Shown here: in pieces, positions 1 to 64,000 of the stretch | How the letters are laid out: the number at the start of each line of letters is the position of its first letter | Numbering within the stretch: position 1 is the first letter of the stretch | From: Candidatus Schekmanbacteria bacterium | GTDB taxonomy: Bacteria; Schekmanbacteria; GWA2-38-11; J061 | Assembly: GCA_016219965.1 (NCBI GenBank) | Contig: JACRJM010000006.1 | Location: 5,495 to 69,494 of the forward strand | Length of the DNA: 64,000 nucleotides | Direction: 5' to 3' | Notes under the pieces: generated by a model | The model's database searches: none | What the model saw: only the letters and a program-made list of their open reading frames with translations | Told to the model about the DNA's origin: nothing | Made by a program: the position numbers and the translations under genes

Positions 1-759
1 CGTTATGATGTTGACAACACCTGCTGCTGCCTGTCCTCCGTACTGAGCTGAAGATGCTCCTTTAAGAACTTCAATCCTCTCAATATTTTCAGATGGGATC
101 TGATAGATGTTTGCATATCCTGACCCCGGGTCATTTGAAGGAACTCCGTCTATAAGAAGCAATATACCGGCAGATGCGACTTTCGGAGGAGCAACGGTTC
201 TGCCTCTTATTTTTATTGTCTTTGAGAATTCTGAACTTCCTGATTCTACCTGAACGCCGGGGGTGTTTTTGAGGAGGTCAGAAGCATTAGTGGCAACAGA
301 GATTTTATCAACATCTTTTTGCGAGACTACGGAAACAGTTGCCGTTGTCTTTGAAAGGGGAACTGTCAGCCTCTCACCTGTTACAATAGTTTCCTCTCCT
401 CGTATTACCATTTGCTCTTCCATGGAGAGGTTAACTGTATTTGTTTCTCCTTCTATAATCATGACATTAGAAGCTTCAGCAGGTTTATAGCCAAGAAGTT
501 CTGCCCTTAGCTTATATGTTCCCGGAGCAAGATCTATGCTATATTCTCCTTTTTCATCAGTATAGACAAGGATATTTGTCCCCTCGACCGAAACCGATAT
601 TCCTGGCAAAATCCCTTTGCTTGACTTGTCTATAACTTTTCCTTTGACTGTTCCTGTCTCTGCTGAACACACGACACTGCCAAGAGAAATTGCGAATACT
701 GTAAAAAAGATAATGACGGTCATTGACAATTTCTTTTGTTTTAGTAGAACATTACTCAT
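1..759 (-). CDS. TonB-dependent outer-membrane receptor, N-terminal part (runs off the window)
   Basis: The first 253 codons are visible and the barrel lies beyond position 1. The start is the ATG at 759-757, preceded by a GGAGGAGGGGG ribosome site. Residues 1-32 form a signal peptide ending near VVCSAE. Residues about 35-120 are a carboxypeptidase-regulatory-like (CarboxypepD_reg) domain with the typical pattern TDEKGEYSIDLAPGTYKL. The plug domain follows (IKIRGRT, LLIDGVPSNDP, IERIEVLKGASSAQYGG, VNIIT). It is very close to the receptor at 45899-48535 and also related to the one at 43437-45830. Outer-membrane receptors of this class import scarce ligands using TonB energy; the ligand cannot be read from the sequence. 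A sigma-70-type promoter precedes it, and it is divergent from the 242-aa gene of cluster A. Confidence 0.93.
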   Translation of the reverse strand, partial: MSNVLLKQKKLSMTVIIFFTVFAISLGSVVCSAETGTVKGKVIDKSSKGILPGISVSVEGTNILVYTDEKGEYSIDLAPGTYKLRAELLGYKPAEASNVMIIEGETNTVNLSMEEQMVIRGEETIVTGERLTVPLSKTTATVSVVSQKDVDKISVATNASDLLKNTPGVQVESGSSEFSKTIKIRGRTVAPPKVASAGILLLIDGVPSNDPGSGYANIYQIPSENIERIEVLKGASSAQYGGQAAAGVVNIIT

Positions 760-850
760 TGCCCCCTCCTCCGTATTTGGTGGGATTTTATTTTCAAAAG
801 TTTTTATTTTTTTTGCCTTTTCCTTGACAACAAAGCAAATTTAATTGTTG

Positions 851-879
851 ACTATACCATCGCTTTTTTTTCGTGTCAA
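851..879 (-). promoter_or_regulatory. sigma-70-type promoter for the TonB receptor
   Basis: Read on the minus strand: TTGACA (879-874), a 17-base spacer, then TATAGT (856-851). Both hexamers are near consensus. Transcription would begin near 844 and leave a leader of about 85 bases before the ATG at 759. Confidence 0.72.
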
Positions 880-958
880 GAAAAGTGAGCTCATACTCGG
901 AAATTTATTTTTTAGTTTTTTACAACGTGTTAACAACCAAAAAAGGAGGAGCTATTTT

Positions 959-1687
959 ATGACGTTAATGCCGGATGCTTTTTTGAATTATGCCTATTTT
1001 TGGAGGAAGAAATGGGCTGAAGAAATGATAAATCTTCAGGGGCCTCCAAACCCCCATAAGATGCTCGTTGACACAACAAGAATACTCCCCGCTCTATGCA
1101 CAGCAACCAAGGGACCTGACGGTTCGCTGCTGACAAATGCCAAAATCATAGGAGCCGGGTTCGTACCAAAGAAAGACTATATGATAGAGGTCACAAAAAT
1201 ATTCAAGGACCATATAAAGAAAGAAGGGATGGCTGCTGATTCGACATCAGCTTTCGGGCGGCACGAACATGCCACCAAGGAAGACAGAGAAAAGCTTCGC
1301 GATTACCAGAAAAAATCATTAATAATGCTCTCAAAGTTGATGTACCTTGAAAAAGAAGTAGCGGGACAAAAGATGGATTTTTCCAAGGTCTGCACAATAG
1401 AGCTTGGTCATCAGTATCCTGACAAACCAGGACATACATGGGATTATGTGCAAAAAAGCGACAAGGCAACGCTTCTTTATTTCACTCCTCCTGTTTTAAG
1501 TTTTGAATTAAGATGCAGCGTTGAAGTCCACACAGAAGGACCTTACTTTGATTTCTCTCATGGAATTCACGATGCATACTTTGGAGAGGATCCAAGTGAG
1601 ACACATCTTCCTGTTTACATATTCAACGTGGAAGAAGTCTTTGACAACAGCGCAACACCTCAGGGATACGGCAAACAGATAGCGTAA
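959..1687 (+). CDS. unrecognised 242-aa cytoplasmic protein of cluster A
   Basis: I do not recognise this family. The start is the ATG at 959 behind AAAAAGGAGGAGC; an upstream in-frame start at 845 has no ribosome site and would add a non-coding-looking stretch. No signal peptide or membrane segment is visible, so it should be cytoplasmic. It has several His/Asp/Glu-rich stretches (GRHEHATKED, IELGHQYPDKPGHTWDY, FDFSHGIHDAYFGEDPSETH), which could bind a metal or a ligand. It lies between a divergent TonB receptor and an MFS permease, so a role in handling the imported compound is plausible but is only inference from context. A hairpin follows the stop. Confidence 0.85.
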   Translation: MTLMPDAFLNYAYFWRKKWAEEMINLQGPPNPHKMLVDTTRILPALCTATKGPDGSLLTNAKIIGAGFVPKKDYMIEVTKIFKDHIKKEGMAADSTSAFGRHEHATKEDREKLRDYQKKSLIMLSKLMYLEKEVAGQKMDFSKVCTIELGHQYPDKPGHTWDYVQKSDKATLLYFTPPVLSFELRCSVEVHTEGPYFDFSHGIHDAYFGEDPSETHLPVYIFNVEEVFDNSATPQGYGKQIA

Positions 1688-1698
1688 GAAATAATGAA

Positions 1699-1732
1699 TG
1701 AACCTCCATGGATTTTACTCCGTGGAGGTTCA
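1699..1732 (+). terminator. hairpin after the 242-aa gene
   Basis: TGAACCTCCATGG and CCGTGGAGGTTCA pair almost perfectly around a short A/T-rich loop, 12 bases after the stop codon. No long U run follows, so termination may be weak or Rho-assisted. The 1688-1954 gap holds no gene that I can see. Confidence 0.5.
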
Positions 1733-1772
1733 TCATATTCGCTCGCAGACATTTATAACATCCCAGACAATT

Positions 1773-1791
1773 GCACGTTCGGAGAACGTGC
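1773..1791. repeat. short palindrome GCACGTTC-GGA-GAACGTGC
   Basis: A perfect 8-base inverted repeat with a 3-base loop lies in the gap between the 242-aa gene and the MFS gene. It looks like one of the small dispersed palindromes of this genome; no second copy of this one is present here. Confidence 0.4.
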
Positions 1792-1954
1792 CCTACAAAA
1801 AATGTTGTTTGGTTTCCACATCTTTTACAATTCTCACAATAAAAGCTTACAAAAATTAACCAAAATAATTTGACTTAACGCTGTGAAATCTGGTTTTAAT
1901 TTAACGATTTATTTTTTTGCATTCATCAAGGTAGGAAAATCAAGGTGAAAAAAT

Positions 1955-3283
1955 ATGACAAAAGATAATAAGTTCCTCGGGATTACTGTAGCGCCGGATC
2001 TGAGCAGGAAAAACTTCATCGGAGTTTTCTTAAACTCTGCCTTGCTGCTGCTAGCCTACATGATACCTACCATCGCATTGCCCCGTTTCCTCAAGGAAAC
2101 AATCGGCATAGGCGACGCTAACTTCGGCACTATAAATTCGGCGATACAGATAATAGGCTCGGTGACTGTAGTTATATTTGTAGGTTTTGTCGGCTCACTC
2201 TCAGACAGGTATGGCAGGAAGATATTGCTTTTCTACGGAATGCTTGCCAGTACTGCTGCGTTTCTAATCTATTCGCTTCCATTATCCGCCTCTGCATTCA
2301 CAGGATTGCCGGCAATCTACTTCGTTTTTCTATTCCACTTTATCTTAGCCATCTCTATGACATTTGCATTCCCGCAGCCAATGATAATCACAGCAGACTA
2401 CACAGATTTTAAAAGCCGCGGAAAAGCAATGGCAATAAGCGCATCGATGATGGGGATAGGCGTTACCTTTTCATTTTTTATTTTTTCCGCAGTGCAGAAA
2501 ATTTACGGCGTATATTCATTATTCTTGGCAGGTGCAGGGATTTGTTTATTATCACTCTTTGTGACAAAGTTCATGGTCATTGACAGAAAGCTTCCTCATC
2601 ACGAAGGAAGGGGAAGCGAACGTCAGTCAACTCTTCAAAGCCTCAAGGAGGTATTCGCAGAGCTTAAAATCAATAAAGGGCTGAGGTTTTGCATTGTATC
2701 AACATTCCCCGCATCATCAGACAGGATAATACTCGGTATATTCATAATGATATGGGCTGTTGAAAGCGCTCCTGATTTCGGCTACACAAGAGCGCAGGCA
2801 ACTGCCATGGGAGGAATAGTAGTCGGGCTTTCAAGCATCTGTGCGCTTGCCTTTACACCTGTCATGGGAATCCTTGTTGACCGGATCGGGAGAAGGCCGA
2901 TTCTCGTCAGCGGACTTGCTTTAAAGGGACTAGGATTCCTATTGTTAGGCTTAACTTCAAATCCTTTTTCTGTTGCCGTTAAACTCTGCGGCATTGTCAC
3001 GGGTCTTGGCGTAGCAGCGGTCTCAGTAAGCTCTTCAACACTGACTGCCGACCTTGCGCCAAAGAAGATACTCGGCTCAGTGATGACAACCGCCAGCATA
3101 GCAGGATCGCTTGGAACACTTTTCTTTGTCCAGTGCGGAGGTATCATTTTTGACCGGATCTCCCATTCATCTCCCTTCATCCTTGTAGGTATAGCCGATT
3201 TACTTGCTCTCATTTATGGATTAATTGTCTGGACACACGTGCCAAAGATCAACCGCCACGCAGAATATAAGGAAAGAACATAA
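1955..3283 (+). CDS. MFS transporter, paralogue of the one in cluster B
   Basis: This 442-aa protein has about 12 membrane segments and is a major facilitator superfamily permease of the inner membrane. The MFS loop motif appears twice, as GSLSDRYGRKI (residues ~80-90) and GILVDRIGRRP (~308-318), one per half. Its N-terminus (FLGITVAPDLSRKNF...FLKETIGIGDANFGTINS) aligns directly with the MFS protein at 48549-49892 (FVGIEIPSGVTRRNF...FLKEIIGIPDSKAGSINS). Each of these permeases has a TonB receptor nearby, which suggests import or efflux of the receptor's ligand. The substrate is unknown. The gene is followed by DUF362 and iron-sulfur genes on the same strand. Confidence 0.9.
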   Translation: MTKDNKFLGITVAPDLSRKNFIGVFLNSALLLLAYMIPTIALPRFLKETIGIGDANFGTINSAIQIIGSVTVVIFVGFVGSLSDRYGRKILLFYGMLASTAAFLIYSLPLSASAFTGLPAIYFVFLFHFILAISMTFAFPQPMIITADYTDFKSRGKAMAISASMMGIGVTFSFFIFSAVQKIYGVYSLFLAGAGICLLSLFVTKFMVIDRKLPHHEGRGSERQSTLQSLKEVFAELKINKGLRFCIVSTFPASSDRIILGIFIMIWAVESAPDFGYTRAQATAMGGIVVGLSSICALAFTPVMGILVDRIGRRPILVSGLALKGLGFLLLGLTSNPFSVAVKLCGIVTGLGVAAVSVSSSTLTADLAPKKILGSVMTTASIAGSLGTLFFVQCGGIIFDRISHSSPFILVGIADLLALIYGLIVWTHVPKINRHAEYKERT

Positions 3284-3374
3284 ATATCCAACCTAACCAT
3301 CCTGCTCTAAAAATATTTGACAGTCATATATTCAATGATTAATTATAAGCTGTCTTAAAGGAGAAAAAACACAC

Positions 3375-4343
3375 TTGCCCTATAAAATCGACAGACGCGA
3401 ATTCATAAAAAAATCCGGCAGAGCTGCGCTTGGTGTCACAGTTGCAGGTGGAGCGGGATATCTTCTCCTTGGAAGAGAAAAATCAGAAGAGAGTGCCCTC
3501 GCAATCCAGAACAGGGACTACTCCATTGCCGGCTTAAAAGAATCTCCGGTTTTAGGCATCGCTGAAGGTGAAGATATCGCGAAGCTTGTTGATAGGGTTG
3601 TTGAAAACATAGGCGGCATAAATAAGTTCATCAGCCGGGGAGACAAGGTCACGATCAAACCAAACATCGGGTGGGACCGCGTCCCGGAGCAGGCGGCAAA
3701 CACCAATCCCTTTGTCATAAAACGTCTTGTCGAGCTGTGTCTCAATGCCGGCGCGGCACAGGTGATTGTTGTTGACGTGTCCTGTAATGACGCAGTGCGC
3801 TGTTATGAGAGAAGCGGGATAGCCGCAGCCGCAAAAGGCGCAGGTGCAATCGTAAATCTCCCCAAGGAAAGAAATTTCAGGAAGCTTAAAATAAACGGCA
3901 CCGTATTAAAAGAATGGCCAGTTTACAGAGATTTCATTGAAGCGGACAAGGTAATCAATGTACCCATAGCCAAGCACCACAATCTCTCCGGACTTACCAT
4001 GGGTCTTAAGAACTGGTACGGTATTTTAGGAGGAAGGCGCGAGGCATTGCATCAGAACATAAGCGAAAGCATTGCAGACCTTGCAGCGTTCATGACCCCA
4101 ACCTTTACGGTTCTCGATGCCTACAGGATACTCACGGCGAACGGCCCTCAGGGTGGGAACCTTGATGATGTGATTGAGAAGAAGACCATTGCCGCATCAA
4201 CCGACCAGATAGCAGTCGATGCGTTCGGCGCAAGCCTTTTTGGAATAGAACCGCTTAGCCTGGGATTTTTAGCTGAAGCACATAAAAGAAAGCTTGGCGA
4301 AACCGATATTTCGAAAATCAAAACAGTGAGGAGTGCTGTCTGA
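3375..4343 (+). CDS. Tat-exported DUF362 protein
   Basis: The start is a TTG at 3375 behind AAAGGAG. The N-terminus carries a twin-arginine signal (DRREFIKKSG followed by a hydrophobic stretch), so the folded protein is exported, probably already loaded with a cofactor. The rest matches DUF362: VTIKPNIGWDR, DVSCNDAVRCYERSGI, INVPIAKHHNLSGLT, GLKNWYGILGGRR and TDQIAVDAFG. The function of DUF362 is unknown; the family often occurs with ferredoxins and NapH-like proteins, as here. The gene overlaps the next one at CTGA. A second, more diverged DUF362 protein ends the cluster. Confidence 0.88.
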   Translation: MPYKIDRREFIKKSGRAALGVTVAGGAGYLLLGREKSEESALAIQNRDYSIAGLKESPVLGIAEGEDIAKLVDRVVENIGGINKFISRGDKVTIKPNIGWDRVPEQAANTNPFVIKRLVELCLNAGAAQVIVVDVSCNDAVRCYERSGIAAAAKGAGAIVNLPKERNFRKLKINGTVLKEWPVYRDFIEADKVINVPIAKHHNLSGLTMGLKNWYGILGGRREALHQNISESIADLAAFMTPTFTVLDAYRILTANGPQGGNLDDVIEKKTIAASTDQIAVDAFGASLFGIEPLSLGFLAEAHKRKLGETDISKIKTVRSAV

Positions 4344-6010
4344 AAAAAACAAAAAAAACCGGGTCTATAAGATGGATAAGAACGTTGAGGATAGTGTCAC
4401 AGACATTTTTCCTCCTATTGTTCATCTTCTTTATATTCCAGAGCGAATACAGGGGAACTTTTGAAAATGACGTAACTGATATTCATCTTAATTACCCTGT
4501 GCAGATATTCCTCGAGGCAGATCCCTTAGTCGGTATAACTACATCGATTGCGGCTCACACACTCTTTGAAGGTCTTAAATGGAGCATCCCTGTTCTTATT
4601 CTCTCCATGCTTTTCGGAAGATTCATCTGCGGATGGGTATGTCCTCTCGGCACACTGAACCACCTTACCGGCACAGCAGTGACCGAAAAGAAAAGAAGCG
4701 CATGGATAAAGGAAAACCGTTACAAAGAAAGTTTCAGGATAAAATATATCGTCCTCATAGTAATGCTCGGAGCTGCAACGTGTACAAGCCTTCTCACTGG
4801 TTTTATGGATCCCATAGCTCTGCTTACAAGGTCGCTTGTCACCTCTGTAATTCCTGCTTTGACATTAAGTATAAGATGGACTCTCGATTCCCTCTCGCTT
4901 ACAAATATGAAATTCATCCAGCGAGCAGGGGACATTCTTTATAATCTTGCAGACAAGAGCGTGCTGAGTTTCACACAGCCTCATTTCCACCGCGGCTATA
5001 TCATCGGAATAATATTTATAACCATTCTTCTACTTAACCGCCGCATGCTTCGCTTCTGGTGCCGCATACTCTGCCCGCTTGGCGCGCTTTTAGGTGCGGC
5101 ATCATGGTTCTCGATCTTCGGAATGGAAAAGAGGAATGAAAAATGTACGGATTGCAATCTCTGTCTTGTAAGCTGTCAGGGTGCATGTGAGCCGATAGGG
5201 AGAGTCAAATGGCGGGCGCCCGAATGCCACATGTGCTTTAACTGCAGGGTAGTATGCCCTGAGGATGTAATACGTTTCAAAGTGATGCCAAAGGGCGTGG
5301 ATATAATTGAAACCCCGGACATAAGGCGCAGAAAGGTAATTACATCAATTGCCGCAGGGCTTGTCATTTACCCTTTTGCACGGACAAGCGACGAAGTAGA
5401 GGTGAACTTCAATGAAAAGCTGATCCGCCCCCCCGGCTCGCTTGCCGAAAAAGATTTCCTTGCAAAGTGCATAAAATGCGGACAGTGCATGAAGGTATGC
5501 CCCAACAATGCCCTTCATCCCGCATCATGGGAGGCGGGTCCTGAAGGAATATGGACGCCGGTTCTTATTCCGCGAATCGGCTACTGTGAATTCAACTGCA
5601 CACTCTGCTCTCAGGTATGCCCCACGGGAGCCATAAAGAAACTGACAGAAGCTGAAAAAACCGGCAAAAATGGTGTACCTGTAAGAATCGGAACAGCATT
5701 TTATGACAGGGGGCGGTGCCTTCCCTGGGCTATGGCAACTCCCTGCATAGTCTGTGAGGAATGGTGCCCTACTCCCAAAAAAGCAATACGTCTTGAAAAA
5801 ACTGAGGTACGCGCCCCTGACGGCAGGATCATAACAGTGCAGCAGCCCTATGTTATCCCCGAGCTTTGCATCGGATGCGGAGCCTGCGAGACAAAGTGTC
5901 CTGTGCAGGACAAAGCCGCAGTCTATGTCACATCAATTGGTGAGACAAGAGCGCCTGATAATCAGATACTCTTAAACCCCGCTGGTCCAAATAAAAGGAG
6001 AAAAAGCTGA
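4340..6010 (+). CDS. NapH-NapG fusion, membrane-bound polyferredoxin
   Basis: The N-terminal half is NapH-like: several membrane segments, two membrane CP motifs (CGWVCP, CRILCP) and two 4Fe-4S sites (CTDCNLCLVSC, CHMCFNCRVVCP). The C-terminal half is NapG/MauM-like: an internal Tat-like stretch (RRRKVITSIAAG), then RPPGSLAEKDFLAKC and four cysteine clusters (CIKCGQCMKVCP, CTLCSQVCP, CIVCEEWCP, CIGCGACETKCP). It should pass electrons from the quinone pool to periplasmic partners. Start: a TTG at 4385 would drop the basic N-terminus. I prefer a CTG at 4340, which overlaps the previous stop (CTGA), lies 6 bases after GAGGAG and gives a natural KKTKKTGSIRWIRTL lead-in. This start is unusual and unproven. 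Confidence 0.85.
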   Translation: MKKTKKTGSIRWIRTLRIVSQTFFLLLFIFFIFQSEYRGTFENDVTDIHLNYPVQIFLEADPLVGITTSIAAHTLFEGLKWSIPVLILSMLFGRFICGWVCPLGTLNHLTGTAVTEKKRSAWIKENRYKESFRIKYIVLIVMLGAATCTSLLTGFMDPIALLTRSLVTSVIPALTLSIRWTLDSLSLTNMKFIQRAGDILYNLADKSVLSFTQPHFHRGYIIGIIFITILLLNRRMLRFWCRILCPLGALLGAASWFSIFGMEKRNEKCTDCNLCLVSCQGACEPIGRVKWRAPECHMCFNCRVVCPEDVIRFKVMPKGVDIIETPDIRRRKVITSIAAGLVIYPFARTSDEVEVNFNEKLIRPPGSLAEKDFLAKCIKCGQCMKVCPNNALHPASWEAGPEGIWTPVLIPRIGYCEFNCTLCSQVCPTGAIKKLTEAEKTGKNGVPVRIGTAFYDRGRCLPWAMATPCIVCEEWCPTPKKAIRLEKTEVRAPDGRIITVQQPYVIPELCIGCGACETKCPVQDKAAVYVTSIGETRAPDNQILLNPAGPNKRRKS

Positions 6011-6011
6011 T

Positions 6012-6539
6012 ATGAATTTTAAAACTGCAAATGTCATTTTGATTATTGTAATGATTTTTTCTCTTAGTCTGATTTATGTGCAAACTATCCATGCTGAGGA
6101 AGATGGGCTTGCCTCACTCCTCCCTTCGGAGATGAAAGAGAAGGGATTTACCAATCCATATAAATATGAGTTCTACGATGATAGGAATCTCTTTGATTAC
6201 ATAGATGGCGGCGCTCCATATTATATAGACAGGGGTTTTGAAAGGCTCGTCACAGAGGCTTATTCAAAAGACGGCGAATCATTCACGGTTGACATCTACA
6301 GGATGAAGGACGCTAAAAGTGCGGTCACACTCCTTGAAGGAATGAAAAAGAAGGGACTTCCAAAACCTGCTTTCGGCGCAGACGGACAGGAGGGGAAAAA
6401 CCAGACAGAATTCATCCGCGGAAAATACTTTGTAAGGATAACAGCCTTTAAGAGCGACCCAAAGACTCTTGCCGTCATAAAAGATTTTGGCAAAGCCGTT
6501 GACTCCAGAATTCAGAAAAAAGAGAAAGGGGCAAAGTAA
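6012..6539 (+). CDS. exported DUF6599-like protein
   Basis: This 175-aa protein has an N-terminal signal peptide (hydrophobic residues ~9-24, cleavage after IHA) and a mature part resembling DUF6599: NLFDYIDGGAPYYIDRGFERL, FTVDIYRMKDAKSAVTLLEG and IRGKYFVRITAF. Function is unknown; the family recurs beside DUF362 and 4Fe-4S genes. It starts 1 base after the NapHG stop and ends 2 bases before the second DUF362 gene, so it belongs to the same transcript and probably acts in the periplasm with these redox proteins (inference). Confidence 0.8.
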   Translation: MNFKTANVILIIVMIFSLSLIYVQTIHAEEDGLASLLPSEMKEKGFTNPYKYEFYDDRNLFDYIDGGAPYYIDRGFERLVTEAYSKDGESFTVDIYRMKDAKSAVTLLEGMKKKGLPKPAFGADGQEGKNQTEFIRGKYFVRITAFKSDPKTLAVIKDFGKAVDSRIQKKEKGAK

Positions 6540-6541
6540 TT

Positions 6542-7639
6542 ATGAAGAAGCATCCGGAAAATGACACAAAAGATATTTCAAGACGGAATTTCCTGAAGGG
6601 CGCAGTCGCAGGCTCTCTGGGAATAAGTGTCCTCTCATTGCCTTTTACATCGTCGTTAAATGAAAGTGCAGCAATGGAAGCCGCAGTCAACAACAACTCA
6701 TCATCCTCTGGGGCAGCGGGCGTTCCTAGGAGCGGTCTGAAAGACCTTTTCATGAAAGACGGAAAACCTGTTGTCGTGAGCATTTCCGGAGGCGAGAAGA
6801 TAAAACGCCTTGAAAAGGGAATCGAAGCCCTTCCGAACTTTGCCTCGATAATGAAGGGAAAAAAGATAACTCTAAAGCCCAACACAGTTGCCGCTGGTCC
6901 CTACCCTGTCTCATCGGATCCGGAGCTGGTCATTCATTTATGCAAGATACTTAAAGACTGCGGGGCGGCAGATGTTTCAATCTATGATGCATCGGGAAGG
7001 ACTGCCGCAAAATTTTCTATGATGGGACTTGAAGCCGCAGCGGCAAAAATAGGTTTTAACCTTGCCCCTGATGAACCGGGAAATAAGAGTCTATTCAGAG
7101 CTGTTACAAATCCTGCATGGCAGGTAATGCCTGTCATAGACCTTTCCAATTATCTTTGCGGGCGCGACATTATAATAAATATGCCGACTGTGAAAAGGCA
7201 TTCCGAAGCTGGTTTCAGCTCTTCGATGAAAAACCTTTTTGGCTGTGTTTACGGACCGAACCGCTATGAGAGCCATGCAAGGCTCCGCCAGCGCCAGAAC
7301 CCTCAGGAGTTCGAAGAATCTTTCAGGATTCCATTCCGCATGCTTTCAGCGGAGTTCTCCGATGCCGTAAGGTGCGAGCTTTCAGTTGTTGATGCCGCAG
7401 ACCTTCTCACAAAGAGCGGTCCACTGCTTGATGGTGCAGAGATAAAGAAAGGCGTAAACCAGATGTTCATCTCAGGTGATATCGTAGCCTGCGACACGTT
7501 AAGCTCAAAATTGATGGCAGAGCATGACTCAACCTACAGCGAAGACATGTGGAAAGATGCCCTCGCCCACGCAAGAAAGCTGAGATTAGGAACAGATGAT
7601 TTAAATGCAGTGAGCCTGGTGAAATATAATCTGGGGTAA
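6542..7639 (+). CDS. Tat-exported DUF362 protein (second copy)
   Basis: This 365-aa protein starts with a twin-arginine signal (SRRNFLKGAVAGSLGISVL), followed by a Ser/Ala/Asn-rich linker, then DUF362 features: ITLKPNTVAAGPYPVSSDPELV, IINMPTVKRHSEAGFSSSM, KNLFGCVYGPNRYESHARL and DIVACDTLSSKLM. It is the last gene of cluster A. It is more diverged from the first DUF362 protein than a recent duplicate would be, so the two may act as a pair of different subunits (inference). Nothing visible gives the cofactor or substrate. Confidence 0.86.
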   Translation: MKKHPENDTKDISRRNFLKGAVAGSLGISVLSLPFTSSLNESAAMEAAVNNNSSSSGAAGVPRSGLKDLFMKDGKPVVVSISGGEKIKRLEKGIEALPNFASIMKGKKITLKPNTVAAGPYPVSSDPELVIHLCKILKDCGAADVSIYDASGRTAAKFSMMGLEAAAAKIGFNLAPDEPGNKSLFRAVTNPAWQVMPVIDLSNYLCGRDIIINMPTVKRHSEAGFSSSMKNLFGCVYGPNRYESHARLRQRQNPQEFEESFRIPFRMLSAEFSDAVRCELSVVDAADLLTKSGPLLDGAEIKKGVNQMFISGDIVACDTLSSKLMAEHDSTYSEDMWKDALAHARKLRLGTDDLNAVSLVKYNLG

Positions 7640-7747
7640 AGAAAAACAGGCTACTGCGATTTTGAGTTTCATGAGTAGATTTAATTAGAAGAATCCCTCT
7701 ATGCTCTGCATCGGGATAAATTGTTGTCATCCCCGCTTATTCTTTGT

Positions 7748-7770
7748 CATCCCCGCGAACGCGGGGATCC
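7748..7770. repeat. CATCCCCGCG palindrome (dispersed repeat)
   Basis: CATCCCCGCGAACGCGGGGATCC is a near-perfect hairpin, preceded at 7727 by a half copy (GTCATCCCCGC). The same element occurs inverted at 19479-19505. Such GTCATCCCCGC...GCGGGGATCCAG units are common small intergenic repeats in bacterial genomes. No gene is seen between 7640 and 7830. Confidence 0.7.
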
Positions 7771-7830
7771 AGAAATGAGGTATTATTCAGACTGACTGAT
7801 TCGGTCCCGTTCCTATGTTGCTCTTACATA

Positions 7831-7971
7831 TTACAAATTTCTCCATGCTTCATCTTCTTCCGGTTTATTCCAGTCTTTTTTAAGAAATGATTCACCGGTA
7901 ATAGCGATATCAAGTTTTTCTTTTGTTTTTTTTGACTTCAGAAAATGCACAACCTTCCCATTTGTTTCCTA
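7831..7971 (-). pseudogene. antitoxin remnant (C-terminal fragment)
   Basis: An open stretch of about 47 codons has no convincing start. It ends in ESFLKKDWNKPEEDEAWRNL-stop, the acidic tail typical of MazE/AbrB-type antitoxins that precede MazF-like toxins. The same tail occurs almost unchanged at 8753-8845. No toxin gene follows here. It is read as a decayed copy. Confidence 0.55.
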
Positions 7972-8024
7972 CTAAAAAATCTAATAGAAAAGATTACATT
8001 TGTGTTCTTTGGTTTCTATTGCTA

Positions 8025-8327
8025 CTACCCATTGACATAAACGTGCACCTCTTTATTAAGTCGGCCACTTAATCGGTCTTTTTCAATTTCAAGGTCATAC
8101 CGTGCTTGTAGATTTATCCAAAATCGTTCTGAAAGACCAAAAAAACGTGACAGCCTCAAAGCAGTGTCAGGAGAAATGGAACGTTTCCCCTGAACAATTT
8201 CATTGATACGCCTTGCCGGCACACTAATATCTTTTGCCACTTTATATTGGCTAATTCCCATAGGTTTAAGAAATTCTTCCAAGAGGATTTCACCAGGATG
8301 AATCGGCTGCAGCTTTTGCTTAGTCAT
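8025..8327 (-). CDS. higA: HigA-family antitoxin (XRE helix-turn-helix)
   Basis: This 100-aa protein has the HigA signature: IHPGEILLEEFLKPMGISQYKVAKDI, RRINEIVQGKRSISPDTALRLSRFF and FWINLQARYDLE. HigA binds the HigB mRNA interferase and represses its own operon. HigB normally precedes HigA, but here only the last ~20 codons of a HigB-like frame remain upstream (8338-8430). HigA is therefore an orphan unless it partners with a toxin elsewhere. The start is the ATG at 8327, with TAGGAGACT upstream. Confidence 0.9.
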   Translation of the reverse strand: MTKQKLQPIHPGEILLEEFLKPMGISQYKVAKDISVPARRINEIVQGKRSISPDTALRLSRFFGLSERFWINLQARYDLEIEKDRLSGRLNKEVHVYVNG

Positions 8328-8337
8328 TTATAGTCTC

Positions 8338-8430
8338 CTAATGATAGTCAGCGATTTCTACGTTGTAAGCATCCCCATCATGCCATTCAAAGCAGGGAAT
8401 CTTTTGGTTTGAGTTAGGTCGCAAAATGCT
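8338..8430 (-). pseudogene. HigB toxin remnant (C-terminal fragment)
   Basis: On the minus strand the frame ends CFEWHDGDAYNVEIADYH-stop, which is the conserved C-terminus of HigB/RelE-like toxins (FxWxDGDAYxVEIxDYH). It stands directly in front of higA, where higB belongs. The upstream two thirds of the toxin are missing and replaced by the end of the 62-aa gene. Confidence 0.7.
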
Positions 8431-8441
8431 ACCACATATTA

Positions 8442-8630
8442 TTATGCAACTTTCCGAGATTTGTTCTTTGCAGGAAATTTAGTCAATTTAATGCCGTTAT
8501 CAGAAAGGAGTTTCTCTGCATCACTTTTTATTTCTTCGATATAGTCCTTTGATGGTAATCCTTTTAAATGGTCATAAACTTTTTCTTTCCATTTCCATAC
8601 TTCAACCAGAGATTTGTCATTTTTATTCAT
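8442..8630 (-). CDS. small antitoxin-like protein, 62 aa
   Basis: This is a 62-aa charged protein (KSLVEVWKWKEKVYDHLKGLP near the N-terminus). Its N-terminal pattern resembles small conserved proteins often found beside type II toxins, which I cannot assign to a named family. The start is the ATG at 8630 with GGAGGTGTCTG upstream. Its end abuts the higB remnant and its upstream neighbour is a decayed MazF-like frame, so it sits amid toxin-antitoxin debris. A role as an antitoxin is inference. Confidence 0.6.
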   Translation of the reverse strand: MNKNDKSLVEVWKWKEKVYDHLKGLPSKDYIEEIKSDAEKLLSDNGIKLTKFPAKNKSRKVA

Positions 8631-8639
8631 CAGACACCT

Positions 8640-8752
8640 CCATAGGAGTTATCAATTCAAGCCTGCAATTTGTGAACTCAAAGATTTAGTTACGAACTAT
8701 TTCTATAACTTTGTCTATAACAATGGAATTGGAACAACTATAACATCACCTT
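8640..8752 (-). pseudogene. MazF-like toxin remnant
   Basis: The minus strand right after the antitoxin tail reads KGDVIVVPIPLL and then a stop, matching the start of MazF/PemK-like toxins (KGDVIVVPFPF). Further along the same region VIEIVRN and LELITPMEV can be read, with stops between them. The toxin core is gone. Confidence 0.5.
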
Positions 8753-8845
8753 TTACAAATTTCTCCATGCCTCATCTTCTTCCGGTTTATTCCAGTCTTT
8801 TTTAAGAAATGATTCACTGGCAAGAGAGATATCAAGTTTGGAAAT
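8753..8845 (-). pseudogene. antitoxin remnant, duplicate of 7831-7971
   Basis: The frame LDISLASESFLKKDWNKPEEDEAWRNL-stop repeats the antitoxin tail found at 7831, and the two DNA segments are nearly identical over about 85 bases. It is followed in the proper order by the MazF-like remnant. No start codon or DNA-binding N-terminal part remains. Confidence 0.55.
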
Positions 8846-8866
8846 TAGCATTAAGCATGGCATAGC

Positions 8867-10468
8867 TTACGAACCGCCTAGAATGATGACACGTGGATTT
8901 GTTGAATACCTGTCTAAAAATAAATTATCAGATCCAAATGCTTTTAAAATCCTCAGTCCTTTAAATCTGTTATTAAATTCACTTGCAAGCTTCCGACGGG
9001 CTTGATCTTCCGGAAACCAGAAGTATCCGAATTTATCTGAAGTTATAAAATACTGAACTTTATTTTCTTTAAACCATGACAACTGTCCCCCCTGATCGCA
9101 TTCCAGAATATTGATTTTTTTCACTTTCAGGTCATTAAAATAAAAATGTAACTGTGATGCTACAGCGATGGTTGAACCCTCCGGGATATTCTCTTTAACC
9201 CATTCTGCTGTTTCCGTTCGTGAGTCCTTAAGATAATGAAGTTCTTTTGCATCGGATACAGATTTTACAAAGGGCCATATAGTCAAGATTACCATACTGC
9301 CGCATAAAATATGCTGCTTGTATTTGCTGATCCAGCTCTTTTTTTCAGCCAGATATTCCAATGAATAGTAAAGTGCAATAGCCGCAAAGATACATGCGAA
9401 AGGTAAAAGAGGCATAGTATTTCTTATAAATCTGACTCTCTGCATTGACATAAAAAAATAATATAAAACCGGGAATGATAAAATTATCAATTGAGCCTTG
9501 AGATTCTTTAAAAATCCTATCACCAGACCTGAAAGGCAAAAGATGGTCAATGGTATCCCCAAAGAATAATCATACAAAGATGAGAAATAAAAAAATCCGC
9601 TGTCAGTTCCTTCGGCGCCGGGATGATCCACTAATTTATAATGACGGACTTCCCAGCCTGCGCCTTTTAAAAAACCCGGCAAATCCCATAATGCATACGG
9701 ACAACCCAGATAAAACCCAAAAATCAAAAAAAACATCATAAGGAAAAAATTTTTTTTGAAAAATCCCTCTTTTCTTTGATTGAAAGCATGGGCAATGATC
9801 AATGGGAATATAACCCAAAAATTATTATATTTTGTGGCAACTGCAAATCCTCCAAATAAACCGGCTAAACTGTAGATAGTGGAACTGCCGCCATACTTAT
9901 AAATATAAGATGCGAACAAAACAGCAGCCAAAACAAATAAAGTCCCCGGTACATCCGGACCTATATATCTCGAATGTTCAATATGCCCCGGAGAAAGGGC
10001 CAGGAATAATGCAGAAAGCAGAGCGACTTTTTCATTGATAAGAGTCATGGCTATTTTATAAACAAAAAATATCGTTATTGTCCCCAATAGACATGTCAAA
10101 AGACGGCCCCATAAGTAAAATGAAGGGTGGCTCATAGTCCAAGGCCAATGCGTATCAGCTTCAGTCTTGATTTCATCAAGCGAAGAAATAATCCCTGTCC
10201 CCATGGCATAGAAATAATGGATGACATAAACAATTAGCTGAAGATAGATATAAAGCGTGGGGTATTTGAAGAAATGTGGATTGTAATCTCCGGTCTTCAT
10301 CATTTTTAATGCGGTATCTGTAAGCTGCGATTCATCCCATTGATAGGGATATGGCAATCCGAAACCTATGCCTGTCAGCCTTAACAGAAAACCAATAACA
10401 AGAATGAAAATAAGAAAACACTTAAACAGGAAGTTATTAGGAAATGTTGATTCTTCGCTCATATTCAT
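8867..10468 (-). CDS. GT39-family membrane glycosyltransferase
   Basis: This 533-aa protein has about 10-12 membrane segments and the ArnT/PMT-superfamily signature: an acidic DE pair in the first periplasmic loop (YQWDESQLTDTALKM, residues ~40-54) and SPGHIEHSRYIGPDVPG further on. Such enzymes transfer a sugar from a polyprenyl phosphate carrier to an acceptor on the periplasmic side. The acceptor is unknown. The start overlaps the previous stop (ATGA), so it is coupled to the exported protein upstream. It is one of three GT39-type proteins here and differs from the true ArnT at 60060. Confidence 0.85.
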   Translation of the reverse strand: MNMSEESTFPNNFLFKCFLIFILVIGFLLRLTGIGFGLPYPYQWDESQLTDTALKMMKTGDYNPHFFKYPTLYIYLQLIVYVIHYFYAMGTGIISSLDEIKTEADTHWPWTMSHPSFYLWGRLLTCLLGTITIFFVYKIAMTLINEKVALLSALFLALSPGHIEHSRYIGPDVPGTLFVLAAVLFASYIYKYGGSSTIYSLAGLFGGFAVATKYNNFWVIFPLIIAHAFNQRKEGFFKKNFFLMMFFLIFGFYLGCPYALWDLPGFLKGAGWEVRHYKLVDHPGAEGTDSGFFYFSSLYDYSLGIPLTIFCLSGLVIGFLKNLKAQLIILSFPVLYYFFMSMQRVRFIRNTMPLLPFACIFAAIALYYSLEYLAEKKSWISKYKQHILCGSMVILTIWPFVKSVSDAKELHYLKDSRTETAEWVKENIPEGSTIAVASQLHFYFNDLKVKKINILECDQGGQLSWFKENKVQYFITSDKFGYFWFPEDQARRKLASEFNNRFKGLRILKAFGSDNLFLDRYSTNPRVIILGGS

Positions 10469-10986
10469 TGTCTGCTGCCGTGGAAATTCCCTGTTATCTT
10501 TGCAGTGTATGATGTCCCGCTGATTTTAATGGACATCCTGCCGGAGATTCTTCCGCTGATTTTGCCGTCTATAACAGTGCCTTTGAGATTCATGTAGCGG
10601 ATGGAAACGTCAACATTCTTTAAGCCAAAATCTGCAAACTGTTTTTTCATGAATTTGGCAGTCTCACTCTTTTCATATGACACAATAAATTTATTCCTTC
10701 CCTTCTGTTTCCAGTGTCCTTTCATCCCGATGCTGTCGCTGTAACTCCCGCCGGAATTAAGATGGATTTCGTCGGCAAACGGCATGGATTGTTTTTCTCC
10801 TAAAATAGAAACATATTCCTTGCCTGTGATGTCATAACTGCCGCTGATGTCCGACTGCACTCTTCCCGTGTCACTGCGCGTCGCCGCCGCAACCTGAAAG
10901 CAAAGGGAGAGAAACGATATTATGATTAATCCCTTGAAAATAAAAATGCCGGAGATTTTTTTTAAATAATCCTTTTTTACAGACAT
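10465..10986 (-). CDS. exported protein of unknown function, ~173 aa
   Basis: The signal peptide spans hydrophobic residues ~14-35 (IFIFKGLIIISFLSLCFQVAAA). The mature part has a lipocalin-like rhythm of short strands (SDISGSYDITGKEY, GSYSDSIGMKGHWKQKG) and a Gly/Ser/Ile-rich C-terminus (GKISGRISGRMSIKISG). I do not recognise a family. Three ATGs are stacked at 10992, 10989 and 10986; the last is best spaced from AAGGGTGG. It overlaps the GT39 gene by 4 bases, so the two are probably made together. Confidence 0.75.
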   Translation of the reverse strand: MSVKKDYLKKISGIFIFKGLIIISFLSLCFQVAAATRSDTGRVQSDISGSYDITGKEYVSILGEKQSMPFADEIHLNSGGSYSDSIGMKGHWKQKGRNKFIVSYEKSETAKFMKKQFADFGLKNVDVSIRYMNLKGTVIDGKISGRISGRMSIKISGTSYTAKITGNFHGSRQ

Positions 10987-11145
10987 CATCATCCACCCTT
11001 ACAAAGACCAATCCCACTGCTTATACAGTAAAATCAAAAACACGACTACATAAATATAGCTGATTGAAGTATGAGTGTAATATTTCTTTTCAGTTCTGTT
11101 TTCAGAAATATATGATAGTATAAAATTTAAAATAGGAGAAATATT

Positions 11146-12330
11146 TTGAGTGTAAATGAACTTCATATAAGAAAAGACTTCCTTCCGCTTTCTAAACCAA
11201 CATTAAAAAAAGAAGAGATAAACGAAGTTGTCTCCTCCATGAAATCAGGCTGGATAACGACGGGGCCAAAAGTCATAGAATTTGAAAAAAGACTTCAGGA
11301 ATACACCGGAGCAAAGCATTGCATTGTTTTGAACTCAGGCACCGCAGGGCTTCACATCGCACTTATTGCGCTTGGCATAAAAGCGGGCGATGAGGTGATA
11401 ACAACACCGATGACATTTGCCGCAACAGTTAACGTCATTGAACACGTCGGGGCAAAACCTGTATTCGTTGACATCAATCCTGACACGATGAATATCCTTG
11501 AAGACCAGATAGAAAAAAAGATAACTAAAAAAACAAAAGCTATAATTCCCGTGCACTTTGCAGGACAGCCCTGCGACATGGACAGGATTCTCAGCATTGC
11601 AAAAAAACATAAGCTGGCCGTCATCGAGGATGCAGCCCATTCTATCGGTACTGAATACAAGGGAAGGAAAATCGGGACACTGAGTGACATGACTGTTTTC
11701 AGTTTCCACCCGCTAAAGAACATAACAACAGGCGAAGGAGGTCTCATAACAACCAAGAGCGATAAGCTCAATGAAGAACTGCGGCTCCTCCGTTTTCATG
11801 GCATAACGGCAAGCGCATGGGACAGGTACTCCAAAAAAGGAAAGGTACAGTATGAGCTCGTTATACCGGGCTTTAAATACAACATGCTCGACATACAGGC
11901 AGGGATAGGAATTCACCAGATAGGCAGGCTTGACGGCTTCATTGAAAAAAGGACAAAGCTTGCTGAACTTTATAACCGGGAGCTAAAAAACTGCGATGGC
12001 ATTTCTATTCCCGGAGTGGTTGATTATGATTGCCGCCATGCATGGCACCTGTATATAATAAAAGTAAATCTTGAAAAGCTTAAGATTTCGCGTAATGAAT
12101 TTATCGATGAATTGAAAAAATTTAACATAGGGACAGGGATTCATTTCCCTGCAATACATATCCAGCCTTATTACAGAAAAAAATACGGATACAAAAAGAA
12201 TGATTATCCGGAATCCGCTTTCGTATCTGACAGGATTATTTCACTGCCGCTCTATCCCCGCATGAAAGCGGCTGATGTTAAATATGTCTCTAACGCAATC
12301 AAATGCATAACCGAGGCAAACAAGAAATAG
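11146..12330 (+). CDS. arnB: ArnB-type aminotransferase (DegT/DnrJ/EryC1)
   Basis: This PLP enzyme converts UDP-Ara4O to UDP-Ara4N. Its 394 aa match the family length. The PLP lysine lies in FSFHPLKNITTGEGG (residues ~186-200), and the family motifs CIVLNSGTAGLHIALIALG, EDAAHSIGTEYKG and GFKYNMLDIQAGIG are present. The start is a TTG at 11146 behind ATAGGAGAAAT. It opens a six-gene run: arnC follows after 3 bases, then formyltransferase, decarboxylase, arnD and a GT39 gene. The neighbours support the arn assignment over other sugar aminotransferases. The leader at 10993-11145 is AT-rich, with a weak TATAAA at about 11120. Confidence 0.9.
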   Translation: MSVNELHIRKDFLPLSKPTLKKEEINEVVSSMKSGWITTGPKVIEFEKRLQEYTGAKHCIVLNSGTAGLHIALIALGIKAGDEVITTPMTFAATVNVIEHVGAKPVFVDINPDTMNILEDQIEKKITKKTKAIIPVHFAGQPCDMDRILSIAKKHKLAVIEDAAHSIGTEYKGRKIGTLSDMTVFSFHPLKNITTGEGGLITTKSDKLNEELRLLRFHGITASAWDRYSKKGKVQYELVIPGFKYNMLDIQAGIGIHQIGRLDGFIEKRTKLAELYNRELKNCDGISIPGVVDYDCRHAWHLYIIKVNLEKLKISRNEFIDELKKFNIGTGIHFPAIHIQPYYRKKYGYKKNDYPESAFVSDRIISLPLYPRMKAADVKYVSNAIKCITEANKK

Positions 12331-12333
12331 ATT

Positions 12334-13284
12334 ATGAGCGTCAAACCCTATGAAGAAGCCCTGAATCCCGTTTATGTTTCTATTGTTGTGCCGGTCTATA
12401 ACGAAGAGGAAAACCTTGAAGATTTTATGGTTGAACTTGATGGGGCTCTTTCAACGGTCGGCAAAACTTATGAAGTAATATTTGTAGATGACGGAAGCAG
12501 GGATAAAAGCTGGGATATACTCGTTAAACTTAAATCAGCAAATAATCACATCCGCATTTTCCAGCTTGCAAAGAACTACGGTCAGCACACAGCCATATTC
12601 GCAGGCTTTGAAGTTTCAAGAGGGAAAGTGATAGTTACCATAGACGCAGACCTGCAAAATCCTCCTGAAGAGATACCAAAACTCCTCGACGGGATTGAAG
12701 CAGGGCATGACTCAGTCGGCGGATGGAGAAAGAACCGTCGTGACCCTTTCCTCAGGAAGGCTATATCAAAATTCGGCAACCGCGTTCTTGAGAGGATAAC
12801 AGGAATAAAACTCAATGATTATGGCTGTATGCTTCGCGCATACAGGCGGGATGTTGTTGAAAGGATAATTGAACTTAACGAATTTTCAAGCTTTTTTATA
12901 CCAGCTCTCGCATTTTCTTATTCTAAAAATCCTACGGAGATTGCCGTTGACCACAGGGAACGTGAAAAAGGAGTCTCAAAATATAACACTCTCAAACTGC
13001 TTAAACTCAACTTTGACATACTGACGAATTCTTCTCTTTTCCCTCTCCAGCTTATAACGCTTCTCGGTATAATATTCGCAAGCCTTGGAGCCTTAGCAAC
13101 AGTCATACTGTCCGTATTATGCGTTCTCCTCCCGGAAGTCCGTTACATACATGTTTTAATAGCAGTTCTTTTTACATTCCTCGGTATACAGTCAATACTG
13201 TCAGGTGTGCTTGGCGAATATGTAGGAAGGATCTACATAGAGGTGCGCGGGAAGCCCAGATATGTCATATCAAAGTTCGAATAA
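12334..13284 (+). CDS. arnC: ArnC-type undecaprenyl-phosphate Ara4FN transferase
   Basis: This 316-aa GT2 enzyme loads formylated Ara4N onto undecaprenyl phosphate at the inner membrane. The GT-A domain shows VSIVVPVYNEEENL, VIFVDDGSRDKSW, TIDADLQNPPEEIPKL and NDYGCMLRAYRRDVV, all closely like ArnC. Two C-terminal membrane helices follow (residues ~236-295). It starts 3 bases after arnB and ends 3 bases before the formyltransferase. A dolichol-phosphate-mannose-like transferase would look similar, but the ArnC-specific DLQNPPEEIP and YGCMLRAYRR motifs and the neighbours favour ArnC. Confidence 0.9.
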   Translation: MSVKPYEEALNPVYVSIVVPVYNEEENLEDFMVELDGALSTVGKTYEVIFVDDGSRDKSWDILVKLKSANNHIRIFQLAKNYGQHTAIFAGFEVSRGKVIVTIDADLQNPPEEIPKLLDGIEAGHDSVGGWRKNRRDPFLRKAISKFGNRVLERITGIKLNDYGCMLRAYRRDVVERIIELNEFSSFFIPALAFSYSKNPTEIAVDHREREKGVSKYNTLKLLKLNFDILTNSSLFPLQLITLLGIIFASLGALATVILSVLCVLLPEVRYIHVLIAVLFTFLGIQSILSGVLGEYVGRIYIEVRGKPRYVISKFE

Positions 13285-13287
13285 ACC

Positions 13288-14232
13288 ATGAGAATACTGC
13301 TTTTCGCCTACCACAACATCGGTTACGCATGTTTGGAGGAGCTTCTAAAGATGAAAGCTGAGATCGTGGGTGTTGTCACGCATGAAGATGACGAAGGGGA
13401 AAATGTCTGGTTTAAATCCGTAGCTAAACTCGCCGCAAAAAAAAGAATCCCTGTGTTTAAGCCTGAAAAGGCTGAGATAAAGACAGAGGATTTCCTAAAC
13501 ATTGTAAAAAATTTAAAACCTGATCTCATTTTTTCATTCTACTACCGGCACATGATCCCTGAGACAATCCTCAATATCCCTCCAAAAGGCGCAATGAATC
13601 TTCATGGCTCATATCTGCCTGCATACAGGGGAAGGTGTCCTGTAAACTGGGTCATAATAAATGGCGAGCCATACTCTGGAGTAAGCCTTCACTTCATGGA
13701 GAAAACACCTGACTCAGGATTGATCGTGGCGCAGAAGAAGGTCGCAATCTCCAAAACAGATACTGCGTTCACGCTCTTTAACAAAATGGAAAAGGCGGCA
13801 CGTGTGCTAATAAAGAAGACCTATCCTCTTATAGTAAAAGGGACATACAAAGCTGTTCCTCAGGACATATCAAAGGCAAGCTACTATGGCGGAAGAAAAC
13901 CTGAAGACGGAATGATACATTGGAACGAGCCGGCGTTTAAAATCTATAATCTGATACGAGGTGTGACTCACCCATATCCGGGGGCAGTCACTAACATTGG
14001 CGGCAACAAACTTCTTATCTGGCAAGCCTCTGTTTCGGGGAAAAATGACAACCGAAGCAAAGTACAGCCCGGAACAATAGTGAAAGTCTCACCTTCAGCA
14101 GGGGTTCTCGTAAAGACGGGAAAAGGATATCTGCTCATAAAATCATTGCAGTTTGAAGGAAAAGGAGAGATAAAGGGAAAGCAAATTTTCAAGCAATTGA
14201 AAGAATTTGAAGGGAAAACATTTAATAATTAA
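13288..14232 (+). CDS. arnA: UDP-Ara4N formyltransferase (ArnA N-terminal half as a separate gene)
   Basis: This 314-aa protein matches the formyltransferase half of ArnA. It has an N-terminal Rossmann-like domain with IFSFYYRHMIP and the catalytic stretch MNLHGSYLPAYRGRCPVNW (Asn-His pair), then an FMT C-terminal domain. It would formylate UDP-Ara4N with N10-formyl-THF. In enterobacteria this domain is fused to the decarboxylase; here the decarboxylase is the next gene, after 79 bases. It starts 3 bases after arnC. Confidence 0.9.
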   Translation: MRILLFAYHNIGYACLEELLKMKAEIVGVVTHEDDEGENVWFKSVAKLAAKKRIPVFKPEKAEIKTEDFLNIVKNLKPDLIFSFYYRHMIPETILNIPPKGAMNLHGSYLPAYRGRCPVNWVIINGEPYSGVSLHFMEKTPDSGLIVAQKKVAISKTDTAFTLFNKMEKAARVLIKKTYPLIVKGTYKAVPQDISKASYYGGRKPEDGMIHWNEPAFKIYNLIRGVTHPYPGAVTNIGGNKLLIWQASVSGKNDNRSKVQPGTIVKVSPSAGVLVKTGKGYLLIKSLQFEGKGEIKGKQIFKQLKEFEGKTFNN

Positions 14233-14295
14233 ACCACAGAGGTCACGGAGGACTGATGATAAATCTCTGCGTTATCTGCGGTTAAAACTTCAATA
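14232..14295. repeat. AACCACAGAGG...CTGCGGTT intergenic inverted repeat
   Basis: AAACCACAGAGGTCACGGAGG and CTCTGCGTTATCTGCGGTT form an imperfect inverted repeat between the two arnA halves. Sequences of this kind (AACCACAGAGG...CTGTGGTT) are common intergenic repeats in many bacteria. It may mark the point where the two halves were separated or simply fill the gap. Confidence 0.4.
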
Positions 14296-14311
14296 AGATG
14301 GAGGTCGCAAT

Positions 14312-15277
14312 TTGAAAGTACTCATAACCGGCGGAGCAGGTTTTCTTGGCTCACATTTAGGCGATGCATTCTTAAAAAGAGGCGATGAGGTGTTTGCCCT
14401 TGATACGGCAAAGGACTTCAAGATTTCACATAACATAGGAAACCCTAAGTTCCACTACATCCGCGACTCTATTTTCAACGACGAGCTTTTGGACACTCTC
14501 GCACTTAAATGCGACCTCATCTATCACATGGCAGCAGTCGTGGGTGTTGAACACTATGTAGGCGACCCATACAATGTCCTTAACGTAAATATCAACGGCA
14601 CACAGAACGTTCTTAAGTCAGCATTCAAATATAATAAAAAAGTCGTTTTCACATCAACATCCGAGGTCTATGGCAGGAACCCGAAAATACCCTTCAGGGA
14701 AGATGACGACAGGGTATTAGGTTCCACAAAGATTGACCGCTGGTGCTACTCCACTTCCAAGGCTGCAGGAGAACATTTCTGCTTTGCATACCACAGCATG
14801 GGGCTTCCCGTAACAGTGGTGCGCTATTTCAATGCCTACGGGCCAAGGTTAGACAGGGTCGATGTCGGAAGGATACTCACCATATTCATGGGGCAGATAT
14901 TAAAGGGAAAAGACCTCACGATAATCGGTGACGGGAAACAGACACGCTGCTTCACTTATATTGATGATGCGATAAGGGCAACTATGGCGGCGGGGCTAAT
15001 GGATGAGACAAACGGCGGGATATTCAATATCGGCACAGATGTAGAAACAGATATATTGACCCTCGCCAATCTCATGATAAAGATTGCAGGCGCAAAGGTG
15101 GGCACAAAGCACGTCACCAAGGAATCAATTTACGGCGACAGCTACGAAGACATTCAGAGAAGGGTTCCTGACAATACACGCATGAAGACGATTCTCAAGG
15201 TAACTCCTGAAATCTCTCTTGAAGAGGGGCTTAGAAGGACCATTCAATGGTTCATGGAAAATGAAGGGCGTTACTAA
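14312..15277 (+). CDS. arnA: UDP-glucuronate decarboxylase-type SDR (ArnA C-terminal half as a separate gene)
   Basis: This 321-aa extended SDR has GGAGFLGSH (NAD binding) and the YSTSK catalytic pair, with an ArnA-like STSEVYG stretch that keeps the Ser-Glu pair used for oxidative decarboxylation. An Arg in QRRVPDNTR lines up with the catalytic Arg of HRKPSIR in E. coli ArnA (alignment by eye). It should make UDP-Ara4O from UDP-GlcA. A UDP-xylose synthase would share these residues; the arn context decides. The start is a TTG at 14312 after GGAGGTCGCAA. It overlaps arnD by 17 bases. Confidence 0.83.
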   Translation: MKVLITGGAGFLGSHLGDAFLKRGDEVFALDTAKDFKISHNIGNPKFHYIRDSIFNDELLDTLALKCDLIYHMAAVVGVEHYVGDPYNVLNVNINGTQNVLKSAFKYNKKVVFTSTSEVYGRNPKIPFREDDDRVLGSTKIDRWCYSTSKAAGEHFCFAYHSMGLPVTVVRYFNAYGPRLDRVDVGRILTIFMGQILKGKDLTIIGDGKQTRCFTYIDDAIRATMAAGLMDETNGGIFNIGTDVETDILTLANLMIKIAGAKVGTKHVTKESIYGDSYEDIQRRVPDNTRMKTILKVTPEISLEEGLRRTIQWFMENEGRY

Positions 15278-16190
15278 GTCCGACCTTCCCCCTACGATAG
15301 GAATAAAGGTTGATGTCGATACTTACATCGGCATGAGGGACAATGTCCCTTCCCTGCTAAGAGTGTTTGAGCAGTTCAATATAAAGGCTTCATTTTTTAT
15401 CTCCATGGGGCCTGACAATTCCGGCAAAGCGCTTGTAAGGATATTCAGGAAAGAGTTCTTCAAGATGTCGGCGCGGACGCGGAAGATAAAAAAATTCCCT
15501 CTCAGGACTTTGTCGTATGGCTCAATATGCAAAGCTCCAATAATAGGCTCCGGCAACAAGGATGTAATAAAGGAAGTTGACGCTCGCGGCCATGAGGTCG
15601 GGATTCACGGCTATGACCATGTCAAATGGCATGAGAAACTTTCCTTTCTCACCGAGGAAGAGATAAAAGAAGAGCTTTCAAAATCATCCCGCATCTATGA
15701 GGATGCCCTTTCTCGCAAACCTCTTGCCTGCGCCTCTCCCGGCTGGCGGGCAACTGATTCAAGCCTTAGAGCAGAGGACTCATTCGGATTCACCTATCAT
15801 ACGGATACACGAGGCACTACGCCCTTTTTTGTAAAATCACCGTCGGGAAATTTCAGCACTCTCGAACTTCCAACGACTGTCCTCACCTTTGATGAGATTT
15901 ACGGCATCGACGGCATAAGGGAAAAAGAGATGCCCGGCTATTACATGGGAGAGATTGCAAAAAGCGATCTTACAATAATGACTGTACATCCGGAGCTTGA
16001 AGGGGTTGAGCCGGGAACAACCATATTGAAAAATCTGCTTCAGCGGTTGATTGAGCACGGCACAAAATTTTTGACTCTCCGCGATATTGCAGAGCGGTGC
16101 CTTAAAGATAAAGAAAATATCCCTGTCTGCGCGATTCAGGAAAAAATGATAACCGGCAGAAGCAGTAAAGTTGCGGTGCAGTTACGCTAG
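15261..16190 (+). CDS. arnD: ArnD-type deformylase (polysaccharide deacetylase fold)
   Basis: This 309-aa protein is clearly ArnD-like: IGIKVDVDTYIGMRDNVPSLL, IKASFFISMGPDNSGKAL, GHEVGIHGYDHVKWH, PGWRATDSSLRAEDSF, YHTDTRGTTPFF and TVHPELEGVEPG. The VDVDT Asp and HGYDH histidines are the expected metal and catalytic residues. It removes formyl from undecaprenyl-P-Ara4FN. I take the ATG at 15261 rather than the TTG at 15219, because homologues begin just before the GIKVDVD strand. It overlaps the decarboxylase gene by 17 bases in another frame. Confidence 0.9.
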   Translation: MKGVTKSDLPPTIGIKVDVDTYIGMRDNVPSLLRVFEQFNIKASFFISMGPDNSGKALVRIFRKEFFKMSARTRKIKKFPLRTLSYGSICKAPIIGSGNKDVIKEVDARGHEVGIHGYDHVKWHEKLSFLTEEEIKEELSKSSRIYEDALSRKPLACASPGWRATDSSLRAEDSFGFTYHTDTRGTTPFFVKSPSGNFSTLELPTTVLTFDEIYGIDGIREKEMPGYYMGEIAKSDLTIMTVHPELEGVEPGTTILKNLLQRLIEHGTKFLTLRDIAERCLKDKENIPVCAIQEKMITGRSSKVAVQLR

Positions 16191-16224
16191 GGAGCTGAGC
16201 AGTTATAGGAGGAAGATAAAAAGA

Positions 16225-17994
16225 ATGGAAGAGAAAAGCAGAATTAACGACATCTTTCTTCTTCTTGCAATCACTGTTGCGGGAACACTGCTACGCTGTT
16301 ACAACCTCGCTCTGATAGGCTTCTGGGGCGATGAGATTCAGGCGACAACATTCGCAGAAAAGCCTTTCAGAGAGATATTCCGCCTCATCACGCAGACCGA
16401 GGTGTCACCTCCACTCGATTATTTCATACTCCATATAGCACACCTGCTCGGGGCATCTTCGGAATTCACATACAGGATACCGGCACTTATCTTTGGTGCA
16501 GTCGCCATCATAGGAATTTATTTTCTTGGAAAAGAACTTTTTGGAAAGAAAGAAGGCTTTATATCATCAATCCTCCTTTCACTTGCGCCGCTTCATATCC
16601 TCTATTCCCGTGATGCAAGGATGTATTCTCTCTTTGCATTGCTCTCAATATTGTCCTCGCTCTTTGTTTTGAGGGCATTAAAGACAGGCAAGATTTTTTA
16701 CTGGGGATGCTATTCCGCGGTAACTGTTGTCTCATTCTACACACACTATTTCACCCTATTCATAGTCATATCGCATATAGCTTATGTAATCACATTATCC
16801 GGTTTAGAAAAAAAATTATCTCATATACGACAGCTCGCAATCAGTCTCGCTGTTTCAGGAATCCTTTATCTGCCGTGGCTCAGGTTTCTCATTACTCAGG
16901 CTCCGCACAGGCAGGAAATGATAATCCCGCTCACATTTGCCGAGATTTTGAGCAATGACTTTTCCACGACATTTCTCTGGTTAGGAGGAGGGAACATAAC
17001 TGCCGCAACATTTATTCCGGTTTTTTTTATCTGCGGGCTTTTTGCATTCAAGAGAGAGAAAAACTCCGTAATTTTCGCTATCATAAACTCGCTTCTGCTC
17101 GTTCCTTTGATTTCATTTTTTATATTCAAAACAAGATGGGTATTCCAGATAAGATACGTCATCTTCCTTCTCCCCCCTTTCCTGATCCTCTGTTCAAGAG
17201 GTATGACATTTTTATCTGGCATGAGGGTTTTCAACTCGCAAAAAATGAAAATATCAGCAGTGCTTAACACATTCATTGCAATTCTCATATTGGCTCTCTG
17301 GTATCCCACAATGCACGACGCAATCTTTCTGCAAAAAGAAAACTGGAGGGACGCGGCAAGTTCAGTAAAAAAAATCTACAAGCCCGGCGACCTTCTCATA
17401 AGCGTACCATACTGGGGACTCTGGTGCCTTGAAAAATATGGCGCCATGGCGGAAGATGGAAAAATTACAACGCCGATTTTAGGAGAGCATTCGCTTGTCT
17501 TCATAAGACCCTATGGCGACCATCCCGGAAAAATGTGGGAAGATATGTGTGACGGCGAAATGGAGATCGTCTCGACTTTCCCCGGATGGAATCCCATTAA
17601 TATATGGAAGGGGAAATTAAAATATTCATTTTATGCGGTCAAACCATCAATTAAAATCTCAGGCACATCTGTTGATAGAGAAAAAATCCTGCTCAACAAT
17701 GCAGGCATGATTTTTATCTCCGGCAGGGAGAAGACCTCTGACTATAGAATTACTCCGCAGTTAATGGCGAGGTTCTTTGACGCAAACGGGAAAGAGACAG
17801 GGAGCAGCAAAGAGCTAAATGCAAAAGCGCTTTTAACCGGTGACTTCACTTACTGGGGATGGATACGTGATTTTGTAGATATCCCGGAAGGTGCGACCAC
17901 AATGGAGCTATCATTCTCAATGGCAGGAAATGATCCGGCAGATGGATATACCGAGTTTAAGGATTTGCAGGTTTTTCTGTCAGCTCCCCGTTAA
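16225..17994 (+). CDS. GT39-family membrane glycosyltransferase at the end of the arn run
   Basis: This 589-aa protein starts at the ATG at 16225 behind ATAGGAGGAAG. It has about 11 membrane segments, the loop motif FWGDEIQATTFAEKPF, and APLHILYSRDARMYSLFALLS, typical of PMT_2-type transferases that use polyprenyl-phosphate sugars. About 200 C-terminal residues form a periplasmic beta-rich domain. It occupies the arnT position, but its first-loop sequence lacks the ArnT pattern (DETRYxEIxREM...GLRYFEKP) found in the protein at 60060. It may move Ara4N or another sugar to a different acceptor (inference). Confidence 0.85.
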   Translation: MEEKSRINDIFLLLAITVAGTLLRCYNLALIGFWGDEIQATTFAEKPFREIFRLITQTEVSPPLDYFILHIAHLLGASSEFTYRIPALIFGAVAIIGIYFLGKELFGKKEGFISSILLSLAPLHILYSRDARMYSLFALLSILSSLFVLRALKTGKIFYWGCYSAVTVVSFYTHYFTLFIVISHIAYVITLSGLEKKLSHIRQLAISLAVSGILYLPWLRFLITQAPHRQEMIIPLTFAEILSNDFSTTFLWLGGGNITAATFIPVFFICGLFAFKREKNSVIFAIINSLLLVPLISFFIFKTRWVFQIRYVIFLLPPFLILCSRGMTFLSGMRVFNSQKMKISAVLNTFIAILILALWYPTMHDAIFLQKENWRDAASSVKKIYKPGDLLISVPYWGLWCLEKYGAMAEDGKITTPILGEHSLVFIRPYGDHPGKMWEDMCDGEMEIVSTFPGWNPINIWKGKLKYSFYAVKPSIKISGTSVDREKILLNNAGMIFISGREKTSDYRITPQLMARFFDANGKETGSSKELNAKALLTGDFTYWGWIRDFVDIPEGATTMELSFSMAGNDPADGYTEFKDLQVFLSAPR

Positions 17995-18169
17995 ACCGTC
18001 GGATTTCTGGACATTTTTTATCTTTAAAAATCAAGAGGTTAAAAATCCCTTCAAAAAGTGTCAGGCAGAGTGAACAGTTTTAAAATTTGCAGCTCTGTGG
18101 ATAAACAAGACTAAAAAAGTATAATGCAATAAATCAGCAAGTTATCTCCCACTCCTTCAATTTCTATTT

Positions 18170-18187
18170 TTGGCATATTGTTTGCTT
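18170..18187 (+). promoter_or_regulatory. candidate sigma-54 promoter
   Basis: TTGGCATATTGTTTGCTT matches the sigma-54 pattern TGGCAC-N5-TTGCT, with the essential GG and GC exactly 10 bases apart (18172-18173 and 18184-18185). It lies 78 bases before the start of the secreted protein at 18265. No enhancer site was identified. Confidence 0.55.
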
Positions 18188-18264
18188 CTTTTTACGCTAT
18201 CTTTAAGTTTTTTATATTTCGCTGTTAAAAAAACATTCTTTCTAGATTTCAATAAGGGGAAGTT

Positions 18265-19464
18265 ATGAGAAAGCCAAAATCAATTCTAATTACTTATTTA
18301 TTTTTATCCATTGCGTTCATCATCTTTATAAATAACATTCACGCGGGTGAAATAACATTGGCACCCGTCATTGATGGAACAGTGACAAAACACTTAGCTA
18401 AAGGCTTTGGGGGATATGGTTCATACTATAACACTTCCAGCATACCTCCTCTTTCATACACCCATCTACCCTGTGGCTTGGGGGGGTGGACAAAAAGGGC
18501 AGAAACAATAAGCACCTCACTTGAAAATGATAACATAGAATTATTTGAATATTATAAAAATCATAACGGCGTTATATATGAGAATTACCGCAGAATTGGA
18601 ATATTAGAATTTGATATAAGCTCATTAAGCACATTGCAGCAAAACACCTTCACAGCAGAATTATTATTCCAAATAGATAATTCATCTATCCCGGCTCATA
18701 CTGGAGGAAACCAACTTATTATTCTCAGAGAGAAAGAAGAAAACCAGGATGGAGCAATCAGCGCTGAGGATTCTCCAAGAACATTTTATTGCAATAATCA
18801 ATCCGGTTATTCTGGGGTTACAAGAAACTATTATTATCCTGATTCTAAAATCGGGACTCTTATCACGTATTCAAATGGGGGTACGCTACCTATAACAGGA
18901 ACACTTATTTCTGTTGACGTAACATCAGACATAGAAAGCGAGATTTCAAATATAAGTTCAAACAATTATGCTGGCTTTCTTATCTTCTGGAACCAACTAT
19001 ATATTGCTAACAACTGCTTCCCTTATTCTTGTAATGACCCGACTATTGCCAATAGCCCTTTAATTTCATTCACCGACTCATCTGAAGCAGGGACGTATGC
19101 AGCACCTGTACTTAGAATTATCACCAATGAACCTACTGCCATCACCCTCTCATCTTTTTCAGCAACATCCAAAGATAAAAAAGTAAGTTTGGCATGGCAG
19201 ACTACAACTGAAATCGACAACATTGGCTTTAACATCCTCCGCAGTGAATCTGAAACTGGTCCATATACGAAGATTAACAAAAAGCTTATCAAGTCAAAAG
19301 GCAGCAGTACAAAAGGTGCAAGCTACAAGTTAAAAGACAAGAACATCGAGGCCGGCAAAACCTATTGGTACAAGCTCGAAGATATTGACAGCAATACTGG
19401 ACCGTCTCAGCATGATGCTGTGAAAGTGGAAGTTACGGCGAAGAAGATTAAATCTAAAAAATAA
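18265..19464 (+). CDS. secreted protein with C-terminal FN3-like module
   Basis: This 399-aa protein has a signal peptide (SILITYLFLSIAFIIFINNIHA). Residues ~28-290 are a Ser/Asn/Tyr-rich region with no family I recognise. Residues ~292-399 are an FN3-like module (TAITLSSFSA, VSLAWQTTTEIDNIGFNILR, KTYWYKLEDIDSNTG). That module is almost identical to the end of the next secreted protein, in protein and in DNA. The start follows AATAAGGGGAAGTT, a leader also repeated before the next gene. A sigma-54-like promoter lies upstream. Surface or extracellular location is expected. The 17995-18264 gap holds nothing else. Confidence 0.8.
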   Translation: MRKPKSILITYLFLSIAFIIFINNIHAGEITLAPVIDGTVTKHLAKGFGGYGSYYNTSSIPPLSYTHLPCGLGGWTKRAETISTSLENDNIELFEYYKNHNGVIYENYRRIGILEFDISSLSTLQQNTFTAELLFQIDNSSIPAHTGGNQLIILREKEENQDGAISAEDSPRTFYCNNQSGYSGVTRNYYYPDSKIGTLITYSNGGTLPITGTLISVDVTSDIESEISNISSNNYAGFLIFWNQLYIANNCFPYSCNDPTIANSPLISFTDSSEAGTYAAPVLRIITNEPTAITLSSFSATSKDKKVSLAWQTTTEIDNIGFNILRSESETGPYTKINKKLIKSKGSSTKGASYKLKDKNIEAGKTYWYKLEDIDSNTGPSQHDAVKVEVTAKKIKSKK

Positions 19465-19478
19465 AAAAGAAAGACTCT

Positions 19479-19505
19479 GGATCCCCGCTTTCGCGGGGAT
19501 GACAG
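19479..19505. repeat. GGATCCCCGC...GCGGGGATGACAG palindrome
   Basis: This is an inverted copy of the element at 7748. Degenerate tails follow (GTGCGGGGATGACAG at ~19515, GCTGGGGTAACAAAG, GTGCGGGGAGAACAAAAG), making an array of four decaying half-units between the two secreted-protein genes. Confidence 0.7.
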
Positions 19506-19622
19506 AAGTGAAAGTGCGGGGATGACAGATTGGTTATGCTGGGGTAACAAAGTGGTTGTGCGGGGAGAACAAAAGACCAGTAGAATAATTTTAGCTGCTT
19601 TGAACTACAATAAGGGGAAGTT

Positions 19623-22085
19623 ATGACAAAGCTTAGATTAAGTTCATCTATTCTGTTCCTGTTAATTTTATTGGCTCCATGCTTTGCTTTCGCCAATACT
19701 GCGCCAGATACATCAAAGATAATGTCGAAAGCCGCAAAGCTTCAAATCCCATTCATCGAGAATCAAGGACAGATACAAGATAAGTCAGTAAAGTTCTATG
19801 CAAACACCTTTGCCGGGAATGTTTATGTTACTGATAAGGGTGAAATCGTTTATGGGTTGTCGAACAAAGAAGATTCCACATCTCTACGCGAAACACTCAT
19901 TGGCTCAGCACCCTCAGCCATTAAAGGTGAAAGCAAATCCGTCACAAACGTAAATTACTTTGTCGGAAATAAAGACAACTGGAAGTCAAACATCTCTACA
20001 TTTGAAAGCGTAAGCCTCGGCGAAGTCTACGAAGGCGTAGAGCTTAAACTCAAAGCCTATGGCAAGAATGTTGAAAAACTTTTCTATGTGAATGAATGCG
20101 GTGATGTTGAAGACATAAAACTCAAGGTTGAAGGAGCAGAAGATATTTCAGTTAACAAAGACGGCGAGCTCGAAATCGAAACAGAACTCGGCACCATAAA
20201 ATTCACCAAACCTTTTGCCTATCAGGAAATTGATGGAAAGAAGATTGAAGTGAAATGCGACTTTGTCATTGATTTTTCATCTTATTCATTCCGCGTCGCG
20301 TCTTATGACAAAAACTATCCTCTTGTAATTGACCCGTTGATCGCCTCAACATATATATGGGAAGTAGGTGAGGATTATAGTTATGATATAGCATTAGATT
20401 CAACAGGAAATGTTTTTATAACAGGACATACTGTTGGTAATTTCCCGACTACGGCTGGTGCATATAGCCCCACGCGTATTGATATTCATAATGCTTTTGT
20501 ATCAAAGTTGGATAACACATTAAGCACTTTGCTTGCCTCAACTTATCTGGGAGGAAGCATTTCTGAGACAGCCTATTCTATAGCCATAGATCCATCAGGA
20601 AATGTTTATGTGGCAGGGACCACCGGTTCTTCTAATTTTCCAATAACTGCGGGCGCATATGATAGCTTGATGAATAGTAGCGATGTTTTTATATCTAAAT
20701 TCAATAACAATTTAAGTTCATTGCTTGCGTCGACCTTCTTAGGTGGCAGTACTTATGAGGGTGCCTATGACTTAGAATTAGACCCAACAGGGAATATTTA
20801 TGTGACCGGATATACAAACTCATCTGATTTTCCAACAACCACAGGTGCATATGACATATCACATAATGGTGGATATGATGTTTTTATATCAAAGTTAAAC
20901 AGTACCTTAAGTACATTGATGGGGTCGACTTTTTTAGGCGGCGTCAACAGCGATTATGTCAAGAAAATGGCATTAGATTCATCAGGAAACGTTTTTGTGA
21001 CAGGATACACCCGTTCATCTGACTTTTCCATAACTACAGACGCATATGATACTTCATACAATGGGGGTGAAGATGTTTTTATATCAAAGCTGGACAATAC
21101 GTTGACCTCACTCCTTGCTTCTACCTTCATAGGAGGAACCTATAATGACTATGGGCGTGCTATAGCTATAGATTCATCGGACAATGTTTTTGTGACAGGG
21201 GAACCTTCAACTGGGTTTCCTACAATAGCAGGTTCTTACGATACCTCGCCAAACGGTGGTTATGATGTTTTTGTCATAAAGATGAATAATCAATTAAATA
21301 CCCTGGTTGCTTCTACCTTTATAGGCGGAAACAATAATGATTATGGGTATGGTATAGCCGTAGATTCTTGGGGAAGTGTTTACGTAACCGGCGAGACTTC
21401 TTCATCTATTTACCCTGTGGGTAGTGCAATTCCTTTTCCAACCACAGAAGGTGCTTTCGATACAAGCCATAATCTTCAGCGTGATGTTTTTGTATCAAAA
21501 CTGGACAATATGCTAACTTCCCTGAACGCCTCAACTTTCTTAGGTGGAGAACATAGTGAATATGGCCGTGCCATAGTCTTAGACTCCTCAGGAAATGTTT
21601 ATGTAACCGGGGAAACTGATTCAAATGGATCTTCCGGTTCACATGTTTTTCCTACCACAGAAGGCGCTTATAACACCACTCCAGAATATTACGTTACTTT
21701 TTTTATTTTTATATCAAAGCTGGATCATTACTTAACCGCTGGAAAAGGAATCCCTACCGCCATCACCCTTTCCTCCTTCACTGCTGATTTAAAAAACAAG
21801 AAAGTTCTTCTTACCTGGCAGACCGCAACTGAAATCGACAACCTCGGCTTCAACGTCCTCCGCAGTGAATCGGAATCCGGTCCATATACGAAGATTAACA
21901 AAAAGCTTATCAAGTCAAAAGGAAGTAGCACAAAAGGGGCAAGCTACAAGTTAAAAGACAAGAACATCGAGGCAGGCAAAACCTATTGGTACAAGCTTGA
22001 AGATATTGACAGCAATACCGGACCAGCTCAGCACGATGCGGTGAAGGTGGAAGTGACGGCGAAGAAGGTTAAAGCTAAAAAGTAA
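19623..22085 (+). CDS. secreted SBBP-repeat beta-propeller protein
   Basis: This 820-aa protein has a signal peptide ending near CFAFA. Residues ~38-235 match the N-terminal domain that usually precedes SBBP repeats (IPFIENQGQI...YPLVIDPLIASTY). Residues ~235-700 contain eight or nine repeats of the form DSSGNVFVTGYT-x-SSDFPTT-x-GAYD...VFISKLDNTL-x-LLASTFLGG, a beta-propeller. The last ~105 residues are the FN3-like module shared with the preceding gene. It is probably an adhesin or extracellular binding protein. The leader repeats AATAAGGGGAAGTT. Confidence 0.85.
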   Translation: MTKLRLSSSILFLLILLAPCFAFANTAPDTSKIMSKAAKLQIPFIENQGQIQDKSVKFYANTFAGNVYVTDKGEIVYGLSNKEDSTSLRETLIGSAPSAIKGESKSVTNVNYFVGNKDNWKSNISTFESVSLGEVYEGVELKLKAYGKNVEKLFYVNECGDVEDIKLKVEGAEDISVNKDGELEIETELGTIKFTKPFAYQEIDGKKIEVKCDFVIDFSSYSFRVASYDKNYPLVIDPLIASTYIWEVGEDYSYDIALDSTGNVFITGHTVGNFPTTAGAYSPTRIDIHNAFVSKLDNTLSTLLASTYLGGSISETAYSIAIDPSGNVYVAGTTGSSNFPITAGAYDSLMNSSDVFISKFNNNLSSLLASTFLGGSTYEGAYDLELDPTGNIYVTGYTNSSDFPTTTGAYDISHNGGYDVFISKLNSTLSTLMGSTFLGGVNSDYVKKMALDSSGNVFVTGYTRSSDFSITTDAYDTSYNGGEDVFISKLDNTLTSLLASTFIGGTYNDYGRAIAIDSSDNVFVTGEPSTGFPTIAGSYDTSPNGGYDVFVIKMNNQLNTLVASTFIGGNNNDYGYGIAVDSWGSVYVTGETSSSIYPVGSAIPFPTTEGAFDTSHNLQRDVFVSKLDNMLTSLNASTFLGGEHSEYGRAIVLDSSGNVYVTGETDSNGSSGSHVFPTTEGAYNTTPEYYVTFFIFISKLDHYLTAGKGIPTAITLSSFTADLKNKKVLLTWQTATEIDNLGFNVLRSESESGPYTKINKKLIKSKGSSTKGASYKLKDKNIEAGKTYWYKLEDIDSNTGPAQHDAVKVEVTAKKVKAKK

Positions 22086-22204
22086 AACTCGTCCCTGAAG
22101 AAGCAGTGCTCGGTGTATGCAAGAGCGACACAGGTGCAGGTCCTAATCAGTCAGCATGCATCATCCCGCAGTGCTTTAACCCGGGAAGCTGAGGAAAACA
22201 GCCC

Positions 22205-22924
22205 TCACCACTTTGTTCCGCCATTGATGAGGCTGAAGCGCTTTTTGAAAAGATAGAGAAGGTTCTTGGTGCCGTCGCCCCAGAGGTTGAGTTTGCTCAC
22301 CCCTTCCCTTTTCTGGTAGAAGAATTCAATAGGAATTTCCCTTGCGCGAAGATTCTTGTTCGTGAATACCTCAATCTTTAACTCCTCGGAAAAAGGCATC
22401 CCGTCGCTCAACACATTGATCTGGGATAAGACTTCACGTTTAAATACCCACATGCCCGATTGCGAATCATGGATTGATTTCCCGAAAAGAAAGAGGACTG
22501 ACAGTGAGAGCACCGTGTTGCCAATATATCTAAGCACAGCCTCCTTATAGTTCTTCTTACTGAGGATATCCCAGCTTGAGAAGATCCTTCTTGCCGAAAT
22601 GAAGTCAAGTTTATCAACAAGAAGTATGTCAACAAGATATGGGATGGCAAGCGCCGGATAAGTTCCGTCACCGTCAAGTGTGGCTATTATATCGCCTGTC
22701 GCGCATTTCAATCCTGTCTTATATGCCCGTCCATAACCTTTCCTTTCTTCGAAAACAACCTTTGCCCCAAGAGAAGTTGCAATCTCTCCTGTCCTGTCCG
22801 TGGAATTATTGTCAGAGACTATGACCTCATCAACAAAGCGGGGAATACTCTTGATCACTCCGCCGATTGCTGCCTCCTCATTGTAACATGGCATTACAAC
22901 AGATATTTTTTTGCCGTTATACAT
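22205..22924 (-). CDS. family 2 glycosyltransferase (DPM1-like)
   Basis: This 239-aa GT-A enzyme starts at the ATG at 22924, whose first base is the last base of the previous stop (TAATG), so translation is coupled. Motifs are ISVVMPCYNEEAAIGGV, VIVSDNNSTDRTGEIA, ATLDGDGTYPALAIPYLVD (DxD-type) and SQSGMWVFKREVL. It has no C-terminal membrane helices. It probably transfers a sugar to a polyprenyl or lipid acceptor. It is the last gene of a minus-strand run with a radical-SAM protein and another GT2. Confidence 0.85.
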   Translation of the reverse strand: MYNGKKISVVMPCYNEEAAIGGVIKSIPRFVDEVIVSDNNSTDRTGEIATSLGAKVVFEERKGYGRAYKTGLKCATGDIIATLDGDGTYPALAIPYLVDILLVDKLDFISARRIFSSWDILSKKNYKEAVLRYIGNTVLSLSVLFLFGKSIHDSQSGMWVFKREVLSQINVLSDGMPFSEELKIEVFTNKNLRAREIPIEFFYQKREGVSKLNLWGDGTKNLLYLFKKRFSLINGGTKW

Positions 22925-24027
22925 TAAGCTTTCATCCTCCCGATCTTTATCCCTGCCCATTCCCGGAACACAGTGGGAAATATGGAAGGGGTAAAAAGTA
23001 TGCTGTTAGTAAGAAAACACTCATAGGTGCAGAAGCATTTTGACTCTTTTATATAGCGCCTTATATTATCCGCAGTTTCGCTGTTCCAGACTTTTTTAAA
23101 ATCATAGTTTGCATCACGGAGATTTCCCATTTTTCTGTCCAGCAGTTCACAGGGGCAAAGCTCCCCGTTGCTTGTTATGACAGCGCTTAAAGAGCCGGCA
23201 TAACATGGGAGGACTGATTTATTTTCTGTCACTATCTCGGCAATCACTTTCTGCCTCACTATTTTCATGGCATTTATAAGGTCGCATCCAAAAAAACGCT
23301 TATACCCTGACAATGCATTTTTCTTTGTATCATTTTCAATTATATTGGCAAGCTCAAGGTATTTGTTAATATCTACCTGTTTTGCAGAAGGGTCACGCGG
23401 GGTTCCCCTCGTCAAAAGATACGTTATGGCATCAGCGCCAAGCTCATCTTTTAGATAGGCATAGATCTCAGGGAGTTTTTCCTGATTGTAGCCTGATGCT
23501 GTAAGGGCAACATTCAGATTGAAGTTGTTATACTTCTTTTTTAGTTTCCTCAGTTCCCTGTATGTCCACAGGGCTTTTTCGAAAAGCCCTTCATAACCTC
23601 TAAGCCTGTCATGCTCTGCATCAATCGCATCAATGGATATATCTATGGCAAAATCAATACCCGGGCATTTCTCGAGTATCTTTTCTGCAGAAGAGACCAC
23701 TTTTCCCTGAAGCGAGCCGTTAGACGGTATGCCAAGATTACTTACCCGGTTGTTCTTAAAATAGATATAAGCGATCTCCGCAATGTCATCCCTAAGGAAC
23801 GGCTCTCCGCCTGTAAGAAGAAGGAAAAGTATCTCATCCATCGAGGCTGATATTTTTTCAATCTCATCAATGGTGAGTTCGTCTTTGCGGGCTGCCCTTT
23901 CGCCGAGAAGGCAATGAACACATTTTGCCGTGCAGTTCTCTGTGATGAAAAAAACAAGGTAGAGAGGTGTCGAAGATTTTTTCCTGATTATATCGCCAAG
24001 ATGTCTTAAATAACCTGATGCTTTCAC
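22924..24027 (-). CDS. radical SAM protein with SPASM-type C-terminus
   Basis: The radical-SAM cluster motif is CTAKCVHC (residues ~31-38), followed by LLLTGGEPFLRDD, the SAM-binding GGE. C-terminal cysteines (CYAG, GELCPCE, SKCFCTYECF) form a SPASM/twitch-type auxiliary Fe-S site. Such enzymes modify peptides or other small substrates. No precursor peptide is evident, and the flanking GT2 genes suggest a cell-surface product instead (inference). Length is 367 aa. It starts about 10 bases after the neighbouring GT2 stop. Confidence 0.85.
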   Translation of the reverse strand: MKASGYLRHLGDIIRKKSSTPLYLVFFITENCTAKCVHCLLGERAARKDELTIDEIEKISASMDEILFLLLTGGEPFLRDDIAEIAYIYFKNNRVSNLGIPSNGSLQGKVVSSAEKILEKCPGIDFAIDISIDAIDAEHDRLRGYEGLFEKALWTYRELRKLKKKYNNFNLNVALTASGYNQEKLPEIYAYLKDELGADAITYLLTRGTPRDPSAKQVDINKYLELANIIENDTKKNALSGYKRFFGCDLINAMKIVRQKVIAEIVTENKSVLPCYAGSLSAVITSNGELCPCELLDRKMGNLRDANYDFKKVWNSETADNIRRYIKESKCFCTYECFLTNSILFTPSIFPTVFREWAGIKIGRMKA

Positions 24028-24036
24028 TATATCCTC

Positions 24037-25038
24037 TCAGTAATAGCGGCTGCCAAAGAGATATGACACAAAACCCGTTATCAATCCCGCTGCAACCGCC
24101 AGATTATCAGAAACTATGAAAAAAAAACCTGCCATCGCGAAGGCAGCTCCTTTCTTCTTTTTTAGAAAATTAAGAAAACTGATATTCGCAACAAATATAA
24201 CCAGAAAAAAGAATAATCCTGCCAGAAGAAACATTTTTTCTCCGGTCAAGGCAAATGACAAAAAAAGGAAAAGAAAGAGCATAAAAAAAATGACCTGCAT
24301 GATATATGTGTTTGGAACAGAAGTTTTATTTCCACCACTAAACATTGCAGCACCTCTGCGCATTGTCATTTTTATAAGCCCGCGGGCCCTGTAATAATCT
24401 GTCTTTAGAATAGACCAGAAATTGTACCCCTTCAGGTGCTCCACGGCAAGCTCTCTCGCAAGAAGAATCTTTACTCCCTTCATAGCAAGCTTCTGTCCAA
24501 AATCAGTGTCCTCAACATTAGGCATTCTGTAATTCTCGTCAAAACCACCCATAGCGAGAAAAATATCCTTCTTTATCGAAGCCATGCTTGTATAAAACAA
24601 TGAAACATAATCGGGCTGGCTTAAATAAGTATAACGCATCCATAGGTTCTTGAACTGGCTCAGGAAATTAGTGTATCGCAGGAATTCGGACTGTACGCCG
24701 ACAACAGCATCAACATTCTTCTCATTATAGATTTTCATTATCTTATCAAGAGAATCTTTTTCTATCAAGATGTCTGCATCAATAAACAGGATTATTTCTG
24801 CCCCGGCAGCGGCAGCGGCAGCGCCGGTATTTCGTGCCGCTGAAACGCCATGAGGTGAATGGGATTTAACAACCGTGCAGCCATGCTTTCTGGCAATATC
24901 AATCGAGTTGTCAGAGCTTAAATCATCAACGACAATAATCTCATAATCCTGAAAAGTGCCGGCTCTGACTGCGAGGATGCATTCCTCAAGAGTTTTTCCG
25001 GAATTCTTAACTGGAATGACAACCGAAATTTTAACCAT
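24037..25038 (-). CDS. family 2 glycosyltransferase with C-terminal membrane helices
   Basis: This 333-aa protein has an N-terminal GT-A domain (VVIPVKNSGKTLEECI, IIVVDDLSSDNSI, VSAARNTGAAAAAAGAEII, FIDADI) and NVEDTDFGQKLAMKG, the acceptor-site ED motif. Three or four hydrophobic helices at residues ~235-325 anchor it to the membrane. It lies 9 bases after ccdA and 9 bases before the radical-SAM gene. Acceptor and donor are unknown. Confidence 0.86.
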   Translation of the reverse strand: MVKISVVIPVKNSGKTLEECILAVRAGTFQDYEIIVVDDLSSDNSIDIARKHGCTVVKSHSPHGVSAARNTGAAAAAAGAEIILFIDADILIEKDSLDKIMKIYNEKNVDAVVGVQSEFLRYTNFLSQFKNLWMRYTYLSQPDYVSLFYTSMASIKKDIFLAMGGFDENYRMPNVEDTDFGQKLAMKGVKILLARELAVEHLKGYNFWSILKTDYYRARGLIKMTMRRGAAMFSGGNKTSVPNTYIMQVIFFMLFLFLFLSFALTGEKMFLLAGLFFFLVIFVANISFLNFLKKKKGAAFAMAGFFFIVSDNLAVAAGLITGFVSYLFGSRYY

Positions 25039-25047
25039 GAATCCCGT

Positions 25048-25755
25048 CTACCATGCTATAAGGTAAATAAGCTTCTGGAAATTATTTGTCATTATCAGCA
25101 GACCAACTACCACAAGGAAAACCCCCGCAACGATTTCAATGGTCCGGAAATGTTTTTTTACTTTGCCGAAGAATCTGAAAAACTGATTGATGCCGAGAGA
25201 TGTGAGCAGGAACGGTATGCCAAGCCCGGCTGAATAAAAGGAAAGAAGCACCATCCCCTCTTTTACAGAGTCCTGCGCAGAAGCAAGGGCAAGGATTGCG
25301 CCGAGCACCGGGCCAATGCAGGGTGTCCATCCAAAGGCAAAAGCAAATCCTACAAGCAGTGAGCCTAAAACGCCGACCCTTTTCTTCCCGATGTTGAATC
25401 TTTTTTCAATGTCAAGCGCCTTTATCCTGAAAACACCCATCGTGTGGAGGCCGAATATCACTATAATGGCGCCGGCTATCTGGCTTACCAGTGTAACCTT
25501 GCTGCCGAGAAAGCTTCCTAAAAAAGTTGCAGAGGCACCGAGGATTACAAATACAATGGAAAAACCCGCTACAAAGGCAAGGGAATTTATGAATGTAATC
25601 CATGTTGTTCCTCTCCTTTTCTCTGGCTCATCTCCGTTTCCTGCAATCATTCCTGACACAAAGGAAATATAAGCCGGTACAAGAGGAAGAACGCATGGAG
25701 AGACAAAGGATAGAATCCCAGCCACAAAGGCGGTGGTATTCGATACATTACTCAT
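25048..25755 (-). CDS. ccdA: CcdA-type thiol:disulfide transporter for cytochrome c maturation
   Basis: This 235-aa, six-helix protein passes electrons across the inner membrane to periplasmic thiols, keeping apocytochrome CxxCH and Fe-S partners reduced. Family marks are FVAGILSFVSPCVLPLVPAYISF (first redox Cys) and GFAFAFGWTPCIGPVLGAIL (second Cys). The start overlaps the K+ channel stop by 8 bases. The window encodes a haem-c-like exported protein (49910-50668) that would need such help (inference). Confidence 0.92.
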   Translation of the reverse strand: MSNVSNTTAFVAGILSFVSPCVLPLVPAYISFVSGMIAGNGDEPEKRRGTTWITFINSLAFVAGFSIVFVILGASATFLGSFLGSKVTLVSQIAGAIIVIFGLHTMGVFRIKALDIEKRFNIGKKRVGVLGSLLVGFAFAFGWTPCIGPVLGAILALASAQDSVKEGMVLLSFYSAGLGIPFLLTSLGINQFFRFFGKVKKHFRTIEIVAGVFLVVVGLLIMTNNFQKLIYLIAW

Positions 25756-26794
25756 TACTGAGTTTCGTTAATGTTGACAATGCACTGCTGTCAGCAAGAA
25801 CTATCAGCACTGTCCCCGGGGAAAGTTTCATGTCAGCAGGAGGATTATATATATATTCCTTTTTCCCTTTTTCTCTTACAGCAAGGACAGGGATATTAGC
25901 TTCAGTGTATACGCCTGAAGAAAGGATTGACTTACCGGAAAGCTTCGAACCATCCGGTATCTGAAATTCTTCTATACGGAAATTCTTCTCTCTTCCCCTT
26001 AGCATCTCATCAAGAAAGCTTACAACACTGGGGCGTATGAGTTCTGAGACCATCCTCAGACTTCCGATCGTACTGGGGGAAACAATAGAATTCGCGCCTG
26101 CCTTTAAAAGCTTTTGACCTGAGCTATAGTCAATCACCTTTGATATTATCCGTATATCAGGATTCAACTCCCGCGCTGTCATGGTTACAAAGAGGTTATC
26201 CTTGTCTTCCGGAAGGCAGGCTATAAGACCGGCAGCCTCAAGTATATTAGCGTCTAGCAATACTTCGTCAACCGAGGCATCACCGGCTATATACAGGAAC
26301 TCACCCTCTTTTCTGGCTTTCTCGATTTTTTCGATGTTGCTGTCAATCACCACAAAATCTCTTTTTGTATCGAGAAGCTCTCTTATTACGCCGGAGCCAG
26401 TGACCCCTGCACCGCAGACTATATAATGTCCTTTCTTCTCCTGTATCTTTTTTTTCATTTTATTTCTCGCAAGAATTTTTGTGAGATCACCTTCAACGAT
26501 AAATGCCGTGATCGTACTTACTCCATAAAGCAATATACCCATCCCGCAAAGGATGAGGAAAACTGTGAACCCTCTTCCGTACAAGCTGTTGCCGATGTCA
26601 AGAATTTCACCAAAACCTACAGTTGAAAGGGTTATCACCGTCATGTAGGCGCATTCCGCAAGCCTCCATCCCTTCCCTTCTGCAATCCCAATCAGATAAT
26701 AACCGCCTGTTCCAAAAAGAAAGATAGCCAGAACAAGAAAAACTGACTTGAATATCCTCCTCAGTGAAAAATAAAGTTCCTCTTCAGCGATCAT
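25748..26794 (-). CDS. two-helix potassium channel with RCK (TrkA-N/TrkA-C) domains
   Basis: This 348-aa protein has two membrane helices around a selectivity filter TVGFG (residues ~57-61). An RCK/TrkA-N domain follows (YIVCGAGVTGSGVIREL, FVVIDSN), then a TrkA-C-like domain near the C-terminus (LSGKSILSSGVYTEANIPVLAVR). It resembles MthK-type ligand-gated K+ channels. The RCK glycine motif would bind a nucleotide. It sits between a PNPOx-like gene and ccdA in a tight minus-strand run. Confidence 0.9.
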   Translation of the reverse strand: MIAEEELYFSLRRIFKSVFLVLAIFLFGTGGYYLIGIAEGKGWRLAECAYMTVITLSTVGFGEILDIGNSLYGRGFTVFLILCGMGILLYGVSTITAFIVEGDLTKILARNKMKKKIQEKKGHYIVCGAGVTGSGVIRELLDTKRDFVVIDSNIEKIEKARKEGEFLYIAGDASVDEVLLDANILEAAGLIACLPEDKDNLFVTMTARELNPDIRIISKVIDYSSGQKLLKAGANSIVSPSTIGSLRMVSELIRPSVVSFLDEMLRGREKNFRIEEFQIPDGSKLSGKSILSSGVYTEANIPVLAVREKGKKEYIYNPPADMKLSPGTVLIVLADSSALSTLTKLSNE

Positions 26795-26806
26795 GCGTTA
26801 AAATGC

Positions 26807-27346
26807 TCACTTTGTCCACACAGCCTCGGGAAGACCTCTTGCATAACATATAAAATTCACATTCACCGGACTTATTCTTATTAGTTTCATAACATCAGGG
26901 CGCGGAGTTACACCTTTTACCTCTTTTTTGAAGTTCTCTATCACATGACTGAAGAGCGGCAGGACTTTCATAAAAATATCTTTGTGTTCCTGGAACGTGA
27001 AGACTTCCGCTGTCCCCTGATAATTCAGTCCCATGACTCCCCGCATGGTCTTGTGAGGTGCGTATATGCCGAGCGAGACATTGGGATTGCCAAGGATGTT
27101 GTCAACCTTAACGCCACCCTCTGTCATTATATAGATTATCATTCCTTCATGTTCATAGTCAACGACAGTTGAACGCGGCTTTCCGTCGCTGCCTACCGTA
27201 GAAAGGACACAGACATTGTTCAGCGACAGGAATTTCACTATTTCCTGCTCTGTCTCCTCTTTACTGAGATGCCTTCGCTCAATGCCAAGACCGTTGACAT
27301 AGGAAGTCAATAACTGCTGTCTTTCTTCTTCTGTAAGTTTGATCAT
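26807..27346 (-). CDS. PNPOx-like flavin-binding protein (split-barrel)
   Basis: This 179-aa cytoplasmic protein has the pyridoxamine-5'-phosphate-oxidase split-barrel pattern: NVCVLSTVGSDGKPRSTVVDYEHEG, IIYIMTEGGVKVDNILGNPNVSLGIYAP and GLNYQGTAEVF. It probably binds FMN or another flavin-type cofactor; the substrate is unknown. It heads the run leading to the K+ channel and ccdA. An exported relative with a haem motif occurs at 49910. Confidence 0.82.
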   Translation of the reverse strand: MIKLTEEERQQLLTSYVNGLGIERRHLSKEETEQEIVKFLSLNNVCVLSTVGSDGKPRSTVVDYEHEGMIIYIMTEGGVKVDNILGNPNVSLGIYAPHKTMRGVMGLNYQGTAEVFTFQEHKDIFMKVLPLFSHVIENFKKEVKGVTPRPDVMKLIRISPVNVNFICYARGLPEAVWTK

Positions 27347-27365
27347 TCAAAAATCCCTCCATTTT

Positions 27366-27388
27366 AAAAAGGGGACGCAACCCTTTTT
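27366..27388. repeat. AAAAAGGGGACGCAACCCTTTTT repeat
   Basis: One copy lies between the PNPOx-like and cyclase-family genes. Three more copies occur at 37268-37366. Its core GGG-ACGCAA-CCC is a short hairpin flanked by A and T runs, so it could act as a bidirectional terminator. Confidence 0.65.
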
Positions 27389-27408
27389 CCTAAAGCTTAC
27401 ACTCCAAC

Positions 27409-28035
27409 TTATTCCTCTATCAATACAGCCCTAACCGGTGCCCCGTCGCACCCCTTAAGGTTTAATGGAAACGCGCAGAGCGTGTAATTTCCCGGCTTCA
27501 CTGTCAAAAGATTCAATCCCTCAAGAAGAATGACTTCAGCAGAAAGGAAAACCGAGTGTGCCGGATGCTTTTCATTTCCATATTCTTCAACAGAAAGATA
27601 GTCAATACCAACAAGCTTTACTCCGCATTTTACAAGATGCTCAGCCGATTTTTCAGTGAAGTAAACAAAGTCTTTTATGAATTTTTTGTTCTTCCATAAA
27701 GATGAATTACGGGTTTTAAAAAGAACCCTTTTCTTACCTTTAAGTTTCAAAGCCGAGAGATCCCTGATATTTATCTTGTCCTTAGAATCCAGTTCAACCA
27801 CGACAGCATCTCCATAAAATGCTTCAAGCGGGAGGCGGTCAACAGTTTTTCCTTTTTTTATAAAATGAAAAGGTGCATCGATATGCGTCCCTGAATGGGC
27901 GCTCATAACTATCTTTGTGAGATTGCAGGGGGCTCCGGACTCTATTTTACTTTTCAATCTTAGTTTGACCTTCGGATCCATAGGCCAGCCGACCATCTTT
28001 TCATAGACAGGTAGAGAAATATCGTGAATCTTCAT
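27409..28035 (-). CDS. cyclase / kynurenine-formamidase-family hydrolase
   Basis: This 208-aa metal-dependent hydrolase is recognised by HSGTHIDAPFHF (residues ~47-58) and the family start HDISLPVYEKMVGWP. Members hydrolyse formamides or act as polyketide-type cyclases; the substrate here is unknown. I use the ATG at 28035, five bases after TGGAG, rather than the GTG at 28041. A set of ATTGATAAA repeats lies directly upstream. Confidence 0.85.
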   Translation of the reverse strand: MKIHDISLPVYEKMVGWPMDPKVKLRLKSKIESGAPCNLTKIVMSAHSGTHIDAPFHFIKKGKTVDRLPLEAFYGDAVVVELDSKDKINIRDLSALKLKGKKRVLFKTRNSSLWKNKKFIKDFVYFTEKSAEHLVKCGVKLVGIDYLSVEEYGNEKHPAHSVFLSAEVILLEGLNLLTVKPGNYTLCAFPLNLKGCDGAPVRAVLIEE

Positions 28036-28048
28036 AATCACTCCATTT

Positions 28049-28105
28049 ACTTTATCAATTACTTTATCAATCCTTTATCTTGTCAATCTTTTATTTTATC
28101 AATCC
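28049..28105 (-). promoter_or_regulatory. four ATTGATAAA-like direct repeats upstream of the cyclase-family gene
   Basis: Read on the minus strand, ATTGATAAAAT, ATTGACAAGAT, ATTGATAAAGT and ATTGATAAAGT follow each other at 16-, 16- and 12-base steps, just before the ribosome site. One contains TTGACA, so the block may hold the promoter or an operator, or may be a decaying microrepeat. Confidence 0.4.
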
Positions 28106-28237
28106 CTATGACTCCATATCACTTCTTTATATGGAGCTATGGAAAAACACTACTCATTTATCTTTAACTTCGATTGAAGAGGAATGTCAATTCAAAGCTG
28201 CAAACGTAGTTGTAATGTATTTATAGATGTAAAAAGA

Positions 28238-28546
28238 TTAACCTATCGTAATGCCTGTTCTTTCAATTTCTTCAGAGAAGCCTGATCGATCTTCAGATTT
28301 TATAAAAAGATGCGGCTCTATTCTGACATCAATATCATCAGCTAATTCGTAAAGCCTTTCCATCAAATGAAAATAATCATCATCCGGATCTAAGCTGTCA
28401 ATAAACAAACCAATATCTATATCACTAAAAGACTGCGGATTTCCATTGGCATACGACCCAAACAGAACAGCTTTTCTTAAAAAAAGAATCTCTCTGATTA
28501 GCTTTATATATTCTTCTGCTTTTCTAATAATTTCTGTTTGATCCAT
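28238..28546 (-). CDS. MNT-type nucleotidyltransferase antitoxin
   Basis: This 102-aa protein is a minimal nucleotidyltransferase with VLFGSYANGNPQSFSDIDIG, the GSx10DxD catalytic motif, and a later acidic residue in DVRIEPHLF. In HEPN-MNT pairs it modifies and silences the HEPN toxin. Its ATG lies 43 bases inside the end of the HEPN gene, in another frame, so the pair is co-translated. No other gene follows up to 27409. Confidence 0.9.
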   Translation of the reverse strand: MDQTEIIRKAEEYIKLIREILFLRKAVLFGSYANGNPQSFSDIDIGLFIDSLDPDDDYFHLMERLYELADDIDVRIEPHLFIKSEDRSGFSEEIERTGITIG

Positions 28547-28911
28547 TTCTGCATCTCCTGTGTCTTGCTTAGAATTTCTTTGCAGTTTTCATAGGTTAAA
28601 GAGTCAAATATTCTTTCTTTATACTCAGGATATCGTGCATCTATGTTCATTGGCTCCAACATTCTAAAAAAAGATTTCTGGGTTTCTGACAATGATTCAC
28701 TTAACCCAGTTTCTTTTGCAAGAAATCTTAGATTATGAGTCTTTGGAGGGATTTCATCTCTTATCAGCTGATAAAAAGCTTTTAGAATTTTCTCTATAGC
28801 CTGATGACACATGAAACCTACATACAAAAATCTTCTCGTTTCCAACATTGCACTTGCAGTTTCAATATCGTAGTCGGAAATTTCAATCCAGTATTGGACT
28901 TTGTCATTCAC
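28504..28911 (-). CDS. HEPN-domain toxin
   Basis: This 135-aa helical HEPN protein shows YWIEISDYDIETASAMLETRRF, FMCHQAIEKILKAFYQ, PPKTHNLRFLA and NIDARYPEYK, as in common HEPN-MNT partners. HEPN proteins of such pairs are usually RNases held in check by the MNT partner. It comes first in the pair. The 28912-29040 gap has no gene. Confidence 0.9.
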   Translation of the reverse strand: MNDKVQYWIEISDYDIETASAMLETRRFLYVGFMCHQAIEKILKAFYQLIRDEIPPKTHNLRFLAKETGLSESLSETQKSFFRMLEPMNIDARYPEYKERIFDSLTYENCKEILSKTQEMQKWIKQKLLEKQKNI

Positions 28912-29040
28912 TATAATAGTTCTTAATTAGAAGGTACAATTAACATTGGAAATGTTACTATCAAAATTGATTTATTGTCAAAAGAATTCAACTTGCAGAG
29001 AGATTTTTAATCATGCCTATACATCAAATCTGTGCGATTA

Positions 29041-29069
29041 TTGACAGAGGCTCACAAAAGGAGTATTAA
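29041..29069 (+). promoter_or_regulatory. sigma-70-type promoter for the HTH-EIIA / Ehr gene block
   Basis: TTGACA (29041-29046), a 17-base spacer, and TATTAA (29064-29069). The next start codon is at 29129. It is the only good promoter I see before the regulator and the six complex genes that follow closely. Confidence 0.65.
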
Positions 29070-29128
29070 TCACGTTTTAAATATTTGGCAGTTCTGTAGT
29101 GCAGTAAAAGCATAATGGGAAAGGTATA

Positions 29129-29845
29129 ATGCAGTTAAACATCAGGGACGCTGCAAAGCTTCTGCACGTCTCAGAAAAAAAAATATATGAATGGATCCGG
29201 GATCGGAAACTTCCGGCAAATCAGGTTAGCGGACGTACATGGTTCAATCGGGCCGAGCTTCTTGAATGGGCTACTTCGCAGGGCGTAAACATCTCAGAAG
29301 AAATTATTGAAACAACGGATGCCACCTCTGTTTCAGGTGTGGGTTCAGGTTCTGGCTCAGCTTTAAGTTTTTCCAGCGCTCTTGAACGGGGGGGAATTTT
29401 CTATAATGTCGAGGGTGATGACAAACCATCAGTACTTAAATCTGTTCTTGATCTCATGCCGCTTCCAAAGGAGGCTGACCGCAAGTCATTGCTGCGCGTT
29501 CTTCTTGCAAGAGAAGAATTATCATCAACCGGAATCGGCAAGGGGATAGCAATACCGCATTCCAGAAACCCTATAGTTTTTCATGTTTCACAACCTGTAA
29601 TTTCTTTATGCTTTCTGAAAAAAGAGATAGATTTCTGCGCTATCGACGGAGAACCTGTTCATACTCTTTTCACGATTGTGACTCCCAATGCCCGTATTCA
29701 TTTGCAACTCCTTTCAAGGCTCGCATTTGCGCTTCATAATCCTTCCTTCAACAAAGTCATCAAACAGAAACTCCCGAAGGAAGAGATTCTAAAGATGGCG
29801 CACCGGATCGATTCAAATATCAAATCACCTGGTTCAACCGGATAA
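29129..29845 (+). CDS. helix-turn-helix protein with PTS EIIA (Ntr-type) domain
   Basis: This 238-aa protein has an excisionase/MerR-like HTH at residues 1-50 (LNIRDAAKLLHVSEKKIYEWIRDRKLP), a Gly/Ser-rich linker near 70-90, and a PtsN-like EIIA domain at ~100-238. The phosphorylatable His lies in GIAIPHSRNP, and the family region LCFLKKEIDFCAIDGEPV follows. It probably senses phosphorylation state and controls the adjacent complex. It lies 21 bases before the HyfB-like gene. Ribosome site: GGGAAAGG. Confidence 0.86.
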   Translation: MQLNIRDAAKLLHVSEKKIYEWIRDRKLPANQVSGRTWFNRAELLEWATSQGVNISEEIIETTDATSVSGVGSGSGSALSFSSALERGGIFYNVEGDDKPSVLKSVLDLMPLPKEADRKSLLRVLLAREELSSTGIGKGIAIPHSRNPIVFHVSQPVISLCFLKKEIDFCAIDGEPVHTLFTIVTPNARIHLQLLSRLAFALHNPSFNKVIKQKLPKEEILKMAHRIDSNIKSPGSTG

Positions 29846-29866
29846 ATAAAGGGCAGGACATTTCCA

Positions 29867-31855
29867 ATGTTCTATATTCTCATAGCAATCAGTGTTTTCA
29901 TAATCAGCGGTTTCGGCGCACTTGCAACCCGCAGGTCTCCGATAACAGCCTCAGGTATTGGAGCCGCAGGCGCAATAGCAGGCTCTGTTGCCGGGCTATT
30001 CCCGGCAAGCCGGATCCTTACCGGAGGAAGCTCTGAATCATTCCATGCTTCATGGAATATACCATACGGCTCCTTTAACATCGGACTGGATGGTCTTTCC
30101 GCATGGTTTGCTGCAATTATCCTCGGATTGTCCATTATAGCCGCAATGTACGGCTACCGGTATCTCATGGCTTACAGGGAGAAAAAATCTCTCGGGACGC
30201 CGTGGTTCTTCTTTAACCTGCTCATTGCAAGCATGCTCATGGTCGTCATCGCAAGAAACGGGATATTATTCCTTGTTGCATGGGAGATCATGTCTCTCTC
30301 ATCTTTTTTTCTGGTCACATTCGAAAATGAAAAAGAACATGTGCAAAAAGCCGGCTGGACTTATCTTGTTGCAACGCACACAGGCACAGCATTTTTATTC
30401 GTCATGTTTATTCTGCTTGGAGGCAGGAGCGGCTCTCTTGACTTTGAACGGTTGGGTCAGGTAAACAATCTTTCCCCCACAGTCATAACCATAATATTCT
30501 TATTTGCCATTGCCGGATTCGGCACAAAGGCCGGTTTTGTTCCGCTCCATGTGTGGCTTCCTGAAGCACATCCTGCCGCGCCAAGTCATGTATCTGCCCT
30601 GATGTCAGGAGTCATGATCAAAACAGGCATTTACGGCATTATGCGGATCTTAATGCTTCTTGGCACGCCGCAACCATGGTGGTGCTGGATGATGGTAGGG
30701 ATTGGATTGAGTTCAGGTATCATTGGTATTCTCTTTGCGCTTACCCAGCGTGAGCTTAAACCTTTGCTTGCATATAGCAGTGTAGAAAACATCGGAATCA
30801 TAATGACAGGGCTTGGTCTGGGATATCTCGGGCTGAGTTTCGGATCCTTTACAGTAGCGATACTTGGTTTTGGAGGTGCACTGCTTCATGTCATGAACCA
30901 TGCAATTTTCAAGGGTTTGCTTTTTTTAGGCGCAGGCTCGGTGATACACAGTACAGGCACGGGAAACCTCGACCGTCTCGGAGGTCTTCAAAAAAGAATG
31001 CCGTGGACAGGGATGACATTTCTCACCGGCGCGGTTGCAATCTCGGGACTGCCTCCGCTTAATGGATTTATCAGTGAGTTCATGATCTATTCGGGCGCAT
31101 TTTATTTAATCATTGCAAATCACGGGGAGACAGCAGGATTGATGCTCGCAATTATCGGAGGTCTAGCCCTGATAGGCGGACTTGCCGCCACCTGTTTTAC
31201 AAAAGTTTTCGGAATATGTTTTCTTGGCGAACCAAGGACAAAACATGCCGCAGACGCTCATGAGCCGGGTCTTTTAATGCGGATACCGATGTTGATTCTT
31301 TCTGCTGCATGTCTCTTTATCGGGATATTCCCCTATGCTGTTGTAAAGCTCCTTATACCCGTTTTAAGAGATATAACCGGAGGAGGCGCAGGAGCTATTG
31401 AAGAAAGCATGAGAAAAGTCACAGACATGCTTTCATTTATCGCAGTTTGTGCATGCGGAGTCTTACTTCTCGCATGTGTGATAGCGATTATTCGCCATAT
31501 ACTCCTCAAGGGACGAAAGACAGAAGAAACTGTTACATGGGACTGCGGATATGCAAAGCCTTCACCGCGAATGCAATACACTTCATCTTCATATCCTGCG
31601 GTGCTGACAGGACTTTTCAGCAAATTCATCTGGTTAAAAGGAAGAGGTCTTCCGCCAAAAGGTTTTTTTCCTGCGCACGCATCATTTGCAAGCGAACCTG
31701 AAGATACTTTTCTTGAAGGCTTTTATCAACCTGTCTTCAATGTAATAAACCATGGCATATCCAAACTGAAGTGGCTTCAGCGCGGAAAAGTGCAGGTTTA
31801 TGTTCTTTATATTGCCCTTACACTTTTAATCCTTTTAATCTGGGGGCTGATGTAA
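29867..31855 (+). CDS. HyfB/NuoL-like ion-translocating subunit
   Basis: This 662-aa membrane protein has about 14-16 helices of the antiporter-like family. The channel residues are kept: Glu in LFLVAWEIMSLSSFFLV and Lys in FGTKAGFVPLHVWLPEAH. The C-terminal ~150 residues match the HyfB-type extension (ETVTWDCGYAKPSPRMQYTSSSY). It is a subunit of a group-4-hydrogenase-like complex and should move H+ or Na+ across the inner membrane. It is the first structural gene after the regulator; the next gene starts 3 bases after its stop. Confidence 0.9.
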   Translation: MFYILIAISVFIISGFGALATRRSPITASGIGAAGAIAGSVAGLFPASRILTGGSSESFHASWNIPYGSFNIGLDGLSAWFAAIILGLSIIAAMYGYRYLMAYREKKSLGTPWFFFNLLIASMLMVVIARNGILFLVAWEIMSLSSFFLVTFENEKEHVQKAGWTYLVATHTGTAFLFVMFILLGGRSGSLDFERLGQVNNLSPTVITIIFLFAIAGFGTKAGFVPLHVWLPEAHPAAPSHVSALMSGVMIKTGIYGIMRILMLLGTPQPWWCWMMVGIGLSSGIIGILFALTQRELKPLLAYSSVENIGIIMTGLGLGYLGLSFGSFTVAILGFGGALLHVMNHAIFKGLLFLGAGSVIHSTGTGNLDRLGGLQKRMPWTGMTFLTGAVAISGLPPLNGFISEFMIYSGAFYLIIANHGETAGLMLAIIGGLALIGGLAATCFTKVFGICFLGEPRTKHAADAHEPGLLMRIPMLILSAACLFIGIFPYAVVKLLIPVLRDITGGGAGAIEESMRKVTDMLSFIAVCACGVLLLACVIAIIRHILLKGRKTEETVTWDCGYAKPSPRMQYTSSSYPAVLTGLFSKFIWLKGRGLPPKGFFPAHASFASEPEDTFLEGFYQPVFNVINHGISKLKWLQRGKVQVYVLYIALTLLILLIWGLM

Positions 31856-31858
31856 CGG

Positions 31859-32794
31859 ATGGAAACTCTTTCATTTATTCCTCTATTTATTCCTCTATTT
31901 ATTCCGCCATTAATGGCCATAATTTTATCACCACTTATCCCCGGAGTGATAAACCGTACCAAGGCGTTATTTGGAGGAAGAAAAGGCCAGCCTATTTTTC
32001 AGCTTTATTACGACCTCTGGAAACTTGCTGGCAAAGGAGCTGTTTACAGCCGTACGACATCATGGATCTTCCGGGCAGGCCCCATAGCAGGACTGTCTTC
32101 TGTTTTGATAGCGCTAACTCTCATTCCTTTCGGCGGGATCAGGGCTCTTATTGCTTTTAACGGCGACATCATACTGTTTGCGTACATACTCGGTCTTGGC
32201 CGTGTTTTTACTATCCTCGCAGCGCTCGACACAGGGTCAAGCTTTGAAGGTATGGGGGCAAGCCGCGAAGCACAGTTTTCAACCCTTGCAGAAGTCACAC
32301 TTTTTTTAGGGCTTTCAGCGGTTGTGATCAAGACCGGGACATTTTCTATCTCAGGAATCTCTAAGGCTTTATCACTTGATACATGGACAAGCTCTTTGGC
32401 AGTACTTGTTCTTGCAGGTATCTCCATTCTCGCCGTATTCCTTACCGAGAATTGCCGTATCCCGGTAGATGACCCTAACACACATCTTGAACTCACTATG
32501 ATTCATGAAGTAATGGTGCTGGACCACGGAGGTCCTGATTTGGCATTGATTCTTTATGCAGGAGCATTGAAGCTCTGGGTGCTTGGTGCACTGATGGCCG
32601 GAATAATCCTTCCTGTACTTAGCAGCAATTACTGGATGAACATCCTGATGACATCAGCTTTTCTGTTCATACTTTCTGTCAGCGTCGGGATCATTGAATC
32701 AACAATGGCAAGGCTCAGGCTTCGCAGGATTCCGCAACTCCTCATCGGAGCAAGCGCAACCGCGGTCATTGCACTTGCCCTGGCGCTAAGGTGA
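31859..32794 (+). CDS. HyfC/HycD/NuoH-like membrane subunit
   Basis: This 311-aa protein with about eight helices links the hydrophilic arm to the ion pump. Family marks are GRKGQPIFQLYYDLWKL, the GASREAQFSTLAE loop, and ENCRIPVDDPNTHLELTMIHE, with charged residues thought to face the electron-transfer module. It is followed 16 bases later by the HyfE-like gene. Confidence 0.9.
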   Translation: METLSFIPLFIPLFIPPLMAIILSPLIPGVINRTKALFGGRKGQPIFQLYYDLWKLAGKGAVYSRTTSWIFRAGPIAGLSSVLIALTLIPFGGIRALIAFNGDIILFAYILGLGRVFTILAALDTGSSFEGMGASREAQFSTLAEVTLFLGLSAVVIKTGTFSISGISKALSLDTWTSSLAVLVLAGISILAVFLTENCRIPVDDPNTHLELTMIHEVMVLDHGGPDLALILYAGALKLWVLGALMAGIILPVLSSNYWMNILMTSAFLFILSVSVGIIESTMARLRLRRIPQLLIGASATAVIALALALR

Positions 32795-32810
32795 TATCTA
32801 AGGTGATATA

Positions 32811-33464
32811 ATGATAAATTTCTTTGATGCCATAATGATCGTATTTATGATCACAAGCCTTCTTCTTCTCGGCTCAAGCAGGCTTGCAGGCTGCATACGG
32901 ATCGTTGCATTGCAGGGGATACTCCTAAGTCTTCTGCCTCTCATGGTAAGCGGGGGCGGGTTAACTATCGACTCATTGATCCTTTCTATAGGGACAATCA
33001 TTTTAAAGGGGATGGTCTTCCCGTGGTTATTGTCCCGTGCAATCCGTGAGGCCGAAGTACGTCGCGAAGTAGAGCCTTTTGTAGGCTACATAACATCGCT
33101 TGGCTTTGGAGGTGCGGCATTCGTAATCTCATTATGGATAGGCTCACGGCTTCCAGTCCCTCACGGGGAAGCTTCATCTCTTACATTGTCCGTTGCATTC
33201 TTCACTATTTTAACAGGATTTTTCCTTATAGTCACAAGGCGGAAAGCCATAAGTCAGGTGCTTGGGTATCTTACGCTTGAAAACGGAATCTATACTTTCG
33301 GGGTAGGACTCGCATACGATGAGCCTCTCCTTGTTGACCTTGGAATATTACTCGATATTTTCGTTGCCGTATTCGTCATGGGTATCACGCTTTTTCATAT
33401 CAACCGTGAGTTTGACAGCATAAGCACCGACCAGCTCGTAGAATTGAAGGACGGAGAAAAATGA
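32811..33464 (+). CDS. HyfE-like membrane subunit
   Basis: This 217-aa protein with about seven helices matches HyfE, including the NuoK-like N-terminal part (LRGILLSLLPL-type region) and REAEVRREVEPFVGYITSLG. It completes the membrane arm between NuoH-like and NuoN-like subunits. Its end overlaps the next gene's start (ATGA). Confidence 0.87.
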   Translation: MINFFDAIMIVFMITSLLLLGSSRLAGCIRIVALQGILLSLLPLMVSGGGLTIDSLILSIGTIILKGMVFPWLLSRAIREAEVRREVEPFVGYITSLGFGGAAFVISLWIGSRLPVPHGEASSLTLSVAFFTILTGFFLIVTRRKAISQVLGYLTLENGIYTFGVGLAYDEPLLVDLGILLDIFVAVFVMGITLFHINREFDSISTDQLVELKDGEK

Positions 33465-34939
33465 TCTCAGCATTGATATTAGTCCCTCTCTTTGCAGGTA
33501 TCGCGGCGCTGATCCTGCGAAATAATATTTGGCGCAGGGGATTGCTGTTGATCACTGCGATTTTCCACACAGGTATGACTTTGTCAGCATGGTCGGTGAA
33601 ACCAGCACCTTCACTTGAAGGATGGCTTGCTTTTGATGCAATAGGTCTTCTGTTTCTCACGATAACAAGCCTTCTTTTTTTCTTCTGTAGTTTATATGCG
33701 ATCAATTATCTGAAAAACGAACCGCCTGTAAACCATGAGGACTTTGAAGAAAGGGTTTTCTTTTCAAATGCACCTGAAGCAAGGTTCACCGGATGTCTTC
33801 TTTTTTTTCTTGCAACCATGACCCTTGTCCCGCTTTCCCAGCATTTCGGGATACTCTGGGTATCAATTGAAGCAACGACGCTTGCCAGTGCGCCGCTTAT
33901 CTTTTTTCACAGACATCACAGGTCTCTGGAGGCGACATGGAAATATCTGCTTGTCTGCTCTGTCGGAATCGCAGTTGCATTGCTCGGCAATTTCTCCCTT
34001 GCCGTAGCTGCCTCCATGGAAAAAGGGAACCATATCTCCATGGTCCTTGGCGAGATGATAAAAGATGCACCACATCTTCATATCCCGTGGCTTAAAGCAG
34101 CTTTCATATGTTTTCTGGTAGGCTATGGGACAAAAATGGGGCTTGCTCCGATGCACACATGGCTTCCTGATGCTCACAGTGAATCACCTTCAGTAGTCTC
34201 CGCACTTCTCTCAGGAGCGCTTCTAAACTGCGCCTTTGTAGGGATATTAAGGGCATATCAGATTTGCTCTGCCGCGGGAATCGCACAGTTCAGTCAGAAA
34301 TTACTTACTGTATTCGGTCTTTTTTCAATGCTTGTAGCCGCAGTTTTCATTATCGGCCAGACCGATTACAAGCGGCTTCTCGCATATTCAAGCATAGAAC
34401 ACATGGGTATCCTCTCTCTCGGTGTCGGTATCGGGGGAAGCGCAAGATTCGGCGCAATCCTTCATGCAATCAATCATTCGTTTACAAAGGGGATGCTTTT
34501 TCTTCTGGCAGGGAACATCCTTAGTTTTTATAAAACCAAGGACTGCGGCAGGGTCAAGGGGATATCACGCATCCTTCCTCAATCAGGAGCATTATGGATA
34601 GCCGGGCTCTTTGCGATTACCGGTTCTCCTCCATTTGGCTCATTTATAAGCGAGTTTCTCATATTGAAAGGCGCCATTGAAAGCGGACACTTCATCGCAG
34701 CATCAGCATATCTCCTGTTTCTGGCCCTGATTTTCATAGGGATGGCAACCGTCATGATGCCAATGGTACAGGGAACCCCGTCAGAAGAGATTAAAAACCT
34801 CAAACCGGGAAAAGAAACCCTGCTTTCAATAATACCCCCAGTGGCGCTCGGTATTATAATGGTAGTGCTTGGCATCTATATTCCCTCCTTTCTAAGCCGT
34901 GCGGTTGAGCAGGCATCTAATATGTTGGGAGGATTCTGA
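33461..34939 (+). CDS. HyfF/NuoN-like ion-translocating subunit
   Basis: This 492-aa antiporter-like subunit has about 14 helices. The channel residues are WVSIEATTLASAPLIFF (Glu) and GYGTKMGLAPMHTWLPDAH (Lys), with AYSSIEHMG further on. It pairs with the HyfB-like subunit to give two ion-translocation modules. It overlaps the large subunit start by one base (TGATG). Confidence 0.9.
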   Translation: MISALILVPLFAGIAALILRNNIWRRGLLLITAIFHTGMTLSAWSVKPAPSLEGWLAFDAIGLLFLTITSLLFFFCSLYAINYLKNEPPVNHEDFEERVFFSNAPEARFTGCLLFFLATMTLVPLSQHFGILWVSIEATTLASAPLIFFHRHHRSLEATWKYLLVCSVGIAVALLGNFSLAVAASMEKGNHISMVLGEMIKDAPHLHIPWLKAAFICFLVGYGTKMGLAPMHTWLPDAHSESPSVVSALLSGALLNCAFVGILRAYQICSAAGIAQFSQKLLTVFGLFSMLVAAVFIIGQTDYKRLLAYSSIEHMGILSLGVGIGGSARFGAILHAINHSFTKGMLFLLAGNILSFYKTKDCGRVKGISRILPQSGALWIAGLFAITGSPPFGSFISEFLILKGAIESGHFIAASAYLLFLALIFIGMATVMMPMVQGTPSEEIKNLKPGKETLLSIIPPVALGIIMVVLGIYIPSFLSRAVEQASNMLGGF

Positions 34940-36465
34940 TGGATAATTTTCCTTTTTTAAATATCTATAACTCCGTAGCCGTACCCTTTGAAAACATTCC
35001 ATTACTTGATATTTCCCGGTTCAGAAAAGAAGTTATAGAGTATGTTGAAGCCGGGGCAAGGATTGTGTCATTGTTCGGTTTTAGAAGAAAAGATAATTCT
35101 GTCCTTCTCATAGCTGTTATTGCGCAGGATCAGACCGGAGTCCTGTCTCTTGCGGCCAGTGAATGCGGGAATACCTATAAATCATTGACACCCGACTGCC
35201 CGCAGGCGCACTGGTTTGAAAGGGAAATAGCAGAACAATTCGGCATCCATCCTGAAGGTCATCCATGGTTAAAGCCGGTCCGTTTTCACTTACCATTTGG
35301 CGCTGAAAAGAATAAGCAGAAACAACATCAGGGAGAGAAAGAAATGCTTCCGGGCGTTACTGATTTTTTTGAAGTCGAAGGTGAAGAGGTGCATGAAGTC
35401 GCAGTCGGCCCTGTTCACGCAGGGATAATCGAGCCGGGACATTTTCGTTTCCAGTGCCACGGAGAAAAAGTCCTGCACCTTGAGATATCACTTGGCTACC
35501 AGCACCGCGGTATAGAGCAGGTTATTCCCGGAGGACCTGACAAGCGCACAATCCACTACATGGAAACACTTGCCGGCGACACTTCGGTGGGACATGCTTC
35601 CGCATATTGCCATGCCGTTGAGGCATTGGCAGGATGCAATATTTCCGCAAGGGCGCAGACTCTTCGGGCAGTCGCCCTTGAGCTTGAACGCCTTGCAAAT
35701 CACACAGGAGATCTGGGAGCGCTTTCCGGAGATATCGGCTATCTTCCGACAGCATCATATTGCGGAAGGCTGCGCGGCGATTTTCTCAACATGACGGCGC
35801 TCCTTTGCGGAAGCCGTTTCGGACGCGGGTTTATAAGACCGGGAGGAACAGCATTCGACACAGATGAAGCTCTCGTCTCAGAACTTTTAAAAAGGCTTGA
35901 ACGTGCAACGGAAGAGACAGCAGGGGCTGTAAACCTGCTCTGGGAAACTGCAACCGTTGTGGGAAGGTTTGAAGAAACAGGAAAACTTGAACGGGAAACC
36001 TGTGAAGCTTTAGGAATCGTGGGCGTTCCTGCAAGAGCAAGCGGCATAGTGCGTGACGTAAGGTTCGATTTTCCATACGGCTACTTCAGGTTCTCTCAAA
36101 TCCCTGTATCCACGTGGGGCTCAGGTGATGTATTTGCCAGAGCTTATGTTCGCTGGCTTGAGATACAGAGGTCTGCAGATTTCATCCGGCAGGAGCTTAA
36201 AACAATGCCCGATGAAAAGGTGAAAACCAGCATAGGTAAATTATCTTCCGATTCACTCGTAGTATCACTCGTTGAAGGCTGGCGCGGGGAGATCTGCCAT
36301 GTAGGGATAACAGATGAGAACGGCCGCTTTTCCCGCTATAAGATAGTCGATCCTTCATTCCACAACTGGTTCGGGCTTGCAATGGCCATGCGCAATGAGG
36401 AGATATCAGATTTTCCTTTATGCAATAAAAGTTTCAACCTTTCATACTGCGGACATGATTTGTAA
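34939..36465 (+). CDS. HyfG/HycE-like large subunit without NiFe ligands (Ehr type)
   Basis: This 508-aa NuoCD-like fusion has residues ~1-125 NuoC-like (HWFEREIAEQFGIHPEGHP) and the rest NuoD/large-subunit-like (ISLGYQHRGIEQ, LELERLANHTGDLGALSGDIG). In group 4 hydrogenases the first CxxC lies in a RICGICGxxH-type motif; here the same place reads TLAGDTSVGHASAY. The C-terminal CxxC also fails to match: NLSYCGHDL stands where DPCxxCTxR is expected. No Ni can therefore be bound as in hydrogenases. This is the mark of energy-converting hydrogenase-related (Ehr) complexes, whose substrate is unknown. The usual C-terminal cleavage tail is also missing. Confidence 0.88.
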   Translation: MDNFPFLNIYNSVAVPFENIPLLDISRFRKEVIEYVEAGARIVSLFGFRRKDNSVLLIAVIAQDQTGVLSLAASECGNTYKSLTPDCPQAHWFEREIAEQFGIHPEGHPWLKPVRFHLPFGAEKNKQKQHQGEKEMLPGVTDFFEVEGEEVHEVAVGPVHAGIIEPGHFRFQCHGEKVLHLEISLGYQHRGIEQVIPGGPDKRTIHYMETLAGDTSVGHASAYCHAVEALAGCNISARAQTLRAVALELERLANHTGDLGALSGDIGYLPTASYCGRLRGDFLNMTALLCGSRFGRGFIRPGGTAFDTDEALVSELLKRLERATEETAGAVNLLWETATVVGRFEETGKLERETCEALGIVGVPARASGIVRDVRFDFPYGYFRFSQIPVSTWGSGDVFARAYVRWLEIQRSADFIRQELKTMPDEKVKTSIGKLSSDSLVVSLVEGWRGEICHVGITDENGRFSRYKIVDPSFHNWFGLAMAMRNEEISDFPLCNKSFNLSYCGHDL

Positions 36466-36474
36466 GGTAAAAAT

Positions 36475-37254
36475 ATGCTGAAGGTCTTAAAAGAGCGTTT
36501 TAAACAGGGTAAATGTACAATTGCCTATCCGGCAGGAGATGCACCTCCTCTGCCGAACCGCTTTAGGGGATATCCTGCGATCGACCGGTCTAAATGTCCC
36601 GACAACTGCCGCGCCTGTATAGACGCATGTCCTGTGGGCGCTGTTTCATTTGTTGTTTCATCTGCACTTTCATGTAATGACAAGACAATTCAGATTGATT
36701 TAGGTAAATGTCTTTTCTGCACCGAGTGCACAGATGCATGCACAGGGAAAGCAATAAGCTTCACGAAAAATCACGAGCTTTCAAAACATAAGAGGGAGAA
36801 CCTGATTTTAAAAGCAGGCGAAACAATGAATGTTGAGACAGGGCTTGATAAAAAAATAAAAAAACTTTTTGGCAGGTCTCTAAAGCTCCGCCAGGTCAGC
36901 GCCGGAGGATGCAACGGCTGTGAGGCTGATATAAATGTGTTGAGCACCATAGTCTATGATCTTGGCCGCTTCGGCATTCAGTTTGTCGCATCGCCACGCC
37001 ATGCAGATGGCCTGCTCATAACAGGCCCGGTCACTGAAAATATGAAACTTGCCCTTGAAAAAACTTATGCTGCCGTACCGTCTCCAAAGCTTGTCATTGC
37101 AGCAGGCGCTTGCGCTATCTCAGGAGGTCCATATATTGGCCACTGTCAGGCTAACAACGGAGCTGACAGCATAGTACCGGTTGATTTATATATCCCGGGC
37201 TGTCCGCCCCATCCGCTTACAACTCTTCACGGTCTGCTAATGCTAAAAAAGTAA
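36475..37254 (+). CDS. fused ferredoxin and HyfI/NuoB-like subunit
   Basis: This 259-aa protein has an N-terminal double 4Fe-4S domain (CPDNCRACIDACP at ~39-51 and CLFCTECTDAC at ~76-86, HyfH-like) followed by a NuoB-like domain (SAGGCNGCEADINVLST, GACAISGG and YIPGCPPHP) that binds the N2-type cluster. In E. coli the two domains are separate proteins. It would hand electrons from ferredoxin to the large subunit. It is the last gene of the complex, 9 bases after the large subunit, and is followed by a strong terminator. Confidence 0.9.
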   Translation: MLKVLKERFKQGKCTIAYPAGDAPPLPNRFRGYPAIDRSKCPDNCRACIDACPVGAVSFVVSSALSCNDKTIQIDLGKCLFCTECTDACTGKAISFTKNHELSKHKRENLILKAGETMNVETGLDKKIKKLFGRSLKLRQVSAGGCNGCEADINVLSTIVYDLGRFGIQFVASPRHADGLLITGPVTENMKLALEKTYAAVPSPKLVIAAGACAISGGPYIGHCQANNGADSIVPVDLYIPGCPPHPLTTLHGLLMLKK

Positions 37255-37267
37255 GTAAAAAAGAGAG

Positions 37268-37366
37268 TAAAAAAGGGACGCAACCCTTATAAAAATTAAA
37301 AAGGGGACGCAACCCTTATTAAAGAAAAGTAAAAAAGAAAGAAAAAAAGGGTTGCGTCCCCTTTTT
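37268..37366. terminator. triple GGGACGCAACCC repeat; bidirectional terminator
   Basis: Two direct copies (at 37275 and 37303) and one inverted copy (37347-37366) of AAAAAGGGGACGCAACCCTT lie between converging genes. The second and third can pair over about 20 bases, with T and A runs at the ends, giving a long bidirectional terminator. Confidence 0.75.
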
Positions 37367-37610
37367 AATTCCCGCCGGCGACAGGTGGGAAAATCGCAAC
37401 GCGGTCGTTTTCTTTTACAATGTAATCAAGCTCGGCATGGACGCCGTTCACGATTATGATCTTTGTTTCTTCTTTTGGTATGCCAAGCAGTTTAAGAAGA
37501 CTTTCTATTGAAGTGTTGTCTTCAATATCTATCATCTTCCCCTTCGCAAGATCAAGGTCCGGCATATATTTCAAAAGGGTAGCATAAGCTCTGACTTCGA
37601 TTTTCTGCAT
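37365..37610 (-). CDS. MoaD/ThiS-family sulfur carrier
   Basis: This 81-aa beta-grasp protein (IEVRAYATLLKYMP, VAIFPPVAGGN) supplies sulfur for molybdopterin dithiolene synthesis and often accompanies tungsten-dependent AOR. It lies immediately downstream of an AOR gene. The C-terminus is GGN, one residue longer than the usual terminal GG needed for thiocarboxylation, so trimming or a different role is possible. A terminator hairpin separates it from AOR. Confidence 0.8.
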   Translation of the reverse strand: MQKIEVRAYATLLKYMPDLDLAKGKMIDIEDNTSIESLLKLLGIPKEETKIIIVNGVHAELDYIVKENDRVAIFPPVAGGN

Positions 37611-37628
37611 AAAAAATTACCTTGCCTC

Positions 37629-37665
37629 AAAAAAAAGCCTGCCGTCCGAGCGAGACGGCAGGCTT
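37629..37665 (-). terminator. hairpin terminator after AOR
   Basis: On the minus strand, GCCTGCCGTC, a short loop and GACGGCAGGC form a 10-base perfect stem, followed by eight T residues. This is a classic intrinsic terminator 11 bases past the AOR stop. moaD transcription would then need read-through or its own promoter. Confidence 0.85.
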
Positions 37666-37675
37666 GAAATTAAAC

Positions 37676-39415
37676 TTATAGTTTTGCCCAGACCTGATCC
37701 AGCTCAGCCGGGGTGATACCGAAATTGATGTTATGCGGAGGACATGTTTCAAGGTCAAAGAACTCCGGAAGCCTGTCGTCGTTCTTGTTGAAACCTGCTG
37801 CCTCGTTGAATTTGAGCTCTGTGCGGATAATGCTCTTGCCAAGCTCGATAATATCAGGAACCGTGAATGTGATTCCGTACTGAGCACTGATCATATCTGC
37901 AATAGCCTGCAATCCTTCTGGCATATCAAGGCATGCAATCGCAACAAATAGACAAAGCCCTGTTGCATCAACAGCCGCTGTTGCAACCTGCATATCCCTT
38001 GAGCAGTCAACCTGTCCCTCTTTCTTAAGAGGATTGATATCGCCGCCTACCTTGAGGATGTTCTGGCATACAGAATAACCTGCTGTATGGTCTGCGCCCA
38101 TTGTGCTTGTGGCATAGGTTACGCCGATACCTTTTACTGTCCTCGGGTCATAAGCAGGAAGCGCCTGTCCTTTAACAACAGGAACGCGGGTAATCCCGTA
38201 TATCTTGCCGAGAACTGCTGCGCCCTGTCCTACTATTCTGCCGAGAGGCGTTTTCTTTCCTACTTCTTCAAGGACTTTGATAAAGGAAGCTGCATCGCCA
38301 AACTTTGCAAGCCCTGCTTCTGCAGCAACTGCAAGGGTAACTCCTGCTTCTATCGTATCAATTCCCACGTCATTGCAAATCCTGTTCATTATCGCAACGC
38401 TGTCAATGTCGCCAACTTCAAGATTGCCGCCCAATGACCATGCTGTCTCATATTCAACTGGAGCACAAAGTGATTTACCATTCTTGTCAGGGAAAATATT
38501 GGAACACCTGATTACGCATCCTGGATGGCAAACATGTACTGCTTTTCCTTCACCGCCGCGGCTCTTACATTCTTCAGCTATCTTTTCTCCGCTGATTCCT
38601 GCTGCGCCTGCAAAACGGCCGTTCCTGAAATTCCTGGTCGGGAATCCGCCTGCTTCATTCAGGATGTTGACCAGAACTGCTGTCCCGTAGTTGGGAAGCG
38701 CTTCACCTGTAACCGGGTGCTTTAACAGGACCTGGCTGAAAATCTTTGCTGCTGCCTTGAATTTCTCTTCATCTTTGATGGCAACCTTACCTGCGCCTGC
38801 ATCATCAACGACTATTGCCTTTAGTTTCTTTGAACCCATAACTGCGCCTAAGCCGCCTCTTCCTGCAAACCTTCCTGAGCCGCCTTCAGGGTCGCATACG
38901 GAGATTCCGGCATTCGCCATTCTCTCTTCACCTGCGGGTCCAATGCTGATTACGCCAACGCCTTTGCCGTGCTTGTTCCAGAGCTTCTCAACTGTCGCAT
39001 AGGTTCCAAGACCTGCAATGTCATCTGCTGAAACGAGTTCCGCGCCATCTTTTGTAACTTTCAGAAGATGCCACTTGTTGTCTTTAGGTTCACCTTCAAT
39101 GATGATAGCCTTGACATTGTTCTTTGCGAGCTTCTGGCTTGCGATACCTCCGACGTTCGATTCTTTGATCGTGCCGGTAAGAGGACTCTTTCCGCCAAAA
39201 GACATCCTGCCTGAGCATGCTGCAGATGTGCCGCTTAAAACTCCGGGCGCTGCGATAAGCTTGTTAAGCGGTCCCAGAGGATTGCATGTCGCCTGAATTT
39301 CGTCTGCAACTATCTGCGAAGTCAGACTGCGTCCGCCTAGCAGTGCATACTTAGCCGGGCACTTCTCCTCTTTCACTTTCAGTGTGGTCATATCCACTCT
39401 GATGATTCTGTCCAT
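37676..39415 (-). CDS. aor: tungsten-type aldehyde:ferredoxin oxidoreductase
   Basis: This 579-aa enzyme oxidises aldehydes to acids and reduces ferredoxin. Marks are RGGLGAVMGSKKLKAIVV (pterin binding), the cluster motif VCHPGCVIRCSN and the distal Cys in DATGLCLFVAIA, and GVTYATSTMGADHTAGY. The cofactor should be a bis-pterin W (or Mo) centre plus one 4Fe-4S. A promoter lies upstream and a terminator downstream. Ferredoxin reduced here could feed the Ehr-type complex encoded convergently (inference). Confidence 0.93.
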   Translation of the reverse strand: MDRIIRVDMTTLKVKEEKCPAKYALLGGRSLTSQIVADEIQATCNPLGPLNKLIAAPGVLSGTSAACSGRMSFGGKSPLTGTIKESNVGGIASQKLAKNNVKAIIIEGEPKDNKWHLLKVTKDGAELVSADDIAGLGTYATVEKLWNKHGKGVGVISIGPAGEERMANAGISVCDPEGGSGRFAGRGGLGAVMGSKKLKAIVVDDAGAGKVAIKDEEKFKAAAKIFSQVLLKHPVTGEALPNYGTAVLVNILNEAGGFPTRNFRNGRFAGAAGISGEKIAEECKSRGGEGKAVHVCHPGCVIRCSNIFPDKNGKSLCAPVEYETAWSLGGNLEVGDIDSVAIMNRICNDVGIDTIEAGVTLAVAAEAGLAKFGDAASFIKVLEEVGKKTPLGRIVGQGAAVLGKIYGITRVPVVKGQALPAYDPRTVKGIGVTYATSTMGADHTAGYSVCQNILKVGGDINPLKKEGQVDCSRDMQVATAAVDATGLCLFVAIACLDMPEGLQAIADMISAQYGITFTVPDIIELGKSIIRTELKFNEAAGFNKNDDRLPEFFDLETCPPHNINFGITPAELDQVWAKL

Positions 39416-39506
39416 AAATTTCCCCCTTCGAGTTTAAATTTGCTTCTTTACTGAACTTGCAATATTAGTCCGGTAAGCCGGTATTTTTCGAATGCTCACT
39501 CGATAC

Positions 39507-39535
39507 TAAATAATAGAAATAAAGCACGTCGTCAA
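39507..39535 (-). promoter_or_regulatory. sigma-70-type promoter for aldehyde:ferredoxin oxidoreductase
   Basis: On the minus strand, TTGACG (39535-39530), a 17-base spacer, and TATTTA (39512-39507). The leader to the ATG at 39415 would be about 85 bases. A short inverted repeat, ACCGG-CTTA-CCGGA (~39470), lies within the leader. Confidence 0.6.
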
Positions 39536-39581
39536 GCTAATTCTCTGACCGTCTGCATCTTCCCGATTAATCATAAAAACC

Positions 39582-40358
39582 CTATTTATCCGATTCCATT
39601 ATTTCCCTGAGCCTCTTTGCATTTTTAACCGCATTACCCCGGTAATGGTTGTTCATATAGACCAAAGTACTCTTGCTCTTTTCATCAAGGGCTTTTATCT
39701 TCGGCACCCACCCGGCAAGCTCAGCATCTGTGTAGGAATAATCATATCTCTCAAATGCTTCCTTATGATCCCACCACTTTTCACTGTTTCTCCCATGGAA
39801 CCTCACATATGCAACATCCGACGTAGAGACACCAACAGGAGGCATAAGCCCTTTTAACTGAGGCTCGTCAACACATACATATCCGATATTTTTCTCTTTA
39901 AGGAATGAGAAGGTGTTTTCAGAAATCCATACACGGTTTCTGAATTCAACGACCATAGGCAAGGGATTAAACTCTTCATTAAGCACAGTTATATATTTCA
40001 TCCCCGCCGAGACATCCTTAAATGAATAGGGAAACTGGAAAAGGAGTGCCGCAAGCTTCCCTTCATCAACAAGGGGCGACAACGAATCTTTAAATTGCCT
40101 GATTATCTCAGGAGGGCATTGAGGTTTATGAGTTATATCCTGAAATGCCTTTACGGAAAAGCTGACTTTCCCCCCGCTCTTTTCAAGCATTCTTTCAAAG
40201 ATATTACTGTCAGGCATCCGGTAGTAAGAGAAATTGAGTTCGCAGGTATCAAAATATTTCGAGTAATAAGCGAGAAACTCCCCCTGCGGCATCTTATCCG
40301 GGTAGAAAGCTCCGCGCCAGTCATCATAGCTGAAACCTGAGGTGCCAATGGATATCAT
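39582..40358 (-). CDS. DUF72 family protein
   Basis: This 258-aa TIM-barrel-like protein begins MISIGTSGFSYDDWRGAFYP, the DUF72 signature, and has FSVKAFQDITH, VVEFRNRVWI and YVRFHGRN. Its function is unestablished. It lies 38 bases downstream of DUF190, in the same direction as crcB. Confidence 0.92.
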   Translation of the reverse strand: MISIGTSGFSYDDWRGAFYPDKMPQGEFLAYYSKYFDTCELNFSYYRMPDSNIFERMLEKSGGKVSFSVKAFQDITHKPQCPPEIIRQFKDSLSPLVDEGKLAALLFQFPYSFKDVSAGMKYITVLNEEFNPLPMVVEFRNRVWISENTFSFLKEKNIGYVCVDEPQLKGLMPPVGVSTSDVAYVRFHGRNSEKWWDHKEAFERYDYSYTDAELAGWVPKIKALDEKSKSTLVYMNNHYRGNAVKNAKRLREIMESDK

Positions 40359-40396
40359 GAAACATCTGCTTTAAGGCATAAATTGCCAGCTTAATC

Positions 40397-40738
40397 TTAT
40401 TTCGGTTTTCCGGCTCTGTAAAAACGGATCTGGACTTTTTCAAGAGTTGCAAGCCCTTCCGGAATGGCATCGTCGATTACCGGAAGGAAGTTTTCTATCT
40501 TGTCTTTCGTATCAACTATTTCAACTACGATTGGCAGGTCAGTTGAAAGGCGGAGTATCTTTGCAGTGTGTACGCGGCTATGAGCCCCGAACCCTTCAAG
40601 CCCGCGCAGAACCGTAGCTCCTGCAAGCCCGAACTCCCGCGCCTTTTTCACTATCCATTCATAGAGCGGGATACCGTCATGTTTGTCGCTTTCTCCAATG
40701 AAAATACGAAGTAAATGTCCTTCTTCCGGCAAAACCAT
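40397..40738 (-). CDS. DUF190 family protein beside a fluoride channel
   Basis: This 113-aa protein matches DUF190: LLRIFIGESDKHDGIPLYEWIVKKAREFGLAGATVLRGLEGFG. These PII-like proteins are commonly encoded next to CrcB fluoride channels, which suggests a regulatory role. The gene lies 8 bases after crcB. Confidence 0.9.
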   Translation of the reverse strand: MVLPEEGHLLRIFIGESDKHDGIPLYEWIVKKAREFGLAGATVLRGLEGFGAHSRVHTAKILRLSTDLPIVVEIVDTKDKIENFLPVIDDAIPEGLATLEKVQIRFYRAGKPK

Positions 40739-40746
40739 ATATCACC

Positions 40747-41124
40747 TCACATAAAACGTGAAACAACATTACCAAGCCATACGGCAGAAAGCCCAAGAAC
40801 AACCTGAAGCGCAACATTTGCTAAAGCTGCCAGTGTCTCACCATCCTGCGCAAGAGCGAATGTCTCATATCCGAAGGATGAGAATGTGGTGAAACCACCA
40901 AGAACTCCTATGAATAAAAAAAGTCGGCTTTCGCCTGTAAATAGCTGCCGGGATTCTGAAAGCCCGCCAAGAAGACCTATAAGAAAACAACCGCAGATAT
41001 TAACCGCAAGCGTCCCGAATGGAAACGATGAGTTATTAAGTATCCTGTGCACCCAGCCTCCAGCGAGATATCGCGACACAGAGCCGAGAAATCCGCCAAT
41101 ACCAACTATAAGAATATTCCTCAT
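40747..41124 (-). CDS. crcB: CrcB/Fluc fluoride channel
   Basis: This 125-aa, four-helix dimeric channel expels fluoride. It has GGFLGSVSRYLAGG, FPFGTLAVNICGCFLIG (channel Asn) and GGFTTFSSFGYE (fluoride-lining Phe and TTFSSF box). The ATG at 41124 fits the family length; a longer frame starting at 41196 would add 24 untypical residues. No fluoride riboswitch is visible upstream. Confidence 0.93.
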   Translation of the reverse strand: MRNILIVGIGGFLGSVSRYLAGGWVHRILNNSSFPFGTLAVNICGCFLIGLLGGLSESRQLFTGESRLFLFIGVLGGFTTFSSFGYETFALAQDGETLAALANVALQVVLGLSAVWLGNVVSRFM

Positions 41125-41273
41125 TTTTTTATCTATAACATAAACTATTGCAGACAATAAATTGAATTTTTGGTCGCTAAAAACTTCAGCACACATCTAA
41201 TGCGAAGATTATTTACATAATAATTTTATTTTTGTAAGATAAAATTGTTTATTCAATTGCGGGAAAATTTCAA

Positions 41274-42209
41274 ATGACTAAAAAAATTGCATCATTTATT
41301 CAGGATTATCTTGTCCTCAATGTAATGATCTTTTCTGCGCTCGCATATTTAGTGCCCTTCTGGGCTCTTTCAGCGGCTCCATACCTGAATTATTTTTTTG
41401 CCATTACTATGTTTTGCGTTGGAATGCTTATGCCTAAAAAACAGGTAGAGATGTTGAGGCAGAAACCAACGCGTGCGATCTCAGGTACGGCAATGCAGTT
41501 TTTCTTTATGCCGCTGCTTTCATTTCTTGTGGTATGGATTTTCAGGATAGACGGAGATGCACGCACAGGCATATTAATTGCAGGAGCAGTGCCGGGAGCA
41601 ATGGCAAGCAATCTCATGTCACTTCTTGCAGGGGCTGACGTGGCTCTTTCCGTATCCATAACATCGCTATCAACTATTGTCTCTCCTATACTTACCCCAA
41701 TGATGCTTATGTTTTACGGGGGAGGGAAACTCGAACTTCAGTTCTTCTCAATGGTATTGAGTATTCTCTGGATGGTAGTAATTCCTGTTATCGCAGGATA
41801 CATTACCAAAACCCGTTTTGAAAAGACTATCGAGGGAGTAACGGTTTATCTTGGAGCAATAGCATCAATAACAATAATATTGATTGTCTCAATCGTTGTC
41901 GCATCGAACCGTGAACATATTCTTTTTTCTTCACTATATGTCCTTGCAGCTCTCATAGTTCTGAATTTCGGAGGGTATCTCTGCGGTTACGGCGGGGGAG
42001 CCATTTTAAGATGGAATGTGGAGGCAAGAAAAACTGTAGCCATTGAGGTAGGGATGCAGAATGCAGGGCTTGGAACGGTTCTTGCTCTCAAGCATTTTTC
42101 AAAGGATGCAGCCATAGCGCCTGCTATTTATACAGTTCTTTGTCTTGTTACTTCCTCTATCCTGGTAAATTTCTGGGAATGGAGGATGAAGAAAAAGTCA
42201 ACCAGGTAA
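41274..42209 (+). CDS. bile acid:Na+ symporter (BASS) family transporter
   Basis: This 311-aa protein with about 10 helices matches the BASS/SBF family: YFFAITMFCVGMLMPKK, GAVPGAMASNLMSLLAGADVALSVSI, SPILTPMMLMFYGG and EVGMQNAGLGTVLALKHF. Substrates of bacterial members vary from organic acids to pantoate. It ends 12 bases before hemD. Confidence 0.88.
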   Translation: MTKKIASFIQDYLVLNVMIFSALAYLVPFWALSAAPYLNYFFAITMFCVGMLMPKKQVEMLRQKPTRAISGTAMQFFFMPLLSFLVVWIFRIDGDARTGILIAGAVPGAMASNLMSLLAGADVALSVSITSLSTIVSPILTPMMLMFYGGGKLELQFFSMVLSILWMVVIPVIAGYITKTRFEKTIEGVTVYLGAIASITIILIVSIVVASNREHILFSSLYVLAALIVLNFGGYLCGYGGGAILRWNVEARKTVAIEVGMQNAGLGTVLALKHFSKDAAIAPAIYTVLCLVTSSILVNFWEWRMKKKSTR

Positions 42210-42221
42210 GAGGAGAAATAA

Positions 42222-43070
42222 ATGGGAAAAGTAATAAATATAGATTTTAACCAGAAGTTAATAGCAAAGGAAGAGCTTCCTTTGTTTGGAAAACATATTC
42301 TTATAACATCTCCGAGAAATTATGCCGGGATCCTTGTAAAGTATCTTGTAGAGCGCGGCGCAAAGCCGGTATGGATGCCAACAATCGAGATAGAACCTGT
42401 GAAGGATTACCATGCTCTCGACAATGCCATAAACGGACTTTCTGGCTATGACTGGGTCGGCTTTTCAAGCCGTAATGGAATAGAGGCATTCTTTAAAAGG
42501 CTTAACGTGCTTAAAATAAATCCACAAGAGGCTTTCAGAAAAACAAAGACCTGCGCCATAGGAGCAGACAGCGAGGCATTGGAATCAAGAGGGATAACAC
42601 CTGACCTTATCCCCGAGGAGGCTAGTACAGAGGGAATAGTTGAAGAAATGAAAAGAAGAAACATCAAAAGCGGCAGGATCCTCCTTCCAGTACCTGAAGT
42701 AATCGGGATGAAGGAGCCGCGCATTGTACCGGAATTCGTTGCAAGGCTTAAACGTTTAGGGATGGATGTGGAACGGATACCTGCATATACAACGGCTCCC
42801 GTAAAAAACGGTTATGATTTAGAGAAAAAAATGCTGATTAATTGTGAAATAGATGTTGTTACTTTTACAAGCTCTGCGGAAGTTGACAGCATGCTGTCAA
42901 TCTTAGGCAATAGAAAAGAAGCACTCAACAGCACGACAATAGCCTGCGTCGGACCTTATACCGGAGCAACAGCAAAGAATATGGGGCTTGATGTCAAGAT
43001 CATGCCTGAAAACAACTTCTCATCTTTTCATTGCCTGATTGAAGAAATGGAAAGGTATTTCGGGAAATAA
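42222..43070 (+). CDS. hemD: uroporphyrinogen-III synthase
   Basis: This 282-aa protein has the two-domain HemD pattern: HILITSPRNYAGILVKYLVERGAKPVWMPTIEIEP, GYDWVGFSSRNGIEAFFKRL, ITPDLIPEEASTEGIVEE, VERIPAYTTAP and DVVTFTSSAEVDSML. It closes and flips the tetrapyrrole ring for haem, sirohaem or corrinoids. No other haem gene is in the window. Confidence 0.9.
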   Translation: MGKVINIDFNQKLIAKEELPLFGKHILITSPRNYAGILVKYLVERGAKPVWMPTIEIEPVKDYHALDNAINGLSGYDWVGFSSRNGIEAFFKRLNVLKINPQEAFRKTKTCAIGADSEALESRGITPDLIPEEASTEGIVEEMKRRNIKSGRILLPVPEVIGMKEPRIVPEFVARLKRLGMDVERIPAYTTAPVKNGYDLEKKMLINCEIDVVTFTSSAEVDSMLSILGNRKEALNSTTIACVGPYTGATAKNMGLDVKIMPENNFSSFHCLIEEMERYFGK

Positions 43071-43077
43071 TACCCTG

Positions 43078-43153
43078 TAGCCTATGGCTTGCCAGTCCCG
43101 CGCAGGCTTAGAACTACATGCGCCTTCTGCGGGACATGCCAAGCCATAGGCTA
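43078..43153. repeat. long hairpin element after hemD
   Basis: TAGCCTATGGCTTG (43078-43091) pairs perfectly with CAAGCCATAGGCTA (43140-43153), and inside these GTCCCGC pairs with GCGGGAC. It forms a strong cruciform or a terminator-like stem without a U run. There is no gene between 43071 and 43436. Confidence 0.7.
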
Positions 43154-43334
43154 AGCACTGCAGCTCATACTTTATAGAAGTTTCGTATTTTAATCTGAAG
43201 CTCCCCCAGCAGGAGTTGAAGGAATCATTATATGTAAGGTTTTGTCATTTCATCAGACTCGCCCGCTGATCATATTCATTTCATGGCTGGCTTAGCGTTT
43301 AAACTTCTTGTTAACTATATCCAAGCAAGGATTT

Positions 43335-43394
43335 AGCTGAGGCAGTCTGCATGGAGCGCATGAATTTTTAAGCGAAACGCAGACTGCCTCAGCT
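43335..43394. repeat. REP-like hairpin, copy 1
   Basis: AGCTGAGGCAGTCTGC pairs perfectly with GCAGACTGCCTCAGCT around a 28-base loop. A related element at 51882-51936 keeps the loop but has compensating changes in the outer stem. It lies 42 bases past the end of the tandem receptor gene. Confidence 0.75.
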
Positions 43395-43436
43395 TATGCT
43401 TTACAGGAAACTTGTGCTTTGATTTAAATATGAGAA

Positions 43437-45830
43437 CTAAAATTTAGTCTCGATACCGGCTATGTATCTTGCAACTGCGGATGGGAATCCTCCATCTTCG
43501 TAGTAGAATTTACTGAAGATATTTTCTATCGCAAAGGTGAGCTTCATCTTCCCGTCAAACAAAGGCTGTGCCATCTTTAAATCCCATATCCAATGCTCAG
43601 GCTGGCGTAGTGAACCGCCGGGATATACGGCAGTCACAAAATGAGTGGTGCTCTTAAAACGCCCTTCAACATCAAACCATAGACCGAATGGAAAAGTATA
43701 ATTGGAGCCAATCTTCAATATATGGGTAGGAGTGAACTCCATTCTACTCCCATCCTTAAACTTAGGCCCTATGGCTGTTCCGTTAACGGCAATAAAAAGT
43801 CTTTGAGGAGCTCCCTGACTGAAGTCAAAGGGATTGGGGTTTCCTGCAACATGTCTCTGGAAAGTATATGCAACATTGATATCCCATTTTCCCAATGGAG
43901 TAAATTGAAGTGCTGTATCGAAACCCTGAGCCACTGCATCAGGGCCATTGATAAATGTATACGCCGTGTAGTTAGCGAAATTCTTGCCTGATCTGTACTG
44001 CTGCTCTGGCGAAATTCCGAGAACTTCTTCGCTGTAAGTCGAACCATTGTATCGGACACCATTTCTATCCCTGCCAACGAAACCTAATGGCACAGGGATT
44101 TCAATATCAGAATAATCATCATAAAAATAAGCGATGTCACCGCTTACGTATTTAGTTGAGAACTTAAAACCCATCTCATATGTCCAGTTCACTTCAGGTT
44201 TCAAATCAGGGTTGCCAAAAAGAATGCCATTTGACTGGGCAAAGGCGAATTTATCTGTAAACCCCGGGAACCTTCTTGCTCTTCCAACTGAAAAACGAAG
44301 GCTTGTTCCGGGACTGAACTCGTAATTTAAGCCCGCTCTCGGGGAGAATTCATCATCAAGATCATCTATAAATGTTGTTGCCTGATCCCATCTTCCGCCA
44401 AGGGACAATGTAAAGTTTTTAACATAAAGTAGATCATTAAAAAACAGGGAATGAATATTCCTTTTTTCACTTGGGTTTAAATATCCCAAAGATTTTGATG
44501 TGCTCTTAGTCCATCTGTATTCCTGACCGACAGTCAATATATTCCCGTCAAAGATATCAGACCTGTAACTTAAATCATTTGCAATGCTAAAACTCCTGTT
44601 AATGAGTTCGTCATGAATAATGGAAAAAGGATTTTCAGGGTCGCCATTTGCAAACATGTCTCTTAGACCATTTATAGTTTCTTCTTCCGGGCTATAGTCA
44701 ATATAATCATTTACTAGAATAGCGTCTGCCATGTCAGTGCTCTTCATAAGACCAGCCCTGAAATTGTATGTAAGCCCTGGCGTTATCTCCCATCTGTCTG
44801 AAATATTAAGTGTGTCCTTCCTGTTTTTAATCCTTATTAAATACTGCGAGAATATCGCACTAGGTCTTTCAAGCGGCATATTACCCGGAGAAACAACATT
44901 GTAAAAATCAACATAAGAATACCCCGGCATTATTCTCAGGGTATTTCCTTTAAAGAGATTGAAGCCAAGATTAAGGTTAACAGAATATCTCTCAGACTTA
45001 TCATGGTCTCCAACATCTATAAGTTCATTGAGATCCTCTCCTAATTTGAATGGGATTTCTCTTCTGCCGCCGGGGAGAACCTTTGTTCCATCAGGAAACC
45101 TGCCCATTCCGGGATTGTTCTTTGCAAAAAGGGTGTATGCACTTCCTACCCTATTTTTATCAGCAGTGGTAAACCCGCTTGAATGAACATAATCAGCGCT
45201 TATTGCATAGTCAAAATACTTGTTGCCCCAGCCATGAAACATTGAATAGTTCTCATATAACTCTCTTTCAGCACTTCTTCGCCGCTGGTAAGTCCCATAG
45301 CTAACCTTGGCATCTGTAATAGGTTTCAATGTTCCTTTCCTGGTGATGATATTTACAACACCTGCTGAAGCCTCTGTGCCGTAGCGTGCCGATAATGCTC
45401 CTTTTAAAATCTCGATTTTTTCGATATTGACAGATGGAATCTGGTAGATGTCTGCATAACCGGTTGCAGGGTCATTGTATGGAATACCATCTATAAGAAG
45501 CTTTATCCCGCTCGATGCGATTCTTGGCGGAACAGCAGTCCTTCCCCTGATCTTTATCGTTTTCATCATTATCGATGAACTCGATTCAGTTTCTACCCCA
45601 GGAACATAAGTAAGGAAATCTGCTGCATCAACCGGAGAAGGGATTTTTTCAAAATCCTTTTCTGAGATTCTTTCAGAAGAGACAGTATTATCACTCAGCT
45701 CTTCTTCTGCTGAATAAGCTGCACCTGTCTGGAAAAAAAACATGGTAAATATTAGGAGTGTTGTAGTTCTCAAGCAGATGCAAGATTTTCGCGTAAGACG
45801 CGAAAGTTGCCAGTGAGAAAAGCGGAGCAT
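43437..45830 (-). CDS. TonB-dependent receptor without the N-terminal regulatory domain
   Basis: This protein has a plug (IKIRGRTAVPPRIASSG, LLIDGIPYNDP, IEKIEILKGALSARYG, VNIITRKG) and a 22-strand-type barrel ending ...YIAGIETKF, with a C-terminal Phe. It is a paralogue of the upstream receptor but lacks the ~90-residue CarboxypepD_reg domain. The ATG at 45830 and the first ~19 codons lie inside a 123-base inverted-repeat element. A TTG at 45773, just past the element, would give a compact signal peptide (RTTTLLIFTMFFFQTGAAYSA). 797 aa from 45830. It probably handles a ligand related to that of its neighbour. Confidence 0.85.
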   Translation of the reverse strand: MLRFSHWQLSRLTRKSCICLRTTTLLIFTMFFFQTGAAYSAEEELSDNTVSSERISEKDFEKIPSPVDAADFLTYVPGVETESSSSIMMKTIKIRGRTAVPPRIASSGIKLLIDGIPYNDPATGYADIYQIPSVNIEKIEILKGALSARYGTEASAGVVNIITRKGTLKPITDAKVSYGTYQRRRSAERELYENYSMFHGWGNKYFDYAISADYVHSSGFTTADKNRVGSAYTLFAKNNPGMGRFPDGTKVLPGGRREIPFKLGEDLNELIDVGDHDKSERYSVNLNLGFNLFKGNTLRIMPGYSYVDFYNVVSPGNMPLERPSAIFSQYLIRIKNRKDTLNISDRWEITPGLTYNFRAGLMKSTDMADAILVNDYIDYSPEEETINGLRDMFANGDPENPFSIIHDELINRSFSIANDLSYRSDIFDGNILTVGQEYRWTKSTSKSLGYLNPSEKRNIHSLFFNDLLYVKNFTLSLGGRWDQATTFIDDLDDEFSPRAGLNYEFSPGTSLRFSVGRARRFPGFTDKFAFAQSNGILFGNPDLKPEVNWTYEMGFKFSTKYVSGDIAYFYDDYSDIEIPVPLGFVGRDRNGVRYNGSTYSEEVLGISPEQQYRSGKNFANYTAYTFINGPDAVAQGFDTALQFTPLGKWDINVAYTFQRHVAGNPNPFDFSQGAPQRLFIAVNGTAIGPKFKDGSRMEFTPTHILKIGSNYTFPFGLWFDVEGRFKSTTHFVTAVYPGGSLRQPEHWIWDLKMAQPLFDGKMKLTFAIENIFSKFYYEDGGFPSAVARYIAGIETKF

Positions 45831-45897
45831 ACTTTTTCCGTATGTGAGCATTTTCGATCCGGCAACTGACAAAGTATTATGCAAAATATTGCATCTG
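45775..45897. repeat. 123-base nested inverted-repeat element at the start of the tandem receptor
   Basis: Ends: CAGATGCAA (45775-45783) and TTGCATCTG (45889-45897). Nested inside: TTTCGCGT-AAG-ACGCGAAA, then GTTGCC/GGCAAC, GAAAA/TTTTC and GCATAC/GTATG. It begins just before the stop codon of the upstream receptor gene and ends at the likely original start of this one. It resembles a MITE or REP unit; no target duplication is clear. Confidence 0.65.
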
Positions 45898-45898
45898 T

Positions 45899-48535
45899 TT
45901 AAAATTTGGTCTCCAACCCCCAAACATACCTCGCCACATTGGACGGTATTCCGCCATTTTCAAAATAGAGCTTGCTGAAAACGTTCTCTATGGAAAAGGT
46001 AAGTTTCGCCTTGCCATTAAATAAAGGCTGCGCCATCTTGAAATCCCATATCCAGTGCTCGGGTTGCGGAAGTGTTCCGCCGGGATACACAGCAGTCACA
46101 AAATGAGTGGTGCTCTTAAAGCGCCCCTCTACATCAACTCTCAGGTCGAATGGAAAAGTATAACCGGAACCTACTTTGAATATATGGGTAGGATACCACT
46201 CGAGTCTGTTGCCTTGCTCAAGAAGTGGTCCTATTGGTATCCCGTCAGCAGCAATGAAAAGTCTCTGAGGAGTTCCCTGACTGAAGTCAAAAGGATTGGG
46301 ATTTCCTACAATAGCCCTCTGGAACAGGTACGAAAGTGAAATCTGCCAGTCTTTTGTTGGATTTATTTCAACAGATGTATCAAATCCCTGGAAAACAACA
46401 TTAGGTCCGTTTATATAAGTATTGCTCCTTTGTTGTTCAAAATTCTTGCCAGTGGCTGCCTGTGCTGCTCTTGAAATACCAAGAACCTGTTCCGAATAAG
46501 CCGCACCGTCTGCAAATCCCAATGACTGCAGGGTCACGGGAAGTTCAAAATCCGAGTAATCATCATAGAAGTATGCGATATCGCCATTTACATATTTAGT
46601 CGAGAACTTGAATCCGAGTTCGTATGTCCAGTTAATTTCCGGATCTAAGGCAGGATTCCCGAAAGAACGTCCATTTGACTGAGCAAGTCCGAATTTTCTT
46701 GCAAACTCAGGAAACCTTCTTGCCCTTCCAATTGAAAAACGGAAACTCGTGCCCGGAGAAATCTCATAATTAAATCCAACACGAGGTGAAAACTCATCAT
46801 CAAAATCATCGATAAACGTTGTAGCCTGGTCCCATCTGCCGCCAACTGAAAATGTCAGGTCCTTTATAACAAGCATATTCTGAAAAAACAGGGAATGAAT
46901 ATTCCTTTTAACGCTCGGCTGTACATAACTTAAGGTGGGCGATGAGCTTTTTGTCCATTGATATTCCTGGCCTATTGTAAGCGTGTCGCCATCTAAAATG
47001 TCAAATTTGTAGCTTAAGTCATTTGCAAATGTGAAGCTCCTGTTTAACATAAAGTCAGGGGCAGGTGAAAATGGGCCACCTCCTCCTACGAAACCGTCTT
47101 TCAAACCAGATACCGCTTCCGTCTCCTTATCATAGTCAATAAAATCATTCACAAATAGGAAATCAGCGATATCAGTGCTTTTTATTAGTCCCATCCTGAA
47201 ATTGTAAGTAAGATTCGGGGTGATATCCCATTTGTCAATTATGTTAAGAGCATCCCTTCTGTTAAGTATCCTTAAGCCTGACTGGAGAAATGTTTCACTT
47301 GGTATTGATATAGGTATGTTTCCGGGAGAGAATATGCTGTAGGAGTTAAGAAAGGAATAACTCGGGTTGATTCTCAGCTTATTCCCTTTGAACAGATTAA
47401 TGCCAAGGCTAGCACTTGCTGAATATCTCTCAGCCTTGTCATGGTCACCAACATCAAAAAGCTCGTTGACATTTTTCCCCAGCATAAAAGGGATTTCCCT
47501 TCTGTTGAGAAGAACCTTCGTACCATCAGGAAGACGCCCTTGCCCGGGATGGCTTTTGGCAAACAGGCTGTAAGCGCTTCCAACCTTATTGGTATCTGCG
47601 CTCGTAATACCGCTTGTATGGGCATACGCCACGCTTAATGCATAATCAAAATACTTATTTCCCCAGCCGTGACTGAAGGTATAACTTTCATATAACTCTC
47701 TTTCAGCCCTGCTTCTGCGCTGGAATGTCCCGAAACTTGCTCCTGCAGATGTATAAGGTTTAGTCTGCCCTTTCCTCGTTATGATATTTATGACACCCGC
47801 TGCTGCCTGACCACCGTACTGTGCTGATGAAGCACCTTTTACAACCTCGATCCTCTCGATGTTCTCGGAAGGTATCTGGTAAATGTTCGCATATCCTGAC
47901 GCAGGGTCATTTGAAGGTATGCCGTCAACAAGGAGAAGTATCCCGCTTGATGCGGTACGCGGAGGGGTTGCAGTCCTTCCTCTTATCTTTATCGTCTTGG
48001 TAAAAGGAGATGAGCCGCTTTCCATCTGTACACCCGGGGTATAAGCAAGAAGATCAGCAGCATTTGTTGCAACCGGGACTTTCTCAATATCCCTGGAAGA
48101 CACTACAGCAACCGAAGCTGTTGTCTTTGAAAGGGGAATATTAAGCCTTTCTCCCGTGACTACGACTTCCTCACCTTTGATGGCAAGGGCTTCCTCCATT
48201 TTTAAATTGACTTTGGTTGTTTCCCCTTCAAGTACTGTTACATTCAATGCCTCAGAGGGTTTATATCCTAAAAGTTCAGCCCTTAGCTTATATGTGCCGG
48301 GTTTAAGACTTATCTCATATTCTCCCTTTTCATTCGTATAAACGATAATGTCCGTTCCTTCTACGGTTACAGCTATACCGGGAAGAGGCGTTTTGCTTGC
48401 CTCATCTGTGACAGTGCCTGAGATATTTCCTTTTTCTGCCGCAAAGGAAGCTAAAGTGCCGGAAAAAGATAAAATCAAAAATAAAGCAAAAAGCACGGCA
48501 AACCAGTATCTCCCCCCTAAAAACCTGAAAGTCAT
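45899..48535 (-). CDS. TonB-dependent receptor with CarboxypepD_reg domain
   Basis: This 878-aa protein has a signal peptide ending near LASFAA, a regulatory-like domain at ~35-115 (TNEKGEYEISLKPGTYKLRAE), a plug (IKIRGRTATPP, LLVDGIPSNDPASGYANIYQIP, GQAAAGVINIIT) and a barrel ending YVWGLETKF. It is close to the truncated receptor at window position 1. It starts 13 bases after the MFS stop, behind GGAGGACACCGC. An outer-membrane receptor coupled to an MFS permease suggests uptake across both membranes. Confidence 0.93.
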   Translation of the reverse strand: MTFRFLGGRYWFAVLFALFLILSFSGTLASFAAEKGNISGTVTDEASKTPLPGIAVTVEGTDIIVYTNEKGEYEISLKPGTYKLRAELLGYKPSEALNVTVLEGETTKVNLKMEEALAIKGEEVVVTGERLNIPLSKTTASVAVVSSRDIEKVPVATNAADLLAYTPGVQMESGSSPFTKTIKIRGRTATPPRTASSGILLLVDGIPSNDPASGYANIYQIPSENIERIEVVKGASSAQYGGQAAAGVINIITRKGQTKPYTSAGASFGTFQRRSRAERELYESYTFSHGWGNKYFDYALSVAYAHTSGITSADTNKVGSAYSLFAKSHPGQGRLPDGTKVLLNRREIPFMLGKNVNELFDVGDHDKAERYSASASLGINLFKGNKLRINPSYSFLNSYSIFSPGNIPISIPSETFLQSGLRILNRRDALNIIDKWDITPNLTYNFRMGLIKSTDIADFLFVNDFIDYDKETEAVSGLKDGFVGGGGPFSPAPDFMLNRSFTFANDLSYKFDILDGDTLTIGQEYQWTKSSSPTLSYVQPSVKRNIHSLFFQNMLVIKDLTFSVGGRWDQATTFIDDFDDEFSPRVGFNYEISPGTSFRFSIGRARRFPEFARKFGLAQSNGRSFGNPALDPEINWTYELGFKFSTKYVNGDIAYFYDDYSDFELPVTLQSLGFADGAAYSEQVLGISRAAQAATGKNFEQQRSNTYINGPNVVFQGFDTSVEINPTKDWQISLSYLFQRAIVGNPNPFDFSQGTPQRLFIAADGIPIGPLLEQGNRLEWYPTHIFKVGSGYTFPFDLRVDVEGRFKSTTHFVTAVYPGGTLPQPEHWIWDFKMAQPLFNGKAKLTFSIENVFSKLYFENGGIPSNVARYVWGLETKF

Positions 48536-48548
48536 GCGGTGTCCTCCA

Positions 48549-49892
48549 TTATTTTAAAACTGCTTCTGCGGCCCCAAGATTTTCAGCATTTGCTGTCAAT
48601 GTGAGTTCTGCCTCACATTTTTTCCTTACAACCAGTAACCAGACGATGAAAAGTACGTTAAGAATAGCTTTGAACATGAACGCGAACTGGGTCGAGAATA
48701 TATCGCGGATAACTCCTGCCGCCTGCAAAAGTAATATTAACCCTACTGACTGGACTGTATTCAGCCCGCCCATAACAGTGCCGACCAGATACCTCGGTGC
48801 TGCATCTGCCGCAAGTGTATTTGCGCCGATCACCACTCCAGACATCCCGAATCCTATAAGACCTATTGGCAATGCTACAGCATATGAAAAGGGATTATCA
48901 ACAAAATACAGCAGACCAAATCCTATGGATGCGCTTGCCATGGAAAGGATTATTGTTGCTACGCGGCCTATCTTATCCACAAGAGGACCTGCTACAACAT
49001 TACTAAGCATTGCCATTACTGCAAAACCCATCATTATAAGTCCACCGATACCGGTTGCTTTGACAGGGGTTAATCCATGTTTTTCTGCTGCCGTGACGAG
49101 CCAGACCATCATGAGAAGCCGGATTATGGGCGTATCCGCACGGCCTATGAAAGTAGCGGCATAACTCACTTTCAACGGTGTTGATTTTTTTACAAGTGCC
49201 ATGAGCTCTTTGAATCTGCCGGGCTGTTTTTTCTTCTCCTCTGACATCCTGTCAACCAGCCCTGCCCAGATAACAATGGATGCAAGGAAGGCAACTCCCG
49301 CCGCAACAAGGAAGCTGTTGTATATCCCGAATACCCTGGGCATCTGACCTATTGCACCGAAGGAAAGGATAGTGCCAAGTCCCATCGCTATTCCATACAT
49401 AGCCATAGCTTTTCCGCGGCTTGATGGATTGGTATAATCAGCAATGAGAGGACTGAAATGTGGCCAGGTAAATATAAGGGCAACTCCCAGAATGAATCTT
49501 GTCACATAGACAGCATACTCTGGTGACAATCCGACTATCATGCCCAATTCTTTTGAATAGCCAAAACTGATTATGAAAAGCCCTGTGATGGCTGCACCTG
49601 ACATGAGCATAATCCTTCTTCCAAGTCTGTCGGAAAGAAATCCAACATAGCCTGCAAGGAAAAGCGAAGCCACCTGGCTTAAATTCTGTAAAAGCGAATT
49701 TATTGAGCCTGCCTTGCTGTCTGGAATACCTATTATCTCTTTCAGGAATACAGGCTGTATGACAGCCGGGAAAACCATCAATACATTTACAAGAAAAGCA
49801 GCAGTATAAAGGAAATAGAAATTCCTTCTGGTTACCCCAGAAGGAATTTCTATACCAACGAATTTTGAATTAGTTTTACTTTGCTCTGTCAT
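48549..49892 (-). CDS. MFS transporter, paralogue of the one in cluster A
   Basis: This 447-aa permease has about 12 helices. Loop motifs are GFLSDRLGRRI (~84-94) and GPLVDKIGRVA (~310-320). Its N-terminus and the FLKEIIGI...GSINS region align with the MFS protein at 1955. It lies 17 bases after the haem/PNPOx-like gene and 13 bases before the receptor gene, so it is one transcript with them. The substrate is unknown. Confidence 0.9.
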   Translation of the reverse strand: MTEQSKTNSKFVGIEIPSGVTRRNFYFLYTAAFLVNVLMVFPAVIQPVFLKEIIGIPDSKAGSINSLLQNLSQVASLFLAGYVGFLSDRLGRRIMLMSGAAITGLFIISFGYSKELGMIVGLSPEYAVYVTRFILGVALIFTWPHFSPLIADYTNPSSRGKAMAMYGIAMGLGTILSFGAIGQMPRVFGIYNSFLVAAGVAFLASIVIWAGLVDRMSEEKKKQPGRFKELMALVKKSTPLKVSYAATFIGRADTPIIRLLMMVWLVTAAEKHGLTPVKATGIGGLIMMGFAVMAMLSNVVAGPLVDKIGRVATIILSMASASIGFGLLYFVDNPFSYAVALPIGLIGFGMSGVVIGANTLAADAAPRYLVGTVMGGLNTVQSVGLILLLQAAGVIRDIFSTQFAFMFKAILNVLFIVWLLVVRKKCEAELTLTANAENLGAAEAVLK

Positions 49893-49909
49893 TTATTTAT
49901 TCCAATCCC

Positions 49910-50668
49910 TCATTTTTCCCAAAGCTGATAAGGTGAAAACCCTTCTTTCATAAGTGAGGAATCAAAATAAATTATCCTTTCAACATCTATCCTTGTCATA
50001 ATCATTCTTTTCAAAGCGCGGTCAGGAGTTACTCTGTAAAAGACATATTTTTTTGCAAGATCACTAAATTCCGCGGTACCAGGCTCATAAGGAGTTGCCT
50101 TGCCAAAAACCTGAACACTCTTCCACCAGCGGACCGAAGGAGGTGTTGGTCCTTCGATGGAACCTTCATAATGTACCATGCTTACAAGTGAGTTCTTCGT
50201 AAGCTCTGTCATCTTTTCAGTTCCCTTTTCATTGGAGCAGATGAAGATATGCTCATCAGGAACAAGGGTAAAGTCAGCAGTAGTTGCCGTAGGATAATAT
50301 TTGCCGTCTTTTTCTCCAACTGTTGCCATCACGAAACGCTGCCTGTTGGGAAGAAAATCAGAGATCTTTTTCCAGAGAGCATCTTTTGGCATCTGAGCAT
50401 AGTTGTTAATCCATGTTTTAGTTGCTGTTGACTCTGCATCGTACTGAACTTCATGGCATTCAGAGCAGGTCATTGATATTTCAACATTCGGGTGGTTCGG
50501 GATTTTTTTATCCGTTGCTTTTATTGCAGCAGGCTTTACTTTTGTTTCAGCAGGTGCACTTGCCGCTGAAGCAGCTCCCGGTTTTTCGTCAGCAGCAAAA
50601 AGACCAGCAGAATAAAAACCTAGAGAACCGCAAAGCACAATCACCAACAGCCATCTGAGTCTCGTCAT
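49910..50668 (-). CDS. exported haem-c-motif protein with PNPOx-like flavin domain
   Basis: This 252-aa protein starts at the ATG at 50668, 8 bases after GGAGG. It has a signal peptide (residues 1-25), an Ala/Pro/Lys linker, one CSECH haem-c site (CxxCH, ~residue 70) and then a split-barrel resembling PNPOx (RQRFVMATVGEKDGKYYPTATTADFTLVPDEHIFICSNEKGTEKMTELTKN). A monohaem plus flavin fold in one periplasmic protein is unusual to me. It could shuttle electrons to a substrate captured by the receptors (inference). Haem attachment would need the cytochrome c system; CcdA is encoded at 25048. Confidence 0.82.
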   Translation of the reverse strand: MTRLRWLLVIVLCGSLGFYSAGLFAADEKPGAASAASAPAETKVKPAAIKATDKKIPNHPNVEISMTCSECHEVQYDAESTATKTWINNYAQMPKDALWKKISDFLPNRQRFVMATVGEKDGKYYPTATTADFTLVPDEHIFICSNEKGTEKMTELTKNSLVSMVHYEGSIEGPTPPSVRWWKSVQVFGKATPYEPGTAEFSDLAKKYVFYRVTPDRALKRMIMTRIDVERIIYFDSSLMKEGFSPYQLWEK

Positions 50669-50755
50669 ACAACATTCCTCCAAAATTAAAAGTTAGAGTG
50701 GGTGCTCGAAAATCAAATTTATCTTAAACCAATTGTAAAAAATGTGCAAATTTTT

Positions 50756-50773
50756 TTTACACTATATTTACAC
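50756..50773. promoter_or_regulatory. direct repeat TTTACAC-N4-TTTACAC upstream of cluster B transport genes
   Basis: TTTACAC occurs twice with 11-base spacing, one helical turn, at 50756-50762 and 50767-50773. On the minus strand it lies just upstream of a plausible TTGCAC-N17-TAAGAT promoter for the haem/PNPOx-like gene. This is the expected geometry for a transcription-factor site. Confidence 0.4.
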
Positions 50774-50792
50774 CAAAAAAATCAATTAGTTC

Positions 50793-51818
50793 CTACTCGA
50801 TTTGAACACCTGAAAATCTTTTTCGAACCCATTTATTGAAAACCACGCGTCCATCATTCTCAATTATTATTACACCTGTGCCGCCAATCTTATCAGCAAA
50901 ATCCTTCCCTTCCTCAGGGCCCATTACAAAAACAGACGATGAAAGACCATCTGCATCTTTTATTGTTTTTGCGATGACAGTAACACCGTGGCATCCTGTC
51001 GCAGGCATACCGGTTCTTGGATCAAAGATATGATGAAAAGTTTTCCCTTCATTTGAAAACTTCCGTTCATAGTCGCCTGATGAAAACACTGCCATATCTG
51101 TAAGAGGCAGGATTGCAAGAGGTGTTTCAGGGTTTCCCGGATTCCTCACAGCTACATTCCAGAGGTTTCCGTCAGGCTTTTCCCCCCAGACATAAACATC
51201 TCCGGAACCATTGATTAGTCCTGCCTGTATTCCATTATCTTCGAGGACCTCATACCCTTTTTCCAGGATGTATCCTTTCGCGATACCTCCGAGATCAATC
51301 TCAATGCCAGGTTTAATGAAACGGAGCATTTTTTTTACGCGATCCAGTTCGATAAACTTATAGCTCACATACCCCATGGCATTGCGCTGTTCTTTTTCCG
51401 AAGGTTCCAGAGGATTACGCGAATAAAAATTCCAGAGATGCAGAAGCTTTCCCACAGTAATGTCAAATGCCCCGTTTGTCTCTTTAGAAAGACTCTGCGC
51501 TCTTGATAGCACTTCAAACATTTCATCAGAGACTTTAATCCATTCCGTAGAGCTGTTCCTGTTTATCTCCGATACTTCACTGTCATCTTTCCAGTTGCTC
51601 AGCATCCTGTCGAGGCGTTTCATTTCTTCAAATGCTTCCATTGCGGCGTTTTGGGCGGTATTCTCGTCACTGCTTCTAAGCGTAAGCTCGACCTGCACAC
51701 CCATTACGAAATCACGGTAAACATAAAGGGAATCATTGCTCCCTTCATGGAACTTTAAAGACGAGCACGAAGAAAGAATAATGGCAAACAACAAAAAAAT
51801 AATATTTGCTCTGCGCAT
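50793..51818 (-). CDS. apbE: ApbE, FAD:protein FMN transferase (lipoprotein)
   Basis: This 341-aa lipoprotein (lipobox LSSC, residue ~18) attaches FMN to Thr/Ser of periplasmic proteins. It has the ApbE core: IDLGGIAKGYILEKG, GLINGSGDVYVWG, AVFSSGDYER and HHIFDPRTGMPA. FMN-bind-domain targets (NqrC, RnfG or NosR type) are not in the window, so its target is elsewhere or is an unrecognised protein of cluster B. It lies between the haem/PNPOx-like gene and AOR2. Confidence 0.92.
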   Translation of the reverse strand: MRRANIIFLLFAIILSSCSSLKFHEGSNDSLYVYRDFVMGVQVELTLRSSDENTAQNAAMEAFEEMKRLDRMLSNWKDDSEVSEINRNSSTEWIKVSDEMFEVLSRAQSLSKETNGAFDITVGKLLHLWNFYSRNPLEPSEKEQRNAMGYVSYKFIELDRVKKMLRFIKPGIEIDLGGIAKGYILEKGYEVLEDNGIQAGLINGSGDVYVWGEKPDGNLWNVAVRNPGNPETPLAILPLTDMAVFSSGDYERKFSNEGKTFHHIFDPRTGMPATGCHGVTVIAKTIKDADGLSSSVFVMGPEEGKDFADKIGGTGVIIIENDGRVVFNKWVRKRFSGVQIE

Positions 51819-51881
51819 ACAAAATTAGAATTCAGATTTTCCTGGAATTGTCAACAGGCAGATTTGAATTGACGGCTAAGT

Positions 51882-51936
51882 GGTGGCAGGCTGCATATGA
51901 GCGCCTGAAGTTTGAAGCGAAATGCAGACTGCCACC
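51882..51936. repeat. REP-like hairpin, copy 2
   Basis: GGTGGCAGGCTGCAT pairs with ATGCAGACTGCCACC (one mismatch). The loop GAGCGCCTGAAGTTTGAAGCGAA matches the loop of copy 1 at most positions. It lies directly after the AOR2 stop. The outer stem differs from copy 1 but still pairs. Confidence 0.75.
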
Positions 51937-51938
51937 CC

Positions 51939-53819
51939 TTAATACGTGCTGAATACCTCATTCATTCCGTCTCTAAGCTCTTTCCAGTAGCGGCGGGCAG
52001 TATTGCGCTTATCATTTCTAAATCCGTCGCACCATTTTTTAAGCTCTTCATTGGACGGACTCTCCTGAAGATGCTTCTCAAGGTATTTTCCGACAATATC
52101 AATAATCCTGCTGCTTTCCCAAAAGTGGGAGTGGTTTGACTCATTCATCGCAGAGACAAGCTTTAAGTGATGAGCAAAAAAATCTACTTTCATAGCAAAA
52201 TAATCATTGAATATTTCTTCTATAATGTCCTCAGCCCACCCCCGATGGAAACGGCACATTCCTGCGTTATCTATGGAAATCTCCTTTACCATACGTTCTG
52301 CATTCAGCCTGCCAAGCTCGCGCGGCTCATGGTAATCATATCCGTAATACTCAAAATATTTTCCCATTATGGACATAGGAGAGAACATACCTGGTGTCCA
52401 ATACTGGTTAGGCACCATTGTGCCATACTCTCCGAAGGCATTAAAAACAGCATAATCTATTGTGTTTATGCCAACACTTTCATCCAGCTCCTTTGCGGCC
52501 TGTCTCATACCAAGCCTGAAGTTCTTCCCCCATTCCTTAAAAAGTATCATGTCAATTATTTCTCTGGAAAGCCGCGCATTATTCTGCGAATCTTCTATAA
52601 TCCTGAAGTTCTTGTAATCGAAAACCGGTTCACAACTTAACCTGAGGAGATCTTTTTTTATTATTCCTTTAGAGAGAAGTTCCATGACCCATGAAACCAT
52701 GCCCCCTATCTCTATGGCATCAAATCCCATGGAATCAGCATAATACACGATTTCTTCAGCGGCTCTCTGGTCAAATATCCCGCAGTTGGGTCCTAATGCC
52801 TCGTATGGCTCATAATCTTTTTTGTATTCCCCCCGTACCTTCTTACAAACTGCGACACAGGGTTCTCCGCAGGTAAAAAAACTCTTTTCCGCTATTATCT
52901 CGCTGTTGAACTGTTTTAGATAATGAGCTTTTATAAACCTCTCATGTATTTCAAGACGTTCTGCGTCTGTAAGATAAATGGAACTGTAATTGAAGCTGAA
53001 AAGAAGTTCTTTCAGGGAGGTAAAGTTAACACCAAATGTCCCTCCGGTATCAAACTTTGGGTCAAAGCGGTATTTTTTAGTGACCTCGAAATCCTTGAGT
53101 TTCATCTTCATCTGGTATTTATCCAGGAAGTAACGGTCAACAAGGGTCTTGTCCATCAGGTCATCGTCGATATAAGTGCCGCCGAATATTATGGCAGCAA
53201 TATTATGTTCCCTCAAAAGCTTAGACCCGAATCCGCCTCTTCCTGCCCAGCATTCAGCATTGGAAATCCCGTCACTCGTAATCTGAGAAGAGCAGATTGC
53301 ACCGAAATTTGTATGAAGTGCTGCCGGACCTGTTACAAGAATGCGCGGTGATTTTGAAAAGTGCGATAGATACCTGTCGTAAAGATAGGACTGAAGGGCT
53401 AAAGTGCCTTTAAGATTTTTATAGGACTTCCATATCTCCTGAAGTGCGGGCAAAGGCTCAATGTCTATATCTATCATCTCAGACCTGTCACGCTTGAGCT
53501 TCAGGATGCTCGCCTGCGGACACTTCCCTTCGATGACAATAAAGTTTATTCCCAGGTCATCAAATACAAGGGCAGCTCCCCCCATTGTGGATACATAAAA
53601 TCCTTCCCAGTGGGGGGAGCGTCCGCTGAATATAAGCCTGTTGGAGCCGGGGATAATGGAGCCGGCAAGCAAACCTCCTCCGATACAAAGCCCGTTCCGC
53701 TCCTGATAGACTTTGAAACCATAGTCAACCGGGCCTATTACTTCGCCGCTCTCAAATTTTACAAGTCTGTAATAACCAGTTGCTGCATCTATATGCAGCG
53801 CTCTCAGAAGATGTGCCAT
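51939..53819 (-). CDS. aldehyde ferredoxin oxidoreductase family protein (second, diverged)
   Basis: This 626-aa protein has AOR motifs: AECWAGRGGFGSKLLREHNIAAI (pterin region), TCGEPCVAVCKK (cluster cysteines), GPNCGIFDQRAAEEIVYYADS and the distal Cys in DNAGMCRFHRGW. It is longer than AOR1 by about 47 residues and much diverged, so it may use a different aldehyde or another substrate. It lies 120 bases upstream of apbE and 45 bases downstream of rubrerythrin. Confidence 0.88.
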   Translation of the reverse strand: MAHLLRALHIDAATGYYRLVKFESGEVIGPVDYGFKVYQERNGLCIGGGLLAGSIIPGSNRLIFSGRSPHWEGFYVSTMGGAALVFDDLGINFIVIEGKCPQASILKLKRDRSEMIDIDIEPLPALQEIWKSYKNLKGTLALQSYLYDRYLSHFSKSPRILVTGPAALHTNFGAICSSQITSDGISNAECWAGRGGFGSKLLREHNIAAIIFGGTYIDDDLMDKTLVDRYFLDKYQMKMKLKDFEVTKKYRFDPKFDTGGTFGVNFTSLKELLFSFNYSSIYLTDAERLEIHERFIKAHYLKQFNSEIIAEKSFFTCGEPCVAVCKKVRGEYKKDYEPYEALGPNCGIFDQRAAEEIVYYADSMGFDAIEIGGMVSWVMELLSKGIIKKDLLRLSCEPVFDYKNFRIIEDSQNNARLSREIIDMILFKEWGKNFRLGMRQAAKELDESVGINTIDYAVFNAFGEYGTMVPNQYWTPGMFSPMSIMGKYFEYYGYDYHEPRELGRLNAERMVKEISIDNAGMCRFHRGWAEDIIEEIFNDYFAMKVDFFAHHLKLVSAMNESNHSHFWESSRIIDIVGKYLEKHLQESPSNEELKKWCDGFRNDKRNTARRYWKELRDGMNEVFSTY

Positions 53820-53864
53820 TAATCCTTCTCCTGCAGACGAAGTTGGGCATAAGATTTCTGCAAA

Positions 53865-54365
53865 TTACAGATCTATTTTTTTAAATGTACTCCCCTTAAC
53901 AGCGCAAATAGGACAAGCCTCAGGAGCTTCCTTCTCGGAAGTATAACCACACACAGGGCAGACAAAATACGCATACTCATCTTTCGATGAATCAATTCCA
54001 TCGAGTAGCTTCTGATAAAGTTCAGCGTGTCCTTTCTCAACCTGAAGCGCATAGCTGAAGGACCTTTCCGCTTCCTTGTTCCCTTCAGCCCTTGCCTGCT
54101 CAAGCATCCCGGGATACATATTCTTGAATTCATGGGTTTCTCCTGAAACTGCCTCTTTCAGGTTATCTTTGGTACTGCCAATCCCTTTAAGGGCACGCAA
54201 ATGATTGTGGGCATGAATGGTCTCAGCCTCGGCAGCAGCAAGGAACATCCGTGCAGCTTGTTTGAACCCTTCCTTTTTTGCCTTATCGGCGAATGCGAGA
54301 TATTTGCGGTTAGCCTGTGATTCTCCTGCAAATGCAGCTTTTAGATTTTCTTCGGACTTTGACAT
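53865..54365 (-). CDS. rubrerythrin
   Basis: This 166-aa oxygen-stress protein reduces peroxide. It has an N-terminal diiron domain (NLKAAFAGESQANRKYLAFADKA, AEAETIHAHNHL, EVEKGHAELY-type region) and a C-terminal rubredoxin-like site (FVCPVCGYTSEKEAPEACPICAVKG). I use the ATG at 54365, since the one at 54374 abuts GGAGG with no spacing. A consensus promoter overlaps a palindrome upstream. Confidence 0.95.
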   Translation of the reverse strand: MSKSEENLKAAFAGESQANRKYLAFADKAKKEGFKQAARMFLAAAEAETIHAHNHLRALKGIGSTKDNLKEAVSGETHEFKNMYPGMLEQARAEGNKEAERSFSYALQVEKGHAELYQKLLDGIDSSKDEYAYFVCPVCGYTSEKEAPEACPICAVKGSTFKKIDL

Positions 54366-54435
54366 GATTGCCATCCTCCACGGTTAAAATAATTTTTTCA
54401 GTTTACAAAAAAAACATGAATAAAAACATATAATA

Positions 54436-54471
54436 ATTATATTAATAGAATATGCTTTGGTCAATCAAAGC
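54436..54471 (-). promoter_or_regulatory. sigma-70 promoter and operator-like palindrome for rubrerythrin
   Basis: On the minus strand, TTGACC (54464-54459), a 17-base spacer, and TATAAT (54441-54436). The inverted repeat GCTTTG-GTCAAT-CAAAGC (54454-54471) covers the -35 box, a good place for a repressor. The divergent VOC gene starts 22 bases beyond it. Confidence 0.68.
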
Positions 54472-54493
54472 GTAAATATGAGGAGGATTTGAA

Positions 54494-55075
54494 ATGATAA
54501 AATTTAACGGTGTAAATCATCTTGCTATGGCAACGGGGGACATGGACAAAACTATCCGGTTCTGGCGAGACCTTCTCGGAATGAGGCTTGTTTCAGGACT
54601 TGGCCGGCAGGGGTACAGACATTATTTTTTCCAAATATCTGAATATGACCTGATAGCATTCTTTGAATGGGAAGCAGTTAAACCGGTAAAAGAAAAAGAC
54701 CACGGCGAGCCTGTCAAAGGACCTTTTATTTTTGACCATGTATCCTTCGGAGTGGAAACAGAAGAAGCACTTTGGGAATTGAAAGACAAAATTTTCGCCG
54801 CAGGTTTTGAGGTTTCAGATGTAATAGACCACGGCTTCATACATTCAATCTATGCCTTTGATCCAAACGGCATCCCAATAGAATTCAGCCATAATGTGGA
54901 AGGAATTGACGTGAGAAAGAATCCCAATATGGGAGATAATTCGTGTTCAACTGTTGCGAAAGAAGGGGCTGAACCTCAAGCAGGGAAATGGCCGGCCGTA
55001 ACAAATCCAACACCTTTGAAGGAACGAAAAATTTATCCCGGCGCAGGAAGCGAACTCTTCCATGGGAAGAAGTAA
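54494..55075 (+). CDS. VOC (glyoxalase/dioxygenase-fold) family protein
   Basis: This 193-aa protein has two VOC-type beta-alpha-beta units: GVNHLAMATGDMDKTIRFWRDLLGMRL and FDHVSFGVETEEALWELKDKI...IYAFDPNGIPIEFSHN. His (NHLA), His (DHVS) and Glu (IEFS) are candidate metal ligands. The C-terminal ~45 residues are a Pro/Lys-rich tail. The reaction is unknown. It is divergent from rubrerythrin and has a strong GAGGAGG ribosome site. Confidence 0.88.
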   Translation: MIKFNGVNHLAMATGDMDKTIRFWRDLLGMRLVSGLGRQGYRHYFFQISEYDLIAFFEWEAVKPVKEKDHGEPVKGPFIFDHVSFGVETEEALWELKDKIFAAGFEVSDVIDHGFIHSIYAFDPNGIPIEFSHNVEGIDVRKNPNMGDNSCSTVAKEGAEPQAGKWPAVTNPTPLKERKIYPGAGSELFHGKK

Positions 55076-55090
55076 AAAGAGAAAAAAATT

Positions 55091-58000
55091 CTAAGGGGCA
55101 GGTGTGCCCGCCCATTCAACGGCGTTTACAAAGAGAGTTGAATAATCAGAGTTTGAAAGCTCAACATCAGAAAGAAGTGTGGAAAAGCTAATGACACGTC
55201 CGCTTCCATAATCCCAGCCTACCACACCAGCGGCACCGGAATTACTGCTGTAGTAATATTCTGTTGCTCCGGATTTGGCAGCAAGATTTGATTCTGAACC
55301 GCTAATACTGTTCATTGAAAAAGTGAAAGATGAAGGAAGCCCATTGTTAAGTATTGGGTCAGATATATCATATTGCGAATAACTTGTAGATGATGCACTG
55401 TTCCATGAGACCATATCAGCCGGAATAATAGGATCAAGCCCTGTATGCCTGCCACCTGAATCAATATTCCAGATGAGCCATTCTCCTGTGACAAGCCCGC
55501 CGCCGCTGTCTACAAAATCAATAAGGGCATTTTCACCGGAAACCGGCATGCTGCCGCTTGAACTCCAGTTATAGCTATTCTGAAGCACTACAACATTATA
55601 TCCGTAAATATCTGTCTGTGTGCCATCCCATTCTCCCACTTGTGGTCCAAGAACAGGGATATGCTTGCGGGCAACAAGTGCATTAATCACTGCCTGGTCG
55701 GTATCAGCATCGCCGCTGCTCATTACATAAACGACAAGCGACCCAATAAGAGGTGCAGAACATTGTGTTGCAGATGCGAGAGAGCTTGTGCCGCTGGTAA
55801 TAGATGTGGAAGAAACTGCTAAAGTGACTGTTACAGGTGATACAATTGTATCAACCGGAGATAAAGTAGTGACGCCAGAAACAAAATCCTGCGGGAAAAC
55901 ATAGGAACAATCGATTCCGATATCTCCATTCGAATCAATACGCAATATCCAGAAATCTTCGCTTCCTGCTCCAGTTGAATCTGTCTGTCCTGCAACAATA
56001 TAACCGCCTTCTAAAGTCTGCCATACAGATGAAGACAGTTCATTGTATGGACCAACATAGGTATTCCCCCATTCAACAGTTCCGGCTGAATCAAGTTTCA
56101 ACACAAAGGCATTAATATCAGAACTTGTTAAGAAGGTGTAGCCTGTTATTATATACCCTCCGTCCTTTGCCTGCTCAATTGAACGAGGGTATTCGGTTAA
56201 CGAGCTGTCATAGATATTCTGCCATGCAACCGAGCCGTCAGAATTCAGTTTTAATATCCAAACATCTCCATCAGAATGAATTGACGTCGAATAAGCCGCT
56301 ACTATATAAGCGCCGTCAGAAGTTTCTCTAACGGACGTGGCTAAATCATAATTGGTCCCGCCAAAAGTTTTCTGCCATGCAACTGTGCCGTCTGAATTAA
56401 GCTTCAATATCCATGCTTCAGTGCCTGAACCAAAAGAACCTTCACCTGCAACAATAAACCCGCCATCAGATGTTTCATCTATTGAATAACCCCACTCTGA
56501 ATTGCTTCCTCCATATTTTTTCTGCCATAAAACAGTTCCCGATGAATCAAGCCTTGCTACCCATAAATCATTGTTCCCGGAAGAAACAACAATACCTCCG
56601 GTAACGATATAACCACCGTCAGATGTCTGATGCACTGACTGGGCAATTTCAGTATTGCTATCTCCCGAGCCTCCGCCAAACTTCTTCTGCCATTCAATAT
56701 TGCCGGCTGCGTCAACCTTAAATAGCCAGATATCCGCAACCTCGGAACTGGCAGTTCCTGTAAAACCAGTTGTCCCTGCAACTATATATCCGCCGTCTGA
56801 TGTCTGCTCGCAGGAATAGACAAGGTCATCATGCGTCCCGCCAAAAGTTTTCTGCCACTCAATTGAACCGTCAATCTTCAGTTTCATTAATAAAATATCC
56901 CACCAACCTCCCGATTCAGTATTGCCTGCGACAATATACCCGCCGTCTGATGTCTGCCTGACAACTTTGGCATTATCCCTCTCAGGACCGCCGTATGTCT
57001 TTGCCCAGAGCACATCAACAGGAGTAAGGGTTCCTCCGTAAATACACTGACTTATGGGCGTAAGGGAATAGCCTACCTCGTCAACAACAGACGTTGATGC
57101 AATACTTACTGATGTATCAGAGGGAATTACAGTTGTAGCAACCGCTAAAGCAGTAGTAGAAAGAGGAATTACATCCGTATCAGCAACCACAATATTGCAA
57201 ACTCCGGGTAAATTTCCTTCTGAATTGAGTTTCATTACCCAGGGATCATGATAGTCCGCATCAAATGTGTCAGCATATCCAGCCACAATAATGCCACCAT
57301 CCGGGGAGAGAGCAACAGAATTAAATCTTTCTCCCAATGTAGATGCCGGCAGGGAATATGTCTTCTGCCAGATTATATCACCTGACGAACCTACCTTTAT
57401 TAACCAGCCGGCGCTGTCTCCGTCATGGATAAATGAATAAGTCCAGCCAGCTACAATAAAATTGCCATCTGAAGTTTCCCGGACATCCTCTGCAATGTCA
57501 GTGGACGTACCTCCATATGTTTTCTGCCATAATATATTGCCCGATAAATCGAGCTTGATAAGCCAGAAATCAGTGGGACCTCCTCCATAGGAACTCTTAT
57601 AGCCAGCAATCAGATATTCTCCGCCTGATGTTTCTATTACAGATTGAGCTCTGTCATTAGCCCCTTCGCCGATCTTTTCCTGCCAAGAAATTGAGCCATC
57701 AGAGTCGAGCTTAAGCGCCCACACATCATAACCCGAGCTTATTTCGGAAGATGAAACAGTGTGTCCCACAACAAAATAGCCTCCGTCAGATGTTTCAATT
57801 ATTTTCGTAGCTTCTTCAGTAATGCCCTCTTCACCGTATTTTGCTTTCCAGGCAACACTCCCGTCAGAATTAAGCTTTAATATCCATATATCATCACTGC
57901 TGGAACTGAATGAATAGGACCACCCTGCAACTATATAGCCACCGTCTGAGGTCTGCTGGATTGATTCAGCCTGCTCCATAGAAGAGCCTCCATAGGTCTT

Positions 58001-59935
58001 CTGCCACTCAGGGGTTCCATCGGAATTAATTTTAATAACACAGAAGTCATCAGTAGAACCTACAACAGAACTTGAAACTGTGTAACCGGCAAGCACATAT
58101 CCGCTGTCAGTTGTCCGCTCAATAGCAAGTATTTCATCTCTATTTACATCCGGATTATACGTTTTCTGCCAGTTCACCGTGCCTTCGCTTCCAATATTCG
58201 CTATCCAGAAATAACCTTCAGAGGGATTTGTTTCTGGAACAGTATATCCTGCTGCAACACACCCTCCGTCTGGAGTAGCGGTAACAGAATTAGCTTGATC
58301 ATCATCCAATCCGGTTGAAAATGTCCATGACCATGGAGAAGGCGCAGGCAGTGGAGACTGAGTTTTAAAAAACCAGACATAAGGAGATGCCATATTATTA
58401 CCTGCAAGGTTTTCAACACCTGCTGTAATAGTAGCTGTGTAAACCATGTCATAGCTTAAAGGAGCAGAAGGAGTAAAAACAGCAGACATGGAATCAGTGA
58501 AATAGACAACTGTTCCTGTTATGCCGTTTACTATAAATGTAGATGTATTGATTGTAGATGAATTCATTGCTTCGCTGAATGTCACCTGAACGGTCGTGTC
58601 GATTGCGACCCCTGTCGAGCCGTTATCTGGATTAGAGAATAAAACCTCGGGCAGTGAAACAGGATTTACCGTAACCAATGCTATAGCATACTTTGAAGGG
58701 TCTGCATTACTCACAGCTTTCACAGTGACAGTAGTTGTTACAATAACTGACGGCGCTGTGTATAGCCCGGCAGAATCTATCGTTCCGTTACTGCTCCCCC
58801 CCTCAACTGACCATGCAACCGATGTGTCAGCACTGCCTGTAACAGTTGCATCAAACTGAACAGTGCCCTCTGATTCCACAGTCGCTGTTACAGGGCTGAC
58901 ACTTATTGAAACAATGTCCTCATCCTCAACTATGCTGAAACTAATCTCACTGAATTTGGAGCCGTCCTCTTTCCATGCAGCTTTAACAGTAGCAGTGACT
59001 GCTTCGTTAATTGTCGTCGGAGCAGTGTACAAACCGTTCTTGGTAATTGTCCCTAAATCCCCGTCACCGCTTACAGACCATTTAACCTCAGGATCAAATA
59101 CCCCGGAAATCGTAACCGTAAACTGCTGCGTGCTCCCGGTATGAATCTCAGTTATCGCAGGCTCTATGGCGCTGACCTCAACTTCACCGTTAACTATCGT
59201 CAATATTATTGTAACTGGCTTTGTTGTATCTCCAGGCGCTGTTGCCTTTACATCCGAAACAGTTCCCTTGTAAATCTCCTTGCCGGAATCATCAATGCCA
59301 TAGAGAGTTACCGTATAATTTCCTTCAAGAGGCACATCGGGGAACTCCAATACCCTGTCTTCAACATTTACAGGACCCGCTGTAAACTTTTCTCCGGTCA
59401 GGCTATTAACCGCAACTCCTTTTACTTTTTTTACCTCAGCAGGGATACCATTTGAAACCCTCGCAGACCTCCCTGATACCCACTTCGCCTTAAATGAAAT
59501 CACACCCTTCTTCTTTGTTGAAACAACAGCAATTCTTGCTTTATTGGAATGAAGTTCATATTTCGAACTGTATGCGCTTATATAGACAGGATTTGAGGAA
59601 GGCACTTTCTTTGGAGCCCTGTAAACACCACGGCTATTTATCTTGCCAACATCCTTGTTGCCTCCTTGTATCTCATTGACCATCCAAATAATATCTTTCT
59701 CTATGTCTGTTGCTTTGGCTTTATAAGCAGAACTATTACCTTTAATCCCGGCAACATTGACGTTAAATTTCTGTTTTGCTCCCTTCTTAACAGATTTTTT
59801 GGATGGAGAGATCTTAATGCTTAATGATTGGGATGACTTGTTGGAATCTGAACTTTGAACTAAAAGTGGATTGGAAATGATAAAGAGGAAACACCATGAA
59901 ACTACCAGTAAAAAGATAAATTTTTTATTTCGCAT
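55091..59935 (-). CDS. 1614-aa secreted repeat protein with Big_5-like and amidotransferase-like domains
   Basis: A signal peptide comes first (residues ~1-30). Residues ~35-430 hold Ig-like domains (sITEIHTGSTQQFTVTISG type). Residues ~435-530 hold a Big_5-like domain (SNPDNGSTGVAIDTTVQVTFSEAMNSS). Residues ~540-1330 are about fourteen repeats around TSDGGYIVAGxTxS and WQKTYGG. The last ~210 residues resemble a class-I glutamine-amidotransferase/ThuA-like fold (VVLQNSYNWSS, LIDFVDSGGGLVTGEWLIW). Probable roles are surface binding or adhesion. A TATAAT box lies 66-71 bases upstream. Confidence 0.82.
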   Translation of the reverse strand: MRNKKFIFLLVVSWCFLFIISNPLLVQSSDSNKSSQSLSIKISPSKKSVKKGAKQKFNVNVAGIKGNSSAYKAKATDIEKDIIWMVNEIQGGNKDVGKINSRGVYRAPKKVPSSNPVYISAYSSKYELHSNKARIAVVSTKKKGVISFKAKWVSGRSARVSNGIPAEVKKVKGVAVNSLTGEKFTAGPVNVEDRVLEFPDVPLEGNYTVTLYGIDDSGKEIYKGTVSDVKATAPGDTTKPVTIILTIVNGEVEVSAIEPAITEIHTGSTQQFTVTISGVFDPEVKWSVSGDGDLGTITKNGLYTAPTTINEAVTATVKAAWKEDGSKFSEISFSIVEDEDIVSISVSPVTATVESEGTVQFDATVTGSADTSVAWSVEGGSSNGTIDSAGLYTAPSVIVTTTVTVKAVSNADPSKYAIALVTVNPVSLPEVLFSNPDNGSTGVAIDTTVQVTFSEAMNSSTINTSTFIVNGITGTVVYFTDSMSAVFTPSAPLSYDMVYTATITAGVENLAGNNMASPYVWFFKTQSPLPAPSPWSWTFSTGLDDDQANSVTATPDGGCVAAGYTVPETNPSEGYFWIANIGSEGTVNWQKTYNPDVNRDEILAIERTTDSGYVLAGYTVSSSVVGSTDDFCVIKINSDGTPEWQKTYGGSSMEQAESIQQTSDGGYIVAGWSYSFSSSSDDIWILKLNSDGSVAWKAKYGEEGITEEATKIIETSDGGYFVVGHTVSSSEISSGYDVWALKLDSDGSISWQEKIGEGANDRAQSVIETSGGEYLIAGYKSSYGGGPTDFWLIKLDLSGNILWQKTYGGTSTDIAEDVRETSDGNFIVAGWTYSFIHDGDSAGWLIKVGSSGDIIWQKTYSLPASTLGERFNSVALSPDGGIIVAGYADTFDADYHDPWVMKLNSEGNLPGVCNIVVADTDVIPLSTTALAVATTVIPSDTSVSIASTSVVDEVGYSLTPISQCIYGGTLTPVDVLWAKTYGGPERDNAKVVRQTSDGGYIVAGNTESGGWWDILLMKLKIDGSIEWQKTFGGTHDDLVYSCEQTSDGGYIVAGTTGFTGTASSEVADIWLFKVDAAGNIEWQKKFGGGSGDSNTEIAQSVHQTSDGGYIVTGGIVVSSGNNDLWVARLDSSGTVLWQKKYGGSNSEWGYSIDETSDGGFIVAGEGSFGSGTEAWILKLNSDGTVAWQKTFGGTNYDLATSVRETSDGAYIVAAYSTSIHSDGDVWILKLNSDGSVAWQNIYDSSLTEYPRSIEQAKDGGYIITGYTFLTSSDINAFVLKLDSAGTVEWGNTYVGPYNELSSSVWQTLEGGYIVAGQTDSTGAGSEDFWILRIDSNGDIGIDCSYVFPQDFVSGVTTLSPVDTIVSPVTVTLAVSSTSITSGTSSLASATQCSAPLIGSLVVYVMSSGDADTDQAVINALVARKHIPVLGPQVGEWDGTQTDIYGYNVVVLQNSYNWSSSGSMPVSGENALIDFVDSGGGLVTGEWLIWNIDSGGRHTGLDPIIPADMVSWNSASSTSYSQYDISDPILNNGLPSSFTFSMNSISGSESNLAAKSGATEYYYSSNSGAAGVVGWDYGSGRVISFSTLLSDVELSNSDYSTLFVNAVEWAGTPAP

Positions 59936-60059
59936 CTTTTTACCTGATTAAAGTTTTTTTCAAATATAGCAGGACAAATAAACTATGCACATCATTCCTA
60001 ATTATACTTTACCACGGAGAAAAAATACATTTATTTGAATATATGTCAATAAAAATCAT

Positions 60060-61736
60060 TTAATATTTAACAAAAACATAACCATCGACATCATAATAAT
60101 CTTCAGACTCTGGCTTGGGAAGGCGCTTTTTCCAGCGTTTATAATTTCCCGCACTGGCCACAAGAACAACATTTCCACGATTCTTATTTATTAGCAGCGA
60201 AGCATCTGCCTTTTTAAGCGCCTTATGTTTTGCATCATTATATTCAAGTCCATAACCAAGCTCCCCCTCGTTTTCAATCAGATATACATTATCTCTTTTG
60301 TAATACCAGCAAACAGCAGTAACAGGACTTTCATCAGACAAGATAAGAGTCCCTGGTAAAACATCATCTTTGTGTGATTCAAGGAATGATCCCAATGCCT
60401 GTTCTTTAATAACCATGTCCGGAATAATAAAAGGATAACTGAAAAGCAACAAAAGAGGAGCAAGAGAGAATAAAAGGACCTTGTCCCCTGCTGATTTAAG
60501 TTTCCTTAAGCTCAAACTACAAAATAGTATCATGAATATAACGGCACTTTCCAAGAGAACCCATTCCCATGTTTTACTATATGGATAAAAGCCTTTATAG
60601 CCATAGAACTGCAGGTAGAAAAGTGCAATCAGGATTAAGCTGAAAATTATTGAAGATACCGCTGCGCCTGATTGAAAATTTTTGTTTTTCCCTTTCTTTA
60701 GAGTATTCAAAAGTCCAAGGGACATGAGAATGGCAAGGGGCGGAAAACAGGGGAGGATATAGGTCAGAAGCTTGGACTTTGATACTGAAAATAAAAGAAA
60801 AGGAAAAAGAAACCAGCAAAAGCAAAACCGCGTGAGATTACCAATTTGACTTTCTTCCCCAATCTTCTCTCTTATGGAAGAAGATGCTGCAGGAATCATA
60901 AACGTCCAGGGTAAAAACATGGCGGGCATAGTTAACAGGAAAAATCCAAAATTTCTTTTGTGTTGGGCATCGTGTCCAATAAAACGACGTACATGCTGTT
61001 CCCAGAAAAAAAAATTCCAGAAATCAGGCTCCTTAATATTAACCAAAATACTCCAGGGGAGTACGACAAGTATAGATACAACCAGAGGCAGCCATGAAAA
61101 CCGGAGGATGTCTTTCCACCTACCCTGCCAGATAAGCCAGGGGACGATAACGAGAGCCGGCAGCGCAACAGCTAAAAATCCTTTGGTAAGAAAAGCGAGC
61201 CCGCAGAAAATCCCTGACGCCGCCAGTAAAGTTCTTTGCCTCCATAAGTCATTCTCTGAATCAGAGGCAAGATAAAAGGTCATCATCATTCCTGTGAGAA
61301 AGAATACAAACATATTATCGAGGATAGAAAACGTACCTATTCCGAACACAGCAAAACAAGTCAGGAAAATAATCGCGGCTGTATTTGCTTCTTCGATACT
61401 TTCTTTGACCGATTTCTTAAGCATCAGAAAAATTAACAGTGCAGAAAGCCCTGTAGCCATAGCAGATGGGAAACGCACTGCAAAATTGTTTTCACCAAAA
61501 AGCAATATGGAACCGGCATTAAGCCAGTAGCCTAAGACAGGTTTTTCAAAATAACGTAAACCATTCAGGTGAGGGACAATCCATTCATCTGTACTTATCA
61601 TCTCACGGGGAATTTCTCCATAACGTGTTTCATCCTTGATAAACAAAGGACGCACCCCTAGCGGCATTATATAAAATATGATAAAAACTAATATAATCAG
61701 AAAAGAAAAACGTTTTTTTGATAGTGAGTTTATCAT
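60060..61736 (-). CDS. arnT: ArnT-like lipid A Ara4N transferase
   Basis: This 558-aa GT39 enzyme matches ArnT in the first periplasmic loop: KDETRYGEIPREMISTDEWIVPHLNGLRYFEKPVLGYWLNA, including the catalytic Asp-Glu, with about 12 helices following. It would move Ara4N from undecaprenyl phosphate to lipid A phosphates. It lies about 44 kb from arnB-C-A-A-D, alone except for the repeat-protein gene downstream. The 61737-62044 gap has no gene that I can see. Confidence 0.9.
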   Translation of the reverse strand: MINSLSKKRFSFLIILVFIIFYIMPLGVRPLFIKDETRYGEIPREMISTDEWIVPHLNGLRYFEKPVLGYWLNAGSILLFGENNFAVRFPSAMATGLSALLIFLMLKKSVKESIEEANTAAIIFLTCFAVFGIGTFSILDNMFVFFLTGMMMTFYLASDSENDLWRQRTLLAASGIFCGLAFLTKGFLAVALPALVIVPWLIWQGRWKDILRFSWLPLVVSILVVLPWSILVNIKEPDFWNFFFWEQHVRRFIGHDAQHKRNFGFFLLTMPAMFLPWTFMIPAASSSIREKIGEESQIGNLTRFCFCWFLFPFLLFSVSKSKLLTYILPCFPPLAILMSLGLLNTLKKGKNKNFQSGAAVSSIIFSLILIALFYLQFYGYKGFYPYSKTWEWVLLESAVIFMILFCSLSLRKLKSAGDKVLLFSLAPLLLLFSYPFIIPDMVIKEQALGSFLESHKDDVLPGTLILSDESPVTAVCWYYKRDNVYLIENEGELGYGLEYNDAKHKALKKADASLLINKNRGNVVLVASAGNYKRWKKRLPKPESEDYYDVDGYVFVKY

Positions 61737-62044
61737 TATTAAACTGATTGCCTGAAGCTACTGTTATAATTAATCCTATTTCAACTCCGACAGGAATTTT
61801 CAAATAGTTTATTGAGCAATAACTATCGCTATCCAAAAATCATGTATAGAGGCTGACTGCTTTTTCTGATTTTTTATCATAAACAACTTCAAAATTAAAA
61901 TATTTTTACTAATTGCAAAAACTGATTGAAGCTTATACAGGAATATTTATATCACAGAATAAAGGAAGAGAAAACAATACCTGAGGAAGGAATTTGCACA
62001 CGCAGAGCTAAGCACGGCAGAATTATGACATTATCAAAACCTTT

Positions 62045-63013
62045 TTAACTATCTTCATATTTCACACTCACGTTCCCTCCTTTTCTTTTTGCTCTATACA
62101 ATGCCTTGTCTGCTTCGCTAATCAATTTTTCAATATTGGTATAAGTAAATGTATGGGTAATCCCCATGCTTATTGTTCGTGAAGCAGTTACCTGCTCTTC
62201 TCCTTTGTTTGCAAGGAATGTTTTTTTCTCAAAATCCCTGCGTATCCGTTCAGCAACTATGTATGCCAGCATAGAATCTGATTCAGGGAGTAAAATCACA
62301 AACTCTTCTCCTCCATATCTGAAAGCACGGTCAAATTTTCTTATATCACTTCTCATAAGAGCACCCATAAAAGAAAGCATATTATCACCTTCAAGATGTC
62401 CATAAGTATCATTGTAACTCTTAAAACTGTCTATATCTCCCATGATAAGAGCAAGCGGGCGGTTATACCTGCTTGAACGGGATATTTCGTCCTCAAATAC
62501 AATGTTAAGGTAATTCCGATTATAAAGTCCGGTCAGCTTGTCCGTTATCATTATTTCCTGAATTTCCCTGTTTTTCTTATCAAGTTGTTCTAAGGCAGAC
62601 ATCAGTTCATTGTTCAGACGTTCTACCCTTTCTTTATCCTCTAAAAGTTTCCCTTTTTGTTTTAATAAAAAAACCATGTTATTAAAATGTTCGCCGATTT
62701 CCTCAACAATTGTCGGGCACGAAGATTTGAACACTTTGCAGTTACTACATTTACTGTATTTTTCTACAAAACTTCCCTGTGGTTTTCCTCCACAATAGGT
62801 TCCGGCAATCTGCCAGCACCGGAATCCATTAGATGTATTACCGTACAAAGGACAATCATTTGTCTTGCAATCCAATGACTGCCAGCAATTGGTTATATTT
62901 TTATTTGGGAATGAAATATTGTCATTATTTATCATTTTTTCAAATATTGGAATAATATTGTCTCTTATGCTATTTATGATATTGTTCAATTCTTCATTTG
63001 ACTCTAAAGTCAT
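62045..63013 (-). CDS. diguanylate cyclase with N-terminal two-CW domain
   Basis: This 322-aa protein has a Cys-rich N-terminal region (CWQSLDCKTNDCP, FRCWQIAGTYCGGKPQG, KCSNCKVFKSSCP; residues ~43-104), the two-CW pattern, probably binding Zn or an Fe-S cluster. A helical linker (~110-150) and a GGDEF domain follow. The active site is GGEEF, and an inhibitory RxxD (RKFD) stands 5 residues before it, so product feedback is likely. It makes c-di-GMP and sits just before flagellin. It is probably a redox- or metal-sensitive cyclase (inference). Confidence 0.9.
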   Translation of the reverse strand: MTLESNEELNNIINSIRDNIIPIFEKMINNDNISFPNKNITNCWQSLDCKTNDCPLYGNTSNGFRCWQIAGTYCGGKPQGSFVEKYSKCSNCKVFKSSCPTIVEEIGEHFNNMVFLLKQKGKLLEDKERVERLNNELMSALEQLDKKNREIQEIMITDKLTGLYNRNYLNIVFEDEISRSSRYNRPLALIMGDIDSFKSYNDTYGHLEGDNMLSFMGALMRSDIRKFDRAFRYGGEEFVILLPESDSMLAYIVAERIRRDFEKKTFLANKGEEQVTASRTISMGITHTFTYTNIEKLISEADKALYRAKRKGGNVSVKYEDS

Positions 63014-63291
63014 TTATTACCCTCCATTGTTATCCTGTAATTTAGTTATGTTCTTAAAGAGTTGCTGAAAAAACTAAATCCACAATGTGCAATTTTCATG
63101 CCGCCTTAACAGATGATTTCTTTAATGCAAAACGCTATTATTTATCTGCTTTTAAATAGAAATATTTTTCATAATAGAAATTGAAAACTTACTAATCCCG
63201 ACAATTTATTTTCAGATTTGTCAATCAATTGACTGTAGAGAATAGTTTTATCTATATAATAATCACTGAAACATAACTCTAAAAAGTCATG

Positions 63292-63318
63292 TAAAGAGTT
63301 TACAAACACATCCGATAA
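63292..63318 (+). promoter_or_regulatory. sigma-28 (FliA) promoter of flagellin
   Basis: TAAAGAGT (63292-63299), exactly 11 bases, then TCCGATAA (63311-63318), close to the flagellar sigma-28 consensus TAAAGTTT-N11-GCCGATAA. The flagellin start is 151 bases further on. Confidence 0.82.
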
Positions 63319-63340
63319 AAAATGTGTTCAAACAAAAATC

Positions 63341-63430
63341 GAAAGGAGGTGTAACATTAACTTCATCAAGTTTTTTTATTTTTTTTAGGTCTAATTAATT
63401 AAGGATTAAAGTAAGGAAGCTTTAATCCTT
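63341..63430 (+). promoter_or_regulatory. flagellin 5' leader: orphan ribosome site, T run and hairpin
   Basis: AAAGGAGGTG (63342-63351) is a perfect ribosome-site match with no ATG after it. It is followed by AACTTCATCAAGTT and two long T runs (63371-63386). Next comes the hairpin AAGGATTAAAG (63401-63411) / CTTTAATCCTT (63420-63430). The real ribosome site AAGGAGG lies at 63457-63463. Confidence 0.5.
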
Positions 63431-63469
63431 GCTATTAACAAATAGCGAAACTTTCAAGGAGGAATTAGA

Positions 63470-64000
63470 ATGTCATTACGTATTAACACGAACATAGAAT
63501 CAATCAACGCTCAACGCAACCTTACTAAATCTACCTCAGCATTAAACAAATCTCTTGAAAAATTGTCATCTGGTTTAAGGATAAACCGTTCATCAGATGA
63601 CCCTGCCGGTATGGCGGTGTCAGAAAAATTAAAAGCTCAGGTAAAAGGTTTTGACCAGGCAGTAAGAAATGCAAACGATGCTGTAAGCCTTACACAGACA
63701 GCTGAAGGTGCTTTAAGCGAAGTAAACAACATTCTGGTCAGAATGAAAGAGCTTGCAGCTCAGGCTGCAAACGGTACATTGAGCCAGTCAGACAGAAATA
63801 ACGTTGATAAAGAATTCCAGGCGCTATCAAGTGAAATAACTAGAATATCAAGTGTTACAGAGTTCAACGGAACTAAATTGATTGATGGTTCCATATCTGG
63901 TACAGCCGTATCATTCCAGATAGGCATATCCAATACTACAAACGCACGCCTGTCTTTAACAATGAATGATCTTGATTCTTCAGCTCTCGGACTTGGAGCA
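63470..64000 (+). CDS. fliC: flagellin, N-terminal part (runs off the window)
   Basis: The first 177 codons are visible. The N-terminus is canonical flagellin: RINTNIESINAQRNL, LSSGLRINRSSDDPAGMAVSE, NDAVSLTQTAEGALSEVNNIL and RMKELAAQAANGT. It polymerises into the flagellar filament and is exported by the flagellar type III system. The start is the ATG at 63470, 6 bases after AAGGAGG. A sigma-28 promoter precedes it. Confidence 0.96.
   Translation, partial: MSLRINTNIESINAQRNLTKSTSALNKSLEKLSSGLRINRSSDDPAGMAVSEKLKAQVKGFDQAVRNANDAVSLTQTAEGALSEVNNILVRMKELAAQAANGTLSQSDRNNVDKEFQALSSEITRISSVTEFNGTKLIDGSISGTAVSFQIGISNTTNARLSLTMNDLDSSALGLGA

Follow-up and report, generated by a model that had tools for sequence, protein, structure and literature searches.

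Ehr complexes and related ion pumps

The closest described systems are the Ehr complexes of Geobacter sulfurreducens (GSU0739-45), Methylacidiphilum, comammox Nitrospira and Margulisbacteria, which have in common with the operon analyzed here a six-subunit set and a large subunit missing the NiFe-binding CxxC pairs. Ferredoxin reduction has been proposed for Ehr (PMC4704411), and all subunits of the G. sulfurreducens complex were more abundant in formate-grown cells than in hydrogen-containing conditions (PMC7894505); in a further paper the “function remains unknown” (PMC10284858).

Three other groups of enzymes are related. Hydrogenases 3 and 4 of Escherichia coli (HycE, HyfA-I; formate hydrogenlyase) are like the complex studied here in fold and subunit types. 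HycE, however, carries the NiFe CxxC pairs and a C-terminal extension past the second motif, whereas our large subunit, EhrL, has neither and its host has no HypD. Respiratory complex I (Nuo) has homologous ion-pumping and connecting subunits and, likewise, no NiFe site. It differs in that EhrL has a HycE-like EPGHFR segment together with AGDT, as described below, and is nearer to HycE in the tree, and in that the operon contains no NADH-module gene. Mbh and Mbs/Mbx of the Thermococcales are group 4 related, ferredoxin-linked ion pumps, with an antiporter make-up different from that of Ehr. Their large subunits (MbhL, 6cfw_L; and 6u8y_L) were matched by the EhrL profile, with lower large-subunit similarity.

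A six-subunit operon behind an HTH-EIIA gene

The window, i.e., the whole 64,000-nt stretch of DNA that was analyzed, corresponds to bases 5495-69494 of contig 6 in a 3.58 Mb genome that is 98% complete. The host lineage, Candidatus Schekmanbacteria, is sparsely sampled. Positions 29129-37254 hold seven open reading frames, all on the + strand, with intergenic gaps of 21, 3, 16, -4, -1 and 9 bases. The first (29129..29845) encodes an HTH-EIIA protein with Pfam matches to HTH_17 (1e-11, excisionase-like) and PTS_EIIA_2 (5.1e-26), which is likely the transcription regulator of the operon. It is followed by EhrA, a HyfB-type antiporter-like protein of 662 aa (29867..31855; Proton_antipo_M 1.6e-55, hydrogenase 4 subunit B 3.3e-184), and by EhrB, a HyfC-NuoH-type membrane subunit of 311 aa with conserved acids (31859..32794; NADHdh 1.6e-29). 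EhrC, of 217 aa (32811..33464), was assigned as a HyfE-type membrane subunit from its match to the hydrogenase 4 membrane subunit (4.9e-27), as its Oxidored_q2 match lies slightly below the Pfam cut-off. EhrD is a second antiporter-like protein, HyfF-type and 492 aa long (33461..34939; Proton_antipo_M, hydrogenase 4 subunit F 1.7e-113). The HyfG-HycE-type large subunit EhrL (508 aa, 34939..36465; Complex1_49kDa and Complex1_30kDa) lacks NiFe ligands, and the last gene encodes EhrS, a fused HyfH-HyfI-type protein of 259 aa (36475..37254; Oxidored_q6 5.3e-28, Fer4) with two 4Fe-4S clusters and a proximal, N2-type cluster.

The original prediction had placed six adjacent genes of HyfB, C, E, F, G and H/I type at this locus, behind an EIIA domain fused to an HTH. 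Both parts are borne out by the reading frames and the Pfam/NCBIfam matches, and the gene content corresponds to ehrABCDLS: since H and I form a single fused protein, the operon consists of six structural genes and the regulator gene.

Promoter matches in the operon region were not in excess (15, against a mean of 13.1 and an sd of 3.9 in shuffled sequences). Terminator-like sites numbered 15 against a shuffle mean of 8.5, and the majority lie inside genes. Co-transcription of 29129-37254 is thus suggested by the gene spacing. Upstream of the HTH-EIIA gene lies a divergent HEPN/nucleotidyltransferase pair, and convergent ThiS-like and aldehyde:ferredoxin oxidoreductase (AOR) genes follow downstream of ehrS. 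We considered the AOR and ThiS-like genes as candidate partners of Ehr and rejected both, as neither is present at the other Ehr loci searched.

The Fe-S wire and the ion path are retained

EhrS keeps all eight Fer4 cysteines (41, 45, 48, 52, 79, 82, 85 and 89) as well as the four cysteines of the proximal cluster (146, 149, 213 and 243). The ion-path residues are kept in EhrA (E140/K221/K298/K349), EhrD (E137/K225/K304/K343) and EhrB (E130/E137/E145/E197/E211/E217), and these lysines and glutamates are ~93-100% conserved in the family. The claim that the ion-channel residues are intact is therefore confirmed for these three subunits.

The NiFe ligands of the large subunit are missing

In an alignment with E. 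coli HycE and the NuoD and NuoCD proteins of the host, RVCGIC of HycE corresponds to TLAGDT of EhrL, CGIC being replaced by AGDT (A212-T215, 35572..35583). DPCYSC corresponds to NLSYCG, with SYCG in place of CYSC at the extreme C-terminus of the protein (S502-G505, 36442..36453). No substitute CxxC was found elsewhere in EhrL, and none of the 87 large subunits in our first set, i.e., that of the window and 86 relatives from many phyla, has the NiFe CxxC pairs. Eight group 4 hydrogenases that the same query had fetched from other genomes (loci L012, L013, L015-L017, L019, L024 and L026) served as a positive control, and in these the pattern search did recover both pairs, which shows that the absence from EhrL is not a failure of the search. 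D214 does not vary in the window and the 86 relatives, nor do S502 and G505 across 42 aligned relatives, and the segments GPVHAGIIEPGHFRF and DFPLCNKSFNLSYCGHDL are nearly identical across phyla. This strong sequence conservation around the former NiFe site suggests that the site is functional, but in a function other than that of a hydrogenase.

The host genome was checked family by family. It contains neither the NiFe maturation protein HypD nor any NiFe hydrogenase, the sole PF00374 match being NuoD. The predicted loss of both CxxC pairs is thus seen in the alignment as AGDT and SYCG, with neither a pair elsewhere in EhrL nor a HypD gene in the genome that would speak for a group 4 [NiFe] hydrogenase.

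EhrL groups with HycE

The closest solved relative of EhrL in a profile search is HycE (7z0s_E, 2.4e-69). The predicted fold superposes on HycE with a Z of 39.0 over 471 residues at 2.9 A (VIA-align), HycE is also the best match by Foldseek, and complex I chains rank after it. The AlphaFold model has a mean pLDDT of 85.4 but falls mostly below 50 in segments 157-173 and 491-502, which belong to the former NiFe pocket, and its confidence is lowest there. In a tree made with a quick method, from which the deep-branching, CxxC-bearing L147 was left out, a branch with an SH-aLRT support of 100% sets off 37 Ehr large subunits, which adjoin HycE and lie apart from NuoD. The subunit set, the lost ligands, this fully supported clade near HycE and the lack of HypD bear out the initial identification of the complex as Ehr.

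Geobacteraceae Ehr and the window Ehr share one clade, and there is no difference in kind between the two: the HTH-EIIA gene directly upstream and the fused H/I protein EhrS are both common in it. The nearest rows to the window EhrL are from Myxococcota, Zixibacteria and Planctomycetota. The host's three closest relatives have no Ehr, and it is possible that the host gained it by transfer or that the relatives lost it. A recently acquired foreign island is, despite its absence from these relatives, unsupported by the GC content, which is 0.46-0.48 in the operon and ~0.43 around it.

We found at least 575 confirmed Ehr loci in very many phyla. The missing NiFe ligands define Ehr, and the earlier reading overstated their rarity, as hundreds of such loci exist. 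Judged by its sequence, the operon is a typical and well-formed representative of a known family. Both Ehr and its missing ligands had already been described in the literature, and the locus is a further example of this kind. What it contributes beyond that is the conserved linkage with HTH-EIIA and an indication of variants without the N2 cluster, which are described below.

The HTH-EIIA gene is a conserved neighbor of Ehr

Of 86 Ehr loci from many phyla, 40 have a gene for an HTH-EIIA protein (at least 80 bits) as a neighbor. It usually stands directly before ehrA and stays in the cluster despite rearranged gene order, e.g., in L035 (C-E-F-G-HI-reg-B). A cultured bacterium, Geomonas limicola (L079), has its regulator and Ehr genes arranged as in the window. 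At over half of the Ehr loci, of which some end at contig edges, no regulator was seen. When 290 genomes were searched with a regulator profile, 14 had a full-length match (E up to 1e-30), and ten of these matches are no more than 7.5 kb away from a gene for an Ehr large subunit, while Ehr is present in only 38 of the genomes; the share of 10/14 is biased upward, since Ehr-linked regulators were used to build the profile. By our own estimate, chance adjacency of such regulator and Ehr genes would account for well under 1% of cases. Of the matches without Ehr nearby, that in L139 adjoins a ClC channel gene, those in L140 and L141 each have a stand-alone EIIA gene next to them, and that in L142 is located among EIIA genes. 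By this distribution of genes the HTH-EIIA gene is a conserved partner of Ehr across phyla, a link stronger than the earlier reading assumed. We found no published report of it in a search that covered few subscription journals.

The protein combines a DNA-binding domain with an EIIA domain whose phosphorylatable active-site histidine, His144 (29558-29560), is conserved in 98% of 41 homologues. The host has a gene cluster RpoN-HPF-PtsN-HPr kinase-EIIA/B/C/D-HPr-EI, and the presence of EI, HPr, HPr kinase and PtsN means that a phosphate donor chain exists. We infer that the HTH-EIIA protein may control the Ehr operon by phosphorylation.

Clustering of the neighboring genes at 80 Ehr loci gave histidine kinases as the sole recurring family besides the regulator, and no recurring dehydrogenase gene was found. 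The lack of a recurrent partner gene beside Ehr suggests a soluble carrier over a dedicated partner.

Loss of the N2 cluster and possible CxxC intermediates among relatives

Several related Ehr complexes have lost ligands of the proximal cluster. All four N2 cysteines are gone in L036, L038/L156, L058, L110 and L157, and three of them in L039, L102 and L167. These loci keep the large subunit motifs and the pump subunits. In a tree of 109 large subunits the N2 ligand loss needs eight changes, at least five of them on well-supported branches. L036, L058 and L110 retain both ferredoxin clusters despite the loss, leaving a wire with an entrance and without an exit. The existence of such complexes means that not every Ehr can depend on electrons being delivered to the pocket. 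Our search, which covered few subscription journals, returned no published report of N2 loss in Ehr.

On a deep branch, L147 has Ehr-like motifs with both CxxC pairs intact (ERICGVCSFSH and KSFNLCYSCTDL), and L148, from the same branch, has a single cysteine left of each pair. By their motifs, the two resemble intermediate stages on the way from a hydrogenase to Ehr. The N2-less sequences and those of L147 and L148 come mostly from draft genomes. A speculative and, in our opinion, improbable reading is that Ehr represents a series shedding redox parts: the NiFe ligands would have gone first (both pairs in L147, one cysteine each in L148, none in most), followed by the proximal cluster in at least five lineages. 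The N2-less forms would then be ion machines driven or gated otherwise than by electrons to the old site, with HTH-EIIA tying them to the energy state. Within such a series the window Ehr would represent the step at which the site has changed and the wire is still complete.

Possible functions of the complex

That Ehr moves ions and reacts with an unnamed partner is what we infer, in agreement with the view in the literature. The reading that we favor, tentatively and with a little less than even confidence, is that this canonical Ehr operon encodes an ion pump that runs on low-potential electrons, accepts a small non-hydrogen partner in the old pocket and is switched by the PTS. The electrons, most likely from reduced ferredoxin, would enter via EhrS and pass to the proximal cluster, from which the partner would be reduced or oxidized in the former NiFe pocket of EhrL, which the invariant segments EPGHFRF, AGDT and DFPLCNKSFNLSY are predicted to close. 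The reaction would bring about a change of shape that drives ions through EhrB/C/D/A, in the manner of formate hydrogenlyase, Mbh and complex I. HTH-EIIA probably switches the operon by PTS phosphorylation (EI-HPr to His144), which would tie the pump to the energy or carbon state.

A pump linked to formate dehydrogenase or another dehydrogenase, in which a soluble enzyme of this kind docks on EhrS and supplies it with electrons, as proposed for Margulisbacteria and Saganbacteria, seems to us unlikely. An FDH-Ehr complex has been put forward (PMC6349859), the higher abundance of Ehr on formate in G. sulfurreducens (PMC7894505) would fit, the host genome has nine molybdopterin oxidoreductase family matches, some of them partial, and an AOR gene lies just downstream of the operon. 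That gene is, however, on the opposite strand and has no homologue at the other Ehr loci searched, and no dehydrogenase gene recurs near the 80 loci. We would be similarly reluctant to regard Ehr as mainly a regulated machine for ion and pH homeostasis, with little or no redox transfer to the old site, with EIIA as the sensor of the state of the cell and with the antiporter-like part performing the work. The repeated N2 ligand loss in related complexes would fit such a role, as would the conserved or duplicated antiporter subunits (B is present twice in many loci), the close HTH-EIIA relative adjoining a ClC channel gene and the pH homeostasis suggested for Methylacidiphilum (PMC6688271); but the window EhrS retains all of its Fe-S cysteines, and most relatives retain those of N2.

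A complex I-like enzyme that reduces quinone in the old NiFe pocket is a poorer candidate still. The superposition of EhrL on quinone-binding NuoD chains is good (Z ~33-35), and these likewise have no CxxC pairs, yet EhrL is closer to HycE by both sequence and tree and has the hydrogenase EPGHFR segment instead of the NuoD counterpart, and the host already possesses a set for complex I that looks complete as well as a second set of the NuoB-CD-F-G type. That Ehr here is a true hydrogenase with unusual ligands is scarcely credible: the overall similarity to HycE and the two CxxC pairs of the deep-branching L147 could be cited for it, but it is already contradicted by the missing ligand cysteines and by a genome with neither HypD nor another NiFe hydrogenase.

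Implications

Ehr is a widespread relative of hydrogenases and complex I in which the NiFe centre is missing. The conserved regulator offers a way to learn when the pump is in use, and variants that naturally lack N2 bear directly on whether it needs electrons at the former active site. More broadly, the Ehr variants bear on the evolution of complex I from hydrogenases and on the coupling of redox reactions to pumping.

Variation of Ehr Subunits Among Bacteria

EhrS is a fused HyfH/HyfI-type subunit whose proximal (N2) cluster is held by four cysteines. In EhrS of other bacteria (L036, L038, L039, L058, L102, L110, L156, L157, and L167) three or all four of these cysteines are gone, and the lost residues are often replaced by acids or by Trp/His, as in the EhrS motifs GGNAAEE, GAEAISGG and PGWPPHP. 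Counted on supported branches, loss of the N2 ligands in Ehr has occurred in at least five independent events.

The large subunit of L147 keeps both CxxC pairs, the NiFe ligands of group 4 hydrogenases, while its motifs are otherwise Ehr-like; that of L148, with Ehr-like motifs as well, has one cysteine left in each pair. L151 and L153 also belong with these two. All four are possible intermediates between group 4 hydrogenases and Ehr.

The gene for the HyfB-type antiporter subunit is doubled within a single Ehr cluster in L045, L058, L060, L066, L067, L072, L076, L079, L091, L094, L100, L117, L160, and L174. The number of pumping units per complex may thus be variable.

Genomic Surroundings of the Ehr Operon

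Divergent from the Ehr operon lies a HEPN/minimal nucleotidyltransferase pair of the toxin-antitoxin type (28238–28911, minus strand). On the other side, a ThiS/MoaD-like gene (37365–37610) adjoins an aldehyde:ferredoxin oxidoreductase gene identified by Pfam (37676–39415, minus strand). By eye, a second ORF (51939–53819, minus strand) appears to be related to the latter, and one or both could be a source of reduced ferredoxin.

The Ehr region is flanked on either side by exact copies of the repeat GGGACGCAACCC (27372–27383, 37275–37286, 37304–37315, and 37349–37360), four in the window against 0.02 expected. The genome holds 28 copies in total, mainly as inverted pairs close together, and our guess is that they are REP-like palindromes.

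Inspection by eye also revealed two neighboring, much alike TonB-dependent-receptor-like proteins of 828 and 878 aa (43437–48535, minus strand), apparently a tandem duplication, and an apparently exported protein in which a CxxCH heme-type motif precedes what looks like a pyridoxamine-oxidase-like domain (49910–50683, minus strand).

The HTH-EIIA Regulator Beyond Ehr

In L139 an HTH-EIIA protein gene (7584–8273, minus strand) is located directly upstream of a gene for a ClC channel with a CBS domain (5818–7584, minus strand), which follows it immediately. This adjacency suggests that the HTH-EIIA regulator family may have a wider role in ion transport.
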